Positions 1 through 64,000 of a stretch of DNA of 64,000 nucleotides are shown here, one piece after another (positions within the stretch are counted from its first letter, which is position 1; every line of letters starts with the position of its first letter). Location of the stretch: assembly GCA_017614995.1 (NCBI GenBank), contig JAGAAX010000036.1, positions 62,001 through 126,000 on the forward strand, in the 5' to 3' direction. The position numbers were made by a program, and so were the translations under genes. A model generated the notes under the pieces. That model ran no database searches, was not told where the DNA came from, and was given only the letters and a program-made list of their open reading frames with translations. Origin of the DNA: Spirochaetaceae bacterium. Lineage in GTDB: Bacteria > Spirochaetota > Spirochaetia > Treponematales > Treponemataceae.

Positions 1-2
1 AC

Positions 3-443
3 GGCAGACTATTGAACACAGTCTATTTTTCAATTGTGTTTATTCTTTTTATTGAAGCATTTTATATTTGCGGCTGGTTTGTCTCAAAAACAAATGTTGA
101 TTTAGAAAAGCTAAAAGAGAACTTAAAGCCCAAATCTAGACTTTTTGCAGTTATCGGCATTGCATTTCTGGCAATGACATTGTTCTGTGCATGCGTAAGA
201 ACCTCTTATGGTTATCAGGCTGCACTGATGATTGCAAATGGAAGGGCAGCCCAATACGACAGAGAAGCGAATGCCCGCGCCAAACTTGCGGAAAATTCAG
301 CAGGACAGGACATTAAGTTCAAATCTTTTACGGTAAAGCCGTCCTTGCTTTTCTTTGCAGATTTGTCGGCAAACCCAGATGAATGGCCGTGTACAGATTA
401 TGCAAAATTCTATAATCTAAAAAGCGCGTGTCTTGAAGAATAA
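3..443 (+). CDS. C-terminal part of a multi-spanning membrane protein, DUF6056-like (5' partial)
   Basis: The reading frame is open to the left edge of the window, so the start lies outside. Visible are two hydrophobic segments (about residues 4-26 and 46-66 of the readable part) separated by a short charged loop, then a soluble tail. The tail pattern, with an Arg near the middle, a late aspartate-rich stretch and a DEWPCTDYAKFY block, resembles the C-terminus of DUF6056/GtrII-like membrane glycosyltransferase-type proteins; that family call is from memory of the pattern. It ends 13 nt before the coaX ATG and could be co-transcribed with it. Function is not established. Confidence 0.55.
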   Translation, partial: GRLLNTVYFSIVFILFIEAFYICGWFVSKTNVDLEKLKENLKPKSRLFAVIGIAFLAMTLFCACVRTSYGYQAALMIANGRAAQYDREANARAKLAENSAGQDIKFKSFTVKPSLLFFADLSANPDEWPCTDYAKFYNLKSACLEE

Positions 444-456
444 AAGGAAGGTATCT

Positions 457-1254
457 ATGCTTTTAGCAATTGATGTCGGCAACACAAATGTTGTAATCGC
501 CTTGTTTCATGAAGCAGAGCTTGTACATGAATGGCGCATTAACAGCGATCCGAAACGCACCGCCGATGAATATATCTCTATTTTGTTGTCATTATTCCGC
601 GATGCAGGCTTGTCGCTTTCAGCCATAGATTCATCTGTAATGAGCACCGTTGTTCCTCAGCTTTTAGGCCCGTTTATCAGAGTAGTGGAACGGCTTAGCG
701 GCAAAAAGCCTTTAGTTGTAAATGCTTCAATTTATGACAAACTGCCTGTAAAAGTGCCGGAAACAGCCCTGCACGAAATTGGAACAGACTTAGTCTGCAA
801 TGCTGTAGAAGCCTATTTTCTCTGCAAAGAGTCTTGTATTGTTGTAGATTTTGGTACAGCACTTACTTTTACGGCACTTGCCGCTGACGGTCAAATCGAA
901 GGCGTCGCCATAACGCCCGGTCTCGGCACAGCTGTTACAGCCTTGTTCTCAAATACAGCCCAGCTGCCGTCTGTTCCTCTTGAAGCGCCGCCGTCAAGTC
1001 TCGGCACAAACACAATTCATTCGATTCAAGCCGGAATTGTGCTCGGCTACAAAGGTCTTGTAGAATCTTTGATAGCTGACATGAAACGCGACATGCACAA
1101 CAAAAACGGCACACCCGAATCTGAAATTCATGTCGTTGCAACCGGCGGACTTAACAGCGTACTTAAGCCCATTACATCTGTTTTTCAGCATGTAGACAAA
1201 CAGCTTACACTCAAAGGCTTAAGACGCATAGCCGAAATCTGTGGCGAATGCTGA
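457..1254 (+). CDS. coaX: Type III pantothenate kinase
   Basis: CoaX phosphorylates pantothenate with ATP in the first step of coenzyme A synthesis in the cytoplasm. The 265-aa product has the ASKHA-fold signatures of the family: DVGNTN at residues 6-11 (phosphate loop), GTD at 109-111 (pantothenate site) and DFGTA at 131-135 (second phosphate motif). The length fits the family (about 255-265 aa). The frame opens earlier at a TTG (433), but the ATG at 457 is preferred because an AAGGAAG Shine-Dalgarno sits just upstream and homologues begin with MLLAIDVGNT-like sequence. The type III enzyme is insensitive to CoA feedback, as known for the family. Confidence 0.95.
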   Translation: MLLAIDVGNTNVVIALFHEAELVHEWRINSDPKRTADEYISILLSLFRDAGLSLSAIDSSVMSTVVPQLLGPFIRVVERLSGKKPLVVNASIYDKLPVKVPETALHEIGTDLVCNAVEAYFLCKESCIVVDFGTALTFTALAADGQIEGVAITPGLGTAVTALFSNTAQLPSVPLEAPPSSLGTNTIHSIQAGIVLGYKGLVESLIADMKRDMHNKNGTPESEIHVVATGGLNSVLKPITSVFQHVDKQLTLKGLRRIAEICGEC

Positions 1255-1291
1255 GGAATCATCAATTCTTCAAAAAAGCGTTTGTTTGCTC

Positions 1292-1320
1292 TTGACTTAA
1301 ACGAGCTTATTTGTAATAAT
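1292..1320 (+). promoter_or_regulatory. Sigma-70-type promoter upstream of the 29-aa ribosomal-type gene
   Basis: TTGACT at 1292-1297, a 17-nt spacer and AATAAT at 1315-1320 match the sigma-70 consensus at five of six positions in each box. The GTG start of the small gene lies about 30 nt downstream, leaving a short leader with a GGAG Shine-Dalgarno (1341-1344). Confidence 0.6.
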
Positions 1321-1351
1321 AATCAACAAGTTTTCAATAAGGAGTGCCGTT

Positions 1352-1441
1352 GTGCCCTGCGGAAGAAAAAGAAAGAAGCAAAAGATTGCTACCCATAAGC
1401 GAAAGAAGAAGCTTAGACGGAACCGGCATAAGAGCAAGTAA
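1352..1441 (+). CDS. 29-aa basic protein, AURKAIP1/COX24-domain (bS22-like) ribosomal protein
   Basis: A very short gene starting at GTG with a GGAG Shine-Dalgarno 7 nt upstream. The 29-residue product is extremely basic (about 17 Lys, Arg or His residues) and consists almost entirely of the KRKKQKIATHKRKKKLRRNR-type pattern. That pattern defines AURKAIP1/COX24-domain proteins, the bacterial relatives of mitochondrial small-subunit protein mS38 and of mycobacterial bS22. Its own promoter upstream and a strong terminator downstream (1493-1534) support it as a separately expressed gene. It probably sits in the 30S subunit near the decoding site; this is inferred from the family. Confidence 0.8.
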   Translation: MPCGRKRKKQKIATHKRKKKLRRNRHKSK

Positions 1442-1492
1442 GGTCCGTTCCTGAGTTTTCGGGCTAACGACCTTTATAATTGTGCCAATTGA

Positions 1493-1534
1493 GACCGCCG
1501 CTTTGGTTTTATAACCGGGTGCGGTCTTTTTTTT
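1493..1534 (+). terminator. Rho-independent terminator after the 29-aa gene
   Basis: GACCGC (1493-1498) pairs with GCGGTC (1521-1526) and is followed by eight T residues. The loop is long and partly structured. It separates the small ribosomal-type gene from dxs and ends about 16 nt before the dxs Shine-Dalgarno, so dxs must be read through or have its own promoter in the gap. Confidence 0.75.
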
Positions 1535-1562
1535 AGTCAAATAGTTTGCAGAGGAACCAAAA

Positions 1563-3464
1563 ACGTTACTTTCCCAAATAAAATCACCTGAAGACATAAA
1601 GAATTTGTCCATAAAAGAGCTGAAACAACTTGCAGGCGAAATGAGAAATACTATCATTTCTGTTGTAGGCAAAAACGGCGGTCATTTAGCAAGTAACCTT
1701 GGTGTTGTAGAATTAACTATTGCATTGCACCGCGTTTTTAACAGCCCGAAAGACGCATTTATCTGGGACGTCGGACATCAGTGTTATCCTCATAAACTTT
1801 TGACCGGAAGATACGAAAAATTTGATACATTGCGCAAAGCAGGCGGAATTTCAGGCTTTACAAAAATTGCTGAAAGCGAGCATGATTTTTTTGATTCAGG
1901 ACATTCCTCAACGTCTATTTCTTCAGCATTAGGGCTGCTTGTCGGCAGAGATTTGCAGAACAGAGACGGCAAGGTTATCGCTGTTATTGGTGACGGCGCG
2001 CTTACAGGCGGAATGGCTTTTGAGGCACTTTCTCATGCAGGTCAGCTTGCCAAAAACCTTATAGTTATTCTAAACGACAATCAGATGTCTATAAGCGAGA
2101 ACACTGGCTCGCTTTCAAAATATCTTTCAAGACTGACGATGACTTCTCAATACCAGACTTTCAGACACCGTTTTGACCACATGGTAAAGAAAATTCCATT
2201 TGTAAATAAAGCACTTACAAATTTTGTTTTCCGCTTAAAACGCGGCTTAAAGGGAATTATCTTTAGAAACAATCTGTTCGTTGACTTCGGTTTTGAGTAT
2301 GTAGGCCCGCTTAACGGACACAGTATTGTTGAGCTTGAGACAGTCTTAAAGCGCGTTGCAAAAATCAACAGACCTGTAGTTGTTCACGTAGTTACACAAA
2401 AAGGAAGGGGCTACAGCCCTGCAGAAAATGACCCGACAACATTTCATGGCGTAGGGCCGTTCTGTATTTCAGACGGAACAGTCGAAAAATTTGACACATT
2501 AAGCTTTACAGAAGCATTTTCAAATGCAATGGTTACTCTCGGTGAAAAGCGCAAGGATATTGTTGCTGTTACCGCCGCAATGATGAAAGGTTCAGGCCTT
2601 ACAACATTTGCGCACCGCTTCCCAGACCGCTTTTTTGATGTAGGCATTGCAGAGCAGCACGCCGTAACTTTTGCAGGCGGTCTTGCCCGCGCAGGAATAA
2701 GACCGGTTGTAGCAATTTATTCAACATTTGTGCAGCGTTCGATAGACCAGGTTATTCATGATGTAGCGCTGCAAAAAGCACCGATAATTCTTGCATTAGA
2801 CCGCGCCGGCGCAGTGCCTGACGACGGCGAGACACATCAGGGCATTTTTGATATTTCGCTTTTCAGACCGATTCCAAATATGGTGCTTATTGCGCCGGCT
2901 TCAGCAGAAGAGCTCAACCTGTCTTTAGAATGGGCTTTGACACAGAATCTGCCGGTTGTAATCAGATACCCGAAATCGTCTTGCCCGACAGAACATGAAG
3001 CTTTTTCTCTGCCGATGAAAGAAGGCTGCGGCGTCATGGTTTCTACAGCCGAAGAAGCAAAGCTTCTGTTTGTATGCACAGGCGGCATTTTTCCGGAAGT
3101 GCTTGAAGCTTCAAGACAGCTTCTGCTTAAAGGCGTGCCGAACGACATCTATAACTTACGCTTTATTAAGCCGCTCAATCAGGAGCATTTTCTCAATATT
3201 GTTGCAGAATATGAAGCAGTCGTATTCGTCGAGGACGGAGTACGCATAGGCGGCATAGGCGCATATCTTGAATCGCTGATTCATGTTCACTTTCCAAAAA
3301 TCCGCTCTAAAGTATGCGGCTTTTCTGATAGTTTTATTCCACAGGGCAAACGCTCACAGATACTTGAAAGTGCAGGGCTTGCGCCTTTTCAGCTTGCACT
3401 TGAAGCAGAGCTGCTTATTTCAAAATCAGCTGAAGTTTCAAAAGAAAGGGAAAAATCTTTATGA
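1563..3464 (+). CDS. dxs: 1-deoxy-D-xylulose-5-phosphate synthase, probably ACG start
   Basis: DXS condenses pyruvate and glyceraldehyde-3-phosphate with thiamine diphosphate in the first step of the MEP isoprenoid pathway. Seen are HQCYPHK near residue 73, the ThDP motif GDGALTGG (about 143-150) and DGETHQGIFD in the Pyr domain, in the usual order for a protein of about 630 aa. The first standard start in frame is TTG at 1605, but the codons just upstream (1566-1604) read LLSQIKSPEDIKN, which matches the conserved DXS N-terminus, and the frame is closed at 1542. The only well-placed start is ACG at 1563, 8 nt after a GAGG Shine-Dalgarno (1551-1554). The 3' end overlaps folP by ATGA. Confidence 0.9.
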   Translation, partial: TLLSQIKSPEDIKNLSIKELKQLAGEMRNTIISVVGKNGGHLASNLGVVELTIALHRVFNSPKDAFIWDVGHQCYPHKLLTGRYEKFDTLRKAGGISGFTKIAESEHDFFDSGHSSTSISSALGLLVGRDLQNRDGKVIAVIGDGALTGGMAFEALSHAGQLAKNLIVILNDNQMSISENTGSLSKYLSRLTMTSQYQTFRHRFDHMVKKIPFVNKALTNFVFRLKRGLKGIIFRNNLFVDFGFEYVGPLNGHSIVELETVLKRVAKINRPVVVHVVTQKGRGYSPAENDPTTFHGVGPFCISDGTVEKFDTLSFTEAFSNAMVTLGEKRKDIVAVTAAMMKGSGLTTFAHRFPDRFFDVGIAEQHAVTFAGGLARAGIRPVVAIYSTFVQRSIDQVIHDVALQKAPIILALDRAGAVPDDGETHQGIFDISLFRPIPNMVLIAPASAEELNLSLEWALTQNLPVVIRYPKSSCPTEHEAFSLPMKEGCGVMVSTAEEAKLLFVCTGGIFPEVLEASRQLLLKGVPNDIYNLRFIKPLNQEHFLNIVAEYEAVVFVEDGVRIGGIGAYLESLIHVHFPKIRSKVCGFSDSFIPQGKRSQILESAGLAPFQLALEAELLISKSAEVSKEREKSL

Positions 3465-4324
3465 TGCAGTATAAAGAAGCCGCTCCGCTCAAATTAAAAG
3501 ACAGAATAATTTCACCTAAAAACGGCGTTTTCTTAATGGGAATCTTGAACGTAACGCCGGATTCATTTTTTGCGGAAAGCAGGGCAACCGAGCTTGATAA
3601 AGCGCTTGAAAAAGCTCTTGCCATGGTTGAGGACGGCGCAGACATCATCGACATCGGTGCAGAATCTACGCGCCCCGGCTCACTTTACGTTTCAGAAGAC
3701 GAAGAAATAAACAGGCTTATTCCATTTCTAAAGCTTTTCCGCAAGCACTCGGACTGTCCGGTTTCAATTGATACACGTAAATTTAATGTTTTCAAAACCG
3801 CTTTTGAAGAGGGTGCAGACATATTAAACGACATTTCTGCACTCGAAGATTCGCCTGAACTTGCGCCTTTCTGCGCAGAAAACAAACTTCCTGTAATATT
3901 AATGCATAAAAGAGAAAAACCTGATGTTATGATGCAGAAAGTGTGTTATAATGATGCAGTCAGCGAAATTTCGGCATATTTAAAAGAACGCGCAGACTTT
4001 GCAATAAAGAGCGGTATCGCCAAAGAAAAGATAATCTTAGATCCGGGCATTGGTTTTGCAAAAGATTTTGAAACAAACTGCAAAATCATAAAGCACACGT
4101 CTGATTTTGGTCTTGACGACGCATATCCTGTTCTTATTGGTGCATCAAGAAAGCAGTGTGTCGGTCAGCTTACAGGCAAACCGACAGAAGAAAGACTTGC
4201 CGGTACACTGGCAATACATCAGCTTGCCGTTCTGCATGGTGCCCAATATATAAGGGCGCATGACGTAAAAGAAACCGCTGATATGCTGAAAACACTAAAA
4301 GGAATAGAGTGTGACATCATTTGA
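3461..4324 (+). CDS. folP: Dihydropteroate synthase
   Basis: FolP condenses p-aminobenzoate with 6-hydroxymethyl-dihydropterin diphosphate to give dihydropteroate for folate synthesis. The 287-aa protein shows the family signatures in order: GILNVTPDSF (27-36), DIGAESTRPG near 65-74, NDIS in the pterin pocket, LDPGIGFAK, the IGASRK loop and an RAHDV C-terminal motif. The start ATG overlaps the dxs stop (ATGA), and cdaA begins 14 nt before its end, so it is translated within the dxs-folP-cdaA-cdaR unit. Two ATGs are in tandem at 3461 and 3464; either may be used. Confidence 0.95.
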   Translation: MMQYKEAAPLKLKDRIISPKNGVFLMGILNVTPDSFFAESRATELDKALEKALAMVEDGADIIDIGAESTRPGSLYVSEDEEINRLIPFLKLFRKHSDCPVSIDTRKFNVFKTAFEEGADILNDISALEDSPELAPFCAENKLPVILMHKREKPDVMMQKVCYNDAVSEISAYLKERADFAIKSGIAKEKIILDPGIGFAKDFETNCKIIKHTSDFGLDDAYPVLIGASRKQCVGQLTGKPTEERLAGTLAIHQLAVLHGAQYIRAHDVKETADMLKTLKGIECDII

Positions 4325-5129
4325 TCAATGGGTACAGTTTTATTTAACATATTTCAGACCTGTTATAGATATACTTATTCTGACTTATATTCTCTATAAG
4401 ATTTACGGAATAATCGAGAAAACACATGCTGTTCAGCTGTTGAAAGGCGCGCTGCTTATTCTTGTTATATACGCAGTTGCAAAAGCCTTGCAGTTATCAA
4501 TGCTTTTATGGCTTTTAAATATGCTCGCGCCTGGTCTTCTTGTTGGTGTTGCAATCATCTTTCAGCCTGAATTACGAAAAATCTTCTTAAAGCTTGGCCA
4601 GGTAAGACCTTTCACTTACATGCAGAAAAACAAACATTCGCACATAGACCCTGTACTTACAGCCGCAGAGGTGCTTTCAAGCCAGCGGCGCGGTATGCTT
4701 GTTGTATTCATGAGACACACTGAACTTAATGATATTGCAGAAACAGGTACAAGGGTAAATGCCGAATTGTCTTCAAGTCTTTTGATTACAATTTTTGGGC
4801 ACGACACCCCTATGCATGACGGTGCAGTTCTTGTTCAGGACGGCAAAGTTATTGCAGCCGGCTGCTTTCTGCCGCTTTCAGAACAGCAGAACATCAGAAA
4901 GACATTCGGTACAAGACACCGCGCCGCGCTCGGCATGAGCGAGCAGACTGACGCCGTTGTTCTTGTTGTTTCAGAAGAAAGCGGTGCTATCAGTCTTGCC
5001 TACGATTCAAAGCTTTATTATGACCTGCCAATGGATGTGTTATATTCAACCCTTGAAGCTGAATTAGACTTGAAATCAGAAACAAATTCTTCTAAGGACG
5101 AGCGTTATGAAAAAAATTCAGTTAATTGA
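4311..5129 (+). CDS. cdaA: Diadenylate cyclase, membrane-bound CdaA type
   Basis: CdaA makes cyclic di-AMP from two ATP at the inner face of the membrane. Three hydrophobic segments occupy about residues 16-33, 43-62 and 66-85, followed by a DisA_N/DAC domain with the catalytic DGA (170-172) and RHRAA (202-206) motifs intact. Length (272 aa) is typical. It starts with GTG at 4311, preceded by an AAAGGA Shine-Dalgarno, inside the end of folP, and its end overlaps cdaR by 23 nt. The pairing with a YbbR protein is the conserved CdaA-CdaR arrangement known from Firmicutes; glmM, which often follows there, is absent here. Confidence 0.93.
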   Translation: MTSFDQWVQFYLTYFRPVIDILILTYILYKIYGIIEKTHAVQLLKGALLILVIYAVAKALQLSMLLWLLNMLAPGLLVGVAIIFQPELRKIFLKLGQVRPFTYMQKNKHSHIDPVLTAAEVLSSQRRGMLVVFMRHTELNDIAETGTRVNAELSSSLLITIFGHDTPMHDGAVLVQDGKVIAAGCFLPLSEQQNIRKTFGTRHRAALGMSEQTDAVVLVVSEESGAISLAYDSKLYYDLPMDVLYSTLEAELDLKSETNSSKDERYEKNSVN

Positions 5130-6084
5130 AAAAGTAACGCATAACTGGCAGATTAAAATTGTTTGTCTCATAATCTCTGTTTTGTTGTATTTCACCTATC
5201 AGGGAAACATAATGGAAACGCGCATTTTTTCTGTGCCGCTTTCAGTTGTTGCTAACAGAGATTTAGTGCCGGCACAAAAGACGCCGAAAACAATCCGGAT
5301 TGTTGTAAAAGCTTCAAAAGATATTATTGATACTTTGCAGACAGGCGATTTTTCAGCCTATATTGACGCAGACCAGTATCTTCAAAAAGGAATTTATTCA
5401 ATACCTATACAGATAAATCTTTCTCAAAGGGCACAGCTTTTTGAGCCGCTTCAGGTAGACCCAAAACCAAAAGTTATTACCATGCTGCTTGAGGAACGCA
5501 CTGTAAGAGATATTCCTATAAAGCCGATTTTTACCGGTGAAGTTGATGAAGGCTTTGAAGTTACAGGCTATTCATGCTCACCTGATCAGATAACAATTAC
5601 CGGCCCGAAAACCGCTGTTGAGAATTCATCTGCAACATTATCGATTGTTCTGCCACTTGCAAACAAGAATGCGCCTTTTACGCAGACAACACAGATTAAG
5701 CCGCTTATACCGAACGACCTTATAAACATTTCAGGTGCAAGTTCAGTTTACATGAATGTCAATATTCTGCCTAAACAGCTTTCAAAGACATTTTCTGGTG
5801 TTACTGCAAATTTTGTGTCTTTAAATCCGTATTTTCAGGTAAAGCAGCTTTCAAATTTGTCAATTACGGTTTCTGGTGCGCAGAATACACTGAAAAACTA
5901 CAAGCCGTCGCAATACACAGCACAAGTAGACTGCTCGTCAATTGAAACAGAAGGTGAATACTCGCTTCCAGTATCAATTCATTTGCCAGATGGGCTTACG
6001 CTTGTTTCAATTTCCGCCGATTATATCAATATATCAGTTGAACCGGCTCCTGTAATTCTGCCTGAGGTTTCTGGTGCACAGTAG
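5107..6084 (+). CDS. YbbR-domain protein, CdaR-like regulator of CdaA
   Basis: A 325-aa protein with one N-terminal transmembrane segment (about residues 16-34) and an extracytoplasmic region of beta-rich YbbR repeats. One repeat core is visible at RDIPIKPIFTGEVDEGF, with a following GPKTAVE element. In Firmicutes CdaR binds CdaA through the membrane and modulates c-di-AMP synthesis; by context this protein should do the same. The start codon lies within the 3' end of cdaA, so translation is probably coupled. It is followed by three strong hairpins. Confidence 0.85.
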   Translation: MKKIQLIEKVTHNWQIKIVCLIISVLLYFTYQGNIMETRIFSVPLSVVANRDLVPAQKTPKTIRIVVKASKDIIDTLQTGDFSAYIDADQYLQKGIYSIPIQINLSQRAQLFEPLQVDPKPKVITMLLEERTVRDIPIKPIFTGEVDEGFEVTGYSCSPDQITITGPKTAVENSSATLSIVLPLANKNAPFTQTTQIKPLIPNDLINISGASSVYMNVNILPKQLSKTFSGVTANFVSLNPYFQVKQLSNLSITVSGAQNTLKNYKPSQYTAQVDCSSIETEGEYSLPVSIHLPDGLTLVSISADYINISVEPAPVILPEVSGAQ

Positions 6085-6095
6085 AGCTAATGGGC

Positions 6096-6218
6096 ATCTC
6101 GAAAAAGTCACTGCTGTGCCTTTTTCGAGATTGCCGCCGAGTTGTAAATCGCTAAAATGGCGCGATTTACAACATCGCATTTTCAAAGTTACCTCTAAAA
6201 ACTGAAGTTTTTAGAGGT
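6096..6218. repeat. Cluster of three consecutive perfect hairpins
   Basis: Three inverted repeats follow the cdaR-like gene: 6096-6107 with 6120-6131 (12 bp, loop 12), 6141-6152 with 6162-6173 (12 bp, loop 9) and 6191-6203 with 6206-6218 (13 bp, minimal loop). All stems are perfect. None is followed by a convincing T run except weakly, so they are not simply stacked terminators. They lie between cdaR and the DUF2225 gene and could terminate, stabilise or attenuate the transcript. Confidence 0.75.
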
Positions 6219-6243
6219 TCCCTTATTCAAAGAGAGGACTGAA

Positions 6244-7143
6244 ATGTACAAAAAACACGTTATTGAATCTAAGACACTTCAATTAACTTATTTTTCAAAG
6301 CAGAAAATAACTTGTCCTGCATGTGGTGCAGAATTTCCACGCGAAGAACTGCTTTCAGGCAGCGGACGTCTTCTTGCAGGTGAATTGACTGATGAGCTGC
6401 GGAGAAACTACATACCTTCTCAAAAATACGGTCGTGTTTATCCGCTGGTTTATTCAATTGGTGTTTGTCCTCAATGTTTTCTTGCATTGTTCTGGAATGA
6501 TTTTACCTCAATTGATAAGACATTGGCTGAACAGCTTTGTGAATCATCACAGGAGCGCGTCGATACAGTAAAGACAATTTTTCCGTATTTTGACTTTATG
6601 CACAACAGAACACTGATTGACGGTGCAGCCGCCAATTATCTTGCGCTTTTGTGTTACGAAAAACTGCCGGCAACAAAGTATTCAACAACAATGCGCCGCG
6701 CAATGCTTACATTAAGGCTTGCATGGATGTCTAATGACCTTCATGAAGTCTGTCCTGACAGAAACTACGACTATATTGCTTCGGTTTTCTACCAGAAAGC
6801 AATGTTCTTTTACAATGAAGCAGTACGCAAAGAATCAAACGGAGAGGAGCGTATCGGCAATATCGGCTCTTACGGTCCGGACTTGGACAAAAACTACGGT
6901 TTTGACGGCTGTGTTTATCTTACGGGTCTGCTTTATTACAAATACGGACAGACAGACAACCAGGAAGCAAGACTTAAAGCGCTTGACGAGCATAAACGCG
7001 CGCTTGCACGTATGTTCGGTTTGGGAAAATCTTCAAAAGCAAAACCTGGTCCGCTTCTTGAACACTCAAGAGACTTGTACGACAAGCTTACAGCCGAACT
7101 TAAAGCGGCAAATGCACTCAACGAAGATGATGATGACGAATAA
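6244..7143 (+). CDS. DUF2225 family protein with zinc-binding N-terminus
   Basis: The 299-aa product has two CxxC pairs (C24/C27 in CPACG and C75/C78 in CPQC), likely a zinc ribbon, followed by a helical TPR-like region with many Tyr and Ala residues and an acidic tail of Glu and Asp. This is the DUF2225 family, common in spirochaetes and Firmicutes and of unknown function. A strong AGAGAGGA Shine-Dalgarno precedes the ATG. The stop abuts the truA start with no gap, so the two are co-translated. Confidence 0.8.
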   Translation: MYKKHVIESKTLQLTYFSKQKITCPACGAEFPREELLSGSGRLLAGELTDELRRNYIPSQKYGRVYPLVYSIGVCPQCFLALFWNDFTSIDKTLAEQLCESSQERVDTVKTIFPYFDFMHNRTLIDGAAANYLALLCYEKLPATKYSTTMRRAMLTLRLAWMSNDLHEVCPDRNYDYIASVFYQKAMFFYNEAVRKESNGEERIGNIGSYGPDLDKNYGFDGCVYLTGLLYYKYGQTDNQEARLKALDEHKRALARMFGLGKSSKAKPGPLLEHSRDLYDKLTAELKAANALNEDDDDE

Positions 7144-7923
7144 ATGAGGAACATTCTTCTTACAATCTCTTATGACGGTACAAATTTCTGCGGCTGGCAG
7201 AAGCAGGACGGACAGCGTACTGTTCAAGGTGAAATAGAAAAAGTTCTGGAAATTGTTCATAAATCACAGATTGATTTGCATGGCTCAGGCCGGACAGATT
7301 CTGGCGTACATGCCGCCGCGCAGGCGGCAACATTTTTTTCCCCGATAGATTCTATCCCTGTAGAAAATTATCCGCTTGCGCTTAATTCGCACCTTCCTAA
7401 AGACATACGGATTATGTCAGCGAGAGTTGTCGATGATTCATTTCATGCGCGTTTCTCTGCAACAAAGCGGACATACAGATACTTTCTGCATTGCGGAAGC
7501 ACACCGCCCGCACACGAGATGAACTACGTCTGGTGCATTCACCGGAAAATCGACATTGCACGCCTTAACAGAATGGCTTCTGTTCTGCATGGCGAAATTG
7601 ACTGTGCAACTTTTGCAGCAAGCGGAGACGCAAGCAAGTCCACATTCAGATATATTGAACATGCCGTCTTTTTTACAGAAGGCGACAAACTTGTCTTTGA
7701 GATTTGTGCAAACGCCTTCTTGTGGAAAATGGTGCGCTCAATTGTAGGTAGTCTGCTTTATTATGAAAAACAGGGCATGGACAAAGACGGCTTTGCAAAA
7801 ATCGTTTCTTCATGTGACAGAAAACTTGCAGGCCCGACTGCACCGCCTGAAGGGCTTTTTTTGTGGAGCGTAGGCTTTGACGGCATAAGGAGAGGGCCGG
7901 GCACACAAAAAGACGGCGGCTAA
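7144..7923 (+). CDS. truA: tRNA pseudouridine(38-40) synthase
   Basis: TruA isomerises uridines 38-40 in the anticodon arm of tRNA. The 259-aa protein has the N-terminal ISYDGTNFCGWQ motif and the catalytic aspartate D52 in GRTDSGVHA, plus the later FHARFSA and FLWKMVR motifs. Length matches the family. It starts directly after the stop of the DUF2225 gene and its last codons overlap the convergent priA end by 4 nt, so no terminator separates the two. Confidence 0.96.
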   Translation: MRNILLTISYDGTNFCGWQKQDGQRTVQGEIEKVLEIVHKSQIDLHGSGRTDSGVHAAAQAATFFSPIDSIPVENYPLALNSHLPKDIRIMSARVVDDSFHARFSATKRTYRYFLHCGSTPPAHEMNYVWCIHRKIDIARLNRMASVLHGEIDCATFAASGDASKSTFRYIEHAVFFTEGDKLVFEICANAFLWKMVRSIVGSLLYYEKQGMDKDGFAKIVSSCDRKLAGPTAPPEGLFLWSVGFDGIRRGPGTQKDGG

Positions 7924-9899
7924 AGCAGAGAAACCGGGTCTACATCAACTTCAACATAAACGCCCTGCGGCACTCTGTAAGAGCGCAAAAAAGCATTGCA
8001 GAGCTTTTGCATGGGCGTAAGATATTCACCGCGGAGCAGAACCTGAAACCTGTAGTTTGACGAAATAAGCGAAAGCGCACATTCAGCAGGACCGAGTACC
8101 TCAATGCCGGGTGTATCTGACTGCAAAGACTGCGCCGCAAAAGCCGCCGCATTTTCCGCGTCTTTTTGGTCTTTTGACCTGAACACAAGCCTTATGAGCC
8201 GCGAAAAAGGCGGAAAAAGCGAGAGTCTGCGCGTTTCAAGCTCTTCTTTGTAAAAGCCCTCAAAATCGGAAGTGCAGGCCTTAAAAATTGCGCTTCTTGC
8301 AGGGTTCCATGTCTGTACAATAACTTTGCCGTCAGGGAAATAGCGGCCGGCTCTGCCTGCAACCTGAACAATAAGCGAGAATGTCCTTTCAGCCGCGCGG
8401 AAGTCCGGCATGTGAAGAGCTGTATCGGCGTTAATAATGCCTACAAGCTTTACGCCCGGAAAATTCAAGCCCTTGGCAATCATCTGCGTGCCGAGCAGAA
8501 TGTCGGCTTCGCCTTTTTTGAAAATCTCAAGCTTTTCCTGCAACTCGCCGCGCTGTGTAAGAACATCAGTGTCAACCCTGATTGTCTTTAAATGCGGAAA
8601 CTTTGCCGAGAGTTCTGTCTCTATAAATTCTGTGCCGAAACCCGAATAGCCGACGTCTACAGAACCGCATTCAGGGCAGCTTGCAGGCGGCGCTTCAGTC
8701 CAACCGCAATAGTGGCAGCGCAAGCGTCCTTCTTTTTTGTGATAAGTCATCGGCACAGAGCAGTTTTTGCAGTAAAGCTCGTAGCCGCAAGTCTTGCATC
8801 TAAAAAAGTGGGTAAAGCCGCGCCGGTTCAAGAACAAAATTGTCTGGCGTTTTTCTTTGTACGTTTCGTTTATTTCTTTTTCAAGCTGAGGTGAAATACA
8901 GCCGTTTAAGTTTTCTTTAGACAAATCAATTATAGAAATTTCTGGCATTGCACCGCCTGCAAGCCGTCTTGTCAAAACGTGTCTTGTAATTCTGCCGTCA
9001 TTCATAAGCGCCCATGCTTCGGCAGAAGGTGTTGCGCTGCCCATAACAAGAGGAATTTTGTCAGCAGAACAGCGTTTTATGGCAACCTGTCTTGCGTGGT
9101 AGCGCGGTGTTGTGCCTGACTTATAAGAGCCGTCATGCTCTTCGTCGATTATAATCATGCCCAAATCTGGAACAGGCGCAAAAACGGCACTGCGCGCGCC
9201 TACAACAACACGCGCTTCTTTAGAGATAATTCGCCGCCACTCGCTCAATTTCTGGCTTGGTGTTAAACCTGAATGAAGTACAGCGGCTGTCTTGCCGAAA
9301 CGCCCCGTAACAGCTTCTACAACCTGAGCCGTCAGTGCAATTTCTGGAACAAGATAGATTACGCCCTTGTTTTTAGAAAGCATGAATTCGGCGCACTGCA
9401 AGAAAACTTCTGTTTTGCCCGAACCTGTTGAGCCGTAAAGATAATGCATAAAAGACTTGCCGCTGTCAGAAGTTATTCCGTCTACGGCTTTCTGCTGTTC
9501 TTCAGAAAGTACAAGCTTTTTGTTTTCAATAAAATCATCGATAAAGGCGTCGCCGGAAGCTTTTACCTCGCGTCTGCCTGACGGAAGCATTGCGCTTAAA
9601 GCCTCTCCATGACTGCAAAGGTAAAACTGGCTTACCCAGCGCGCAAGCTCCACAAAAGCAGCGTCAAAAATAGGCTCTTTATCAATTATGCGTCTTACTT
9701 CTTTTATTTTAGAAATATCAAAATCAAAACCGTCCGGCAGGCTGTCCATAACATTGATGACAAAAGCAGTTACTTTCTGCTGCCTTCCAAACGGAACTTC
9801 GACACGCATACCTACAGTGCAAATCTGTTCATCTTTCAGTTTATAGGTAAAAGACTGGTGCAGCGGAATATTGAAAAGAACTTCAATCCATTTTGCCAT
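7920..9899 (-). CDS. priA: Primosomal protein N' (replication restart helicase)
   Basis: PriA recognises stalled forks and reloads the replicative helicase. The 659-aa product carries the N-terminal DNA-binding domain, Walker A GSTGSGKT (156-163), the DEEH Walker B box near residue 253, SF2 helicase motifs including the VAGRAGR motif VI, and the zinc-binding insertion with eight cysteines (CKTC, CKNC, CHYC, CPEC) around residues 385-425. The ATG shares its A with the TGA of the upstream uracil-DNA glycosylase gene, so the pair is translationally coupled. Confidence 0.96.
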   Translation of the reverse strand: MAKWIEVLFNIPLHQSFTYKLKDEQICTVGMRVEVPFGRQQKVTAFVINVMDSLPDGFDFDISKIKEVRRIIDKEPIFDAAFVELARWVSQFYLCSHGEALSAMLPSGRREVKASGDAFIDDFIENKKLVLSEEQQKAVDGITSDSGKSFMHYLYGSTGSGKTEVFLQCAEFMLSKNKGVIYLVPEIALTAQVVEAVTGRFGKTAAVLHSGLTPSQKLSEWRRIISKEARVVVGARSAVFAPVPDLGMIIIDEEHDGSYKSGTTPRYHARQVAIKRCSADKIPLVMGSATPSAEAWALMNDGRITRHVLTRRLAGGAMPEISIIDLSKENLNGCISPQLEKEINETYKEKRQTILFLNRRGFTHFFRCKTCGYELYCKNCSVPMTYHKKEGRLRCHYCGWTEAPPASCPECGSVDVGYSGFGTEFIETELSAKFPHLKTIRVDTDVLTQRGELQEKLEIFKKGEADILLGTQMIAKGLNFPGVKLVGIINADTALHMPDFRAAERTFSLIVQVAGRAGRYFPDGKVIVQTWNPARSAIFKACTSDFEGFYKEELETRRLSLFPPFSRLIRLVFRSKDQKDAENAAAFAAQSLQSDTPGIEVLGPAECALSLISSNYRFQVLLRGEYLTPMQKLCNAFLRSYRVPQGVYVEVDVDPVSLL

Positions 9900-10660
9900 C
9901 AGACAGAACCGCCGTTGAGATAACTTGTCTGATAATCAGGAACAATTTCAAGTAGCTTGCTTCTGAAAATTTTAAGGTCTTCCCATGCAGGGCGCTTCAA
10001 AGATTCATCTCTAAGCAGCGCACTTGGGTGAAACGTAGCAAGCAGCGGAATCCCCTGATAATTGAAAAACTTGCCGTGAAGCTTTTTTATGCCGGTTGTT
10101 GTACCGAGCAGATTGTGCAGGGCAGTGTTGCCTACCGCGAGAATCATCTTTGGCTTTAGAACATCAATCTGAGCCTGAAGAAACTTAGCGCAAGCCTGTG
10201 CTTCTTCCGGCAGAGGTGTTCTGTTTGCAGGCGGTCTGCATTTTACGATATTTGCAATAAAGCAGTTGTCTTCTCTTGAAAGCTGAATAGCGGCAAGCAT
10301 TTTGTCCAATAACTGACCGGCTTTGCCGACAAAAGGTTCGCCGGTTCTATCCTCGTCTGCGCCGGGACCTTCGCCGATTACAAGCACAACAGGCGGAATC
10401 TTGCCGATGCCGGGAACAGTGTTGGTTCTTGCCTTGCAGAGAACGCAGCCGGTACATTGCGCAATATCTAAAGCGATTTTCTTTATTTCGGCGGCGGCAT
10501 CTGGGACTGCTGCATCTTGCACAGCGACAGAAACTGGTGCGGCAATATCCGCATCGTCTTTAAAGTCTGCCGGCGCAAAATCAGAAGAAACCCTGCCTGA
10601 ATAAAGGCAGTCGGCGTTATTTAAGAGGCTGTATAAAAGAGATTTTTCCTGTGCTGTCAA
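9899..10660 (-). CDS. Uracil-DNA glycosylase, family 4 (Fe-S)
   Basis: This enzyme removes uracil from DNA. The 253-aa protein has a variable N-terminus of about 60 residues, then the family 4/5 core: Cys ligands C69, C72, C141 and C157 for a 4Fe-4S cluster, the GEGPGADED motif and the late FHPSALLR motif. It starts at TTG (10660) with an AGGAG Shine-Dalgarno 5 nt upstream; no better start is in frame. Its stop overlaps priA by one base. Together with priA and the upstream glycosyltransferase it forms a minus-strand run, though a hairpin sits after the glycosyltransferase stop. Confidence 0.92.
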   Translation of the reverse strand: MTAQEKSLLYSLLNNADCLYSGRVSSDFAPADFKDDADIAAPVSVAVQDAAVPDAAAEIKKIALDIAQCTGCVLCKARTNTVPGIGKIPPVVLVIGEGPGADEDRTGEPFVGKAGQLLDKMLAAIQLSREDNCFIANIVKCRPPANRTPLPEEAQACAKFLQAQIDVLKPKMILAVGNTALHNLLGTTTGIKKLHGKFFNYQGIPLLATFHPSALLRDESLKRPAWEDLKIFRSKLLEIVPDYQTSYLNGGSV

Positions 10661-10689
10661 TTTTGCTCCTAACTAAGACTGCAAAGATT

Positions 10690-10728
10690 AGACGTGTTCG
10701 GAAACTAACCGAGTTTTCGAACACGTCT
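10690..10728 (-). terminator. Strong hairpin after the glycosyltransferase gene
   Basis: AGACGTGTTCG (10690-10700) pairs perfectly with CGAACACGTCT (10718-10728), and pairing extends inward with one wobble. On the minus strand it follows the glycosyltransferase stop codon, but the downstream sequence has only a weak T-rich stretch. It may attenuate transcription into the glycosylase and priA or protect the upstream mRNA. Confidence 0.55.
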
Positions 10729-11950
10729 ATTCATTCTCATGCTTTTTTATTTCAACAGCCTTTTCATAATATTTTACCAGCGTTGGTGTCAGCGCCTCAA
10801 TAGACCATTGCTTTGACCATGCCTTTGCTTCTTCAACTTTGGCTTCGTAAAGCTTTTTGTCATTCAACAGAAGCTGAACCTTTGAAGTGAACTCGTCAAC
10901 ATCGTTTTTGACCATAAAGCCGCCGTTGTCACCGCGCATAACATCAACAGTGCCCATTTCGCCGATAGCAACAACCGGAATGCCGACAGTCATAGCTTCA
11001 ATTGTTACAAGCCCCTGCGTTTCTGTAAGGCTTGGGAAAACAAAAAGAGACGACATCTTATAAAAATAGATTAAATCCTCGCGCGCGGCATAGCCAGTAA
11101 AAGCAACAGAGTCTTTTAAGCCGCGTTTTTCGGCAAGTTCTTTTAGTTCATCAAGATAAGGACCGCCGCCAACAAAAAGCAGGGCTGTGTGAGGATTAGT
11201 CTGCTTTACTTTTTCAAGCACATCGTACAAGAAGCTTAAGTTTTTCTCTTTGACAACGCGGCCGACATAAAGCAGAATCTTTTTGCCGGAAATTGACGGA
11301 TATTTTTTGTGCAGCGCGTTCTTGATGCGTTTGTTTTGCGCTTTATCAAAATCAAGCAGGTTAGACGGAATGCCTGTCGGCAGAAGCTCTGAATCGCGGT
11401 CAATTCCGTATTCATGCACAACTTTTGCAATGCGTTTCGTCGGTGCAATAATCAGAGACGCTCTCTTGAGATAAAACTTAACAATGTCCCGTCCAATTTT
11501 TTTTGTGGAAGACTGCGGCAAAAAATTTATGTAGTTTGCAAGGTAGTCTTCCCATAAAGTATGAAAAGTAAAAACTATAGGCAGCTTTGCTTTTTTTGAA
11601 TAAAGCGCGCCCAAATAGCCGATTGTCCATTCAGAATTAATATGAATAACGTCTGGTTTAAAAGCCTTCATTGCGTCTTTTAAGTAATGCCACTTGTCAA
11701 TGCGGACCATGCGGTCTTCTTTTGACCAAATTATTCCAGTAGAAGGAATTCTGACAATTAAAAACGGACTTTTGCTGTCTTCGTTTTCTTCGTCAAAAAG
11801 AGCACTTTTCTGCTGTTCTGCCGAATATTCAAGACAGACAATGCAGACTTTATGACCAAGTTTTGTGAGTTCAGAAGCAAAAGATTTAACAGAGATTGCA
11901 ACGCCATTGATTCTAGGAAAATAGGCGTCAGTAAACATGGCGATATTCAT
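10727..11950 (-). CDS. Glycosyltransferase family 4 (diacylglycerol glucosyltransferase-like)
   Basis: A 407-aa GT-B fold glycosyltransferase. The N-terminal domain begins NIAMFTDAYFPRINGVA, typical of bacterial 1,2-diacylglycerol 3-glucosyltransferases and mannosyltransferases that act at the inner membrane. The C-terminal domain has VGRVVKEKNL and the EX7E nucleotide-sugar motif in ETQGLVTIEAM. It probably makes a glycolipid; the exact sugar and acceptor cannot be told from sequence. A longer frame exists, but the ATG at 11950 fits homologues and lies 6 nt after a good -10 box, with no Shine-Dalgarno, so the mRNA is probably leaderless. Confidence 0.85.
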   Translation of the reverse strand: MNIAMFTDAYFPRINGVAISVKSFASELTKLGHKVCIVCLEYSAEQQKSALFDEENEDSKSPFLIVRIPSTGIIWSKEDRMVRIDKWHYLKDAMKAFKPDVIHINSEWTIGYLGALYSKKAKLPIVFTFHTLWEDYLANYINFLPQSSTKKIGRDIVKFYLKRASLIIAPTKRIAKVVHEYGIDRDSELLPTGIPSNLLDFDKAQNKRIKNALHKKYPSISGKKILLYVGRVVKEKNLSFLYDVLEKVKQTNPHTALLFVGGGPYLDELKELAEKRGLKDSVAFTGYAAREDLIYFYKMSSLFVFPSLTETQGLVTIEAMTVGIPVVAIGEMGTVDVMRGDNGGFMVKNDVDEFTSKVQLLLNDKKLYEAKVEEAKAWSKQWSIEALTPTLVKYYEKAVEIKKHENE

Positions 11951-11956
11951 GCTTAG

Positions 11957-11985
11957 ACTATAGCGCATAGCAGAAAGATTGTCGA
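11957..11985 (-). promoter_or_regulatory. Promoter of the glycosyltransferase gene, leaderless geometry
   Basis: Read on the minus strand: TCGACA (11985-11980), 17-nt spacer, TATAGT (11962-11957), then 6 nt to the ATG at 11950. Both boxes match sigma-70 consensus at five of six positions. Transcription would start at or next to the start codon. Confidence 0.65.
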
Positions 11986-12030
11986 GTAACACATAAAACA
12001 GTAAATTTTGCGCTTCTTATACAGAAAAAC

Positions 12031-12059
12031 TTCATTTTTTGAGAATCCTGTGTTATGAT
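12031..12059 (+). promoter_or_regulatory. Promoter of the GGDEF gene, leaderless geometry
   Basis: TTCATT (12031-12036), 17-nt spacer, TATGAT (12054-12059), then 8 nt to the ATG at 12068. No Shine-Dalgarno is present. It diverges from the glycosyltransferase promoter. Confidence 0.5.
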
Positions 12060-12067
12060 ATGACAGT

Positions 12068-13969
12068 ATGAAAAAGAAAATCGGTGTTTTTGCTAACGGC
12101 TGGAATAATCTTTCGATTGTACAGGCTTTAAAAGGCATCCGTTCTGTTACAGACGAACTGAATATTGATATTTTTCTCTTTCTTAGTTTTGCCGTTTACG
12201 GGCGTTCAAAGATGCGCAATCAGGGCGATGATTCAATTTTTGACCTGCCTGACTATTCCGATTTAGACGGAGCAATTGTGTTTTCAAATATGCTCAATTC
12301 TGAACACGCTCCAATTCATATAGCACAAAAAATCGTTGAAAACAATATTCCCGGCGTAAGCGTCGGTATTCCGTTAGAAGGTCTTTCTGTTGTAGGTATA
12401 GACAATTTTAAGGGAATGTACGAGATGGTTGACCATCTTGTAAAAGAGCATCATATAAAAAATCCGGCTTTTTTTGCCGGCGCAAAAACACACCCCGATT
12501 CAAACGAAAGGCTTGACGCAACAAGGCAGGCTCTTGAATCAAACGGCATAGAGCTTAAGCCGGAGAACATCTGCTATACAAACTGGGAATATCTTACAAG
12601 CATGGAATATGCCATGGAATTCTGCAAGCGCCCGAATCCGCCGGATTCGTTTATCTGTGCCAACGACTATAATGCAATTGCGGCTTGCATCGGCCTTTCA
12701 AAGATGGGCTATTCAGTGCCCAAAGACTTTATTGTTACAGGCTTTGATAAAATTCCGTTTGCAGAAACTTTCTATCCTTCTATAACAACAGTTTATCAGG
12801 ATTACGAGAAAATAGGTTATATTGCTGCATGGCAGCTTATGGAAAAAATCAATGAAAGTTCAAGTTCTGATAAAGTTATTGTCTCTTCAAAATTTGTAAG
12901 AAACGAAAGCTGCGGCTGCAAAAAAGAGGAAGATGCCGAATTTATAAGACATGATTTCTGTATTTCAGCATATAAAAGAGAAATGGAAAGCCTGATTTCT
13001 CAGGGTAATGACACAAAAATGACGACAGCTATTTTCAGCAACTCGTCTTATGACAAATTGGAAGAGAATTTTTTGACATTTTATAAAGAAAATAAAACTT
13101 TTCCGGGCAACGAATTTTATATCTGTCTTGACTCAACGGCAAAAAAATCGCTCATATCGTCATCTTCGCCTATGCAGAGTTTTTACTCTGACGACATGTA
13201 CTGCCTTGTAGCAAAAAAGGACACAAAAACATGGTGTCCCGGCAAGTTTAACCGCAAAGATTTAATTCCCGGCTATAAAAAGAGCGATAAACCTGTAGTA
13301 TATACACTTTGTTCAATTCATTATGATGATTCGCTTTTCGGCTATTTTGTTATAAGCGATGCAATTGAGCAGATAAAAGACACAACACTTAATCATTATT
13401 CAGGAATGATGAACTATAACTTTGAGCAGTACAGAAAGAACTGTAAGCTTGAAGAAATGAACCGTACGCTGCTTAACATTTCAAATACAGACCAGCTTAC
13501 CGGATTGAACAACCGCTTCGGCATGGAACAGAACGGCGTAACACTTTTGACGGATGCCCACAAACAGAACAAGCCATGTGCCGTTGTGTTCATCGATATA
13601 AACCGTATGAAGCACATAAACGACAACTTCGGGCATCTTCAGGGAGACCTTGCAATCAGAACAGTTTCTTCTGCAATGTTGAGCACAATGCCTGAAAATT
13701 GGCTCGGCATCCGTTACGGCGGCGACGAATTTATTGCGCTTGGAATTTGCGATGATTCAAAATTTGTAGAAGAATATATCGCCAAAATAAAAGACAATCT
13801 TGAAAAGCAGGTTTCCTCAATGCATCTTGCATATCCGCTTACGGCAAGCTGCGGCTATATTATGACTGATCCTGCATCATCTGCAACTTTGGAAGATTAT
13901 ATCAGCAAGGCGGACAGCATAATGTATGAGATTAAGCAGGAAATGCACCGTCAGGAAGCTGCCCGATAA
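12068..13969 (+). CDS. Diguanylate cyclase with LacI/periplasmic-binding-protein-like sensor domain
   Basis: A 633-aa protein. Residues 1 to about 280 resemble the type 1 sugar-binding domain of LacI regulators (opening KKKIGVFANGWNN, later PDSFICANDYNAIA and VTGFDKIPFAETFYPSITTV), but there is no DNA-binding helix-turn-helix and no signal peptide or membrane segment. A middle region of about 190 residues has no recognised motif. The C-terminal GGDEF domain starts near TDQLTGLNNR and has an intact GGDEF at 551-555 for synthesis of cyclic di-GMP; no RxxD inhibitory site is seen before it. It is probably a cytoplasmic cyclase that senses a small molecule, perhaps a sugar. That role is inferred. 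Confidence 0.85.
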   Translation: MKKKIGVFANGWNNLSIVQALKGIRSVTDELNIDIFLFLSFAVYGRSKMRNQGDDSIFDLPDYSDLDGAIVFSNMLNSEHAPIHIAQKIVENNIPGVSVGIPLEGLSVVGIDNFKGMYEMVDHLVKEHHIKNPAFFAGAKTHPDSNERLDATRQALESNGIELKPENICYTNWEYLTSMEYAMEFCKRPNPPDSFICANDYNAIAACIGLSKMGYSVPKDFIVTGFDKIPFAETFYPSITTVYQDYEKIGYIAAWQLMEKINESSSSDKVIVSSKFVRNESCGCKKEEDAEFIRHDFCISAYKREMESLISQGNDTKMTTAIFSNSSYDKLEENFLTFYKENKTFPGNEFYICLDSTAKKSLISSSSPMQSFYSDDMYCLVAKKDTKTWCPGKFNRKDLIPGYKKSDKPVVYTLCSIHYDDSLFGYFVISDAIEQIKDTTLNHYSGMMNYNFEQYRKNCKLEEMNRTLLNISNTDQLTGLNNRFGMEQNGVTLLTDAHKQNKPCAVVFIDINRMKHINDNFGHLQGDLAIRTVSSAMLSTMPENWLGIRYGGDEFIALGICDDSKFVEEYIAKIKDNLEKQVSSMHLAYPLTASCGYIMTDPASSATLEDYISKADSIMYEIKQEMHRQEAAR

Positions 13970-14016
13970 TCAGCTTGTATTTCGCTTATTCTATGTACTT
14001 TTATATTACTTCATGC

Positions 14017-14022
14017 TATAAT
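14017..14022 (+). promoter_or_regulatory. Consensus -10 box upstream of the outer-membrane-like gene
   Basis: TATAAT at 14017-14022 is a perfect -10. A -35-like TGTACT lies 17 nt upstream (13994-13999) but matches only three positions. A GGAG Shine-Dalgarno (14031-14034) and ATG (14041) follow closely. Confidence 0.4.
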
Positions 14023-14040
14023 CTTTGAGCGGAGTATTTG

Positions 14041-15801
14041 ATGAAATTAAAAAAACTGGTTTTCCTTATTCTATTTGCATGTATCCCTGTTCTGGTTTTT
14101 TCTCAAGTCAGTGTTGATCCTTCAGACCCGATATATACAGATATATCTAACTGGGAAAATCTTGGCATCATTCACAATGTTCCGCCATTACGTCCTTATC
14201 CTCTGACTTTAATTACTTCATTTTTAAATACTGTTATGCAAAGTGAATATGAAGACCAGGCTGCAAAAGCGCGTCTTCATTATGAGCGCATTTACGGAAA
14301 ATCTGCTGATGTAGGTTTTGAAGTTTCTGATTATTACAAGCGCGGCAATAATAAAGTTGATAAAAGCGGCAAAAACGGCACTAAAGAAAAAGAAAACGAA
14401 CTTGATGTTTATCTTCAGGCTGCCGGAGATGTACAGGCTACAGATTTTATGTCTGTAGGCGGCAAGATGAATATTCTTGTTACTACCGGTCTTGATAAGA
14501 ATCCGCTTCCAACCTTTGAAAACAAGAAATATGACTCTGTAAACGACCCGACTAACTTGAAATTTGCAAAAGCCTTTCTTGATATGAACGTAACAGCCGG
14601 TATCGGTAATGAGAATCTTTATTTTCAGGGCGGAATAAGCCGCAATTCATTCGGCCCGTTTTATGAGGACAGTGTTTCTTTGAATCCGCAGGGCTTTCAT
14701 ACAGGAAATGCCTCGTTTGTAATACGCCACAATAAATGGAATTATACTCAGGCAATGTTCATTTTGGGCGCAACAGATGATGTCGGCGGACACCTTTCGC
14801 CGAACAAATTCATGATGATGCACTCTTTTGATTATTCGCCGTTCAAATGGCTCACTGTTTCATATTATGAGAACGTTGTTTACGGTAAGAGATTTGACCC
14901 GATTTATCTGCTTCCGTTTGTTCCTTACATGGTCGCTCAGGGTATCGGTTCATTTAATGACAACGTACAGATGGGTATTGCGTTTAAAGTTAAGCCGCGC
15001 CCTGGTTTTGCATGGCTGACAGACGTATTTGTTGATGACCTTGCTATGAGCGACCTTGTAAAGCTTAAATGGAACACAAAATTCCGTTTTGGTGCTATGA
15101 CAGGCTTTGTATACAGCCCGCTCAATTCTCCGTTTACAGAAATTTCATTGAACTACACAATGATTACGCCTTATATGTATACGCATGAACAGTTTGCTGA
15201 TAACGGTAATTCTGTAGGTTCTACAGATGCAAACTATCAGAACTATACAAACAACGGCAAGTCTATGGGCTCAAATCTTCCGCCTAATTCAGACAGAATT
15301 TCATTCAAAATTAAGGCTAATCCGGCAGAGAATCTTTCGCTCACATTCGGTGCAAACATGATCCGCCATTCAAATATAAACGAGCTTATTATTGATAAGT
15401 CTCCGGAAGAAGCAATTAAGTACCTTGCTTTGCCGTCTCCACCTGGTGAGCTTAAAACAGACGGCAGTGTATTGAATCATCCTTACAGTATTGGCGCATA
15501 TCAATATGCCTGGAACCATTTCATGTTTTTGCAGTCTGCAACAAACATGTACACATGGCAGGCTTCTTTAGACGCTTCATATTCTCTGCCAATGCAGCGC
15601 TTCGGCAAGATGACATTCAACGTTGGTTATACATTTGAATATATCAGAAACAACGGCGTTCAGAATGATATTCTGCCTTCAGGTGTATATAGCGCAGATC
15701 AGGCTGGTCTAAATTTAGCTTACAACAATTGGAAAGCCGCCCTGCATGATGATATAAACCATTATTTCAGAATTTCATTCAAGTATCTGTATGGTCTCTG
15801 A
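14041..15801 (+). CDS. Putative outer-membrane beta-barrel protein
   Basis: The 586-aa product starts with a classical signal peptide (KLKK, hydrophobic core, cleavage likely after VFS at about residue 21). The mature part has many alternating aromatic/polar strands and ends in an aromatic-containing YFRISFKYLYGL strand, as outer-membrane barrels often do. No named family is recognised with certainty; it could be a porin or a polysaccharide-assembly type barrel. The TTG just before ATG 14041 is ignored because GGAG is well spaced for the ATG. The following DTW gene starts 3 nt after the stop. Confidence 0.65.
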   Translation: MKLKKLVFLILFACIPVLVFSQVSVDPSDPIYTDISNWENLGIIHNVPPLRPYPLTLITSFLNTVMQSEYEDQAAKARLHYERIYGKSADVGFEVSDYYKRGNNKVDKSGKNGTKEKENELDVYLQAAGDVQATDFMSVGGKMNILVTTGLDKNPLPTFENKKYDSVNDPTNLKFAKAFLDMNVTAGIGNENLYFQGGISRNSFGPFYEDSVSLNPQGFHTGNASFVIRHNKWNYTQAMFILGATDDVGGHLSPNKFMMMHSFDYSPFKWLTVSYYENVVYGKRFDPIYLLPFVPYMVAQGIGSFNDNVQMGIAFKVKPRPGFAWLTDVFVDDLAMSDLVKLKWNTKFRFGAMTGFVYSPLNSPFTEISLNYTMITPYMYTHEQFADNGNSVGSTDANYQNYTNNGKSMGSNLPPNSDRISFKIKANPAENLSLTFGANMIRHSNINELIIDKSPEEAIKYLALPSPPGELKTDGSVLNHPYSIGAYQYAWNHFMFLQSATNMYTWQASLDASYSLPMQRFGKMTFNVGYTFEYIRNNGVQNDILPSGVYSADQAGLNLAYNNWKAALHDDINHYFRISFKYLYGL

Positions 15802-15804
15802 TAA

Positions 15805-16572
15805 ATGTCTGAAAGTGCAATTACTTATGAATTCAGCCGCTGCATGAAATGCTTTAGGTCGGCTAAAACATGCTACTGCAAATATATAGAACCGTTTGAT
15901 TCCGGCGTAAAGTTTGTCTTTCTCATGCACCCAAAAGAAGCTTTTAAACAGCGTACAGGAACAGGGCGGCTTGCACACCTCACTCTTGAAAATTCAGAAA
16001 TTCTCATTGGTGTTGATTTTACTGAAAACAAAAGACTGAACGCTCTTTTAAACGACAAAAGCTATGTGCCGCTGCTTTTGTATCCTGGTGAAGACGCCTG
16101 GTCAGCACAGACAGAAAGTGAAGGGCAGGCTTTAAAAGAAATGCTTGGCGACAAGACTTTGCTTGTAATCGTTGTTGACGCAACATGGTTTTTTGCGAAA
16201 AAAATATTAAGATTAAGCAAAAATATTCAGCATTTGCAGAAAATTTCGTTTAGAGCTGGCTATAAGTCTCAGTTTCAGTTCAAGACTCAGCCTGAAGAGG
16301 AGTGTCTTTCAACAATAGAATCGTGCTATTATCTTATAAACGAACTGAAAGGGGCTGGCATCTGCAAAGACGTTTCGGCAGAGCCGCTTATGAACATCTT
16401 TAAGAGAATGGTGGCTTTTCAGCTTGAAAGCCAGAAAGAGCGCGAACGTTCCGGCGAGCCTGACAGATACAAGCTTGCAGGCAGCATGAGAGCGGGAAGG
16501 GCTGCCGCCCGAAAAGCAAAGGCTGAAGCCGAAGCTGCGGCAAAAGCAGCAGAAATTGAACAAAAAATATAG
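15805..16572 (+). CDS. DTW-domain tRNA-uridine aminocarboxypropyltransferase
   Basis: Members of this family (TapT/TrcA in E. coli) transfer the aminocarboxypropyl group of S-adenosylmethionine to uridine in tRNA, giving acp3U. Seen are an N-terminal cysteine knuckle (CMKC then CYC), the LMHPKE and TGTGRLAHL motifs of the SPOUT-like core and the signature DATW at 125-128. The C-terminal 40 residues are Ala/Lys/Glu-rich and probably form an extended helix. It directly follows the outer-membrane-like gene and ends head-on against thiI with no spacer. Which tRNA position it modifies cannot be told. Confidence 0.88.
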   Translation: MSESAITYEFSRCMKCFRSAKTCYCKYIEPFDSGVKFVFLMHPKEAFKQRTGTGRLAHLTLENSEILIGVDFTENKRLNALLNDKSYVPLLLYPGEDAWSAQTESEGQALKEMLGDKTLLVIVVDATWFFAKKILRLSKNIQHLQKISFRAGYKSQFQFKTQPEEECLSTIESCYYLINELKGAGICKDVSAEPLMNIFKRMVAFQLESQKERERSGEPDRYKLAGSMRAGRAAARKAKAEAEAAAKAAEIEQKI

Positions 16573-17787
16573 TTATTCTTCTGTTGCCAAAGCTTCCGAT
16601 GCAAAATGTTCTGCAACATAATCTCTTACAGCAAAACGTTTTATCTCGCGCTTTTCATAAGCTTCGTTTAGCAGGTCTGAAACTTCAAGAGAGTCAAAAA
16701 TTTTTGCTGCTTCTTCTACTGAGGCACGCAGAACCGGGTGCTTCGGGCTGAAAAGAACACAGCAGTCTTCGTAAGGCAGAATAGACGTTTCGTAAGTACC
16801 GATTTCGCAGGCAGTATTGACAATTTCTTCTTTATCAAGACCGACAAGCGGGCGGAGCAGCGGAAGCTCGCACGCAGATTCAGTTACTTCAAGATTTTCG
16901 ATTGTCTGGCTTGCAACCTGCCCAAGGCTTTCGCCTGTTATAAGGCACTGGGCTTTTATGCGGCGCGCCACCATGTTTGCAACTTTCATCATGCACATAC
17001 GCAGCATCAATGTGCTGAAATTTTCAGGTGCTTTTTCTTTTATGCGCATCTGCACATCTGTAAACGGAATTATGTTTATGTGCGTGTCAATTCCATAAGC
17101 TGAAATGATTTGCGCCAGATCTTCAACCTTTTTCTGCGCCTCTGCTGAAGTATACGGATAAGCATGAAAATAAATGCATTCTACTTTCATGCCGCGCCGC
17201 ATCATTCTGTAGCCTGCAACCGGCGAGTCAATGCCGCCCGAAAGCAGCAGAAGCCCTTTGCCTGAAACACCGACAGGAAGCCCGCGCCGTCCTTTGTTTC
17301 TGTCGCAATAGACAAAACAGCGCTCGCGCACTTCTACGCGGATAAAAGCATCGGGCTTATGAACGTCTACAGTCATTATATTCTGCTCAAAAACATCTTC
17401 TGCGGTTGCAATTGCTATTTCATAGGAATTCATCGGAAAAGTCTTTTCGGCGCGGCGCACATCGACTTTAAAAGTTTTTGCGCCCTCGTTTTTAGCCTGA
17501 ACAGCTACTTCCATAACGGCTTTTTTCATAGATTCAATGTCTTTCTCGCAGACAATGGCGCGTGCCCAGCCGGTTATTCCAATGAGGTGGCTTAATGTGT
17601 ATTCAATTGCCGGAACTGAACTTTCAGGACCTTCTATATAAAGTCTGCCTGCTCTTAATAGAACGCGTGCTTTTACAGTTTCAAGATAAAGCTGGGCATT
17701 ATTAACCAGGCGGTGCTCAAATTCTCTAAGATTGCTTCCTTTAAGTGTAAGTTCGCCTAATTTTGCTAAATATGTTACATTCGGCAT
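16573..17787 (-). CDS. thiI: tRNA 4-thiouridine synthase ThiI (no rhodanese domain)
   Basis: ThiI adenylates U8 of tRNA and, with a persulfide donor, makes 4-thiouridine; in some bacteria it also feeds sulfur into thiazole synthesis. The 404-aa protein has the N-terminal ferredoxin-like and THUMP domains, then a PP-loop SGGIDSP at 183-189. It ends without the C-terminal rhodanese domain found in E. coli ThiI, so it should use an external sulfur carrier. The start at 17787 is chosen because AGGGG lies 7 nt upstream and homologues begin with a KLGELTLKG-type sequence soon after. Confidence 0.94.
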   Translation of the reverse strand: MPNVTYLAKLGELTLKGSNLREFEHRLVNNAQLYLETVKARVLLRAGRLYIEGPESSVPAIEYTLSHLIGITGWARAIVCEKDIESMKKAVMEVAVQAKNEGAKTFKVDVRRAEKTFPMNSYEIAIATAEDVFEQNIMTVDVHKPDAFIRVEVRERCFVYCDRNKGRRGLPVGVSGKGLLLLSGGIDSPVAGYRMMRRGMKVECIYFHAYPYTSAEAQKKVEDLAQIISAYGIDTHINIIPFTDVQMRIKEKAPENFSTLMLRMCMMKVANMVARRIKAQCLITGESLGQVASQTIENLEVTESACELPLLRPLVGLDKEEIVNTACEIGTYETSILPYEDCCVLFSPKHPVLRASVEEAAKIFDSLEVSDLLNEAYEKREIKRFAVRDYVAEHFASEALATEE

Positions 17788-17924
17788 GAATTTCCCCTTG
17801 ATAAAACGCAAAGTTCGAATTATTATTATGACAGTATTACAAAATTCATAAAATAGTCAAACTCGATTTTATGATTTACGAGCATAACACCACATACTTT
17901 TTGTTTAAAAAACAGGAGTTCATA

Positions 17925-19871
17925 ATGGCCATTGAAAGAACAATTCCATTGATGTTTAAAGCCAGGGTGCAAGCATGTCCAGACATTATTGCACAAGCCT
18001 CAAAAAATGAAAAGGGCGAATTTGAAAAGTTCACATACGCCCGCCTTTACAAAGACGTGATTCAGTTTGCGGCAGGTCTTAAAAAGCTCGGCATCAGAAG
18101 AGCTGACAATGTTGCATTTTTTTCAGACAACCGCCGCGAATGGCTTATTGCAGATCTTGCAATTCTTTCTTTAGGCGCAATCGACGTTCCGCGCGGAAAA
18201 GACTCGATGGCGGCGGAACTCCGGTTTATTACAAGCTTTGCTGGCTGTGTTTTTGGTATTTTTGAGAATTCACGCCAGCTTGAAAAAATTCTTGAAAAAG
18301 TTTCAGACGTTCCGCTTTTAAAAACGGCAATTGTAATTGATAAACCTGAAGAATCAGTAACACAAAAAGCAAAAGAAGCCGGAATCGAAGTTCATTCTTT
18401 TGAAGAAATAATGAATCTCTGCCCGGACAGCTACGAAAAAATGCTCGCTGACATTGAAAAAGAGATTGAGCTTACAAAAACTGATGATGTCGCAACCATT
18501 ATCTTTACATCCGGCACGACAGGAACGCCAAAAGGTGTTATGCTCACACACGAGAATTATCTTGCACAGCTTTCAGTTGTTGACCAGGTTCTCTGCACAA
18601 AACCGGGCGATATGTGGCTTTCTGTGCTGCCTGTATGGCACAGCTTTGAGCGGAGCGTTCAGTATTTTGCGCTTTATCTTAAGAGCGGCATCGCCTATTC
18701 AAAGCCGGTTGCGGCAGTTATGCTCAATGACCTTGCAGCAATCAAGCCTCAGTACATTTGTGGTGTGCCGCGTCTTTGGGACGGTCTTGGCAATGCAGTT
18801 ATCAGAACAATGCGCAAAAAGGGCGGAATCGCTTATGCAATGTTCAAGTTCTTCCTTTCTGTCGGCAAAAAATACCAGTGGGCAAGAGACCGCATGCTTG
18901 GTCGCGTATGCCATTTTAAACGCAAGTCTAGAATAATTGAATGGTTCATCGGTCTGCTGCCGTTTATCTTCTTGACGCCGCTCAATGCTTTGGGCAATGT
19001 TCTTGTATTCAAAAAAATTAGAGAAAAGCTTGGCGGACGCATTAAGGCTGTTATTTCAGGCGGCGGTTCATTGCAGAAAGACGTAGACGACTTTTATAAA
19101 GCAGTCGGCCTCAATGTTCTTGAAGGCTACGGAATTACAGAAGCCGCTCCGGTACTTTCTGTGCGCCTTGAGAAAAAACCGCGTTCAAATTGTGTCGGTC
19201 TTGTATTTCCGTCTGTTGAAATTAAGATTGTTGCTGAAAAAGGCGGACAGATCATTTCAAATGATCCGCTTCCAGCCGGTCAGTACGGCTTAATTCTTGC
19301 AAGAAGCAAGAACATGCGTCAGATTATGAAAGGCTACTATAACAGACAGGATTTGACTGACCTTGTTATAGACAAAGACGGCTGGCTGAATACCGGCGAC
19401 ATCGGTGCTCTTACCGTTGACGGCGAAATCAAGATTACCGGTAGGGCAAAGGATACAATCGTGCTTTTGGGCGGCGAAAACATTGAGCCTATGCTTATAG
19501 AGCAGGCACTCTGCTCAAGCGACTATATCGAATCTGCAATGCTTGTCGGACAAGACCAGAAATATCTTGGTGCGCTTATTGTTCCGTCAAAAGAGTTTGT
19601 TCAGACTTATGCCGGAGAAAACAACATTGTATATGCTTCTTATGAGCAGCTTCTTGAAGCCCCTGAAATTCAAATGCTCATCAGATCAGAGATTGACCGC
19701 CTTGTAAATGCTGAAAACGGCTTCCGCCCATGCGAAAAGGTTTTCAAATTCATGCTTGTTCCTGAAAGTTTCCAGGTCGGCAGAGAATTGAGCGCAAAGC
19801 AGGAAATGATCCGCTTCAAGATTAACGAATTATATAAAGCACAAATAAATAAGATTTTTGCAGAAGACTAA
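17925..19871 (+). CDS. Long-chain fatty acid-CoA ligase (AMP-forming)
   Basis: An ANL-superfamily enzyme of 648 aa that activates fatty acids through an acyl-adenylate. Visible motifs are the P-loop FTSGTTGTPKG (about residues 193-205), GYGITEAAPV, the hinge-side LNTGDIG block and GRAKDTIVLLGGENIEP near the C-terminus. Spirochaetes of this type take up host fatty acids, so it probably feeds exogenous acids into phospholipid synthesis (inferred). The start at 17925 has a CAGGAG Shine-Dalgarno; the frame opens earlier at 17871. A terminator follows. Confidence 0.92.
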   Translation: MAIERTIPLMFKARVQACPDIIAQASKNEKGEFEKFTYARLYKDVIQFAAGLKKLGIRRADNVAFFSDNRREWLIADLAILSLGAIDVPRGKDSMAAELRFITSFAGCVFGIFENSRQLEKILEKVSDVPLLKTAIVIDKPEESVTQKAKEAGIEVHSFEEIMNLCPDSYEKMLADIEKEIELTKTDDVATIIFTSGTTGTPKGVMLTHENYLAQLSVVDQVLCTKPGDMWLSVLPVWHSFERSVQYFALYLKSGIAYSKPVAAVMLNDLAAIKPQYICGVPRLWDGLGNAVIRTMRKKGGIAYAMFKFFLSVGKKYQWARDRMLGRVCHFKRKSRIIEWFIGLLPFIFLTPLNALGNVLVFKKIREKLGGRIKAVISGGGSLQKDVDDFYKAVGLNVLEGYGITEAAPVLSVRLEKKPRSNCVGLVFPSVEIKIVAEKGGQIISNDPLPAGQYGLILARSKNMRQIMKGYYNRQDLTDLVIDKDGWLNTGDIGALTVDGEIKITGRAKDTIVLLGGENIEPMLIEQALCSSDYIESAMLVGQDQKYLGALIVPSKEFVQTYAGENNIVYASYEQLLEAPEIQMLIRSEIDRLVNAENGFRPCEKVFKFMLVPESFQVGRELSAKQEMIRFKINELYKAQINKIFAED

Positions 19872-19876
19872 ACTTG

Positions 19877-19911
19877 GGGCTGCCAAAAAAAGGGCAGCCC
19901 TATTTATTTTA
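19877..19911 (+). terminator. Rho-independent terminator after the acyl-CoA synthetase
   Basis: GGGCTGCC (19877-19884) pairs with GGCAGCCC (19893-19900) around an A-rich loop, followed by a T-rich tail with single A interruptions. Confidence 0.8.
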
Positions 19912-19937
19912 TGCTGTTTTATGCCGAAAATTAACTG

Positions 19938-20858
19938 ATGAAAACAGCAAAAAAGTTGTGTTTATGCGGTGCAGCCATATTTTTTGGCTTTACTTTATTT
20001 GCACAGAACAATTCAACAGATTTAACTCCTCTCGCAGGCATTTGGGAAAATTCAAACAGAATTATTTCCGTAAACGAAGACAATACGCTTCAATTTGTCT
20101 TAAAGACATTTTACGGCTTTTATTTTGACAAAGCCGCTGTACTGAATGCTTCGCTTGATTCAGGCGAGAACGGAGAGACAATACTTAGAGTTAAATATCC
20201 GTCAGAAAGAAAGCCGCAGGCACACCCGATTGGCGTTATAAATAACAAGCTTTTTCTCGATTTTTATTGCAGGTCTTATATCGAGACAGAGGATTTAGAC
20301 TCACCGGAGACTGAATCAGTAAGCCATACTTCGCCTTTGTACGGCTACTGGCGCTGCTGCGGTAATGTAAAAGGCATTGAAATTGCAGTGCCTTACACAA
20401 AGCCCGAACTGACCTGCTATTATTTTACGGATTCTGAAGTATATTTTCTGCGCTACTGGCAGGCAGATGTTCCGTATGAGCGCGAAACGGTAGACGTAAA
20501 CGACGGCGATTTTTCTTTTAAGGTTGACAAGCTTTTAAAAGTCGGCGACATCGTCTATACATGCGTAGTCGGCCGCGGCACATTTGTAAGAAACTTTGAA
20601 AAGACAACATACACAATAGACGGCGACACTGTAACTTTTGGCACAGAACCGGAAAAGCAGTATCCGCTTTACCGCTCGCACGACAGCTCGCTTCTTGCCT
20701 TTTCTGAACCGTACATTGTCCGTTCAGAAATTGCAGATTTAAACGCTGCCATAGCAGAGCATAACTCGCACACACATAATCCGCTTAAAAATCCGATGGA
20801 AGTCTTCAATAGAAAGACTGCTTGGGAAGAAAAGCTTGAAAAAATGACAATTAACTAA
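19938..20858 (+). CDS. Secreted protein of unknown function
   Basis: The 306-aa product has a signal peptide (KTAKK, hydrophobic core, cleavage likely after LFA at about residue 22). The mature protein is rich in beta-type sequence with repeated Trp/Tyr-containing blocks (AGIWENSNR near 34, YGYWRCCGN near 136), which suggests lipocalin-like or repeated beta-sheet domains. No family is recognised. No Shine-Dalgarno is seen; a weak GAAAAT lies 6 nt before the ATG, so it could be leaderless. A palindromic element follows at 20880-20972. Confidence 0.7.
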   Translation: MKTAKKLCLCGAAIFFGFTLFAQNNSTDLTPLAGIWENSNRIISVNEDNTLQFVLKTFYGFYFDKAAVLNASLDSGENGETILRVKYPSERKPQAHPIGVINNKLFLDFYCRSYIETEDLDSPETESVSHTSPLYGYWRCCGNVKGIEIAVPYTKPELTCYYFTDSEVYFLRYWQADVPYERETVDVNDGDFSFKVDKLLKVGDIVYTCVVGRGTFVRNFEKTTYTIDGDTVTFGTEPEKQYPLYRSHDSSLLAFSEPYIVRSEIADLNAAIAEHNSHTHNPLKNPMEVFNRKTAWEEKLEKMTIN

Positions 20859-20879
20859 TAGCTAGAACTTAGAGTTTAT

Positions 20880-20972
20880 AAGATTGCGGTGGCTGAGCGT
20901 ACTCGAAGCCATCCATAATAAATTGAAAAATAGGTCACTTCGACTTCGCTCAGTGAGCCGGCAATCTTTTTA
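20880..20972. repeat. Long imperfect palindrome, REP-like intergenic element
   Basis: AAGATTGC (20880-20887) pairs with GCAATCTT (20961-20968), enclosing further pairing between the GGCTGAGCG and CGCTCAG segments. A short T run follows on the plus strand, so it may end the upstream transcript. The inner CTTCGACTTCGCTCAG-type sequence resembles dispersed intergenic palindromes seen in many bacterial genomes. A second short palindrome, TTTCGCGAAGCGAAA, lies in the next 60 bases. Confidence 0.5.
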
Positions 20973-21132
20973 GGCTGATGTACCTTTGCTGTCGGTTTCG
21001 CGAAGCGAAAGCGACGCTTTTCGCCGATTTGACTTTATTCGTAGATTAAGCTAATGCGAAAAGAACTTTGCTCAACAACCGATTTTCTCTAAAAAAGCAC
21101 AAAAATTCTGATATTTTCATGATATTATATAT

Positions 21133-22491
21133 ATGAGAAAATCAACAGAAATTCTGGCTTTATCTGAAATCTTAACCTTTTACGGCTTTATCTTAAAAAG
21201 CACAAACACATTCTTTAAGGTTCTTTTCTACGTTTTTCTTGCGGCGTCTGTAATTTTTATAGTTCTTTCAAAAAAAAGATTTTACTGTCTTGCCGGAATA
21301 TGCGCAGGGCTTCTTGCATTAAGCGGTTTTTACGCAGAAAACGCCCGAATCAAAACTCTGCTGTCCTTAAGCAGGGTAACAGGACTTTACTGCCAAATCT
21401 CTGCCGCGCCTGAAAAACTGAATGACGCATATTATTCGATAAAAGTAAAGGCTGTTTCAGTAAATTCTGAAAGCATCGCTTGTTCTGCAAAAGGCACAGC
21501 AACCGTAATAATAAAAACCGCAGACTTGCAGAACAGTCTGCCCGGCAAAATCTTAAAAAGAGTGGATAAATTAGAAAACAGTACACTGCTTGTTGACAAA
21601 GGACTTTGCATATTCTTTTCAGGAAGTTTCAAAGACAGTGCGGTATTCCGCGCAGATTCAGTGTTTGAAAACGAATTCTGCCATTATAAAAGCAGAATCT
21701 ATGAATTGCGTGCTTTGGTCAGATACAGGCTGAAGTACATTCTGCTGTCTTTTGCCGCAGCAGGCAGACTGCTTGCCGCACTAACCATCGGCAGCAAGGA
21801 TTATCTTGATACGTCCTTGCAAATTCTTTTTAGAAAAGCCGGACTTTCGCACATACTTGCGCTTTCGGGCTTTCATCTTTCGGTTGTGTGTGCTTTTGCA
21901 CAAAAGACAGCGGATTTTTTCAAAAAAAAGCGGCGCAATCTTTTTTTAGTCTTTATATCCGCCATATTTGTGTTTCTGGCTGGTTCACAGCCGTCTCTTA
22001 TCAGAGCACTTATTTTTACATGCATAAATTGTGTGTGCAGCTGCTTTTACATCAAATGCAGAAGAGAAGCAGTCTTTTACTTAAGCTTATGTATTCATCT
22101 TATTGTGCAGCCTGTGGCAGCATTTACGCCTTCTTTTTTGCTTTCTTATTCAGCAATATTTGGCATAATCTTTTTAAGTCCAAAAATCCGCGGTTTATTA
22201 TGCGGAAGCTTCCCCAAAAAAGCAGAGAAGCTCAAAGAACTTCTCTCTGTTTCGGCTGGCGCACAGCTTGGAGCTGTTCCAGTTCAGTTTTTTATGCTTA
22301 ATTCATTCTCATTAAAAGGAATAATCTCATCAATTATTGCGATTCCATTGGTTTCGGTATTTGTCATTTTAGGAATTTTTGCTATACTGTTTTCGCTTGT
22401 TATTCCAGAATCGGCAGCGGTTTTTAGGACGGTTTTAACTTTTATATATAACTTAATCGTCTTATCGGTTCATTTTTTTTCGCGCTTATAG
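21133..22491 (+). CDS. comEC: ComEC/Rec2-family DNA-uptake channel, short form
   Basis: ComEC moves transforming single-stranded DNA across the inner membrane. The 452-aa protein has N-terminal hydrophobic segments, a beta-rich extracytoplasmic OB-like domain (about 85-190), then the Competence domain with the signature ILALSGFHLSVV and SLIRALIF followed by several membrane helices. It ends there: the C-terminal metallo-beta-lactamase domain of full-length ComEC is missing. No other competence genes are in the window. An extended -10 (TGATATTAT) lies only 4 nt before the ATG. Confidence 0.85.
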   Translation: MRKSTEILALSEILTFYGFILKSTNTFFKVLFYVFLAASVIFIVLSKKRFYCLAGICAGLLALSGFYAENARIKTLLSLSRVTGLYCQISAAPEKLNDAYYSIKVKAVSVNSESIACSAKGTATVIIKTADLQNSLPGKILKRVDKLENSTLLVDKGLCIFFSGSFKDSAVFRADSVFENEFCHYKSRIYELRALVRYRLKYILLSFAAAGRLLAALTIGSKDYLDTSLQILFRKAGLSHILALSGFHLSVVCAFAQKTADFFKKKRRNLFLVFISAIFVFLAGSQPSLIRALIFTCINCVCSCFYIKCRREAVFYLSLCIHLIVQPVAAFTPSFLLSYSAIFGIIFLSPKIRGLLCGSFPKKAEKLKELLSVSAGAQLGAVPVQFFMLNSFSLKGIISSIIAIPLVSVFVILGIFAILFSLVIPESAAVFRTVLTFIYNLIVLSVHFFSRL

Positions 22492-22514
22492 TATAATTAT
22501 ACAACAGGAGATTT

Positions 22515-23366
22515 ATGGCAGCTTCACTTTCAATTGATTATAATTCGCCCGCCTCACTAAAAGCCTTTCTTGAAGCCAGAGGGCTTGCCATGCAGAAGAA
22601 ATTTGGACAGAATTTCTTGATAAACGGCCAGGCGCGGAAAAAATTGATTGATTCACTTGAAATAGAAAAGGGCACTACCGTCTGGGAAATCGGGCCGGGA
22701 CTTGGCGCAATGACCAGTGAAATCTTGGAACGGGGCGCAGAGCTTACGGCTTTTGAAATTGACCATGGCTTTGCAGCAGCTCTCGGCGAATTTTTTGGCA
22801 GCAGACCGAATTTTAAGCTTGTTGAAGGTGATGTTCTAAAAACATGGAAAACCGTACAAGACAGACCGGCGCGGCTTTTCGGCAATCTGCCTTATAATAT
22901 TGCGGCTACAATTTTTGCAGATTTAATCTGTGCCGGTGTCCGCTTTGATAAAGCTGTAATTACCGTTCAAAAAGAAGTTGCACAGCGCATGTCTGCAAAA
23001 CCCGGCACAGAAGATTATTCAAGCTTTTCGGTTTTGTGCCAGTGGGCTTATGATGTTACGCCTTTAATGGATTTAGGCGGCGGTTCGTTCTGGCCGAAAC
23101 CGAATGTTGACAGCCGCGCCGTTAAATTTGTCAAAAAAGAACTTTTTCCACAATGCAAAGACGCAGTTTTATTTGCTAAAATGCAGCGCGCGCTCTTTGT
23201 TTCAAGACGGAAAACAATAAAGAACAATCTTACAACTTTTTTGAGCGATTCAAATAAAGCAGAAGCTGCGCTGCAAAAAGCAGAGATTGACCCGAAACTT
23301 AGGGCAGAGACCTTAGACATAAACACACTTTTACGTTTATCAGACGCTGTGGGAGAAGTTTTATGA
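22515..23366 (+). CDS. rsmA: 16S rRNA dimethyladenosine transferase
   Basis: RsmA (KsgA) dimethylates A1518 and A1519 of 16S rRNA during 30S maturation. The 283-aa protein has KKFGQNFL at the N-terminus, the SAM-binding EIGPGLG (58-64) and the catalytic NLPYNI (124-129). An AGGAG Shine-Dalgarno precedes the ATG, and the upstream TATAAT at the end of comEC could be an internal promoter. The stop overlaps the next start by ATGA. Confidence 0.96.
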   Translation: MAASLSIDYNSPASLKAFLEARGLAMQKKFGQNFLINGQARKKLIDSLEIEKGTTVWEIGPGLGAMTSEILERGAELTAFEIDHGFAAALGEFFGSRPNFKLVEGDVLKTWKTVQDRPARLFGNLPYNIAATIFADLICAGVRFDKAVITVQKEVAQRMSAKPGTEDYSSFSVLCQWAYDVTPLMDLGGGSFWPKPNVDSRAVKFVKKELFPQCKDAVLFAKMQRALFVSRRKTIKNNLTTFLSDSNKAEAALQKAEIDPKLRAETLDINTLLRLSDAVGEVL

Positions 23367-24061
23367 GCATAACCGACAATTACAGACAGATAACAGAGCG
23401 GATAAGAAAAGCTGAAAATGCATCAAACAGAACGCCGGGCAGTGTAAAGCTTATGGCTGTAAGCAAGTTTCACAGTTCAGAAGAAATTGAAGAATCTATA
23501 AAAGCCGGCGCGACACTTTTTGGCGAAAACAGGGTTCAGGAAGCTGCCGAAAAGTTCCCGGACTTACTTAAAAATCACCCTGAAATTGAGCTTCACATGA
23601 TTGGCTCGCTTCAGCGCAACAAGGTAAAGCAGATTGTGCCTATTGCTTCGTGCATTCAGTCTGTTGACCGCATTGAGCTTATTGAAGAAATTGAAAAGCA
23701 GTGCGCAAAAATCAACAAGACGATGAAAATTCTTTTTGAATACCATACCGGCGAAGAGTCAAAGTCGGGTTTTACTTCAATTGAAGAATTGACAAAAGCA
23801 ATACGTTTTCTCGAAAACTGTCCGCATATTCAGCCCGCCGGCTTTATGACAATGGCTCCGCTGACAGATGACAAAACAATTATCGAAAATTCGTTCAAAA
23901 AGCTTGTCTCTGTTTCAGATGCTGTCAAAAAGCTGTTTCCGCAATACAGCATGAACGAGCTTTCAATGGGCATGACAAACGATTTTGAGACAGCAATAAG
24001 CTGCGGCTCTACAATTGTGCGCATCGGCACAGCAATATTCGGTGAAAGGCAGAAGCAATGA
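23363..24061 (+). CDS. YggS-family PLP-homeostasis protein
   Basis: A 232-aa PLP-binding single-domain protein of the YggS/PLPBP family, which buffers pyridoxal phosphate and affects amino-acid balance. The PLP lysine is K35 in MAVSKF; GENRVQEAAEK, LHMIGSLQRNK and the late LSMGMTNDFETAI phosphate-site motif are all present. Length is typical. It overlaps rsmA and the following gene by 4 nt each. Confidence 0.94.
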   Translation: MSITDNYRQITERIRKAENASNRTPGSVKLMAVSKFHSSEEIEESIKAGATLFGENRVQEAAEKFPDLLKNHPEIELHMIGSLQRNKVKQIVPIASCIQSVDRIELIEEIEKQCAKINKTMKILFEYHTGEESKSGFTSIEELTKAIRFLENCPHIQPAGFMTMAPLTDDKTIIENSFKKLVSVSDAVKKLFPQYSMNELSMGMTNDFETAISCGSTIVRIGTAIFGERQKQ

Positions 24062-24549
24062 AAAAAAGCATTTTTATAGTTTTATTTATTTTTGTTCTTA
24101 TTTTTTCGCTTTCAGCAGTTGAAATTGACATGACCGGCGTTGAAGTTGAACCTTATGACAATGTGAATTTTCCGCAGTTCCTTCTTGATATGCGCCGCGC
24201 CGAAATCGTAACAATCGGTTCTTATCCGTTTACAAGCATGGCTGTCGGCGCAGGCTTTTCTCTGTTTAAGTATTTTTCAAGTGGAATGGACTCAAAATAC
24301 ACGCCGAATCCTTTTATAAAGACTTCTTCTGCAAATTTGACGGATGCTGAAACAAGGGGCATTATTCTAGGCGCGGCAGGCTTGAGTTTGGGAATCGGTA
24401 TCATAGACTTTTTTCTAAATCAGATTGCACTGTCAACTGAAAAGCAGAAAAAAGAGGCAAGCCTCGGCGAAAACGGTCTTGACCCTGATATAACGATAAT
24501 TCCTGTTTATAAAAATAAAACTGAAATTGACGCACCGCCAAAGGAATAA
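24058..24549 (+). CDS. Exported or membrane protein of unknown function
   Basis: The 163-aa product begins with a strong hydrophobic signal (residues 4-20, cleavage likely after LSA) and has a second hydrophobic glycine-rich stretch at about 98-123. The C-terminus is charged. Nothing in it matches a family I recognise. It overlaps the YggS gene by ATGA and is followed at 1 nt by rluD, so it is co-translated with both. Confidence 0.7.
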   Translation: MKKSIFIVLFIFVLIFSLSAVEIDMTGVEVEPYDNVNFPQFLLDMRRAEIVTIGSYPFTSMAVGAGFSLFKYFSSGMDSKYTPNPFIKTSSANLTDAETRGIILGAAGLSLGIGIIDFFLNQIALSTEKQKKEASLGENGLDPDITIIPVYKNKTEIDAPPKE

Positions 24550-24550
24550 T

Positions 24551-25510
24551 ATGCCGGTTTTATCTATAAAAGTTGATGAATCTCTTTCTGGCTCAATGCG
24601 CCTTGACGCGTACATTTCGCAGGCTGAAAACGGCATGAGCAGATCAAGGCTCAAAACTACGGCAACCTCAATTCTGCTTAACGGTTCAGCCGCCAAGCTT
24701 TCAAAAAACGTCCGCGCAGGTGACATAATCGAAATCAGATGGGAAAATCCGAAACCAGAAAATCTTGAGCCGGAAGACATTCCGCTTGACATTATATTTG
24801 AAAATGACCGCGTAACTGTAGTAAACAAAAAGCAGGGTATGGTTGTTCATCCAGCGGCAGGCAACTGGAGCGGTACGCTGGTAAACGCGCTTTTGTTCCA
24901 CTGGGGAAAAAATCCGCAAATTTTAGACAAAAACGAAAACAGTCCGCTGCTGCGCCCGGGCATTGTGCACCGGCTTGATAAAGACACTTCAGGCATTCTG
25001 ATAACGGCAAAAGACGCAGACGCTCTTTCATGGCTGCAAAATCAGTTTCAGTCAAGGCGCGTAAAAAAAGAATACATCGCTATTGTCTGCGGCCGACCGA
25101 AAGAACCGCATGGTTCAATTAAGACAGGCATTACAAGAGACAGCCGCAACCGTAAAAAATTTACGACAACTGACCCCGATAAGGGAAAATTTGCACACAC
25201 CATATATAAATGTATTGCATGTTACGGACCTTATTCACTTATGCGGGTCAAATTAAAGACCGGGCGCACTCATCAAATCAGAGTCCACATGAAATATTTG
25301 GGCTGTCCTGTAATGGGCGACCCGATTTACGGCAAAAAAGACGCGCTTTTTGACAGCGCAACATTAATGCTTCATTCTTACCGGCTTGGTATAAGACTGC
25401 CTGACAGCAATGAATTCTCTGTTTTTAAAGCACCAGTACCGCGCCGTTTCAAAAAAGTCTTGAAAACCCTCCACGAAAAATACGAAAAACAAGCATGGTC
25501 TTATGAGTAG
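24551..25510 (+). CDS. RluD-type 23S rRNA pseudouridine synthase
   Basis: A 319-aa RluA-family enzyme with an N-terminal S4 RNA-binding domain (about 15-75) and a catalytic domain with D143 in HRLDKDTSG and the later GRTHQIRVHM motif. RluD-type proteins modify helix 69 of 23S rRNA in large-subunit maturation, but the exact target here is inferred. The ATG at 24551 with AAAGGA upstream is preferred over an upstream start within the previous gene. Confidence 0.92.
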   Translation: MPVLSIKVDESLSGSMRLDAYISQAENGMSRSRLKTTATSILLNGSAAKLSKNVRAGDIIEIRWENPKPENLEPEDIPLDIIFENDRVTVVNKKQGMVVHPAAGNWSGTLVNALLFHWGKNPQILDKNENSPLLRPGIVHRLDKDTSGILITAKDADALSWLQNQFQSRRVKKEYIAIVCGRPKEPHGSIKTGITRDSRNRKKFTTTDPDKGKFAHTIYKCIACYGPYSLMRVKLKTGRTHQIRVHMKYLGCPVMGDPIYGKKDALFDSATLMLHSYRLGIRLPDSNEFSVFKAPVPRRFKKVLKTLHEKYEKQAWSYE

Positions 25511-26270
25511 CGTCAACATAATTAATAGCTGCAGCGACTTTGTTATTGCAGAAAAACCACATAATATGCCCACAGCTCCGCTTTCAGAGAACGAAACAGA
25601 AACGGCGCTCAATGCTGTTCTTGAGCTTTTTCCAGAAGGGCGTAATGTCTGCGGCAAAAAGCCTGTAGAGCATGGACTTGTACATAGGTTAGATACTGCC
25701 ACACACGGGCTTTTTCTTGTAGCATTGAATCAGGCTGCATTTGACAATCTATGGGCGCAGCAGCAGACCGGCTCTTTTATTAAGACTTACACAGCTTATT
25801 GCACAGAACAGACAAACAAAAGCTTTCCGCCATGCAGTTATTGTATGCAAAAGGGCTTGAAGATTGAATCTTATTTCAGATATTTCGGCTCAAAAAACAG
25901 GGAAGTGCGCCCTGTTGCAATAGACGGCACAAGCGGAAAAGCCGCCACAAAAAAAGCACAAACCAAAATTTACGAAACGCTCATTAAAGATTTTTCTGAA
26001 ACAGACTTTAAAACAGAAACTTTATATAAAGGCTTTACGGCATATAAAATTGAATGTCAGCTTAAAAGCGGCTTTAAACACCAGATAAGGGCACATCTTG
26101 CATGGCTCGGTTTTCCAATAATTGGTGATGTACTGTACTGTCCGGCAGCTCAGGCACAAGCTGCAAAACAGGCAGACAGCTTTGACTATAAGCTTGAGCT
26201 TCATGCAACATCTTTAAGCTTTTTTTCACCTTCCACATCAGAGCAGTGCAGCTTTTCAATATCAGGCTAA
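25503..26270 (+). CDS. RluA-family pseudouridine synthase without S4 domain
   Basis: The 255-aa protein holds only the catalytic domain, with D64 in HRLDTATHG and a C-terminal SGFKHQIRAHLAWLG motif. It lacks the S4 domain of its neighbour. The target RNA is unknown. It overlaps rluD by 8 nt and its end overlaps the convergent folC by 9 nt. The tandem arrangement suggests an old duplication of the family rather than of this sequence, because similarity to the neighbour is limited to the motifs. Confidence 0.88.
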   Translation: MSSVNIINSCSDFVIAEKPHNMPTAPLSENETETALNAVLELFPEGRNVCGKKPVEHGLVHRLDTATHGLFLVALNQAAFDNLWAQQQTGSFIKTYTAYCTEQTNKSFPPCSYCMQKGLKIESYFRYFGSKNREVRPVAIDGTSGKAATKKAQTKIYETLIKDFSETDFKTETLYKGFTAYKIECQLKSGFKHQIRAHLAWLGFPIIGDVLYCPAAQAQAAKQADSFDYKLELHATSLSFFSPSTSEQCSFSISG

Positions 26271-27653
26271 TTTCAGGTGTTTCTTGCACTCAGCAACAAG
26301 ATAGAAAGAGCCACAGACAAACAGAATACCTGTTGTTGAAGCTGCTTTTTTTACAGCCATGTCTATAGCTTCAATATAGTTGTCATTAAGTTCATACGGA
26401 ACACCGCGGCTTTTGCATAAAGGCTCAAAAGCATTGGCAAGCCGGACTAAATCGCTTGTCTTGTTGTCTCCTGGTTTTGTACAAATAAAGGCTTCTGGTT
26501 TTGCTTTCATGTTCTCAAAAAAGAGCGGTGCAATATCCTCAACATGCTTATCATATGCACAGGCAAACAAAATACATGGTGAAGCATTAAAATAATTATT
26601 GTATGTGTCAATTGAAAGATTGACGCTGTTTGGTGTATGTGCACCATCAAAAATTATAGTTATATTGTCTGAATTATTATAACAATAGTCAATTATTTCA
26701 AATCTTCCAGACATTTTTACATCAGATAAGCCTTGCTCTATAGTTTCTTCTGAAATTTCAGGACAGGCAATTTTTACAGACAAAGCCGCAAGAGCTGCAT
26801 TATACGCCTGTACTTTTCCGGCAATTTGGAGATTAGCCTTTAGCGGTCTTGCAAAAAGCTTTTCAGATTTTTTCGATGTTTTAAAATCTCCAAAATCTAT
26901 AAACACGTTTGTCTTTTGATTTTCAAACGAGTACTCTATTTTTTTTACAGCTTCATTTACAAAATACAAAGGTGCGTGTTTTTGGCGTGCAATTTTTCTA
27001 AAAACCTTTTCAGCTTCTTTTGTCTGCACAGCAATACAAACAGGGGTATTTTCTTTTATAATACCGGCTTTTTCAAATGCAATTTTCGAGATTGTATCGC
27101 CGAGATATTCTGTATGTTCAAGCTCAATAGGGGTAATTACACAAACTTCCGGACGCAGAATATTAGTCGCATCAAGACGGCCGCCTAGCCCTGTCTCAAA
27201 AACACCGAAATTTACACCGGCTTTTTTAAACACAATAAAAGCAAACAGGGTAATAAGTTCAAACCAAGATGCCTGCGGATAACCCGCAATTTCTAGTCTT
27301 TCGCTAATATCCTCGATAAACTGAACCAGCTCTCCCGCAGATTCTTCGTAAATCTGATTGTCAAAAAAATCTTTTACAGACTTAACCCTTTCTAAAAAGT
27401 TTATTATATGCGGAGATGTATATAAGCCGTCAGAAAAACCATGCGCATTAAGAATAGAAGCACACATTGTTGAGACAGAGCCTTTGCCTTTAGAGCCTGC
27501 TACATGAATTGTTTTATAAGCCAGCTGAGGATTATCCAGTTCATTTGCAAGCAAAGATATTGTCTTTAGAGAAAATTCGCCAATTTTCTTTTGTTTTTCG
27601 TAATTTGCAGCCGATTCAAGCCAAGATTCAAAAGCAATCATTGAAATGTTCAT
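26262..27653 (-). CDS. folC: Bifunctional folylpolyglutamate/dihydrofolate synthase
   Basis: FolC adds glutamate to dihydropteroate and to folates. The 463-aa Mur-ligase-fold protein has the ATP loop GSKGKGSV near residues 52-59, YTSPHI, the central GLGGRLDATN and a C-terminal domain with FDGAHTPNS. Together with folP in this window it suggests folate is made de novo. The ATG lies 6 nt after a TAGAAT box and has no Shine-Dalgarno, like the divergent murC. Confidence 0.94.
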   Translation of the reverse strand: MNISMIAFESWLESAANYEKQKKIGEFSLKTISLLANELDNPQLAYKTIHVAGSKGKGSVSTMCASILNAHGFSDGLYTSPHIINFLERVKSVKDFFDNQIYEESAGELVQFIEDISERLEIAGYPQASWFELITLFAFIVFKKAGVNFGVFETGLGGRLDATNILRPEVCVITPIELEHTEYLGDTISKIAFEKAGIIKENTPVCIAVQTKEAEKVFRKIARQKHAPLYFVNEAVKKIEYSFENQKTNVFIDFGDFKTSKKSEKLFARPLKANLQIAGKVQAYNAALAALSVKIACPEISEETIEQGLSDVKMSGRFEIIDYCYNNSDNITIIFDGAHTPNSVNLSIDTYNNYFNASPCILFACAYDKHVEDIAPLFFENMKAKPEAFICTKPGDNKTSDLVRLANAFEPLCKSRGVPYELNDNYIEAIDMAVKKAASTTGILFVCGSFYLVAECKKHLKLA

Positions 27654-27659
27654 AACGGC

Positions 27660-27665
27660 ATTCTA
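27660..27665 (-). promoter_or_regulatory. -10 box of folC, leaderless geometry
   Basis: On the minus strand TAGAAT ends 6 nt before the folC ATG (27653). The -35 region is weak. No Shine-Dalgarno is present. Confidence 0.5.
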
Positions 27666-27687
27666 GCATATTTGCAGCGTTTTGTTG

Positions 27688-27693
27688 TATAAT
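27688..27693 (+). promoter_or_regulatory. -10 box of murC, leaderless geometry
   Basis: A perfect TATAAT ends 6 nt before the ATG at 27700. The -35 region is weak and no Shine-Dalgarno is present. It diverges from the folC -10 with about 22 nt between the two boxes. Confidence 0.55.
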
Positions 27694-27699
27694 TCAGAC

Positions 27700-29166
27700 A
27701 TGATAAATGAAAATATTCTTATGTCAGACCTGAACGGTGTCCATATTCATTTTGTAGGAATTAAGGGCACTGGAATGGCAGCTCTTGTAGAAATTGTTCA
27801 TGCACGCGGAGCTGTTATAACAGGAAGCGACGTACCCGAACAGTTTTATACCGACGAGATTTTAAAAAAACTAAATGTAAAGGTTTACACATCTTTTGAT
27901 GCAAAAAACATAGACAGTCAGGTTCAGTTTGTAATTTATTCGGCTGCATATAAAAGGGAAGAAAACCCCGAATTAATAGAAGCTGACAAAAGACATATTC
28001 CGGTAATGCTTTATACCGAAGCGCTAGGCGAAGTTTCGGCTCTTGCATACAGCTGTGGAATCGCAGGCGTTCATGGCAAGACGACAACGACAGGACTTAC
28101 CGGCACTTTATTGAAGCAGCTTAATCTGCCGGCGCAGGTTCTAGCAGGCAGCATTATAAGCTCTTTTGGCAACACATGCACTTTGAACAATGGCAACAAC
28201 TATTTCGTAGCTGAAACTTGCGAATACCAGCGGCATTTCATGTCGTTTCACCCCAAAAAAATAATACTTACAAGCGTTGAAAGCGACCACGAGGATTTTT
28301 ACCCGACTTATGAATCTATAAGAGATGCATTTGTCGATTACATTCTTCTGCTGCCTGAAAACGGTCAGCTTATTTATTGTGCCGACGACAAAGGTGCGGC
28401 AGAAGTTGCAGACATAATCTCAAGCAAGCGCAGCGACATAGAGCTGATTCCTTACGGAACTTCTGTAAAAGGCGATTATTCAATCAAAATCGGGCAGATT
28501 AAAGACGGTCATCAGTTTTTCAAAATCGGTGCATTTGACGGTGAATTAGCCCTGCGCATTCCGGGTGAGCACATGATAAGAAACGCCGCAGCCGCCTGTG
28601 CACTTTCAATTGAATTATTCAAGAACTTTAGCAACTGCAAAGTCTTAGAGGCCGCCACAAAAGCCAAAGTTTTCAAGAACCTGAAAGACGGACTTGAAGC
28701 TTTTACCGGCGCAAAGCGGCGCGGTGAAATTATCGCAGACATAAACGGCATAATTATAATGGACGATTATGCGCATCATCCTACGGCGATTGCCACAACA
28801 TTAGAGGGTTTGAGAAAATTCTACCCGGAGCGGCGCATTATCGTGGATTTTATGTCGCACACTTACACAAGAACCGCCGCGCTCTTAGACAGATTTGCCG
28901 GTGCTTTCGGCGCTGCTGACGAAGTGATTCTGCACAAAATTTATCCGTCTGCACGCGAAAAATATGACGGAACTGTAACAGGCAGAATTTTATATGAGCG
29001 CACAAAGCAAAATCATCCGAAGGTTTCATACTATGAGGAAATTCTTGACGCACTGCCTTACGTTTCCTCTATAGTAAAGCCAGGCGACCTTTTTATTACG
29101 ATGGGCGCAGGCGACAACTGGAAAATCGGCAAGGCATTAATAGAACAACTGACAAAAAGGAAATAA
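27700..29166 (+). CDS. murC: UDP-N-acetylmuramate-L-alanine ligase
   Basis: MurC adds L-alanine to UDP-MurNAc, the first amino acid of the peptidoglycan stem peptide. The 488-aa protein has the N-terminal nucleotide-fold motif GIKGTG (20-25), the ATP loop GVHGKTTT (123-130), and DDYAHHPTA with HTYTRT in the last third. The related recycling ligase Mpl is an alternative, but the overall pattern fits MurC better. The ATG at 27700 fits a leaderless start; a second ATG at 27721 is possible. yicC follows 2 nt after the stop. Confidence 0.88.
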   Translation: MINENILMSDLNGVHIHFVGIKGTGMAALVEIVHARGAVITGSDVPEQFYTDEILKKLNVKVYTSFDAKNIDSQVQFVIYSAAYKREENPELIEADKRHIPVMLYTEALGEVSALAYSCGIAGVHGKTTTTGLTGTLLKQLNLPAQVLAGSIISSFGNTCTLNNGNNYFVAETCEYQRHFMSFHPKKIILTSVESDHEDFYPTYESIRDAFVDYILLLPENGQLIYCADDKGAAEVADIISSKRSDIELIPYGTSVKGDYSIKIGQIKDGHQFFKIGAFDGELALRIPGEHMIRNAAAACALSIELFKNFSNCKVLEAATKAKVFKNLKDGLEAFTGAKRRGEIIADINGIIIMDDYAHHPTAIATTLEGLRKFYPERRIIVDFMSHTYTRTAALLDRFAGAFGAADEVILHKIYPSAREKYDGTVTGRILYERTKQNHPKVSYYEEILDALPYVSSIVKPGDLFITMGAGDNWKIGKALIEQLTKRK

Positions 29167-29168
29167 AT

Positions 29169-30035
29169 ATGAAAAGCATGACAGGCTATGCCTATGAGGA
29201 AATGAACAATGAAGACCTTTCATTGTCTGTTGAGATAAAATCATACAATGCGCGTTTTTTAGATTTGGCTGTAAACATGCCGTCTTTTTTAAGCAGGCTT
29301 GAAATGCCTGTGCGCGAGATGATTTCGGCTAAAATTGCACGCGGGAAAGTTGACGTCTATATCAAGATTAAAGAAAAAAACTCAAAGATTTCTGTTACGG
29401 CAGACACGCAGGCTGCACTCGCTTATGCATCTGAAATAAGCAAAGTTGCAGAAGCTTTGGGCAGAACAGAGCCTGTTCCGCTAAAACTGATAATCGAGCA
29501 GGAAGGCGTTCTCAACGTTCAGAAAGACTTTGACCCAGATTATTACTGGAGCTTTATCAAGCCTTTAATGGAAAAAGCCTTAAACCAGTTTGTCGCCGAC
29601 AGAGAACGCGAGGGCAACAATCTCTGTAAAGATATTCTGAAAATGGCGGATAAAATCGAGAAATGCGTTTCTGTTTTTGTTGAATGGCAGTCAAAAATGG
29701 AAGAAATCTTCAAGGCGAACATTCTGAAACGCTTTGAGGAAGTCTTAGGCGATAATGTTGACGAGCAGCGCGCAATGCAGGAAACAGCCGCGCTTCTGGT
29801 CAAGTACACAATCAATGAGGAGATTGTGCGCCTTAAAAGCCATATTTCAGCATTGAAAAAGGAAATTGAAGATAATCCTGCACCCGGCAGAAAGCTTGAC
29901 TTTATCTGTCAGGAAATGAACCGCGAAATAAACACAATCGGCTCTAAAAACCAGATTTCTGAAGTCGGTGCGGCTGTAATTACAGCAAAAGACGCGCTCG
30001 AAAACATTAGAGAACAAATCCGCAATATCGAATAA
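29169..30035 (+). CDS. YicC/YloC-family endoribonuclease
   Basis: A 288-aa protein with the family start MKSMTGYA and the SYNARFLDL block, a coiled-coil-rich middle and the C-terminal DUF1732 domain ending in EMNREINTIGSK and VKTE-like helices. YicC/YloC proteins are stress-linked endoribonucleases whose substrates are only partly known. It follows murC by 2 nt, so they share a transcript; in many bacteria the gene precedes gmk, whereas here a CMP-kinase-like gene follows. Confidence 0.92.
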   Translation: MKSMTGYAYEEMNNEDLSLSVEIKSYNARFLDLAVNMPSFLSRLEMPVREMISAKIARGKVDVYIKIKEKNSKISVTADTQAALAYASEISKVAEALGRTEPVPLKLIIEQEGVLNVQKDFDPDYYWSFIKPLMEKALNQFVADREREGNNLCKDILKMADKIEKCVSVFVEWQSKMEEIFKANILKRFEEVLGDNVDEQRAMQETAALLVKYTINEEIVRLKSHISALKKEIEDNPAPGRKLDFICQEMNREINTIGSKNQISEVGAAVITAKDALENIREQIRNIE

Positions 30036-30065
30036 ACTGAAAAGCAATTTATTGGAGGCAACAAA

Positions 30066-30632
30066 ATGAGTTCATATAAAATACCGGCAGAAAAACAGCT
30101 TAGAATAGCAATTTCAGGCAAAAGCGGCTGCGGAAACACAACAGTCTCAACGCTTCTCTCGCAGAAACTCGGTGTGACGCTTATAAATTTTACGTTCCGG
30201 CAGCTTGCATCTGAAAAAAACATGACTCTGCCAGAAATTCTTGCAGCAGCCAAAACAGACGATTCTTATGACAAAGAGGTGGACTCAAGGCAGGTTGAAC
30301 TTGCAAGAAAAGAGTCATGCGTTTTGGGCTCAAGGCTTGCAGTCTGGATGCTGAAAGAAGCCGATCTGAAGGTTTTTCTGCTTGCAGAACCAGAAGTCCG
30401 CGCCGCACGCATTCAGAATAGAGAAGGCGGAGATCTTGCAGAAATTATGGCATTTACACAAAAGAGAGATTCTGAAGATTCAGCCCGCTATCAAAAGCTT
30501 TATCAGATTGACAATACAAAATATGACTTCTGTGATTTAGTAATCGATACGGCAAAATATAAGCCGGAACAAATTGTTGAGCTTATTCTTGACAAGCTTG
30601 TCGAAAAAAAGCTTATTGAAGTTGAAAAATAG
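30066..30632 (+). CDS. Cytidylate kinase-like protein
   Basis: The 188-aa P-loop protein resembles the short archaeal-type CMP kinases that phosphorylate CMP and dCMP. The P-loop reads GKSGCGNTT (18-26), where the usual Lys is replaced by Asn; archaeal-type Cmk proteins also lack that Lys (GPPGSGTTT), so this does not by itself mean loss of activity. An RxxxREGGD lid-type motif occurs near 112-120. A GGAGG Shine-Dalgarno precedes the ATG. It follows yicC by 30 nt. Confidence 0.8.
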   Translation: MSSYKIPAEKQLRIAISGKSGCGNTTVSTLLSQKLGVTLINFTFRQLASEKNMTLPEILAAAKTDDSYDKEVDSRQVELARKESCVLGSRLAVWMLKEADLKVFLLAEPEVRAARIQNREGGDLAEIMAFTQKRDSEDSARYQKLYQIDNTKYDFCDLVIDTAKYKPEQIVELILDKLVEKKLIEVEK

Positions 30633-30717
30633 CTGTCTTTTATACAAGAACTGTGCTATTATTGTATGCGACTATGCTGCAAACCTAACAATAAGCAGCT
30701 TAAATTAGGAGATTCAA

Positions 30718-31248
30718 ATGAAACAATTCGCTGGAAAAGCACTTTTTCTCAACCGCTCAGACATCACTACAGATGAAATTATTCCGGCAAAATATTTAGA
30801 AGAAAATTCAAAGCAGGCATTAAAATCTTATATTTTTGAAGACTTGCGCATTGACGGTTTCAGCCCGAAAGCAGACATAACCGGCAAGCATGTAATTATT
30901 ACACGTGAAAATTTCGGTTGCGGCTCAACAGGCGGGCAGGCTGCTCAGTCTCTTGTGGCAAACGAATTTTATGCAGTTGTTTCTGCAAATATTGCGAAAG
31001 GTTTTAAGGACGACATGTTTTCAGCAGGACTTCTGCCTGTTGAAACAAACAAAAAAGACATTGAAGATATGTTCCGCACTTTTTCTGAAAAAGACACTGA
31101 TTCAATCATAACTATAAATGACGACAACACAGCAAAAGTAAAGCTTATTTCAGGCTCGCTTTCCAAAAGCTACATCTTCAAGCTTGGCAGTCAGGAGAAA
31201 GAGTTTATCGAAAAAGACAAATGGCTGGGCTGCGCTCAAAAGAAGTGA
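30718..31248 (+). CDS. LeuD/aconitase-swivel-domain protein lacking the substrate-binding SREH motif
   Basis: The 176-aa protein matches the small subunit of 3-isopropylmalate dehydratase in length and fold-defining motifs: DITTDEIIPAKYL (15-27), ENFGCGS (64-70) and the late AKGFKDDMFSAGLLPV. In true LeuD the glycine loop continues SSREHA, where Ser and Arg bind the substrate; here it reads STGGQA. No leuC or other leucine gene is near. It may act on a different substrate or not be an enzyme. A TAGGAG Shine-Dalgarno precedes the ATG. Annotation as leuD would be misleading without checking. Confidence 0.75.
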   Translation: MKQFAGKALFLNRSDITTDEIIPAKYLEENSKQALKSYIFEDLRIDGFSPKADITGKHVIITRENFGCGSTGGQAAQSLVANEFYAVVSANIAKGFKDDMFSAGLLPVETNKKDIEDMFRTFSEKDTDSIITINDDNTAKVKLISGSLSKSYIFKLGSQEKEFIEKDKWLGCAQKK

Positions 31249-31325
31249 AAAAACTATTGATATAACAGTCTTTTTTACTTATACTTACAAAAGTTATTTA
31301 AGAAAATCTGTTTTAAGGAGTAATT

Positions 31326-31757
31326 GTGAAAAAAGTTTCTTTTAATATTTGTTTAATCCTTCTTCTGCTTTTATTGCCGCTTATGCTCACAGGCTGTGGC
31401 GGAGGAGGAGCCTCAAGTTCAGGAGCAGACGGCGGTGTATCAGGTATTGGATTTTATGATTATTTTAACGGACATACATGGTCACGCACAGAAGGTTCAG
31501 GAAAAACTTCTTTTGTTTTTGCAAATGGAAAGGTAACAAGAAAAGAGTTTACACAGTCAGGCAGTAGTTGGAACGAAACTTATTCAGGAACAGAAAAATC
31601 TTACACATTGACCAATTGGACCGAACAAGGTGCTCATGGTACAATCACAGCAGAAGATATGTTCTCGAATTATCCTGCACAATATTCTTTCTTGAACAAT
31701 ACAACAGTTGTACTTAGTTATAATTCTAATGCTTATACATATACCCGTGAAGACTAA
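31326..31757 (+). CDS. Small lipoprotein of unknown function
   Basis: The 143-aa product has a lipoprotein signal with a lipobox LTGC (Cys near residue 24), followed by a Gly/Ser-rich linker and a beta-rich domain of about 110 residues containing three Trp residues. It resembles lipocalin-like domains used by treponemes, but no family is certain. The gene starts at GTG with an AAGGAG Shine-Dalgarno and is followed by a strong terminator, so it is monocistronic. Confidence 0.75.
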   Translation: MKKVSFNICLILLLLLLPLMLTGCGGGGASSSGADGGVSGIGFYDYFNGHTWSRTEGSGKTSFVFANGKVTRKEFTQSGSSWNETYSGTEKSYTLTNWTEQGAHGTITAEDMFSNYPAQYSFLNNTTVVLSYNSNAYTYTRED

Positions 31758-31773
31758 TTATTTATAAAACACC

Positions 31774-31835
31774 AAAAAAAGCTGATTTGATAGGGCTGAA
31801 TTACAATATTTCAGTCTTTCAAGTCAGCTTTTTTT
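31774..31835. terminator. Long bidirectional-type terminator hairpin
   Basis: AAAAAAAGCTGA (31774-31785) pairs with TCAGCTTTTTTT (31824-31835), and inner segments pair imperfectly. A-tract and T-tract flank the stem, so it would work in both directions. Confidence 0.75.
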
Positions 31836-31973
31836 AACAGTATTTTGTAAAATATAACACCAAATATAAGTTGTAAAATCTCAAACAAAAGACTTTTTTT
31901 ATTTTAAAAATGCATTTATATTTTATATAAGATGTGTTTATGAAATTGATGAATAAAAGGAGTTTTCTAATTT

Positions 31974-33158
31974 ATGGATAATTTTACATTTTACAGTCCA
32001 ACAAAGTTTGTTTTTGGAAAAGATACAGAACAGCAGGCCGGCTCTCTGGTTCGCGAATTTGGAGGAAACAAGGTTCTGCTTCATTTTGGCGGAAAATCTG
32101 CTGAAAAATCCGGTTTACTCGGCAGAGTACGCAATTCACTTAAGGCTTACGGCGTGGATTTTGTAGAACTCGGCGGAGTTCATCCTAACCCACTCGATGA
32201 TCTTGTTTATGAAGGAATTGATTTGTGCCGTAAGAACGGAGTTGACTTTATATTGGCTGTAGGCGGAGGTTCTGTAATTGACAGCGCAAAAGCTATTGCT
32301 ATGGGAGTCTGCTATGACGGGGACTTCTGGGATTTTTACAGCTATACTGCCCAGCCAAAGAAGGCTCTTCCGGTTGGAACAGTTCTTACAATTGCAGCAG
32401 CAGGAAGTGAAGGTTCAGGTGATTCTGTAATTACAAAAAAAGACGGTATGGTAAAACGTGGAACCGGCGGTGAATGCATCCGTCCTAAGTTCTCTATTTT
32501 GAATCCGGCTTTGACACAGACTCTGCCTGCTTACCAGACTGCCTGCGGTGCAACAGATATTATGGCTCACGTTTGCGAGCGTTACTTTACAAACACAAAG
32601 AGTGTAGAAACTACTGACCGTTTATGTGAAGCAGTTTTGATGGCTATGATTCACGAAACTCCAAAGGTAATTGCTAACGCAAATGATTATGAAGCCCGCG
32701 CTAATATTATGTGGGCTGGAATGGTGGCACACAATAATATTGTTGGTGTTGGCCGTGACCAGGACTGGAACAGCCATGGAATTGAACATGAATTGAGCGG
32801 CCTTTATGATTGTGCTCACGGTGCAGGTCTTGCAGTTATCATGCCTTCATGGATGGATTTTGTTTACAAACATGATGTAATGCGTTTTGCTCAGTGGGCT
32901 ACACGTGTCTGGGGCTGCAAGATGGATTTTGCTGATCCGGAAAGAACAGCTCGCGAGGGAATCCGTCGATTTAGAGAATTCCTTCACAGCATTGGCATGC
33001 CGATTAATTTTTCTGAGCTTGGAGCTAAGGAAGAAGATATTCCTACTTTGGTGAAAAAGTTCGGATTGCCAGAAGGCGGAAAAACAGGTGGCTTTGTAAA
33101 ATTATCATCGGATGATATTGCAGAAATCTATAAAATTGCAGCGAGGGCAACACTCTAA
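31974..33158 (+). CDS. Iron-containing alcohol dehydrogenase (NAD(P)H butanol/aldehyde type)
   Basis: A 394-aa group III alcohol dehydrogenase related to BdhA/YqhD, which reduces short aldehydes to alcohols in fermentation. The cofactor motif GGGSVIDSAKA is at 97-107 and the four metal ligands can be placed at D195, H199, H268 and H282, matching the YqhD pattern. Codon choice differs from neighbours (more GGA and GCT), fitting high expression or recent transfer. An AAGGAG Shine-Dalgarno precedes the ATG; the stop overlaps the SDR start by one base (TAATG). Confidence 0.93.
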   Translation: MDNFTFYSPTKFVFGKDTEQQAGSLVREFGGNKVLLHFGGKSAEKSGLLGRVRNSLKAYGVDFVELGGVHPNPLDDLVYEGIDLCRKNGVDFILAVGGGSVIDSAKAIAMGVCYDGDFWDFYSYTAQPKKALPVGTVLTIAAAGSEGSGDSVITKKDGMVKRGTGGECIRPKFSILNPALTQTLPAYQTACGATDIMAHVCERYFTNTKSVETTDRLCEAVLMAMIHETPKVIANANDYEARANIMWAGMVAHNNIVGVGRDQDWNSHGIEHELSGLYDCAHGAGLAVIMPSWMDFVYKHDVMRFAQWATRVWGCKMDFADPERTAREGIRRFREFLHSIGMPINFSELGAKEEDIPTLVKKFGLPEGGKTGGFVKLSSDDIAEIYKIAARATL

Positions 33159-33904
33159 TGACTGACGTAAAAGGAAAATGGGCGCTGGTTACCGGCGCAA
33201 ACCGTGGAATCGGCTATAGAATCGCAAAGTTTATGGCAGGCAAAGGCTGTAATTTGATTTTGCACAGCCGCGCGCTGGAGCATACTGCTGGTATACTCGC
33301 AGAAGTGCGTGCAATAGGAGTGGAAGCCTACGACATTGCCGCCGAACTTTCCGACCTTTCTCAGGTTGAAAAAATGATGGATGAAATCGAAAACCGCGGT
33401 AAGCCGGTTGATATTCTGTTTAATAATGCCGCAGTTCAAATTGCTTATCGCACCGATTACTGGAAAACTCCCGCAGAAGATTACACAAGAAGCTTTGTAA
33501 TCAACACAATTGCCCCGATGATGCTCTGTTACCGTTTTATTCCAAAGATGATTGAAAGAGGCTTTGGCCGAGTAATCAACACAACAAGCGGAATCCGTAA
33601 CGAACCCGAACAGGCCGGCTACAGCGCAAGTAAAGCTGCCCTCGATAAAGTTACCGCAGACCTCGCCGGAAAACTCGACGGCACCGACGTCTGCATAAAC
33701 CTCGCCGACCCGGGCTGGTGCCGTACAGACCTGGGCGGTCCGAACGCCCCAAACGACCCGGACAGCGTAATTCCAGGAATCGTAGTCGGCGCTTTTGTAG
33801 ACGACAAAAAAAGCGGCCGCCTTCTCGGTGCACAAGACTTTGCAGGAATGTCACTCGAAGACGCTGTAAAAAAAGCCGCAAACTTTCCGCAGAAATTTCT
33901 TTAA
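33158..33904 (+). CDS. Short-chain dehydrogenase/reductase
   Basis: A 248-aa classical SDR with the nucleotide motif TGANRGIG (12-19), an NNAA motif at 89-92, and the catalytic Ser144, Tyr155 and Lys159 in the YSASK arrangement. The substrate is not known. The start overlaps the alcohol dehydrogenase stop, so the two are co-translated and may act on related carbonyl compounds. A long open frame on the opposite strand (33155-33835) is a shadow of this gene. Confidence 0.9.
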   Translation: MTDVKGKWALVTGANRGIGYRIAKFMAGKGCNLILHSRALEHTAGILAEVRAIGVEAYDIAAELSDLSQVEKMMDEIENRGKPVDILFNNAAVQIAYRTDYWKTPAEDYTRSFVINTIAPMMLCYRFIPKMIERGFGRVINTTSGIRNEPEQAGYSASKAALDKVTADLAGKLDGTDVCINLADPGWCRTDLGGPNAPNDPDSVIPGIVVGAFVDDKKSGRLLGAQDFAGMSLEDAVKKAANFPQKFL

Positions 33905-33961
33905 TCAGACTGATAATGATGATATACTGGTTGTATACAAGATTTTTCAAGGAGCAAAACA

Positions 33962-35056
33962 ATGTCAGGCATATTCTTAAAAATCCTAAAAACAGCCGGT
34001 ATCATCATTGGAATTTTGATTCTTGCTTTTGTAATTTTCCTCATTGTGCTGACACTTTCAGAATACAAGCCGGACGACATTATAAATGCAGAAGTCAATT
34101 CTTTGTCAGAAAATTCAGTTTATATCGAAAAAAACAAAGAACTGAAAATTATGTCGTGGAACATAGGCTATTGCGGGCTCGGCAAAAACGAGGATTTTTT
34201 CATGGACGGCGGCAAGACTTCACTGCCTACAAGCCAGAAAAATGTTGAAAAATATAAAGCCGGTATAAAAGACGGAATAAAAGCCGAGAATCCGGATATT
34301 CTTATACTGCAAGAAGTTGACTACAAATCAAAACGGTCTGGCAAAAAAAATCAGGTTGAATACTTCAAGAAACAGCTCAACAAAAATGCTGCTTTCACTT
34401 ATAACTACAAGACGCTTTATTGTCCTATTCCTGTGCCGCCGCTCGGCAAAATTGCAAGCGGGCTTGCAACTTACACAGACTACAAGGCAGACTCGGCAGA
34501 GCGCTATAAGCTCCCGAGCATTTTTAAATGGCCTGTAAGACTTGCTAATTTGAAACGCTGTCTGCTTGTTACAAGATTTCCTGTTTACGAGAATGGAAAA
34601 GATACAGGAAAAAAGCTCGTTTTGATTAATTTTCACCTTGAGGCATTTGACAGCGGAGAAGCTAAAAAGCTTCAGACTATAAAACTTGCAGAGGTTCTTA
34701 ACGAAGAATACGCAAACGGAAACTACGTTATAGCAGGCGGCGACTGGAACCAGAAATTTCCGTCTGACACAGGAAAATACAAGTCAGTTTTTGCAGACGG
34801 CTGGATGCCGGGCATTATCGACGAATCAGTTGTACCGGAAGGCTGGAAATTCTGTACAAGCGAAAATGCGCCGACATGCAGATCAAACCAGTATCCGTAT
34901 ACCGGCGAAAGGGCAGAAGCCCGCGACTGGCAGTATTGGGTCATTGACGGTCTGCTTGTCTCGTCCGGAGTTGAAGTCAAAAACATTGCCGTTTTGGACA
35001 AAAATTTTGAAGATTCAGACCACAACCCGGTAGTCATGCAGTTTGAGCTTAAGTAG
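33962..35056 (+). CDS. Membrane-anchored endonuclease/exonuclease/phosphatase-family protein
   Basis: The 364-aa protein has one N-terminal transmembrane helix (about 9-31) and an extracytoplasmic EEP domain: MSWNIG with N67, LQEVD with metal-binding Glu near 118, NFHLEAFD, GGDWNQ and the C-terminal SDHNPV. The catalytic Asp/His set is complete. Outside the membrane such enzymes are phosphodiesterases acting on lipids or nucleotides, for instance sphingomyelinase-like enzymes, so it could act on host or envelope lipids; the substrate is unproven. An AAGGAG Shine-Dalgarno precedes the ATG. Confidence 0.85.
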   Translation: MSGIFLKILKTAGIIIGILILAFVIFLIVLTLSEYKPDDIINAEVNSLSENSVYIEKNKELKIMSWNIGYCGLGKNEDFFMDGGKTSLPTSQKNVEKYKAGIKDGIKAENPDILILQEVDYKSKRSGKKNQVEYFKKQLNKNAAFTYNYKTLYCPIPVPPLGKIASGLATYTDYKADSAERYKLPSIFKWPVRLANLKRCLLVTRFPVYENGKDTGKKLVLINFHLEAFDSGEAKKLQTIKLAEVLNEEYANGNYVIAGGDWNQKFPSDTGKYKSVFADGWMPGIIDESVVPEGWKFCTSENAPTCRSNQYPYTGERAEARDWQYWVIDGLLVSSGVEVKNIAVLDKNFEDSDHNPVVMQFELK

Positions 35057-35077
35057 AACGGCAGACGCAAAGCCAAA

Positions 35078-37408
35078 ATGTTTGACAAGCTGCTTTTTGA
35101 TAAAATCCCTGAAAAATGGGAAGAATACATTCCTCTAGGCAACGGAAGACTCGGCTGCATGGTAAAAACACACCCTTGCAGCGAGATTATTCAGCTAAAC
35201 GAAGAAGGCATCTGGTCTGGCGGGCCGCAAGACCGCTCAAACCCTGATGCCAGAAATTCGCTTGATAAAATCAGAGAGCTTGTAAAAGACGGGCACGTTC
35301 TTGAAGCGCAGGAACTTGCGTTTGAAACAATGAGCGGAATGGGCCTTAACGACCGCGTTTATCAGACTGCCGGAGAATTTAAGATTGACTTTTACGCGGC
35401 CGACGATGCAGGACTTGAATGCGGCTGGCCGCTGAATCACAAGGCAGACCAGAGCTGCATAAATTCTTATAAAGCCGTTCTTGATTTGGCTAATTCATGT
35501 ACCGTTGTAACATACACCGACAAAGAGGGCACAAATTTTACGCGCCGGATATGGATAAGCGCGGAAGATGACGCTATTTTTATGCACGTCAGCGCAGACA
35601 AAAGCGGGAAAATCAATTTTAGAGGCTATCTTGACCGCGGCATCTGGTGCGACAGAATCTACGCCGAAGACAACTGCATTTTCTTGGAAGACGCGCATGG
35701 AATTCCGTTTTGTGCAGGCGCCGGTGCTGTATCAACAGACGGAAAAATCTACACTTCAGGCTTTACATTAGCAGGCGACAACTGCACAGAAGTTCTTTTC
35801 TTTATAGATATACGCGCATGGAAATGGAATAAAAAGCACATCGACCAAAAGCGTTACGAAAAACTTATAAAGAAAAACATCTGGTCACCTGAATGCAAAT
35901 CAAAACTTCTTGAGAAAAAGCGTTTTATTGAAAGCACCGGCGTTTCTAAAGCAGCCGGAACATATTTTGAAAGGCACACAAGAGAATATAAATCTTACTG
36001 GAACCGCATGAACATTCAGATTGGCGGCAAAAGCGCAGACGAAACTGAATGCACAAAGCTTACAACGCCAGAGCTTCTGAAAGCTGCCGCGCCGGAAAAT
36101 ACGGCTTTTGTAAATACTTACGCGAATTTCTGCCGCTATCTTTTGATTTCCGGCAGCCGCGCGCCTGGAGAACTGCCGCTTACATTGCAGGGCTTATGGA
36201 ACTGCTATATAGACCCGCCATGGGGCAGCAAATACACCATAAACATAAACGCAGAGATGAATTACTGGCCTGCAAATATGTCGCATTTAAGCGAATGTGA
36301 GCTGCCTTTTATTGACCTGCTTGAGCGCGGCTACAAAAATGGCTGTTATGCTGCAAAAAAAATGTACGGATGCAGAGGCTATGTGCTTCATCACAACACA
36401 GACTATTGGGGCGATGCGTGTCCGCAGGACACATGGCTTCCGGGCACATACTGGGTGCTGGGCGCTGCGTGGATGGCAACGCACATCTTTGAGCACTTTG
36501 AATACACTCAGGATATTGGCTTTTTAAAGCGTTACTATTACTTGATTCACGAAGCATGCCGCTTTTTTGTAGATTATCTTCAGCCATGCGGAATAAATGC
36601 TGAAGACGGAAAGCCGTATCTTGTGATTAATCCGTCTCTGTCGCCAGAAAATTCTTACATTACTAAAGCCGGTCAAGTCGGGGCTTTTTGCGAAGGCTGC
36701 GAGATGGACAACATGATTCTTGAGCATCTGTTCAAAAGCTGTCTTAAAGCCGGAAACATTCTAAACTACAACAAGCCCGAATATTCAGATTTTGAATATG
36801 TCCTTGCGCACCTTAAAAAGCCTGCCATAAACAAAGACGGCTCTCTTATGGAATGGAACACAGAAGTTGAAGAAGTAGAACCCGGTCACCGCCACATTTC
36901 GCACTTATACGGTCTTTTTCCAGGTCACACAATTACAATGGAAAACACGCCCGGACTTGCGGAAGCCTGCAAAAAGACTTTAGCAAAACGCTTAAGCAAC
37001 GGCGGAGGACACACAGGCTGGAGTCAGGCTTGGATTATCAATTTCAGGGCGCAGCTTGGGCAGGGAGATGAAGCGCTTGACGCACTTACAAAGCTTTTCA
37101 CTCATTCAACACTGCCGAATCTTCTCGACAATCATCCGCCGTTTCAGATTGACGGCAATTTTGGCGCACTTACCGCAATTATCCGTATGCTTGTTCAGTC
37201 TGAAATTGATGAAACCGGCAACGTGCGTGTAAAGCTGCTGCCGGCTCTGCCAAAAGCAAAGGCGTGGCAGACAGGCTCTGTCCGCGGCGTCGGAATCAAA
37301 GGCGGCTGGTTCATAGACTTTGACTGGAAAGACGGCAGAGCCTTGAATGTGAAACTTTCCGCCGGAAAAAATGCTGTGCCCAAAGAAAAACTTAAGATTG
37401 ACGAATAA
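35078..37408 (+). CDS. Glycoside hydrolase family 95 (alpha-L-fucosidase/galactosidase type)
   Basis: A 776-aa GH95 inverting enzyme that cleaves alpha-L-fucosyl or related residues from glycans. Catalytic features of the family are visible: the Asn pair N389/N391 in NINAEMNYW that activates water, the candidate general acid E592 in EWNTEVEEVEPGHRHISHLYG and the conserved aspartate D692 in QIDGNFG. No signal peptide is present, so it acts in the cytoplasm on imported oligosaccharides. It starts 21 nt after the EEP gene without a clear Shine-Dalgarno. No transporter is adjacent. Confidence 0.93.
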   Translation: MFDKLLFDKIPEKWEEYIPLGNGRLGCMVKTHPCSEIIQLNEEGIWSGGPQDRSNPDARNSLDKIRELVKDGHVLEAQELAFETMSGMGLNDRVYQTAGEFKIDFYAADDAGLECGWPLNHKADQSCINSYKAVLDLANSCTVVTYTDKEGTNFTRRIWISAEDDAIFMHVSADKSGKINFRGYLDRGIWCDRIYAEDNCIFLEDAHGIPFCAGAGAVSTDGKIYTSGFTLAGDNCTEVLFFIDIRAWKWNKKHIDQKRYEKLIKKNIWSPECKSKLLEKKRFIESTGVSKAAGTYFERHTREYKSYWNRMNIQIGGKSADETECTKLTTPELLKAAAPENTAFVNTYANFCRYLLISGSRAPGELPLTLQGLWNCYIDPPWGSKYTININAEMNYWPANMSHLSECELPFIDLLERGYKNGCYAAKKMYGCRGYVLHHNTDYWGDACPQDTWLPGTYWVLGAAWMATHIFEHFEYTQDIGFLKRYYYLIHEACRFFVDYLQPCGINAEDGKPYLVINPSLSPENSYITKAGQVGAFCEGCEMDNMILEHLFKSCLKAGNILNYNKPEYSDFEYVLAHLKKPAINKDGSLMEWNTEVEEVEPGHRHISHLYGLFPGHTITMENTPGLAEACKKTLAKRLSNGGGHTGWSQAWIINFRAQLGQGDEALDALTKLFTHSTLPNLLDNHPPFQIDGNFGALTAIIRMLVQSEIDETGNVRVKLLPALPKAKAWQTGSVRGVGIKGGWFIDFDWKDGRALNVKLSAGKNAVPKEKLKIDE

Positions 37409-37431
37409 CTGGCATAGTGAAAAATAATCGC

Positions 37432-37460
37432 TTAACTTTTGCTAATCTTTGTGTTATACT
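37432..37460 (+). promoter_or_regulatory. Promoter upstream of the aminotransferase
   Basis: TTAACT (37432-37437), 17-nt spacer, TATACT (37455-37460). The ATG at 37509 lies about 42 nt beyond the expected start site, with a TGGAG Shine-Dalgarno. Confidence 0.5.
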
Positions 37461-37508
37461 ATTAAAAAGTTTGTTACTCAATTTTTTTACATTTTTGGAG
37501 ATTTTGCT

Positions 37509-38702
37509 ATGTCAGTTGCACCACAGATTTTAAAAGCAATGGAAAATTCTTCTGCTATTCGAAAAGCTTTTGAAGCAGGAATTAAACTTAAGAAAGAATT
37601 CGGAAACGATAATGTATATGACTTTTCTTTGGGAAACCCTGATTTAGAGCCGCCGGTTGAAGTTAAAAACGCAATGAAAAAGTTTGCGGCTTCTGATGAT
37701 TTGGGAACGCATGGCTATATGCCGAACCCCGGCTACGATTTCGCCCGCGCAGCAATGGCAAAAAAGGTCGGCGAAGAGCAGGGCGTTACACTTGAAGGCA
37801 AAAACGTAATTATGGCATGCGGCGCAGCGGGCGGTCTTAACGCTGTGTTCAAGGCAATTTTAGCTCCCGGCGATGAAATCATCGTTCCGTCACCTTTTTT
37901 TGCCGAATACACGCATTATTGCGCAAACCATGGCGGAACACTTGTTCCGGCGATGACAAACGAGGATTTTTCGCTCAATCTTGAGACTATTAAAAAAGCC
38001 TTGTCACCGAGAACAGCCGCAGTTCTTATCAACTCGCCGAACAACCCGACCGGCAAAATCTACTCAAAAAATGACATCAAGCTTTTGGCAGATGCTCTTA
38101 CAGAACACGCTAAAAAAACTGGCAGAAAGCCTTATATAATTGCAGACGAACCTTACCGCGCCATTGTTTACGGCAACAAGACGGTAGCTCCATTATTTCC
38201 GGTTTATGACGCAAGTATTGTTGTTTCTTCGTTTGCAAAGAATTTGAGTCTGCCGGGCGAGCGCATCGGCTACATAGCTGTAAACCCTGCCTGTCCTGAA
38301 GCCGAGCTGCTTTGTTCAGCAATAATTTTTGCGACAAGAGTTTTGGGCTATGTAAATGCTCCGGCATTTTTTCAGCGCGTCATTTCAGAAACATGGAACG
38401 TGCCTGTTGATTTTTCTTCTTATCTTTCAAGACGGAATGCTTTGACAAAAATCTTGGACGATGCGGGCATTCATTATGCAGAGCCGGAAGGCGCTTTCTA
38501 TTTATTCTGCAAAGTACCGAAAAGCAAGAGCGGCTCAACAGATGAGAACGAATTCTGCCGACAGCTTGAGAAATACCATATTCTTGCAGTGCCCGGAACA
38601 GGATTCGGCAAAAAAGAATGGATAAGACTTGCTTATTGTGTATCTGAAAAGACTATAGCAAACAGTGCAGAAGCTTTTAAAGCTGCTGTTAAAACATGGT
38701 AA
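37509..38702 (+). CDS. Pyridoxal phosphate-dependent class I/II aminotransferase
   Basis: The 397-aa protein is a fold-type I aminotransferase close to the aspartate/aromatic group. It has NPNPTG-like INSPNNPTGK, DEPYR with the PLP-ring Asp, the Schiff-base lysine K244 in SFAKNLSLPGERIGY and a late arginine in KEWIRLAYC for the substrate carboxylate. The amino donor and acceptor cannot be told from sequence. The start at 37509 is supported by TGGAG and by a promoter upstream; the frame opens earlier at 37449. glgA follows at 22 nt. Confidence 0.9.
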   Translation: MSVAPQILKAMENSSAIRKAFEAGIKLKKEFGNDNVYDFSLGNPDLEPPVEVKNAMKKFAASDDLGTHGYMPNPGYDFARAAMAKKVGEEQGVTLEGKNVIMACGAAGGLNAVFKAILAPGDEIIVPSPFFAEYTHYCANHGGTLVPAMTNEDFSLNLETIKKALSPRTAAVLINSPNNPTGKIYSKNDIKLLADALTEHAKKTGRKPYIIADEPYRAIVYGNKTVAPLFPVYDASIVVSSFAKNLSLPGERIGYIAVNPACPEAELLCSAIIFATRVLGYVNAPAFFQRVISETWNVPVDFSSYLSRRNALTKILDDAGIHYAEPEGAFYLFCKVPKSKSGSTDENEFCRQLEKYHILAVPGTGFGKKEWIRLAYCVSEKTIANSAEAFKAAVKTW

Positions 38703-38724
38703 TCTTGAGAAAGCGGAGGTAACT

Positions 38725-40185
38725 ATGCGTATTTTAATGATTTCGGCAGAGGCCGCACCTTTTGCAAAAACAGGCGGGTTAGCTGATGCTGTGTCGGCTC
38801 TTTCTATTGCGCTGCATAAGCTCGGACACGATGTGTGCATAGTAATGCCACGTTATTATAAAATTAACAGGGAAAATCTGACACAACTTCCCGGTCCGAT
38901 GTGCGTGCACTGCGGCTACAGAGAAGAATGGACTGCTGTTTACACGACAGACATGCCCGGCGAAAAAGGGCTTCCTGTTTATTTCATAGACCATGAAGGC
39001 TGCTACGGCCGCGACGGTGTTTACGGAGTGCCGGCAGACACAGACTTTAAAGACAACCCGACAAGATTCTCTCTGCTGTGCAACGGCGCATTTCAGCTTT
39101 GCAGAAAAATCGGCTGGTACCCGGACATAATTCATGCACACGACTGGTCGGCGGCTCTTTCAACGGTTTTGCTACGCTTTAACGAGCGGCACGACAATTT
39201 TGCAAATACTAAGAGCGTGTTTACAATTCATAATCTTGGCTATCAGGGCGTCTACAACAAGCACAATTATTCGATTTTGAGCCTTGACTGGAATCATTTT
39301 TATTCTTCAGGACTTGAAGACTACGACCAGATTAACTTCTTGAAGTCGGGCTTGATTTCAGCAGATGCGCTGACTACGGTTTCGCCGACTTATGCGCGTG
39401 AAATTCAGACACCGGAAAACGGCTTTAGAATGGACGGTATCTTGCGCGCCCGCTCAAATGATTTGTACGGAATTCTGAACGGCGTTGATACAGATGTATG
39501 GAATCCATCTAAAGACACTTTGATTGCAAAGACTTACACAGCAAAGACAATCAAAAACAAGGTTGAGAATAAAAAAGCTTTGCAGGAGCGCATGGGGCTT
39601 GAAGTAAACCCTGACATTCCTGTAATTGGCGTTGTAACAAGGCTTGCAGACCAAAAAGGTGTTGCAGACATGTTCGCCCCAACTTACGGTTGTGCATATA
39701 AGCTTTGTGCAGATATGCGCCTTCAGTTTGTGGTTCTCGGTTCAGGTGAAAAATGGTGCGAGGACGAGCTTAGAGTTTTGTCGAACAATCTGCCGAATTT
39801 TTCTGCGTACATCGGCTACGATGAGTCTTTGAGCCACTTGATTGAAGCTGGTTCAGACTTTTTCCTTATGCCGTCAAAATACGAGCCATGCGGCTTGAAC
39901 CAGATGTATTCGCTTCTTTACGGCACGCTGCCGATTGTAAGACGCACAGGCGGTCTTGCCGACACCGTACAGAACTACAACCAGGAAACAGGCGAGGGCA
40001 CCGGCTTTATTCTCGACAACCTAACACCGTCAAGCATCTACGACACTGTAGGCTGGGCAATGTATGCCTGGTACAACAAGCCTGAGCATATTGCAAACAT
40101 GCGCCTTCGCGGCATGAAGCAGCATTTTGGCTGGGACGTTTCTGCAAAGAAATATCTTGAAATATATGAGAAACTTTTAAAATAA
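38725..40185 (+). CDS. glgA: Glycogen synthase
   Basis: GlgA extends alpha-1,4-glucan chains from ADP-glucose. The 486-aa GT5 protein has KTGGLAD at 15-21 (ADP-glucose binding), the HAHDW motif, STVSPTYAREI, and the C-terminal PSKYEPCGLNQMYSLLYG with RRTGGLADTV. The ATG at 38725 has a GGAGG Shine-Dalgarno. It points to a glycogen store, consistent with the alpha-glucan-type GH57-like gene at 61.6 kb. A terminator follows directly. Confidence 0.96.
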   Translation: MRILMISAEAAPFAKTGGLADAVSALSIALHKLGHDVCIVMPRYYKINRENLTQLPGPMCVHCGYREEWTAVYTTDMPGEKGLPVYFIDHEGCYGRDGVYGVPADTDFKDNPTRFSLLCNGAFQLCRKIGWYPDIIHAHDWSAALSTVLLRFNERHDNFANTKSVFTIHNLGYQGVYNKHNYSILSLDWNHFYSSGLEDYDQINFLKSGLISADALTTVSPTYAREIQTPENGFRMDGILRARSNDLYGILNGVDTDVWNPSKDTLIAKTYTAKTIKNKVENKKALQERMGLEVNPDIPVIGVVTRLADQKGVADMFAPTYGCAYKLCADMRLQFVVLGSGEKWCEDELRVLSNNLPNFSAYIGYDESLSHLIEAGSDFFLMPSKYEPCGLNQMYSLLYGTLPIVRRTGGLADTVQNYNQETGEGTGFILDNLTPSSIYDTVGWAMYAWYNKPEHIANMRLRGMKQHFGWDVSAKKYLEIYEKLLK

Positions 40186-40192
40186 ACTAAAG

Positions 40193-40220
40193 CGGCTGTC
40201 AAATTCTGGCAGCCGTTTTT
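40193..40220 (+). terminator. Rho-independent terminator after glgA
   Basis: CGGCTG (40193-40198) pairs with CAGCCG (40210-40215), followed by five T residues. Confidence 0.8.
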
Positions 40221-40245
40221 ACACTCTGAAAAAAAAGGATTTTTT

Positions 40246-40767
40246 ATGCTTAAATATTTTGTAAAAATGTTGAAAGCACTTAACGCAAACTCTCATCCTG
40301 GAGAACTTGCACATGCTTTTGCTTTCGGTATGCTTTTGGGCTTTTTGCCTAAAACATCTGCATTATGGTACATCATTTTTATAATTTCTTTGTTTCTGCG
40401 GATAAACAAAGGCTTTTTCTTTCTTTCGATTATTCTAGGTTCGCTGATTGCACCGCTTTTAGACCCGCTTTTTGACAACATCGGATATTTTGTGCTTACA
40501 CTTCCGCAGCTGGCAGATTTGTTCAGGTCTTGGCTCGACATTCCGTTTGTTGCGTTTACAAGATTCAACAATTCGATTGTGGCAGGTTCTTTAGTTTTTT
40601 CTATTATAGCTTATATTCCGTTTTATATTCTTGCACGCCTCTTTGTTTCATTCTGGCGCAAGACATTGCAGCCGCTCCTTGTAAAGAACCCGGTTGTAAA
40701 AGCCTTTATGAAGATTCCGCTTGTAAAAAATCTCGTAAAAGCTGTTCAAAAGGCAAAGTTAGGCTAA
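40246..40767 (+). CDS. TIGR03546/DUF2062-like membrane protein
   Basis: The 173-aa protein has three to four hydrophobic segments (about 22-35, 39-75, 83-100 and 105-135) and the DUF2062-type opening with AFAFGMLLGFLPKTS. In genomes that have it, this family sits next to a TIGR03545 gene, as here with a 13-nt gap. Function is unknown. The restriction of the pair to bacteria with an outer membrane suggests an envelope role. Confidence 0.8.
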   Translation: MLKYFVKMLKALNANSHPGELAHAFAFGMLLGFLPKTSALWYIIFIISLFLRINKGFFFLSIILGSLIAPLLDPLFDNIGYFVLTLPQLADLFRSWLDIPFVAFTRFNNSIVAGSLVFSIIAYIPFYILARLFVSFWRKTLQPLLVKNPVVKAFMKIPLVKNLVKAVQKAKLG

Positions 40768-40780
40768 CAGGAGCGACAAA

Positions 40781-42982
40781 ATGGCAAAGACAAAAATACC
40801 TTCAGTTTTTAACGACACTTTTAACGAAAAATCTTATGAACGGAAGATTGACGATAAAATTTATGTGCCTGCTGACAAAGAATTTGTAAAAACTTTATAT
40901 GAAACGTCAGAGGACGGCGTTATTTCTCTAAAAAAAGACCTTGAGCTTTCTAAGCAGCAGGAAAAGCGGCTTAAGCTTATCTCTAAGCAGATGAAAAAGC
41001 AGAAGGGGCGCATCAAGTTTCTGCCAATAATTCTGGTTTTTGCGTTTATTTTTGCGCTTATCAGCGTTGTGCTTGCGTTTAAGAACCCGATTTTGAAGGC
41101 TGTTCTTATTAAAGCCGGTGAAACTGCCGCCGGTGCAAAATGCGAAATTGAGAGCGTAAACTTGAAGCTGCTTGACTCTAAGCTGACAGTGCAGGGTATT
41201 GCGGTTGCAAACAAAAATCAGCCGATGAAGAACCTTGCTGAAGTTTCAAATCTTGTGCTTGATTTTGATCTTGTTCAGCTTTTGAAAGGCCGCATGGTTG
41301 CAGACGAGCTTGCAGTTGAAGGCATTCAGCTTGGAACAGACAGAGAAACTTCCGGTGCGCTGCCCGAAAAAGAGAAGAAAAAGGTTGAAAAAGAAACAAC
41401 GCCCGAAGATTTTGCAATCTCAATAGAAAATCTAGTAAAAGAGCAGACAGGGCTTTCTAAAGAGGGCATCACAGAAGTTTTTGCGCAGTTCAACCCGGAG
41501 ACAGTTGTACAGTCTGTGTACAATCAGATGAGTTCTCCTGAAATTATAAAGAACCTTGAGCCGCAGGCTAAGGCAATTGTAACAGGCTGGCAGAGTGAAT
41601 CTGAAACGCTCAACAAAAACGTAACAGAATTTACGGCAAGTGCACAGGAGCTTGTTGCAACAGATATTTCCAAAATCTCTGACCCGGTTCAGCTTAAAAA
41701 GCTTCTCGACAACCTTAAGACTGTCAATGACAACGCACAGACAATCAAAAGTCAGGTTGAAAATGCCGGACAGAAGCTCAAGACAGACGTTGACACTGTT
41801 CAGAACATAAGCCTTTCGCTTAAAAATGCCGTCGATTCAGACATGAAGCTTTTGAATGACCAGCTTAACACGCTGTCTAACCTCAATTTGAAAGACATGA
41901 CAAACCTTTTCTCTGGTGAGCTTAACGGACCTGCAATTCAGCTTTTGAAAAAATATGCGCCGATTGCAGAAACTGCATTGGCAAAAGTACAGGAATTCCA
42001 GACTTCCGGCTCTAAAAAGGCTGAAAAGAAGCCTAAAAAGAAAGAAGCTTGGCGTGCTTCCGGCCGTACTGTTGAGTACAGAAAAGACAATGTTCCGGAT
42101 TTTCTTATAAGAAAGACTGTGCTTTCAGGCTTAGACGCAAAAACAGGTTTTGCTCTTTCAGGCACAATCACAAACATTTCAAATGACTGTGACAAGCTTG
42201 ATGAGCCGGTTGGTCTTAATGTAAAGCTTAACCGCTCGGCAAAAACAACCGAAATGCTTGACGCCATAATCGATATGCGCAAGAACCGCACCGCAAAAGC
42301 CCTTACAGCGAATCTTTCGGGCACCGGCTACAATTTTTCAAAGCTCACAATTCCGAACGTGAACATGAACGGGCTGCCTTATCTTTCTGGTGCGGCTTCT
42401 TTCAATGCTGGGCTTGCGTTTGACACAGACATGAGCTTTGACTTAGACGGCGCACTCTCTGTCATGGACGCATTAATTGAAGTTAAGCCGTTTGAGCCTG
42501 CTTTTGCCTATTCTATGTATACAAGAGCAATCGAGAACATCAACAAGCTCAATTTGAGCACTTTGGCAAAATACACGCCGCAGACTTTGCTTGATTTGGA
42601 CATTAAAACCGACTTGGACAAAATTCTTTCAGAAAATCTTTCTAAGATTTTCAAGTCTGAAATTGCGGCAGTCCGCGCCGAGCTTGAATCTAAGGTAAGC
42701 GCAGAAATCGAAAAGCTTATCGCGCCGATTGACAGCGAGCTGCACATCTTTGATGACTTAAAAGCTCTTGTTTCAGGCGATACCTCGGCTTATGCTTCAA
42801 TGGAAAAGAAAGTAAACGCCAAAATGGCAGAAGTTGAGAACAAGCTGAAAGAAAAGGCAAATGCTGCCACCGACAATGCCGTAAAACAGGCAACCGACCA
42901 GCTTCCAGACGAACTTAAAAACAACGACGCTGTTAATGACACAATCAACAACACTCTTGATAAGTTCAAGAAGCTGTTCTAA
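40781..42982 (+). CDS. TIGR03545 family protein, AsmA-like envelope protein
   Basis: The 733-aa protein has a cytoplasmic N-terminus of about 80 charged residues, one transmembrane helix (about 81-103) and a large extracytoplasmic part. After the helix an AsmA-like beta block is visible (AGAKCEIESVNLKLLDSKLTV), then a long coiled-coil region (about 200-400), another beta-rich region and a helical C-terminus. The fold pattern resembles bridge-like lipid transport proteins of the AsmA group, so it may span the periplasm; that is inference. A GGAG Shine-Dalgarno precedes the ATG, and a strong terminator follows. Confidence 0.8.
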   Translation: MAKTKIPSVFNDTFNEKSYERKIDDKIYVPADKEFVKTLYETSEDGVISLKKDLELSKQQEKRLKLISKQMKKQKGRIKFLPIILVFAFIFALISVVLAFKNPILKAVLIKAGETAAGAKCEIESVNLKLLDSKLTVQGIAVANKNQPMKNLAEVSNLVLDFDLVQLLKGRMVADELAVEGIQLGTDRETSGALPEKEKKKVEKETTPEDFAISIENLVKEQTGLSKEGITEVFAQFNPETVVQSVYNQMSSPEIIKNLEPQAKAIVTGWQSESETLNKNVTEFTASAQELVATDISKISDPVQLKKLLDNLKTVNDNAQTIKSQVENAGQKLKTDVDTVQNISLSLKNAVDSDMKLLNDQLNTLSNLNLKDMTNLFSGELNGPAIQLLKKYAPIAETALAKVQEFQTSGSKKAEKKPKKKEAWRASGRTVEYRKDNVPDFLIRKTVLSGLDAKTGFALSGTITNISNDCDKLDEPVGLNVKLNRSAKTTEMLDAIIDMRKNRTAKALTANLSGTGYNFSKLTIPNVNMNGLPYLSGAASFNAGLAFDTDMSFDLDGALSVMDALIEVKPFEPAFAYSMYTRAIENINKLNLSTLAKYTPQTLLDLDIKTDLDKILSENLSKIFKSEIAAVRAELESKVSAEIEKLIAPIDSELHIFDDLKALVSGDTSAYASMEKKVNAKMAEVENKLKEKANAATDNAVKQATDQLPDELKNNDAVNDTINNTLDKFKKLF

Positions 42983-43055
42983 GTAAAAACATAAAAGATT
43001 AATTGTCATAGCCGTACTTGATACGGCAATCTATTATAAAATTAAAAAAAGATAA

Positions 43056-43085
43056 AAAAACCGCAAGCTAAAACTTGCGGTTTTT
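43056..43085. terminator. Bidirectional terminator after the TIGR03545 gene
   Basis: AAAAACCGCAAG (from 43056) pairs with CTTGCGGTTTTT (to 43085) around a short loop, with A and T tracts on both sides. Confidence 0.85.
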
Positions 43086-43268
43086 CATTTTTAAGGGAAA
43101 TATTAAAGGCATCTCGGCTTTTTTACGGCACAACGAAATACCAATCAGAGTGGCTGAAAAAATGCAGTATTACTTTTGTAATAGAGGGTATCCAAAGGCT
43201 TTATCAACGTTTGAATTACCGAGCCATTAATTCTCTTTCACCACAAAGGGATAAGAAACTAGCAAATG

Positions 43269-43604
43269 TTAATATTCGCAATCGACACCGCACCAACTAT
43301 CTGGATCACGACATGCAACATCAATATCATATTGCTGTTCGTACTTTTGGCGACTAAATAACTTATCACATTCACTTTGGATTTTTCTTAATTCTTGAAC
43401 ACACTGTTGGTCTGAAATTACATCTTGCAGTATTTGAACTCTTTTAGATACCCTACTATAGAGTTTATCTTTTGCATAAGGCCATTCTTTTTTAATCTGT
43501 ACAAGGTATGTACGGAGTTGTTGAACAACCTTTACGCAATTTGCATTTCTAACCTCAGGCAATGCCTCCAAATAATTTAAAAAAATTCTAGGTTCCTTTT
43601 CCAT
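43269..43604 (-). CDS. Small hypothetical protein with Cys-containing C-terminus
   Basis: A 111-aa, largely helical charged protein with C-terminal cysteines in VACRDPDSWCGVDCEY and two more in the body. No family is recognised. It has one of the best Shine-Dalgarno sequences in the window (AAGGAGG, 7 nt before the ATG), which supports it as a real gene. Base composition is lower in GC than the flanks, and it stands alone between terminators, so it may be acquired. The 43086-43268 stretch downstream of it holds nothing I can identify. Confidence 0.65.
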   Translation of the reverse strand: MEKEPRIFLNYLEALPEVRNANCVKVVQQLRTYLVQIKKEWPYAKDKLYSRVSKRVQILQDVISDQQCVQELRKIQSECDKLFSRQKYEQQYDIDVACRDPDSWCGVDCEY

Positions 43605-43750
43605 AGAAACCTCCTTAAAAATGATTTATTACGAGCCATAGGCTCTATAAACAAATTAAGGATAGTTTTAGTATACTGATAAATTAAAAAAAAGGCAAAT
43701 ATAAAAAATAAAAAACTTTATAGACTTACTTACCTTAGTTAAAAAAATAA

Positions 43751-43779
43751 AGCCTGTACATAATTGCTATGTACAGGCT
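43751..43779. terminator. Terminator after the P83/100-like gene
   Basis: AGCCTGTACAT (43751-43761) pairs perfectly with ATGTACAGGCT (43769-43779). On the minus strand a T-rich tract follows, and on the plus strand TTTTT follows, so it can serve both directions. Confidence 0.8.
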
Positions 43780-43800
43780 TTTTAGTCTTTAGCGTCAGCC

Positions 43801-45408
43801 TTATCTTCCTAAGGTTTCGGCGGCAAGAACATGAATCCGGTTCTGAGAATCAACAACACTTATCGAATTATCTTTGATAAAGATTGGTGTTGTCTCAAGA
43901 ACAGAGAACGGTGTTTCTGCCACAAGTTCAAGGTCTTTTGAATATTTGCCCAAAACCCAAACTTTATTGCGCTTTATAACAGTGTAGTAGAAGCCGCCGT
44001 GGCTTACTAAAACAGCGTCTTCACTTACAGGTTCTTCGCTCTGTTTTGTCATTTCAAGTGTAAGACCGTCAATCAATACAAGACGGATAGCACCGTTGCC
44101 TTCGTTTTTGCCGGCAATGGCAATAAACTGGTTGCCGGCCTGATAAACAGTGCGGCCTCTGATAACATTTACAGCAGAAGTCTTAAGCTCTTTGCCAGTA
44201 TCGTTGTCGATGATTACAAGAGCAGAAAGAAGCTTTGCCTTATCAACTATCTTCAAGCCGTAAGTCATAGAAACAAGCTCGTCTTTCTGCGGAAGCTTTG
44301 CCGCGTCTTTGGCAATTTCTTTTGTATCAGACTGAGCTTCGCTCCGCTTTTTGTCGGCGAAAATCTGCTCTTCGGCGGCTTTGTCGGCTTTTTCTTTAGC
44401 TTTCTGCTGTGCTTCCAAAAGCTTGTTCTGAGCGTTCTGAGCTTCTTCAGCAGCAGTAGCGGCTTCTTTTGCCTTAGTTACAGCCTTTTCAGAAGCAGCC
44501 TTTGCCTTTTCGGCAAGCTCCTCGTTTTCAGGGTCTTTGTCAGCAGCTTTTTGAGCCTGAACGGCATCGCTCTTTGCCTGAACCGCTTCGCGTTCAGTCT
44601 TTTTTGCCTGTGACTTAGCTTCTTCTGCTGATTTCTGGGCGTCTTTTACGTTCTTTGCGGCTTCGGCAGCAGATTCAGCAGCTTTCTTGGCTTTATCAGA
44701 AGCTTCGTCAGCTTCTCTGTCTTTTAGCCCTGCCATTTCGGTTCGTATATCAACACCCATGTCTGATTCTTCGCGGATATTGTCAACAACCTGCTGGTCA
44801 GAAATAACAGACGTATCAATTGCGCTAAGGCTGCCTGCCTCGCGCCCTGTCAATGGAATTACAATCTGCGTATTGCCCGGCCAGTCAGCATAATCTGTTG
44901 AAAGGCCTACAATGTCAGAATCAAGATTTCCATAAACATTCTCATTATATTTTTCTATAAAGTTGTTGATATTCTGGCGGTAAACAGCATTATAAACAGT
45001 AATAAACGTTGCAAGCGTGTCAGCATCTTCTCTTGAATATTTATAGGCTGATTCAAGATAGGCACTTATAATTGCCCTAAGATTCCTGATGTGATCTACA
45101 GCGGCATTCGGTCCAATAATGAAAACATCAGCATCAAGTCCGTCAGTGTCTTCACTTATAAGATGCATGACGTAATAGCGGTTAGGATTGCCAGCCTCTA
45201 AAGAACCATTTGCGACAGCATTACCTAAATCTGAACCGATACCACGGATTTGTGCCATCGTATTATAAACTGTTACAGGACCCACATAGCTTTTGAAATG
45301 GATTTCCTGATTTGTTGCTAATTGAAGCTCGCTTTTGTAAACTTCAATGGCTGTTAATGGCATCAGCGCAATAATAATGAGCGCAATGACAAATGTTATT
45401 CTTTTCAT
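43801..45408 (-). CDS. P83/100-family spirochaetal antigen homologue
   Basis: The 535-aa secreted protein has a signal peptide (KRITFVIALIIIALMPLTA, cleavage near residue 20), an N-terminal conserved domain of about 200 residues, a long Ala/Lys/Glu-rich coiled coil (about 235-370, with AAEAAKN, AEEAKS and similar heptads) and a C-terminal beta-rich domain with RGRTVYQAGNQFIAI. This three-part design is that of the Borrelia P83/100 family. In Borrelia the protein is a major antigen linked to the envelope; the molecular role is unclear. Its promoter is leaderless in geometry. Confidence 0.85.
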   Translation of the reverse strand: MKRITFVIALIIIALMPLTAIEVYKSELQLATNQEIHFKSYVGPVTVYNTMAQIRGIGSDLGNAVANGSLEAGNPNRYYVMHLISEDTDGLDADVFIIGPNAAVDHIRNLRAIISAYLESAYKYSREDADTLATFITVYNAVYRQNINNFIEKYNENVYGNLDSDIVGLSTDYADWPGNTQIVIPLTGREAGSLSAIDTSVISDQQVVDNIREESDMGVDIRTEMAGLKDREADEASDKAKKAAESAAEAAKNVKDAQKSAEEAKSQAKKTEREAVQAKSDAVQAQKAADKDPENEELAEKAKAASEKAVTKAKEAATAAEEAQNAQNKLLEAQQKAKEKADKAAEEQIFADKKRSEAQSDTKEIAKDAAKLPQKDELVSMTYGLKIVDKAKLLSALVIIDNDTGKELKTSAVNVIRGRTVYQAGNQFIAIAGKNEGNGAIRLVLIDGLTLEMTKQSEEPVSEDAVLVSHGGFYYTVIKRNKVWVLGKYSKDLELVAETPFSVLETTPIFIKDNSISVVDSQNRIHVLAAETLGR

Positions 45409-45415
45409 AGAATAA

Positions 45416-45444
45416 ATTATACTCTATGTTTTTCAATGCAACAA
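45416..45444 (-). promoter_or_regulatory. Promoter of the P83/100-like gene, leaderless geometry
   Basis: Minus strand: TTGTTG (45444-45439), exact 17-nt spacer, TATAAT (45421-45416), then 7 nt to the ATG (45408). No Shine-Dalgarno. This is one of the clearest leaderless-type promoters in the window. Confidence 0.7.
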
Positions 45445-45449
45445 GTCTG

Positions 45450-46601
45450 TTAAATCAGAAAAGTTGCAATTGTTTCAATATGACTTGTCTGCGGATAAAA
45501 ATCCAGGATTTCAAGGCTCTCAAATGTGTAGCCGTTTCTGCATAAATCGGCGGCATCTCTTGCAAAAGTCACAGGGTCGCATGAAAGCGCGCGCACAACA
45601 GGCACCTTTTTTGAAATAATCCAGTTCCTTACGGCTTTTTCCATACCGCTTCTCGGCGGATCTATTACAACTGCGTCAAAATCTAAATTAGCAGCCTGCA
45701 TTTCAGGCCATTTTGCGCCGCTTATGCCGTAACTTTCGTGTTTTGCTTTTGAGTTGGCAAGATTGCGCTCAGCAAGCACAATTGCCTCGCGGTTATGCTC
45801 AACAAGATAAACTTCTTTGAATAAATCTGCCAAAAACACTGAAAAAGTACCGACACCGGCGTAAATATCTGCAACGCGGAAGCCGCCCAAATTTTCTGTG
45901 ATTTTGCGGACTGTAGTTTCAAGCATTCCAAGATTAGATTGAAAAAAGCCATGCACATCAAACTGAATCACTTTGCCGGCAACATTAACGGTGCAGATAT
46001 TTTCCTCGTTTATGCGCATACCTGCAAAGCGTCCGCTTTTTTTGCCGTCAGATTCTTTAGGCTGCATTACAATTCCATTTGCTGCAAAAAGGTGAGAGCG
46101 CTGCTCTGTGTTAATTCTGTTTGTCTTTAAGTACTCGCGGATTTCGGGCACAGCCACAAGACAGTCGTCTATATAGACAATTTCGTTTGCAGACTTTCTC
46201 TTTAGTCCGCCGTTATGAAACTGAAAGCGGTTTCTGTAGCCGAATTCCTGTCCGCCTGAAATTTTGATTTCCGGCAAACCGCTTTGGCTCAATCCGGCTC
46301 TTAAAAGCGCGTCTTGCAGAATTCCGGTCTTTAATTTGCGCTGATAGTCTATTGAAGCAATCTGAAGGTTGCAGCCGCCGCAAACGCCGTAAAACGGGCA
46401 GGGCGGTGTAATCCGCTCTTTTGACGGCTCAATTATTTCGGCAATTTCCGCAGTAAAAAAATCGCCTTTGTCTGCCGTAATTCTTACTTTGAGTGTTTCT
46501 TCCGGCAGTGCGCCGCGCACAAACACAGATTTTCCGTCAAGTTTTGCAAGACAGTCACCGCCGGCAAGCATTTTTTCCGTTTTAAGCGTGATAAGTTCCA
46601 T
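45450..46601 (-). CDS. 23S rRNA (uracil-5-)-methyltransferase, RlmD/RlmCD-like
   Basis: A 383-aa SAM-dependent m5U methyltransferase with an N-terminal TRAM domain (about 1-58), an Fe-S cysteine set (C68, C74 and C77 in CPFYGVCGGC, with a fourth near 147), the SAM motif DIYAGVGTF and the catalytic cysteine near residue 340 in SCDPVTFARD. It methylates a uridine in 23S rRNA; the exact position is inferred from the family. The ATG is preceded by a leaderless-type promoter and no Shine-Dalgarno. Confidence 0.9.
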   Translation of the reverse strand: MELITLKTEKMLAGGDCLAKLDGKSVFVRGALPEETLKVRITADKGDFFTAEIAEIIEPSKERITPPCPFYGVCGGCNLQIASIDYQRKLKTGILQDALLRAGLSQSGLPEIKISGGQEFGYRNRFQFHNGGLKRKSANEIVYIDDCLVAVPEIREYLKTNRINTEQRSHLFAANGIVMQPKESDGKKSGRFAGMRINEENICTVNVAGKVIQFDVHGFFQSNLGMLETTVRKITENLGGFRVADIYAGVGTFSVFLADLFKEVYLVEHNREAIVLAERNLANSKAKHESYGISGAKWPEMQAANLDFDAVVIDPPRSGMEKAVRNWIISKKVPVVRALSCDPVTFARDAADLCRNGYTFESLEILDFYPQTSHIETIATFLI

Positions 46602-46609
46602 AGATTAGC

Positions 46610-46637
46610 AGTTTAGTCTTTTTTCCTATTTTGTGAA
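46610..46637 (-). promoter_or_regulatory. Promoter of the rRNA methyltransferase gene, leaderless geometry
   Basis: Minus strand: TTCACA (46637-46632), 16-nt spacer, TAAACT (46615-46610), then 8 nt to the ATG at 46601. Confidence 0.5.
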
Positions 46638-46757
46638 AGACTGTATGTTTTATTAATCAAATGTTTCAAAAATAGTGCTTCATTCCCGTCGGAAATCCGC
46701 GCTTCAACCACAAGCGTGCTCGCTACGCTTCAACTTGAGGGCAGCCAGCTTTTCGAC

Positions 46758-46968
46758 TCCATGACAGAATCAGCCCATTCTGTCATGGAAACACTTCATT
46801 CTTGACGGAATATACTTTTTCTATGACAGAATCACCTCATTCTGTCACGGAAAAACCTCCTTCCATGACAGAAACAGTCTATTCTGTCACGGAAACACTC
46901 CATTCTTGATGGAATATTCTTTTTCCATGACAGAATCACCTCATTCTGTCACGGAAAAGCCTCATTCT
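46758..46968. repeat. Tandem 104-bp duplication built of four hairpins
   Basis: The segment 46761-46864 is repeated at 46865-46968 with about 11 differences. Each copy holds two inverted repeats of the form ATGACAGAAT, 6-nt loop, ATTCTGTCA(T/C), starting at 46761, 46823, 46865 and 46927 (spacing 62, 42, 62). The first hairpin is a perfect 13-bp stem including TCC/GGA. No T run follows. The whole 46602-46979 interval has no gene; apart from the promoter at its left end, it holds these repeats. Confidence 0.8.
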
Positions 46969-46979
46969 TGATAAAATAT

Positions 46980-47687
46980 TTAATTTTCAAGACCGAGCGA
47001 TTTTCTTATTTTGGGCAAATCGGCATTGAGCTTCTCACGCCAGTTTTCGCCATAACACCTAACACACAACGATTCGCCCCATTCTTCGCCGTTAAAAGGG
47101 AGTTCTCCTTCATTAACTCCTTGCCAAAGACCAGAATAATAACCATGTATTTTTTCAACCCAAATTATAGCTTTTCTTTCTTCTGTATCAACATGATATG
47201 CATAATCATCAGAAATATACTGTTCGTTTGCTATCATTTTAAAAAATGATATGATTTCATCATAATGATCAATTACATCAACCATCGTTTCAATTTTGAC
47301 ACCCATTCCCTGACTTATATCCCTAAACCTAGCATGTGGTCCATACTGTTCTTTCCAATGAGTTTCTATACTTTTGTCTTTAGGAAAGGAAACAAAACCT
47401 CTAACCTCAAACTCACCGATTCTTCTTAAACCAGCATATTTGCCTCCGCCGTTTCGAGAGTCTATTTGGGCGAATTCAAGTATACGATTTTCAGTTAAAT
47501 TAACAATATAATGGTCTCCCAACTTCTCTCCCCAAGACTCTTCAATGTTTATAAATTCAGGGTGAGCATATAATGCTTTGACTCCTTCGGTTGTCCAATC
47601 TATCTTTCCCAATGCGGCTATACATGAATATGGAACGATTATTAAAACCGATAATGTTATGAATAATTTAAGCAAATTCTTTTTCAT
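46980..47687 (-). CDS. Secreted protein of unknown function
   Basis: The 235-aa product starts with a signal peptide (KKNLLKLFITLSVLIIVPYSC, cleavage near residue 25), and the mature part is rich in Trp, Tyr and charged residues with two cysteines near the C-terminus (CVRCYG). No family is recognised. The ATG at 47687 is chosen because GGGA lies about 8 nt upstream; another ATG is 9 nt earlier. The tandem hairpin repeat begins directly downstream of the stop. Confidence 0.65.
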   Translation of the reverse strand: MKKNLLKLFITLSVLIIVPYSCIAALGKIDWTTEGVKALYAHPEFINIEESWGEKLGDHYIVNLTENRILEFAQIDSRNGGGKYAGLRRIGEFEVRGFVSFPKDKSIETHWKEQYGPHARFRDISQGMGVKIETMVDVIDHYDEIISFFKMIANEQYISDDYAYHVDTEERKAIIWVEKIHGYYSGLWQGVNEGELPFNGEEWGESLCVRCYGENWREKLNADLPKIRKSLGLEN

Positions 47688-47781
47688 TTTGAGCATCCCA
47701 TTGAAAAACCATTAAAGCCAATCACTTTTGATGAAATTATAAGCTTGTAATTTGCATCTTGCAAGCTATTGATTTTGCAAT

Positions 47782-47810
47782 TTGACTTATTATGTAATCT
47801 CTTGTATCTT
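47782..47810 (+). promoter_or_regulatory. Promoter upstream of the alpha/beta hydrolase
   Basis: TTGACT (47782-47787), 17-nt spacer, TATCTT (47805-47810). The ATG at 47843 follows with an AAGG-type Shine-Dalgarno in the leader. Confidence 0.5.
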
Positions 47811-47842
47811 ATATAGAATATCTAAAATAAGGTTAGGTTCTC

Positions 47843-48862
47843 ATGAAAAAAGATTCAATCATTATGCGCATGTCTGACGGAAAGCGGATTGTTGTACACC
47901 GCTGGATGCCTGATAAAAAAACGCCGGTTATCGGCTTGATTCAGTTAAGCCATGGCATGATTGAATATGCAATGCGCTATGACGCTTTCGGCGAGCAGCT
48001 TGCAGAAAAGGGCTTTGTTCTTTATGCCCACGACCACCGCGGACACGGCGAGACAGCAGAGACCGAAGACGAGCTGGGCTATCTTGCAGATGTAGACGGT
48101 TTTCAGCGCGTAGTTCTTGATCTGCGCGAGGTTCTCAACCGGCTTAAGGCTGATTACCCTGGACATAAGACTTTTATCTTTGCGCACTCATTCGGTTCAT
48201 TTGTTGCGCAGTCATTCATAGAGCAGTTTCCATGTGACATTGACGGCTGTATTCTTGCAGGAACAGCAGGACCGCGCAAAGCTCTTATAAATACAGCAAA
48301 GCTTTTGTGCCGGCTTCTTATGCTTTTCGGCGGAAAAAAACGCCGTTCAAAGCTTATGTCTGGGCTTTCATTTTCAGGCTATAACAGCCACTTTGACAAA
48401 TCAGAAGGAAGCAGGGCATGGCTTTCGCGTGACCTTGACTACGTTGCACAGACTTCTAACACCGTATACTGCTCGTTTACACCGACACTGGCGTTTTATT
48501 CAGATATGCTGACCGGCTTGAAAAGAATACACAAATTAAAGAATATCCGCATGATTCCAAAAACACTGCCTGTGCTGCTGATTTCGGGCACAGAAGACCC
48601 GGTTGGAAGCTATACCAAGACAGTCAAAAAACTTGTAGAAATCTACAAAAAAACAGGCATGACCGAAGTAACTTTAAAGACTTACGAAGGCGCGCGCCAC
48701 GAGCTTTTGAACGAGACAAACCGCGTTGAAGTAGTTGCTGACATTTTTGCATGGCTTAGCACCCAGCTTGAGCGCAACAAGCGCACAGGCAATGCAGCAG
48801 AAACAGCCCCGGAATCTGACGAAGCAAAATTCGCCGCATTAAAGGAACTTCTGAAAGACTAA
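47843..48862 (+). CDS. Alpha/beta hydrolase, monoacylglycerol lipase/lysophospholipase-like
   Basis: The 339-aa hydrolase has the family features SHGMIEYAMRY near the oxyanion hole, HDHRGHGE at 63-70, nucleophile S116 in AHSFGS, acid Asp in GTEDPVG and catalytic His in GARHELL. The first glycine of the GXSXG elbow is Ala, which occurs in some active members. No signal peptide, so it acts on lipids in the cytoplasm or at the inner membrane face. The C-terminal 25 residues are a charged extension. The next gene begins 19 nt later. Confidence 0.88.
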   Translation: MKKDSIIMRMSDGKRIVVHRWMPDKKTPVIGLIQLSHGMIEYAMRYDAFGEQLAEKGFVLYAHDHRGHGETAETEDELGYLADVDGFQRVVLDLREVLNRLKADYPGHKTFIFAHSFGSFVAQSFIEQFPCDIDGCILAGTAGPRKALINTAKLLCRLLMLFGGKKRRSKLMSGLSFSGYNSHFDKSEGSRAWLSRDLDYVAQTSNTVYCSFTPTLAFYSDMLTGLKRIHKLKNIRMIPKTLPVLLISGTEDPVGSYTKTVKKLVEIYKKTGMTEVTLKTYEGARHELLNETNRVEVVADIFAWLSTQLERNKRTGNAAETAPESDEAKFAALKELLKD

Positions 48863-48881
48863 GGCATTATCTGTTAAAAGA

Positions 48882-49982
48882 ATGGAAGAAAACAAGGAAT
48901 TTCTTACAACACAAATAATAACCTATCTTGGCAATAAACGGAGTTTAATCGGAAACATAGAAAAAGAAGTTGAAGAAATCTCTTTAAAAACCGGAAAAGA
49001 CAAACTTGTTTGCGCTGATGTGTTTTCCGGCTCCGGTATTGTTGCCAGAATGCTAAAAAAGCATGCTTCAAAATTGATTGCCAATGACCTTGAGAATTAT
49101 TCTTCTGTTATTAACAGCTGCTATCTTATAAACAAAAAAGATTTTCCTGCAAAGAAATACGCAGAACTAAAAAATGAGATAGAAGCCCGCTGTGCAAAAG
49201 AAAAAATTGAAGGAATAATCGCAAAGAACTACGCGCCCCTTGATGACAATAACATCAAAAAAGGCGAGAGAGTTTTTTACACACATGAAAATGCCGTTTT
49301 AATCGATACATACCGCAAGCTTATTGATGATGTTGTAGAAGAAAAGGCTTTGAAGCAATTTTTTCTTGCACCGCTGCTTACAGAAGCTTCTATTCATGTA
49401 AACACAAGCGGAGTTTTCAAAGGCTTTTATAAAGACAAAAACACAGGTATAGGCTGTTTCGGTGCAAGCGGCAAAAATGCACTGTCAAGAATTGTCGGCA
49501 AAATCGAATTAAAAGAGCCTGTATTCAGCAATTTCGATTCAGATTTGCAGATATTTCAAAAAGACACAGTTGAGCTTGCCAAAGAACTTAAAGACTTGGA
49601 CATTGTTTATCTTGATCCGCCGTATAACCAGCATCCTTACGGCTCAAATTATTTCATGCTCAATCTTATTCTTAAAAACAAACTTGATGTTGAGATAAGC
49701 AGGACAAGCGGCATTACACAGGACTGGAACCGCTCAGCATTCAACAAACATAATTCTGCATTAAAATCAATGGAAACTATAATTGATTCTCTGCAAACAA
49801 AATTTGCAATTATTTCATATAATTCAGAAGGTTTTATAACATTTGAGGAAATGTCAGAAATGCTCAAAAAATACGGAAAGCTGAAAACTGTAGAAATTAC
49901 TTACAATACTTTCCGCGGAAGCAGAAACTTAAGAAACCGCGATATTCATGTTTCTGAATATCTGTTCGTTTTAGAAAAGTAA
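48882..49982 (+). CDS. D12-class N6-adenine DNA methyltransferase, orphan
   Basis: A 366-aa methyltransferase with the D12-class N-terminal YLGNKRSLI, the SAM motif DVFSGSGIVAR near 46-56 and the catalytic DPPY at 245-248 in DPPYNQHPYGSNYF. It methylates adenine in a specific DNA sequence that cannot be read from the protein. No endonuclease gene is adjacent on either side, so it may be a solitary methylase. No Shine-Dalgarno is evident. An imperfect hairpin lies after the stop (49996-50042). Confidence 0.88.
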   Translation: MEENKEFLTTQIITYLGNKRSLIGNIEKEVEEISLKTGKDKLVCADVFSGSGIVARMLKKHASKLIANDLENYSSVINSCYLINKKDFPAKKYAELKNEIEARCAKEKIEGIIAKNYAPLDDNNIKKGERVFYTHENAVLIDTYRKLIDDVVEEKALKQFFLAPLLTEASIHVNTSGVFKGFYKDKNTGIGCFGASGKNALSRIVGKIELKEPVFSNFDSDLQIFQKDTVELAKELKDLDIVYLDPPYNQHPYGSNYFMLNLILKNKLDVEISRTSGITQDWNRSAFNKHNSALKSMETIIDSLQTKFAIISYNSEGFITFEEMSEMLKKYGKLKTVEITYNTFRGSRNLRNRDIHVSEYLFVLEK

Positions 49983-49995
49983 GCTTCTGTTTATG

Positions 49996-50042
49996 AAACT
50001 GCTCATTGTGGCGGCTTTCCATCTTGACCATAATGAGCGTTT
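49996..50042. repeat. Imperfect hairpin overlapping the pcnB promoter
   Basis: AAACTGCTCATTGTGG (49996-50011) pairs with CCATAATGAGCGTTT (50028-50042) with one bulge and one mismatch. It could end the methylase transcript while holding the -35 box of the downstream gene. Confidence 0.5.
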
Positions 50043-50052
50043 CAATTATTGT
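50024..50052 (+). promoter_or_regulatory. Promoter of the poly(A) polymerase gene, leaderless geometry
   Basis: TTGACC (50024-50029), exact 17-nt spacer, TATTGT (50047-50052), then 6 nt to a GTG start at 50059. This geometry supports the GTG as the real start. Confidence 0.65.
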
Positions 50053-50058
50053 TAAAAA

Positions 50059-51351
50059 GTGCTATATAGATATTCTGCAAACGAAAAAGGCAAACCTGTA
50101 AAGAAAGCCGTAATATATACTAAAAACGAACATCCGATTTCTGTTCAAAAGATAGACCCAGACGCAATGCGTGTTATTACTCATTTAAGAGATAACGGCT
50201 ATGCCGCATATATTGTCGGCGGAGCAGTACGCGACCTTTTGGTTGGCAAGACACCGAAAGATTTTGACATCGTTACAGATGCCACGCCGCCAAAAATCAA
50301 AAAGATTTTCAGAAACTCAAGAATAATCGGCAAACGCTTCAGACTGGTTCACGTTTTCTTTGGCCCTAAAATTTTTGAAGTAAGCACTTTCCGTTCAATT
50401 GCAGACGGAACAGTAGGCAATAAATTCGGCACAATGGACGAGGACGTATGCAGAAGAGACTTTTCTCTTAATGCATTGTACTACGACCCGATAAAAGAGC
50501 AGATTATAGACTATGTTGACGGTGTCCGCGACATCAAGAAACGGCGCATTGAGCCGGTTATTCCGCTTGACGTGATTTTCAAAGACGACCCTGTGCGTAT
50601 GCTGCGCGCCGTTAAATATGCCGCAGGCACAGGCTTCCATCTTCCGCATAAACTGAAAAGAACAATCTGCAAGTCGGCTTCTCTTTTAGGCCCGGTGTCG
50701 CCGTCAAGACTTACAGAAGAGCTTATAAAGATTATCAACAGCGGCTCGGCTTATAATATCATTTCGCTTGCAATGCAGACTGACATTTATATGCATATTC
50801 AGCCGGCTGCATGTTCTTTTATGTACGAAAACTCAAAATTTGAGCGCGCCTATATGACAAGCCTAAAAGAGCTTGATGCTCTTGTTGTAGCGGACAATAC
50901 GGCGCGGCTCGGCAAAAAGCTTTCGTATCTTATCTACGACTTTATTGCAAGTCTTACTGACTGGAAAAAAGAGCTTGAAGAAAATCCTGCGCCGACAGAA
51001 CTGTTTCTGCGCACTTGGACTCAGTGCCGGAATTTTGTTCTGCCGATGAATCCGCCGAGAGTAGAGCTTGAATTTGCCATTAGAACCTGCCTTAAAAAGC
51101 TTGGCGTAAATACAAAGATTCCAAAGAGTGCGTTCAGCGCAAAAGAGCAGAAAAAAGACAAGAAAACGGCAGCACAAGACAAGCCTAAAAAGCAGAAAAA
51201 ACCTGCGGGTACAAAAAAGGCCGCGAAATCTTCTTCTGCAAAGAAAAAACCGCAGCCTTCACAAATGCAGGCTGCACCAATTCAGCTTGCAAACTCAGTA
51301 ATGCCGTCGCTGAACGGTGCGCAGACAGTAAAGGAAGCCGCACAACTTTAA
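50059..51351 (+). CDS. pcnB: Poly(A) polymerase/CCA-adding family nucleotidyltransferase
   Basis: The 430-aa protein has the class II nucleotidyltransferase head (VGGAVRDLLVGKTPKDFDI, about residues 54-72, with the catalytic DxD), the FRS and RRDFSLNAL motifs and the helical RNA-binding region. The pattern TPKDFDIVTDATP fits the PcnB group, which adds 3' poly(A) tails that speed RNA decay; a CCA-adding role cannot be excluded. The C-terminal 70 residues are very Lys/Ala-rich, probably an RNA-binding tail. It starts at GTG. Confidence 0.88.
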   Translation: MLYRYSANEKGKPVKKAVIYTKNEHPISVQKIDPDAMRVITHLRDNGYAAYIVGGAVRDLLVGKTPKDFDIVTDATPPKIKKIFRNSRIIGKRFRLVHVFFGPKIFEVSTFRSIADGTVGNKFGTMDEDVCRRDFSLNALYYDPIKEQIIDYVDGVRDIKKRRIEPVIPLDVIFKDDPVRMLRAVKYAAGTGFHLPHKLKRTICKSASLLGPVSPSRLTEELIKIINSGSAYNIISLAMQTDIYMHIQPAACSFMYENSKFERAYMTSLKELDALVVADNTARLGKKLSYLIYDFIASLTDWKKELEENPAPTELFLRTWTQCRNFVLPMNPPRVELEFAIRTCLKKLGVNTKIPKSAFSAKEQKKDKKTAAQDKPKKQKKPAGTKKAAKSSSAKKKPQPSQMQAAPIQLANSVMPSLNGAQTVKEAAQL

Positions 51352-51367
51352 GCCGGTCTGTAACAGC

Positions 51368-51916
51368 TCAATCAAAGTACAAATATACCCAGAAGAACCC
51401 CATTGAACAAGAAGCCATCATACTTAGTGTAAGCAATACTATATGTCCTGCAATGAGCGTTTTTTTCCACACAAAAAAGAATATCGCACATACTATGCCT
51501 GCCGGAATCAAAAGCAACTCCACTAAAGGAAGTAACACATTTAACACAGGATTTAAGAATTCAATTTCAATACCCTGCAATACAGCTATAGCAACAGCAA
51601 GAATAGCAACGGCAGAAGCAAGCAGAAACATAATATGTCCCCACCGCGAAGTACAAAAGTGCATGGCAACGCCGAGCATGTTGAACAGAAGCAAGATTGC
51701 AAGCAAATCAGTCGGCAAAAGAATTCCCTGAACATTCCATACATCATAGCCATTGCCAAAAGGAGTACCACAACTATAACCAGGAGAACTTTCTGGATTT
51801 ACGATATAATCATAATTGAGATGGATATAATGCCCCACTAAAAGCGCGCTTGCAACAATCACGCATAAAGTAAACAGTGCATATAAAATAAAAAATCTCT
51901 TCTGCATTTTCTTCAA
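51368..51916 (-). CDS. Four-helix membrane protein of unknown function
   Basis: The 182-aa protein has four predicted transmembrane segments (about 8-28, 66-85, 93-114, 120-150) and a further hydrophobic C-terminus, with a short outside loop that includes two cysteines. No family is recognised. It is 18 nt downstream of the TPR protein gene on the minus strand and is probably co-transcribed with it. A long open frame on the opposite strand is a shadow. Confidence 0.65.
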   Translation of the reverse strand: MKKMQKRFFILYALFTLCVIVASALLVGHYIHLNYDYIVNPESSPGYSCGTPFGNGYDVWNVQGILLPTDLLAILLLFNMLGVAMHFCTSRWGHIMFLLASAVAILAVAIAVLQGIEIEFLNPVLNVLLPLVELLLIPAGIVCAIFFFVWKKTLIAGHIVLLTLSMMASCSMGFFWVYLYFD

Positions 51917-51934
51917 CAGCCTTATTAAAAAACC

Positions 51935-53053
51935 TTAAGGCATCTGCATTATAAGATCATCAACTCTTTTGCCGTAAGAAGCTTCGTCAAGCTGCTTTGC
52001 CTTTAAGAGATAAACTTTGCCTTCCTCATAGCGTTTGTCGGCATAGGCACATGCGCCAAGCCCCCAGTTTACAAGAGCCGGGTCTGCGCCGTAATGCATA
52101 GCTTTTTTGTACCAAGAATCTGCTTCTTTGTAGTTTTTCTGGCTGTAGGCACACAAAGCAAGGTAGTAAGCCGCCGTATAGTTTTCAAGCTGAACATCGA
52201 GAACACGCTTAAAAAGAACAACAGCGTCCTGAATGCGTTTCTCGCTATAGGCGTTAATTCCGGCAGAAAGATCTTCTTTAACAGAATGAAGGTTTCTCAC
52301 AAATGAATCATAGTCTTTCTGAAACTGCTCGTCATCAATCCATTTCTCATAGTAATTGATAAACGGATCTTCATCGCTATAAGACTCATTTACGGCAATC
52401 TGAAGCGTATCATACAAAAACCTTGAATTGCGGCTGTAAGGGCCTTCAACCAAAAACGAGACAAAAAGCCAAGCCTGCGGCAAGAACACATCAGAAGTGT
52501 AGGTGTCTTTTGTAGCTTCAAGCATAAGCGTAACAGGAATACGCTTATTTTCGTTTAAATAAAGCGATTTTGCAGGCTCAAGCCACGGGCTTTCGTACAA
52601 GTCGGGGTACTGCTCAAAATAAAGAGAAAAACCGTTTACAAGCCATGCAGGCGGAGCAGCGATAAAGCTGTAAATATACTGAATAAAAAGCTGTCTTATA
52701 AATGTGTTTTTATTTTCATCTGATACAACGGCGGCAACTTCCGAGCGCGAAATTGCAGAGTAGCGCAGAAACACAGTTTCCGATTTCGGCTCGGCTGTGC
52801 CTGTTTTTTCTGTGACATAGGCTTTGTAAGCATCTACGTCTGTAAAAAGGCTTACAGGATACTTAAAGCCTGGGCCGTCCTCATCAAAATGGAAAACATT
52901 GTTGAAACGGGTATAGCATGTGTCCAAAATCTTGAAAAATTCAGACGTTCCGCTGCCAGAGCCGTTATATTTGATTTCATACAAACTGGCCTGCCCGAAT
53001 AAATAACAGGGCAGAAACAAGAAAAGAAAACACAGCTTAATGTTTTTTTTCAT
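51935..53053 (-). CDS. Secreted TPR protein with peptidase-like N-terminal domain
   Basis: The 372-aa product has a signal peptide (KKNIKLCFLFLFLPCYLFGQ), a domain of about 240 residues that resembles DUF1570/gluzincin-type scaffolds but shows no HExxH, and at least three TPR repeats in the last 120 residues (ALCAYSQKNYKEADSWYKKA is one). The metal site seems absent, so it is probably a non-enzymatic scaffold. The start at 53053 has an AGAGG Shine-Dalgarno and overlaps the upstream gene by 17 nt. Confidence 0.7.
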   Translation of the reverse strand: MKKNIKLCFLFLFLPCYLFGQASLYEIKYNGSGSGTSEFFKILDTCYTRFNNVFHFDEDGPGFKYPVSLFTDVDAYKAYVTEKTGTAEPKSETVFLRYSAISRSEVAAVVSDENKNTFIRQLFIQYIYSFIAAPPAWLVNGFSLYFEQYPDLYESPWLEPAKSLYLNENKRIPVTLMLEATKDTYTSDVFLPQAWLFVSFLVEGPYSRNSRFLYDTLQIAVNESYSDEDPFINYYEKWIDDEQFQKDYDSFVRNLHSVKEDLSAGINAYSEKRIQDAVVLFKRVLDVQLENYTAAYYLALCAYSQKNYKEADSWYKKAMHYGADPALVNWGLGACAYADKRYEEGKVYLLKAKQLDEASYGKRVDDLIMQMP

Positions 53054-53960
53054 GCCGAACCTCTTTTTGATTTTCATCATTATTGTGATTATGTACCGGC
53101 TGCGTAATTTTATCGATTATAATGCTCACTTCTTCAAGAAGAATGCCGGTAAACCGTTCTATATTTTCGATTATATACTGTTGAAGTTTATGCATTTGCC
53201 CCGAAAGCTGCGTGCCGAACGGCACATCAATCAGTATAATAAATCTGTAGCATTGCAAGTCTGTCTTAATGGTAAGCTTTTTAACCACAATGTCCGGGTT
53301 AAATTCGCTTATGCAGTTCTGGCACATTTCGGCAAGCGCAGACTCTGACATCTGAATTCTGCCTTTCTTTGAGAATTCCGGCCGGACGACAGATTTTTCG
53401 TAAACTTTGCTGCTTTTTACGCCAAGAGGAGATTTGTTGCCTTTAAGCACCATGCGGATTTTGTCGTAGAAAATCTTTGGGTAATTGCGCTTAACCTCAA
53501 TAGACGGAATAGGGATAACGTGCTTGCCCTCTACATTGCGCGAGCGCTTTGCCTGCTCAATTTCTTCTTTTGTCGCAAGTTCCTCAATATGAATAATCTT
53601 TGTCGGCGGCGGAAGCTGAAGTCTTGTGGCAATTTTTATTACCATTTTTTCAGAAGTGCCTAAAATTAGAATCTTTTTAAATTTGATGCGCTGAAGAACG
53701 CGTGCAACTTCGTCGCGGTGCTCCTTGTCATCAAAAACTGCGACTTTTACAGCACCGAGAAAAGTCTTTTCTCTTTTTGCGGAATGACCTGCAAGTATTT
53801 TGTCGTCGCGGATTAAAAGACCGTCATCTATTAAAAGCTCTATGCCATATTTTTGAGTCAATAATTTTGCACGAAAACTTTTACCAGTACCGCTTTCGCC
53901 TACAAGCGCGTAAACTGTAATTCCTTTTATAAGCCAGTAAAAGTCTTTTAGTTTTTTCAT
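53037..53960 (-). CDS. P-loop ATP-binding protein fused to an Asp23/Gls24-like domain
   Basis: A 307-aa protein with an N-terminal P-loop GESGTGKS (about 22-29), an IDDGLLI Walker-B-like strand and a middle that keeps ILILGTSEKM and GKHVIPIPSIEVKR, then a C-terminal Asp23/Gls24-like domain (from about 210: GRIQMSESALAEM, later IENIERFTG). Similar proteins occur in Firmicutes as conserved hypotheticals; function is unknown. The ATG at 53960 lies 6 nt after a TATTAT box with a TTGCAA -35, so the mRNA is probably leaderless. An upstream in-frame TTG is less likely. Confidence 0.78.
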   Translation of the reverse strand: MKKLKDFYWLIKGITVYALVGESGTGKSFRAKLLTQKYGIELLIDDGLLIRDDKILAGHSAKREKTFLGAVKVAVFDDKEHRDEVARVLQRIKFKKILILGTSEKMVIKIATRLQLPPPTKIIHIEELATKEEIEQAKRSRNVEGKHVIPIPSIEVKRNYPKIFYDKIRMVLKGNKSPLGVKSSKVYEKSVVRPEFSKKGRIQMSESALAEMCQNCISEFNPDIVVKKLTIKTDLQCYRFIILIDVPFGTQLSGQMHKLQQYIIENIERFTGILLEEVSIIIDKITQPVHNHNNDENQKEVRHEKKH

Positions 53961-53966
53961 GCTTAC

Positions 53967-53995
53967 ATAATACAAGCTAATTAACAGCTTTGCAA
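53967..53995 (-). promoter_or_regulatory. Promoter of the P-loop/Asp23-like gene, leaderless geometry
   Basis: Minus strand: TTGCAA (53995-53990), exact 17-nt spacer, TATTAT (53972-53967), then 6 nt to the ATG at 53960. The promoter overlaps the 3' end of the upstream pseudouridine synthase gene. Confidence 0.6.
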
Positions 53996-54948
53996 GTTTC
54001 AGTAAGGAATAATCTGAAGTCTTCGGGCAGCGGCGCTTCAGTTATTTCGGGCATATTTATCGGGTTTTTTGGCACAATAAGCCTGAAAGCATGAAGATAA
54101 AACCGTTCGGGCTGGGCTGCCTTTGCCAGCTTGTTGTATGCAGTATCTCCCAAAAGCGGAAAGCCATGAAAAGCACTCTGCGCCCTAATCTGGTGTTTGC
54201 GCCCTGTTTCAATGCAGAATCTGCACAAAGTTATCGGCGTGCCCTTATAAGAGCCGTACTCCAGCGGAAAGCATTTTGTTCTTGCTTCTTTGCCGGCTTT
54301 TTTGTCAGACGTTACGCGCACAGTCTTATAAGCTGTGCCGCTTTCTTTAGGCTCGTCGTCGATTAAGTCAATCCAATATTGCGGGCTTTCAATTTTGCCC
54401 TGCACAATTCCGAGGTATTCTTTCTGAAATAAAGACAAATTCTCTGAAAACCACTGCGCGCCTTTTAAGCTTTGCGAAAAGACAATGATTCCGCTTGTGT
54501 TTTTGTCCAGCCTGTGAAGCGGCCCCGCTGTAAAAGACAGAGAACCGTTTTTGTGCGATTCTCTGTATTCGGCGGCAACAATCTCCGCAAGCGAAATCTC
54601 TTTTGGGTTAGCCTTTTGCACAGGAATGCCGCAGGGCTTGTTTACAATACGTATATGCTCGTTTTCAAAAATTGTGTCTATGTCAAAAGCTTTTGATTCT
54701 GGTGCGGAATCTGGCTTAGGCGCGGCTTTTTGCGCAGCTTCAGGCAGCAAAAAAGAAGCCAGAAATAATGTGTCATTTTCAGCTATATGATAGTTCTGCG
54801 GAACTTTTTTGGCGTTTACTTTTATCGTGCCTTTGCGGAGACATTTGTATATTTCGCTTAGAGAAACGTCCGGCAGAAGCTTACGCAAAACGCGGTCAAT
54901 CCGCCGCCCGGCATCGTCTGCGCCTGTCTTAATCTGAACAAAATCCAT
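53977..54948 (-). CDS. RluA-family pseudouridine synthase (RluC/RluD-like)
   Basis: The 323-aa protein has an S4 domain (about 15-65), a Pro/Ala linker, and the catalytic domain with the conserved Asp in HRLDKNTSG and a late ETGRKHQIRAQ motif. It is the third RluA-family enzyme in the window. The target uridine in 23S rRNA is unknown. A weak GATAAA box 8 nt before the ATG and no Shine-Dalgarno again suggest a short or absent leader. Confidence 0.9.
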   Translation of the reverse strand: MDFVQIKTGADDAGRRIDRVLRKLLPDVSLSEIYKCLRKGTIKVNAKKVPQNYHIAENDTLFLASFLLPEAAQKAAPKPDSAPESKAFDIDTIFENEHIRIVNKPCGIPVQKANPKEISLAEIVAAEYRESHKNGSLSFTAGPLHRLDKNTSGIIVFSQSLKGAQWFSENLSLFQKEYLGIVQGKIESPQYWIDLIDDEPKESGTAYKTVRVTSDKKAGKEARTKCFPLEYGSYKGTPITLCRFCIETGRKHQIRAQSAFHGFPLLGDTAYNKLAKAAQPERFYLHAFRLIVPKNPINMPEITEAPLPEDFRLFLTETCKAVN

Positions 54949-54999
54949 TGCTCAAGTTTATCAGAAAATTCATGCTTTTGCAAAAATTCAAATAACTAC

Positions 55000-55027
55000 T
55001 TGACAAATTTCAGCATAGAGGCAAAAT
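55000..55027 (+). promoter_or_regulatory. Promoter upstream of the DUF212 gene and the rnf-like operon
   Basis: A perfect TTGACA (55000-55005), 16-nt spacer and CAAAAT (55022-55027) precede the ATG at 55038 by 10 nt. No Shine-Dalgarno fits this ATG. This is the best candidate promoter for the long downstream operon. Confidence 0.55.
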
Positions 55028-55037
55028 AGATTTATAT

Positions 55038-55520
55038 ATGGGAATGTCTGCAAAATTTCAGCTTCAAATGTTTATTACCAATCCGATTTTTTTATCGGCC
55101 ATTTTCAGCTGGCTTTCGGCACAGTTTATAAAAACTCTTATCAGACTTGTTTCGGGGCGTGTGCACTCGCTTTCAGAGCTTATCTCGCTTCTGTTCTGGA
55201 AAACAGGCGGAATGCCTTCATCTCATTCTGCGCTTGTTTCGGCAGTAACAACGTCAATCGGCTACCGTTCAGGCATTAATTCTGAACTTTTTCTGCTTTC
55301 ATGCTGTTTTGCGCTTGTTACAGTCAGAGACGCTGTAGGCGTAAGACGTTCAAGCGGCATTCAGGCAAGAGAAATCAATAACATCGGCAGAGAACTTAAA
55401 AAAAAAGAAGTTATCGACTCTTTTAATCCGGTAAAAGAAGTGCAGGGTCACAAACCATTAGAGGTTATTGTCGGCTGTCTTCTCGGCGTGTTTATCGGCA
55501 CTGCTTTTTCAATCTTATAA
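55038..55520 (+). CDS. Divergent PAP2 family (DUF212) membrane protein
   Basis: The 160-aa protein has three to four membrane segments and the conserved GGMPSSHSA with RDAVGVRR motifs of DUF212, a family distantly related to PAP2 acid phosphatases. It also keeps NEVQGHKPLEVI-like EVQGHKPLEV near the C-terminus. A lipid-phosphate phosphatase role is possible but unproven. It is the first gene before the rnf-like cluster, and the next gene starts 4 nt after its stop. Confidence 0.85.
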   Translation: MGMSAKFQLQMFITNPIFLSAIFSWLSAQFIKTLIRLVSGRVHSLSELISLLFWKTGGMPSSHSALVSAVTTSIGYRSGINSELFLLSCCFALVTVRDAVGVRRSSGIQAREINNIGRELKKKEVIDSFNPVKEVQGHKPLEVIVGCLLGVFIGTAFSIL

Positions 55521-55524
55521 CGCC

Positions 55525-56856
55525 ATGAAGAAAGTTTTCTGCTGCTGCATTCTGCCAATTCTTTACATCTGCTTTATTTCATTACTTATAATTTTCCGCA
55601 TTCAGTTTGTTGCTTCTACATGGGAAGGCTACAGAATTCTTGCAGTTCCTGTTTCGGTTTCAGAAAAAAAAGTTCTTGAAGAGCTTAAATCACAGGGAAT
55701 AAACGGAATTGTAAGTATTTCTTCCGTTTCTTTGTGCCCCAAAAACGAATTAACTCCGGTTACAAGTTTTGAAATGTCTTATAGAGAGGCTATCAAGAAG
55801 TATTTTTTTGATGAAACACAGCAGAACAATCTTTTTTATTTGAAAGAATCTGGAAATCTTGGTTCAAAAATAAAGCAAATAACAAAAAAAACTGGCTCAA
55901 CCTGGCGCGTAGAGCGCATCTCGTTTTTTGCTGTTCTGATTCTGATTTTTCCGCTCGGCTTTTCGATTGTGTTCTTTATCCTAAGTAAACGGAAACTTCT
56001 TTATTTGTTTTTGCAGCTTCCGTTTCTTGTTTTTTGCTGCGGTTCTGCTGAATTTGCGGCTGCACTGTGCGCCTCAATCTTTCCTATAGTAGCTTATTCA
56101 ATTCAGTATTATTGGCAGAGACCGGGCTGGGTCAATTTCTTAATCAGCGACCTTGTAACAGTTGTGCTTGTTCTTATGATGCTTTCTTCGCTTATTCTTA
56201 CGGTGCCGTTCACAAAAGATTTCCGCATAATCTTTCTTGGGCTTTCGGCATTTTTTGCAGCAGCCTGTGCCTTGTGCTTTTTCTTTTTTCTTGACAAGAA
56301 CAAAAAGCAGTCGGGCTTTATCTTAATTAACTCTGCGCAGACTGTTTCTTTTACGCTAAAATCAAAGCTACAGCTTACGGCTCTTGCGGTTCTGACAACA
56401 GGAGTTCTTGCCCTGTCATTTACTGCAAAAGACCGTTTTTTTTCGTCGGGCGGGCTGAAAGGGCTTTCGCTTCCCGTTCCTCACGAATATTATAAGACAA
56501 CAGGCTTTTCATATACAGCTTATGAAAACCTTGTTACGTCAGAATCTCAGGCGCGCGCATTGCCAGATTTAGCTGATTTTGTTAATCTTAACTGGAAAAC
56601 TGATGTGCTTCCGTATGTGTCTCTGAACGTAAAGTTTCCGCCGGCTTATGCCGGTTCTGAAGTTTCCATGCCTGTTTATGAATATGACGAAGACAGCGGA
56701 AGGGTTTCAACAGAACGGAAAATCATGTATACTTTTGATGAATCATATTTTGCGTCTGTACTTTCCAAGATTGCTTCAAGCCCGGAACTTTCAGTTGAGA
56801 AAATGCTTTTTGAGCAGAAACATTTTGTTACAGTTGCATATAAACAGTTTAGATAA
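55525..56856 (+). CDS. Membrane protein of unknown function preceding the rnf-like genes
   Basis: The 443-aa protein has an N-terminal membrane helix (about 4-26), an outside domain of about 110 residues, a bundle of six or seven membrane helices (about 132-270), then a helix near 285-305 and a second outside domain at the C-terminus. No family is recognised and no catalytic motif is seen. It lies between the DUF212 gene (4 nt) and rnfC (9 nt), so it is probably in the same transcript and may be an added component of the rnf-like complex. Confidence 0.7.
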   Translation: MKKVFCCCILPILYICFISLLIIFRIQFVASTWEGYRILAVPVSVSEKKVLEELKSQGINGIVSISSVSLCPKNELTPVTSFEMSYREAIKKYFFDETQQNNLFYLKESGNLGSKIKQITKKTGSTWRVERISFFAVLILIFPLGFSIVFFILSKRKLLYLFLQLPFLVFCCGSAEFAAALCASIFPIVAYSIQYYWQRPGWVNFLISDLVTVVLVLMMLSSLILTVPFTKDFRIIFLGLSAFFAAACALCFFFFLDKNKKQSGFILINSAQTVSFTLKSKLQLTALAVLTTGVLALSFTAKDRFFSSGGLKGLSLPVPHEYYKTTGFSYTAYENLVTSESQARALPDLADFVNLNWKTDVLPYVSLNVKFPPAYAGSEVSMPVYEYDEDSGRVSTERKIMYTFDESYFASVLSKIASSPELSVEKMLFEQKHFVTVAYKQFR

Positions 56857-56865
56857 AGGTTACTC

Positions 56866-58176
56866 ATGATTTCTACGAAAAAATTGACCGCATCACAATC
56901 TGTCACATTCAATTCATGTATGAACGCTTATGTTCCGCATGAGGTTCTTGTTGCATTATGGCAGGATGAATATACAAAAACAGAGCCGTTAGTGTATGCA
57001 GGGCAGCAGGTTGAAGAAGGGCAGATTATCGCACGCGATTCAAGAACACTCTGCCAGATACATTCTCCTGTGCCGGGCAAAGTCGAAAAATTTTCGGTTA
57101 TCTCTCTGCCAAACGGAAAAACAGGCCCATGCCTTACGATAAAAACTGAAGGTGCTTTTTCTTTTTTGGGTAGACCCAGAAAAAAGCAGCAGTGGGACTT
57201 TAAGTTTGCAGACCAGCTTATAAGAGACATTGGCGAAAAAGGCATTGTAAACACCTTTTATAAGCCCGAACCGCTCTCAAGACAGCTTATGCAGCAGAAG
57301 CTCCGCAAAGAGACCAGAACAATCTTTTTAAGACTTTACGACCTTGACCCGACAAACTGCACAGATTCTTTTATTGCAAAGAATTACATGCCGCAGATTC
57401 TTGAAGCCATGTCAATTCTGGCACATATAGTTGAGCCAAGCGCGGTTTACTGTCTTTATGACAAAGCTTCAAATAAAAAAGAAGACGCCGCCGCGATGAA
57501 CATTCTGTTCAATACAGTGCCTCTTCATTTTATTCCGGTTGATGTTTCAAAATATCCAAGCGGCGGCACTTTTGACATTCTTAATCTTGTGCGGCACTCG
57601 GCAAAAGCACCGCAGGAACTTTCTATCAGCAGAAAAGACCTTTTTATTGACAGCATGACGGCGCTTTCTGTTTATGAGGCAATTGTTTTAGACCAGCCTT
57701 CAATGACGCGTTTTGTCTCTGTTGGCGGAGAAGCACTGGCTGAAAGCAAAATCTTCAAAGTCAGAATCGGAACACCTATAAAGAACCTGATTGCTGAATG
57801 CGGCGGCTTCTGTTCACAGCCGAGCAAAATCCTTATTAACGGCAGAATATACGGCTCTGCAATAAGCAGTTTTGATACGCCGGTAACAAAATACACAAAA
57901 TCAATAACAGTTCTGCCAAAACACCTGTTTGATTTTCTGCCGACATCGCCATGTATCAGATGCGGAAGCTGTAGAAAAATCTGCAAAGCAGAACTTCAGC
58001 CTGACAAGCTGTATACGCAATATATGAAAAAAATGCATCTTTCAGCTGATGAAATGAAGATGACGCTGCTTTGCAGTGAATGCCGGCTTTGTAATATGGT
58101 CTGTCCTTCAAGGCTGCCGCTTTTTCAGACCATAAATGAAATTAAAAAAATAGCGGAGACTCATTATGAAGATTAA
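56866..58176 (+). CDS. rnfC: RnfC-like subunit with degenerate FMN/NADH site
   Basis: The 436-aa protein keeps the RnfC layout: an N-terminal barrel with VEEGQIIA and SPVPGKV, a central domain with KYPSGG, an SLBB-like region (VGGEALAESKIFKVRIGTPIKNL) and two C-terminal 4Fe-4S clusters (C363/366/369/373 and C403/406/409/413). The stretch that should read GLGGAGFP reads NTFYKPEP after the conserved GIV, and the NAAECEPY motif reads RLYDLDPT, so the FMN and NADH sites seem lost. Its end overlaps rnfD by 11 nt. Confidence 0.88.
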   Translation: MISTKKLTASQSVTFNSCMNAYVPHEVLVALWQDEYTKTEPLVYAGQQVEEGQIIARDSRTLCQIHSPVPGKVEKFSVISLPNGKTGPCLTIKTEGAFSFLGRPRKKQQWDFKFADQLIRDIGEKGIVNTFYKPEPLSRQLMQQKLRKETRTIFLRLYDLDPTNCTDSFIAKNYMPQILEAMSILAHIVEPSAVYCLYDKASNKKEDAAAMNILFNTVPLHFIPVDVSKYPSGGTFDILNLVRHSAKAPQELSISRKDLFIDSMTALSVYEAIVLDQPSMTRFVSVGGEALAESKIFKVRIGTPIKNLIAECGGFCSQPSKILINGRIYGSAISSFDTPVTKYTKSITVLPKHLFDFLPTSPCIRCGSCRKICKAELQPDKLYTQYMKKMHLSADEMKMTLLCSECRLCNMVCPSRLPLFQTINEIKKIAETHYED

Positions 58177-59218
58177 CACAAAACTTCGTTTTTCACCGTT
58201 TGTACATATTTCGCCGGCACTGCCAAATACCATAGTCATAATGATTGCAGCAATTCTGCCACAGCTTGTCTTTTTAGGCATTTACAAAGACTTTAAGGCA
58301 CTGCTTGTAATTGCAATGTCTGTTCTGGCAAGTGTTGCAGCAGAAGTTGTAGACAACTTTATTCAGAAAAAAATGACGGTTGGCTCGCTTGTTTCAATTC
58401 TTGAAGGTCTCATAATCGGAATGTTTTTGCCGGAAGTATATCCGCCGGTGCTGGCTTTCTTTGTTGTAATGTGCAGCCTTTTTGTTGTCAAATACTGCTT
58501 TGGCGGACTTGCCTCTAACTGGGCAAACCCGACAGCATGTACAATTATCATTGCATGGTTTACAGGTTCTCTGTTTTTTCCTGATTTTCAGCTTTCAGCA
58601 GAAATGCTTGAATCTGCAAACCCGGCTTCAATGCTTTTTTCAATGGATATTATTCCTTTAAATGAAAAAGCAGGTATTGTCTCAAATTTCTTGAATTCGC
58701 ATATTCTGAATCACTTCGGCTTTGTTCTCCCTGACGGTTATACTTCGCTTTTCTGGGATACACACGCGCTTATACCGGCTTTCAGGTTCAATCTGCTGAC
58801 GCTTGGTGCTTCGCTTATTCTGGCTTCGCTTTCAATGATTGACCTTATGATTCCGGTCTGCTATTTCACAGTTTATGCCGTTTTAGTACGGCTTTTTTCT
58901 CTTGAACCATTTACAGGAATTACAGGACAGGGCGACATTCTTCTTGCACTTCTTACAAGCGGCACTCTGTTCTGCGGCTTCTTTATGCTTGCATGGTACG
59001 GCACAACACCTATGAGCGTGCCGGGCAAGATTGTTTACGGCGTGCTCGCAGGTATCGCCGCATTTGTAATGAGCGGGGCAGGAACTTCGCCTACCGGTGC
59101 TGTATTTACAGTAATTCTGGTAAACACTGTATCTCCGATAATTCAGCTTTTTGAAGATAAGTGTTATAACATTTATAAATCTCTAACATTAAAATCGAGA
59201 CTTGAGCATGAAAGATAA
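58166..59218 (+). CDS. rnfD: RnfD-like membrane subunit without the SGAT flavin-attachment motif
   Basis: The 350-aa protein has about eight to ten membrane helices and clear RnfD blocks: SPFVHISPALPNTIVIMI at the start, KYCFGGLASNWANPTA, and LLALLTSGTLFCGFFMLAW. In RnfD a covalent FMN is attached to the Thr of an SGAT motif before the LF block; here the corresponding region (about residues 165-205) has no SGAT or DxxTGAT. The start codon lies inside rnfC and its end overlaps rnfG. Confidence 0.87.
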   Translation: MKINTKLRFSPFVHISPALPNTIVIMIAAILPQLVFLGIYKDFKALLVIAMSVLASVAAEVVDNFIQKKMTVGSLVSILEGLIIGMFLPEVYPPVLAFFVVMCSLFVVKYCFGGLASNWANPTACTIIIAWFTGSLFFPDFQLSAEMLESANPASMLFSMDIIPLNEKAGIVSNFLNSHILNHFGFVLPDGYTSLFWDTHALIPAFRFNLLTLGASLILASLSMIDLMIPVCYFTVYAVLVRLFSLEPFTGITGQGDILLALLTSGTLFCGFFMLAWYGTTPMSVPGKIVYGVLAGIAAFVMSGAGTSPTGAVFTVILVNTVSPIIQLFEDKCYNIYKSLTLKSRLEHER

Positions 59219-59711
59219 AAAACAGATTATACATGAAGTAGGTGCTTCTTCAATATTAATTGTTCTCTTTTCTCTGATTCTTTTCTTTATGGTATACGGT
59301 TCAAGGAAAAGCTGGAACAACGGACTTGAGCAGATGACTGAAAAAGTTCTGAACGACCATGCCGGCGCAGAATATTCAATAAAAGGAATCATCCCTGTTC
59401 AGACACCGCTTGCTGTTTCTGCCGCTGTATTTGAGCTTGAAAAAAATAACACTCTTAAATCTGTACCGGCTTATGCTGTTTTGATTAGGGCTTACGGAAT
59501 TGCTGGCGCACTGCCTTTAGTTTATGTCTTTGACGACGATGACGCTTTTTTTGCAGGCATGGGCGGTCTTGAGAATAAAACAGCCACTTACACAGACACA
59601 GGGCTTTTCGGCTACGGTCTTACAACACCGATAATTGAATTCTGGCAGAAAAGGGCACAGGCTCTCATTCCGCCAAAAGAAACCGAAGACGAAAAAGGAG
59701 CAGACAAATGA
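59208..59711 (+). CDS. rnfG: RnfG-like periplasmic subunit with altered flavinylation motif
   Basis: The 167-aa product is short for RnfG (usually about 180-220) with an N-terminal membrane helix (about 16-32) and a periplasmic domain. The FMN-acceptor region that normally reads like ISGATITS reads LFGYGLTT in the same context before PIIEFW, so the acceptor Thr is replaced by Gly and no SGAT remains. The HSETPGLG-type block is also absent. The ATG at 59208 is inside the rnfD end. Confidence 0.8.
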   Translation: MKDKKQIIHEVGASSILIVLFSLILFFMVYGSRKSWNNGLEQMTEKVLNDHAGAEYSIKGIIPVQTPLAVSAAVFELEKNNTLKSVPAYAVLIRAYGIAGALPLVYVFDDDDAFFAGMGGLENKTATYTDTGLFGYGLTTPIIEFWQKRAQALIPPKETEDEKGADK

Positions 59712-60316
59712 TTAAGAATTACTACTACATTTATATAGCAGCTGCTCTTTCAATCATAATTCCGTTTCCGCCACGTTTTGCTTATGGAATTGTTGCAATT
59801 CTGCTTTTGAATCTACTGATTTACGGCGGTTTCGGCATAAAAGTTTTTGCTGAAAAATTCAATCTTCAGCCGATGCTTACAAGCCTGCTTGTCTTTTCGA
59901 TTATTGCTCTGACAGGTATTTACAAACAGCTTTTGATTCTTTATGCGCCTTCAATTGCGTTTACTTCCGGGCTTGCGCTTTATCTTACGGCTTTCTCGTC
60001 TTATATTTACGGCAATGTGCTTGATACAGTCGGTTTGTCACCGGTAGAGCATATAATACGCACCTCAAAACGCACAGGGCTTTTTTCTGGTCTTGTTCTG
60101 CTTTTCTTTTTGCTGCGCGATATACTTGCGTTTGGCTCTATAACGCTGCCGGCTCCAAAAGGAATAAAGGTAATTACGCTTTTTAAAGTGGGTGAAGTTT
60201 ATCCGCTGCATTTTCTTGCAACAATACCGGGAACACTTATAGTTCTTGGGCTTATTTTTGCCCTGTTCTCATACATAAACCGCAAACTCATGATTTTAAG
60301 GAGGGTTTCAAAATGA
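59708..60316 (+). CDS. rnfE: RnfE-like membrane subunit lacking all cysteines
   Basis: The 202-aa protein has six or so membrane helices in the RnfE/NqrD pattern. In RnfE two conserved Cys in half-helices (the GLCP and VNC segments) bind an intramembrane [2Fe-2S] cluster with RnfA; this protein contains no Cys at all. The equivalents read ALSI and AFTS. Overlaps rnfG and rnfA by 4 nt. Confidence 0.82.
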   Translation: MIKNYYYIYIAAALSIIIPFPPRFAYGIVAILLLNLLIYGGFGIKVFAEKFNLQPMLTSLLVFSIIALTGIYKQLLILYAPSIAFTSGLALYLTAFSSYIYGNVLDTVGLSPVEHIIRTSKRTGLFSGLVLLFFLLRDILAFGSITLPAPKGIKVITLFKVGEVYPLHFLATIPGTLIVLGLIFALFSYINRKLMILRRVSK

Positions 60317-60870
60317 GCCTTTCTTTATTGTTTTATTATCTTTTTTGTTCTTCCGCTGTCTTTGTTTACGGCATTGGCTTAAAACAGGCATTAATGAAGT
60401 CAAGCACAATTCATTATTTTGGAACAACAGCAATCAAAACGTTTCTGACAATTCTTTTTTCGCTTCCGGTTGTCTGGGGTTTGTCCATGTTTTTTGTCAA
60501 ACGCGGATTTGCAGAACTTTATCCGTTAATTCTTATTATAACAGTAATTCTAATATCCAAAATCATTGACTCTGTTACATATTTATTAAAAGGTTCTGTA
60601 TCAGCAGGAATTCTTCTGCCTTCTTCAATTATGCTGCTGGCTGTAAATGAAAGCATAACACTGCTTGAAGCTTATACAATTGCAGCGGGCATTTTTCTTT
60701 CAGTTTTTCTTCTGCTTCCGCTTTTATATGCAATCAGAAAAAGACTTAACAATTCTATGCCGCCAAAAGACTTTAAGTATTACGCTGTTGCATTTTTCAG
60801 CGCGGCATTCATCTTTTTTGCATTTTTTGCATATCATTTTTCTTGGTTTAATCAGGAGTTCTTCAAATGA
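60313..60870 (+). CDS. rnfA: RnfA-like membrane subunit lacking the cluster cysteines
   Basis: The 185-aa protein has six membrane helices like RnfA/NqrE. The segment that normally reads GLCPFMGVS reads GIGLKQALM, and the LPLITTNCAVLG segment reads LPSSIMLLAVNES, so both cluster cysteines are missing. One Cys near residue 12 is not at the expected site. Overlaps rnfE and rnfB by 4 nt. Confidence 0.82.
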   Translation: MSLSLLFYYLFCSSAVFVYGIGLKQALMKSSTIHYFGTTAIKTFLTILFSLPVVWGLSMFFVKRGFAELYPLILIITVILISKIIDSVTYLLKGSVSAGILLPSSIMLLAVNESITLLEAYTIAAGIFLSVFLLLPLLYAIRKRLNNSMPPKDFKYYAVAFFSAAFIFFAFFAYHFSWFNQEFFK

Positions 60871-61553
60871 TAGTCCCATTACTTGTTTTTCTGCTTATAA
60901 TAAGCGCTGTCTCTTTAGCAATCTGGACTATATTTGGATTTCTTCCGGATTATTTGAAAGACCGCAATATCAATGTTACGCAGGACATTCTTTCGCATGA
61001 CGAAAAAGATATTGTTTTTTCCAGAGAGAATGCTGTTATTTCAAAAGATTTAAGAGCTGTTGTCCGCTGCAACCCCGAAAGAAAGGTCACAAAGCGCGGC
61101 TTTTTCTACGACGACATTCAGGACTGCCGCCTTTTCAAGGAAATCTACGAATCAGTTTCAGATTGTACCTGCGGCTGCATCGGATTCGGTTCATGCATTA
61201 ACTACTGTCCGCAGGACGCAATCACAATAAAGAACGGAACAGCCGTCATAAACTCAAACTGCTCCGGCTGCGGTCAGTGTGTCGATATATGCCCTAACGG
61301 ACTTATTACGCTTATTCCAAAAGAGCAGACACATTATGTTGCGTGCGCCACAACCGGCGGCGAGCACATGAAAGAGATTTGCTCGACAGCATGCGTAAAC
61401 TGCGAGAACTGTCAGAAAAACTCACTGACAGAAAAAGACATACAGAACTGTCCGGCAGAATGTATCGTAGCAGACGAAAAAAAGCCCTCTAAAGACTTTA
61501 AATTCTGGCAGTTATGCTATAACATACTAACTGCTCAGTCTACAAAAAATTAA
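60867..61553 (+). CDS. rnfB: RnfB-like ferredoxin subunit without the CGxxGC domain
   Basis: The 228-aa protein has an N-terminal membrane helix (about 4-25) and cytoplasmic ferredoxin domains. Canonical RnfB has a first Fe-S domain with CGxxGCxxYA after the helix; here the sequence goes straight to AVVRCNP and then CTCGCIGFGSCINYCPQDAI and NCSGCGQCVDICPNGLI, with a further cysteine cluster CVNCENC. It is shorter than usual. This subunit and RnfC keep Fe-S clusters, unlike the membrane subunits. Confidence 0.85.
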   Translation: MIVPLLVFLLIISAVSLAIWTIFGFLPDYLKDRNINVTQDILSHDEKDIVFSRENAVISKDLRAVVRCNPERKVTKRGFFYDDIQDCRLFKEIYESVSDCTCGCIGFGSCINYCPQDAITIKNGTAVINSNCSGCGQCVDICPNGLITLIPKEQTHYVACATTGGEHMKEICSTACVNCENCQKNSLTEKDIQNCPAECIVADEKKPSKDFKFWQLCYNILTAQSTKN

Positions 61554-61564
61554 TCGGAACGGTT

Positions 61565-63484
61565 ATGGGAAAAATCAGCCTTTGCCTCGGGCTTTTTGCC
61601 GAAACCTCGGCAGACGGTTCGGGCATACCAAATTCACATATTTATGAAAACGGCTATAAAACTCTTGCAGCCTATCTCTTTTCTCATGAAAAAGTACCGT
61701 TCTCTTTCTTTTTTTCAGGGCATGTACTTGAATGGCTTCAAACTCAGCACGCGGAATATCTTCTTGTAATTGAAGAACTTCTTGCAAGAAAGCAGATTGA
61801 AGTAATCGGCGGCGGCTACTATAACCCGCATTTTCCGCTCTTGCAGCCAGCCGACCGTACAGGTCAGATTGAAGCTCTGACAACAGCTTTACGCAAGCAT
61901 TTTAAGAAACGCCCGCATGGCTGCTTTATCAACGAAAGCGTCTGGGATCCTTCGCTTATAAACACGCTCAATTCATGCTCGCTTGAATATGTCATGCTCG
62001 ACTATTCGTTTTTTGCTTCTGACATGTCTGACCCGAAAGCACTTACAGTTTCTATAACCGAAGATATGGGCAAGTCAATTTTTGTGCTTCCCCTGCATAA
62101 CGAGCTTTTTGACACAGCCGACATGATTTCACCAGAAGCATTTTTAGAGAAGCTTAGAAAAATTGTGCCTGCTTCGCTTAACAACCCGACAATTACATGC
62201 TTTATTTCAGCCGAAAAGCTTGCCGAACTGGTGCAGCAGAACTGGCTTGAAGAATGTCTTGCCCTGTTAGACACAACTTTTAAAGACAAAATCGAGCTTT
62301 CTCTGCCTGGAAAAGTCTTGAAAAATTCAAAGACTTTCAACAAGGCAATTATTCCGTCTGGAATGAGCAAAAAAGCTTCAAGCTGGGCATTAAAGGCTTA
62401 TTCAAAAGCCGCGCCGAACAAAAACACAATGCGCGCGACTGTACGTAATTTTTCGCTTTTATACCCGGAAGTCTTGAATCTTTATTCCAGAATGAGCTAC
62501 ACAAGCCTTTTGGTAAACCAGTGCAGGGGCGACAAGGTGCGCAAAAAAGCCGCGCGCGAAGAACTTTGGAAGGCGCAGAACGGCGCAGCATACTGGTATC
62601 TCGGCTCTGGCGGCATTACAAACACAAAGCTTAGAAACGAAATGTACAAAAACCTTTTGCACGCAGAACAGCTTGTAAGAGAAGTCTCTAACATAAATGA
62701 CGCACTCAACTCGTTTGACGTAAACTTTGACGGCAGCAGCGAATATGTGGCGCAGTTTAAGCTCTACGATGCCTATCTTTCAAAGACAGGCGGCTCAATC
62801 TACGAGTTTGACATTCTTCAGTGTGAGAGAAACTTTGCAGCGACAATATCTGACAGGCGGCGGCGTGGACTTTTTTCAGATTTTCTTGTAAATGACAAAG
62901 ACTTCAGCCTGCTTTCAAAAGGCCAGAATCCCGACGGCATAAGCTGCCTTAACGAAGCTCTGTACAACGAGCTGAAATACGACCGCACAAAGAAAAACGT
63001 GAAGCTTGAAGCGCAGGTTCTTTTTGAAAAGAAGAAGTCCATCAAAATCGTCAAAGAGTTTCACTTTACAAAAGATTCAATCCGCGTTGACTACAGGCTT
63101 ATAAACACCTCAAAAGAAAACATCAATGCGTATCTGATTATCGAAAACAACCTGTGTATGCAGTCAAACAGCCCGGAAACGCTGTCTCTTGAATGTTCGG
63201 CGGACGATCTGCTTCTGCCAATCGCGCCCGAAACCGACTTTTTCAACAATAAGGGCATTTTCTACCTCCGCATGACAGACAACCTCTCACAATGCTGCTT
63301 TACGCTGTCTTCAAGCGACGCGGCAGGAGTCTACGCCTATCCGTATTTCAGCCAGCAGCAGTATCTTGCCACAACAACAGGACTTTTCTGGAAAATCTCT
63401 CTACTGCCGGGCGCAGTCTGCAGCCGCACCGTAACCCTCTACATAAAACGCACCGAAACCCACCCCCACAAGCGCAAGAACTAA
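61565..63484 (+). CDS. GH57-like protein (4-alpha-glucanotransferase/DUF1925-DUF1926 type), probably impaired
   Basis: The 639-aa protein matches GH57 alpha-amylase/4-alpha-glucanotransferases in length and order: an N-terminal (beta/alpha)7 barrel, a helical DUF1925-like part and a C-terminal beta domain with FDVNFDGSSEYVAQ. The catalytic nucleophile is in place at E124 (NESVWDPSL; E123 in Thermococcus litoralis). However the N-terminal HQP motif reads FAETS, GGGFYEP reads GGGYYNPH, and the acid/base DDGEKFG region reads ISAEKLA, with Ser near position 215. The active site is thus probably altered. It starts 11 nt after rnfB. Confidence 0.8.
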   Translation: MGKISLCLGLFAETSADGSGIPNSHIYENGYKTLAAYLFSHEKVPFSFFFSGHVLEWLQTQHAEYLLVIEELLARKQIEVIGGGYYNPHFPLLQPADRTGQIEALTTALRKHFKKRPHGCFINESVWDPSLINTLNSCSLEYVMLDYSFFASDMSDPKALTVSITEDMGKSIFVLPLHNELFDTADMISPEAFLEKLRKIVPASLNNPTITCFISAEKLAELVQQNWLEECLALLDTTFKDKIELSLPGKVLKNSKTFNKAIIPSGMSKKASSWALKAYSKAAPNKNTMRATVRNFSLLYPEVLNLYSRMSYTSLLVNQCRGDKVRKKAAREELWKAQNGAAYWYLGSGGITNTKLRNEMYKNLLHAEQLVREVSNINDALNSFDVNFDGSSEYVAQFKLYDAYLSKTGGSIYEFDILQCERNFAATISDRRRRGLFSDFLVNDKDFSLLSKGQNPDGISCLNEALYNELKYDRTKKNVKLEAQVLFEKKKSIKIVKEFHFTKDSIRVDYRLINTSKENINAYLIIENNLCMQSNSPETLSLECSADDLLLPIAPETDFFNNKGIFYLRMTDNLSQCCFTLSSSDAAGVYAYPYFSQQQYLATTTGLFWKISLLPGAVCSRTVTLYIKRTETHPHKRKN

Positions 63485-63532
63485 GTGCTTTTGCCATTTA
63501 CACAGAATTTTTTACAGGCTCGGATACAGAAT

Positions 63533-63937
63533 ATGAAAAGATTTATGCTAATTTTTCTATTATTTATACTACCCATGAATGTTTTTTGTATGCAGGAAAC
63601 AGAATTCCGTGCGGCAGCTTTTATTTCAATATGCGCTTTTGGCTATTATCAGGAACATGGAATAATGCCAGAAAATATTTTTGATTTACAGGAAAAAGAA
63701 TATTTTGAAAATACTCGGGGGCATTTTAAAGTGTATTATGATTGTGGATTTGAAATTAATTTACAGAAAAGAAACGATAATACATTAGACATTTATGTTA
63801 GTAGCCAAAGAATGCAATATCATGTTAGATATGAAGTTGAAACCTTTCATCATTTTCTGGAATATTTGAATGGAAAATTTATCAAGGAGTATTACAGGGA
63901 TAATAAAGGTTATATTATTACTGCCTCCTGCAGTTAG
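63533..63937 (+). CDS. Small secreted protein of unknown function
   Basis: The 134-aa product has a signal peptide (KRFMLIFLLFILPMNVFC, cleavage near residue 19) and a mature part of about 115 residues rich in Tyr, Phe and charged residues. No family is recognised. The ATG at 63533 is preferred over an upstream start in the same frame because it starts the signal peptide. No Shine-Dalgarno is seen. It lies 48 nt after the GH57-like stop. Confidence 0.6.
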   Translation: MKRFMLIFLLFILPMNVFCMQETEFRAAAFISICAFGYYQEHGIMPENIFDLQEKEYFENTRGHFKVYYDCGFEINLQKRNDNTLDIYVSSQRMQYHVRYEVETFHHFLEYLNGKFIKEYYRDNKGYIITASCS

Positions 63938-63942
63938 ATTTT

Positions 63943-64000
63943 TACGATGGCTACGGCTCAAAGTATGAATATGTCTATAACGCAGTCGGCAGGATAAGCA
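63943..64000 (+). other. Fragment of a YD-repeat-like coding sequence at the window edge
   Basis: One frame from 63943 reads YDGYGSKYEYVYNAVGRIS, typical of YD-type or Rhs-like repeats. The frame runs off the right edge, and no start codon is seen before it. It may be the start region of a larger gene or a remnant. Confidence 0.3.

Follow-up and report, generated by a model that had tools for sequence, protein, structure and literature searches.

A membrane protein family of the Spirochaetia encoded beside an apparently decayed set of rnf genes

The stretch of DNA analysed here, referred to as the window, is 64,000 nucleotides long (G000:C12:62001-126000) and comes from a draft genome of the Treponemataceae (family f1). 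On its forward strand the gene for a membrane protein of 443 aa, the focal gene, runs from an ATG at 55525 to a stop at 56854-56856, lying 4 nt after the stop of a DUF212 gene (55520) and 9 nt before the ATG of an rnfC-like gene (56866), which confirms the coordinates and the spacing to rnfC given in a preliminary description. The wording of that description, that the protein is fused in operon to the rnf-like cluster, holds in that the genes are co-directional and nearly touch, but the product is not a fused protein. The frames of the rnfC-, D-, G-, E-, A- and B-like genes run into one another, with overlaps of 4-17 nt, and a gap of 11 nt separates the last of them from the GH57 gene; the listed starts are mechanical ones. 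The genes are as follows.

55038..55520, +, DUF212 (divergent PAP2), upstream neighbour (Pfam E 8.8e-41)
55525..56856, +, the 443-aa membrane protein, focal gene (ORF and AlphaFold model; family seen only within Spirochaetia here)
56866..58176, +, RnfC-like; both 4Fe-4S motifs kept, GGxGFP NADH/FMN loop gone; 202 bits against a TIGR01945 cut-off of 245.95
58166..59218, +, RnfD-like (Pfam, NCBIfam)
59202..59711, +, RnfG-like by position and family; without SGAT and without an FMN_bind match
59708..60316, +, RnfE-like by position and family; zero cysteines in the listed sequence
60313..60870, +, RnfA-like; weak Pfam Rnf-Nqr match (E 0.027), ligand cysteines gone
60867..61553, +, RnfB-like ferredoxin (Pfam, NCBIfam); without the N-terminal CGxC cluster motif
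61565..63484, +, GH57, downstream end of the block (Pfam)

The focal protein is predicted to be laid out in the following parts.

55528..55593, +, membrane helix 1, residues 2-23 (AlphaFold model, hydropathy)
55597..55926, +, outside domain 1, residues ~25-134, beta-alpha, holding the invariant W33 (alignment, model)
55927..56295, +, five membrane helices, residues 135-257 (AlphaFold model)
56338..56445, +, helix 7, residues 272-307 (AlphaFold model)
56446..56853, +, outside domain 2, residues ~308-443, low model confidence (alignment, model)

The five central helices are modelled at residues 135-153, 157-173, 177-197, 210-230 and 233-257. The two outside domains of the preliminary description are borne out by the model, which fits both of them on one side of the membrane, but its count of about eight helices is not, as seven are modelled and a simple hydropathy scan sees 6 segments in the window protein. 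The same scan finds an extra C-terminal hydrophobic segment in 32 of the 45 members of a broader family profile (A7), and this would be an eighth helix. In an alignment of 31 sequences all of the invariant or nearly invariant positions, 11 in number (W33, F94, Y105, P317, P319, L349, W357, E425, L428, Q431 and F434), fall in the outside domains, and the last eight of these, from P317 onwards, are in outside domain 2. The same alignment has zero such residues, acidic or other, between 135 and 257, and it has no conserved Cys or His, so the protein itself probably carries no electrons.

The dN/dS of the focal protein is 0.077, 0.131, 0.100 and 0.114 against four congeners (dS 0.33-1.32), and 0.182 for a fifth, more distant pair that is saturated at a dS of 2.89. 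These low ratios, together with orthologues found class-wide, confirm that the ORF is real and beyond chance. In one genome (G191; L133, 8636-10026) the focal gene is broken into two overlapping frames.

A search with the single sequence detected the protein in 34 of 59 relatives, which understated the family, since a profile (A1) finds a match in 108 of the 194 genomes of the order, including 70 of the window's own family. Amongst the listed misses of this profile G026 is the only genome of the window's family, with 66 further misses unlisted. The search was extended over the phylum Spirochaetota, and there the broader profile A7 has a match in 71 of the 296 genomes drawn, with all listed matches lying within the class. 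Fourteen matching genomes are outside the order; one (G435, L211) was judged false, and RnfC adjoins in 12 of the 13 others. G042, G058 and G140 have no real profile match (that of G140 is false) yet have the focal gene in place, where it was reached through rnfC, and the genome counts are lower bounds because some members were only found through this neighbour. Neither the focal protein nor a decayed RnfC was found in G014, G022 and G032, drafts of the window's family that are 70-81% complete, and no inference is drawn from these. Judged by these searches the family appears to span the class Spirochaetia. Two candidate homologues were rejected, L126 being UbiA-like by eye and L211 a protein of 736 aa matched at E 6e-4, and the single-sequence match in G056 lies on a contig without neighbours, the true copy there being L215.

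The earlier statement that nothing in the protein matches a known family stands, as the window protein has no match at E<=1 in Pfam or NCBIfam, and the 45 members of A7 scanned singly gave isolated one-member matches only, none of them convincing (best E 0.0031 in Pfam and 0.015 in NCBIfam). No sequence relatives were found in the PDB (best E 0.12). When compared by hhalign with the profiles of RnfA, C, D and E the focal family reaches at most 2.3% probability, in a comparison where RnfA and RnfE, which are truly related, score no more than 45% with each other. What is defined here would appear, therefore, to be a previously unclassified and unnamed protein family.

The fold was approached with two AlphaFold models, that of the window protein (pLDDT 68.3, pTM 0.51), in which pLDDT is mostly 70-90 over residues 1-257 with short weak stretches and outside domain 2 is poor, and that of the homologue from Brucepastera parasyntrophica (L134; pLDDT 70.5, pTM 0.53), which has the same layout. 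Proteins of the RND superfamily are built of two repeats that together comprise 12 helices and have relay acids in helix 4/10, and the predicted topology of the focal protein is similar to one half of this and the start of the second. It has been considered that the protein is a truncated RND/SecDF-type module (a helix, an outside domain, five helices, a helix, an outside domain and often one more helix) that would do mechanical or transport work outside the membrane, driven or gated by an Rnf-derived complex. The two modelled sequences are 24% identical and agree in architecture, although the same 11 sequences underlie both models. Members of the superfamily (NPC1, Patched, Dispatched, MmpL, AcrB, SecDF) make up most rows of the structural alignment lists of both models, over model residues of about 5-305, with a Z of 5.4-7.2 (maxima of 7.2 and 6.9 per list); a Z below 8 is a common, middling level by the tool's own warning, and talin tops the list of the window model with a Z of 7.4, with FtsX and Wzc also ranked high for the Brucepastera model. 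The Foldseek check that had been proposed was run on both models and returned nothing at E<=0.001. Its best matches for the window model are MexB-type (E 0.087) and MmpL3 (E 0.17), and for the Brucepastera model the NPC1-related 8v0g (E 0.014, prob 0.96) and SecDF (E 0.042, prob 0.82), followed by MmpL3 (E 0.053) and FtsX (E 0.056). By hhalign the focal family reaches at most 4.4% probability against MMPL, SecD, SecF and AcrB, as against 93-98% amongst those families themselves. No internal repeat was detected between the two halves or between the two outside domains, the helices number 7-8 and not 12, with helices 9-12 absent, and the region of helices 2-6 has no conserved residue. An RND-like module of this kind is thus rather unlikely, and since the profile tests lend no support, the Z scores are middling and talin stands on top, the likeness of the model to half of an RND protein is kept as a lead only.

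The typical locus has the order DUF212, focal protein, RnfC-, D-, G-, E-, A- and B-like, GH57, with members missing or undetected in some. Linkage was counted for genes on the same strand with matched spans no more than 900 nt apart, in deduplicated loci, and covers the loci that were fetched rather than every genome matched by A1. Counted in this way an RnfC-like gene is directly downstream of the focal gene in 114 of 119 loci. Eight of these had been reached through rnfC (L135, L136, L138, L142, L143, L163, L164 and L168) and without them the count is 106/111, or 106/109 when the false homologues L126 and L211 are also left out. This leaves three genuine exceptions, two in genus g66 (L106 and L116) and one in G328 (L200). 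The suggestion that the protein travels with the rnf set is therefore upheld, and its orthologues are not found mainly outside rnf neighbourhoods. DUF212 is upstream in 108 of the 115 deduplicated loci with room for it, and GH57 is at the downstream end in 75 of the 85 with room, a class-wide count that is not deduplicated; we know of no link between GH57 and Rnf. A scan for promoters and terminators gave counts at chance level. The evolutionary rate of the focal protein covaries with those of its neighbours; over 29 loci the partial correlations are 0.25-0.51 and over 52 loci 0.48-0.58, with GH57 the highest. This covariation is uninformative, as GH57 and DUF212 covary with the focal protein as much as RnfC and RnfD do.

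All 194 genomes of the order have an RnfC match, 168 of them above the family cut-off, and where checked the high-scoring copy is elsewhere in the genome (e.g. G000:C37:80662-81954). However, within the window's family the best RnfC match is no stronger than about 1e-57 in 13 of the 71 genomes sampled (G002, G026, G034, G065, G069, G101, G149, G153, G172, G176, G180, G193 and G197), and these are drafts listed as 93-99% complete. The decayed set is thus not always a spare copy and seems to be the only one there, so that in these genomes, which include the T. pallidum-like G026, an annotation of 'rnf' may rest on the decayed locus alone.

The roles of the Rnf cofactors are taken from the available part of PMC12174285. 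The NADH/FMN loop of RnfC, scored as GGxxFP (canonical RnfC includes GGAAFPA, GGSAFPE and GGATFPV types), is found in 0/39 loci of f1, 0/1 of f2, 0/9 of f3, 0/11 of f4 and 0/21 of f5, and in 0/9 of the decayed class-level loci, as against 6/6 unlinked canonical controls and 3/3 canonical loci linked to the focal gene. Both 4Fe-4S motifs of RnfC are kept in 38/39, 1/1, 8/9, 11/11 and 21/21 loci of the same five families and in 9/9 of the class-level ones. All four [2Fe-2S] cysteines of RnfA/RnfE, scored with one alignment column of slack, are present in 0/33 loci of f1, 1/1 of f2, 3/7 of f3, 2/5 of f4 and 0/18 of f5, compared with 3/4 unlinked controls (L144 fails) and 3/3 linked canonical loci. 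The SGAT motif was found in 0/38 loci where RnfG was found by profile, a few genomes being counted twice, and in none of the window's family when RnfG was also picked by position; when picked in that way SGAT or SGAS is seen in four loci of f3 (L094, L100, L103 and L120). A motif of SGAT type is present in 6/6 unlinked controls (L144, L145, L158, L160, L165 and L166) and in 2/3 linked canonical loci (L207 fails). The linked RnfG of G000 and of G026 have no match to FMN_bind, and the covalent flavin region of RnfD, including the SQAT of E. coli RsxD, could not be reliably aligned. The description of the neighbouring set as degenerate thus agrees with what is seen in the window's family. As the outcome for the motifs differs by family the loss is graded and not uniform, and with canonical, partly gutted and fully gutted sets to hand the role of an Rnf core without cofactors becomes directly testable. 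Some f3 and f4 loci, such as L094 and L098, are intermediate in decay, with the RnfA/E cysteines and the CGxC of RnfB kept and the RnfC loop lost.

In a tree of RnfC all decayed copies lie to the same side of a branch with good support (100/99), and the intact linked copies fall without resolution amongst the canonical ones, with long branches that call for caution. Judged by its motifs, the set beside the focal protein is a decayed Rnf, often a second copy in the genome, and these adjoining genes would often not encode the energy-conserving pump that their annotation implies.

It might be assumed that the rnf-like set and the focal protein are simply decaying remnants without function, and the lost cofactor motifs, the split frame in G191 and the loss of the focal protein from G026 are what such a process would leave. 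We regard this as highly improbable. The dN/dS of every block gene measured is 0.030-0.131 against L051, L053 and L054, where the gene is present. Over four congener pairs, with the saturated fifth left out, it is 0.064-0.110 for RnfC and 0.030-0.077 for RnfD, and the highest value amongst these pairs is 0.216, for RnfG in the pair with L056. The block, including the decayed rnf genes, is under purifying selection, 70 of the genomes sampled from the window's family have a match to the focal protein, and the 4Fe-4S motifs of RnfC are kept almost throughout f1.

A number of loci separate the parts of the block. In three families the focal protein adjoins a canonical Rnf (L198 of f15, L207 of f11 and L209 of f10), and the genomes concerned (G427, G374 and G413) have no full-length RnfC match other than this linked canonical one; this pairing is likely to be the older state of the locus. 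In G328 (L200) DUF212, the focal protein and GH57 are together with no rnf genes between them, and a full RnfC is elsewhere. The converse is seen in G026, a small genome of 1,139,633 bases in one contig, which we infer to be T. pallidum-like, an identity that fits its gene content. Its locus (L159, G026:C1:166000-185999, at 4431-11067) passes from DUF212 directly to the RnfC-like gene and keeps RnfC, D, G, E, A and GH57, and neither RnfB nor the focal protein was found in G026 by profile searches and inspection of the locus. Since the focal protein is absent from G026 and rnf is absent locally in G328, neither strictly needs the other. In genus g66 (L106 in G179, L116 in G152, and L161 and L162) the block is scattered, with the focal protein and the RnfC-like protein on separate contigs. 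A third contig of G152 carries an RnfD with a lower score, and in G179, a draft that is 82% complete, no RnfD-type gene was found.

These loci bear on the proposal that the focal protein works with DUF212 and/or GH57, in a lipid-phosphate or glycan function, with the rnf genes as passengers in the operon. The arrangement in G328 would suit such a partnership, as would the covariation of both genes with the focal protein, which is as strong as that of the rnf genes. It is harder to reconcile with L198 and L207, which have Rnf but no DUF212 match beside the focal protein, with G026, which keeps DUF212, rnf and GH57 but has lost the focal protein, and with the adjacency of rnfC itself to the focal gene in nearly every locus, and we think this partnership improbable.

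The idea, raised in the preliminary description, that the degenerate set has its functional output in this protein is not supported, since the protein also occurs with canonical Rnf, persists without local rnf in G328, is absent from G026 despite RnfC, D, G, E and A, and has no conserved Cys or His able to carry electrons. Linkage to both canonical and gutted Rnf, with loss in either direction, points instead to an accessory and dispensable subunit. As the focal gene is directly before rnf, and the electron-carrying parts are lost in most loci, the protein is probably accessory to an Rnf-derived complex that is no longer the usual electron-driven pump. The explanation that we favour, which we would give about an even chance, is that the protein belongs, as an accessory subunit in the membrane, to one Rnf lineage of the spirochaetes, with most of the linked copies gutted. 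Its two outside domains would probably dock it to the outer face of the complex, near RnfG and RnfD, and it would stabilise or gate the complex whilst carrying no electrons itself. The older state is taken to be that of the three families in which it is paired with a ferredoxin:NAD Rnf of normal appearance, and from this, in most genomes examined, with a separate canonical RnfC elsewhere, the linked copy may have shed the NADH site, the covalent-flavin motif and the intramembrane [2Fe-2S] ligands to varying degrees. Such losses would leave a scaffold in the membrane and, in the cytoplasm, the 4Fe-4S proteins RnfC and, in loci that keep it, RnfB, and this complex would most plausibly sense redox state or act in regulation rather than pump. 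That both the focal protein and the RnfC-like protein are kept in both g66 genomes, even though the block is broken, supports the accessory subunit. The lack of an RnfD-type gene in the G179 draft counts against it, as do the losses in G026 and G328, rates that follow GH57 and DUF212 as closely as they follow RnfC and RnfD, an RnfC tree that leaves a single lineage of intact linked and decayed copies unsettled, and the 13 genomes in which the decayed set seems to be no spare copy. The conserved gene order might also come from shared regulation alone, as DUF212 and GH57 are conserved too.

A bolder version is that the locus encodes a machine that is an Rnf dead to electron transfer, in which the 4Fe-4S subunits would sense redox state, the emptied RnfA/E/D/G core would transmit a shape change or a flow of ions, and an RND-half-like protein would work outside, with the only 'Rnf' of the T. 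pallidum lineage being a version stripped still further; this we consider doubtful.

Compared with Rnf as known (RnfABCDGE, or Rsx in E. coli), the locus shares the order C-D-G-E-A-B and the two 4Fe-4S motifs of RnfC, and in three families the set is canonical, but most focal loci have lost the NADH/FMN loop and, variably, SGAT and the [2Fe-2S] ligands, and have an extra membrane protein before rnfC. The rsx locus of E. coli has no focal-type gene beside it. A comparable pattern of decay is that of Na+-NQR, which the available part of PMC4014512 proposes to have come from a duplicate of rnf that shed redox sites, its RnfC staying on in a structural role, stripped of the NAD, FMN and FeS sites. 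According to the part of PMC12174285 at hand NQR retains its membrane cofactors, unlike the focal loci, where the sites for membrane cofactors are mostly lost and RnfC keeps its FeS motifs. No account of the focal family or of this decay of rnf was found in searches of an open-licence library, most subscription papers being outside its scope, and the available part of PMC4767422 contains nothing on the focal locus.

In its available part, which names no locus tags, PMC7512555 puts forward for T. pallidum an RNF pump that is non-canonical and depends on flavin, and it is our reading that the paper refers to genes of the G026 type. In this genome the decayed locus holds the one RnfD-type gene and, apart from a partial ferredoxin-like match, the sole RnfC. 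The locus lacks the RnfC loop, any SGAT or FMN_bind match in the RnfG-like protein, RnfB and the focal protein, which argues against a standard flavin-driven pump. Without the standard electron path at this locus the finding bears on the energy proposal for the syphilis spirochaete, in so far as that part of the paper sets it out, and is worth direct testing. G026 does have FMN_bind domains at two other places, as well as ApbE, and the cell is therefore not devoid of flavinylation as such.
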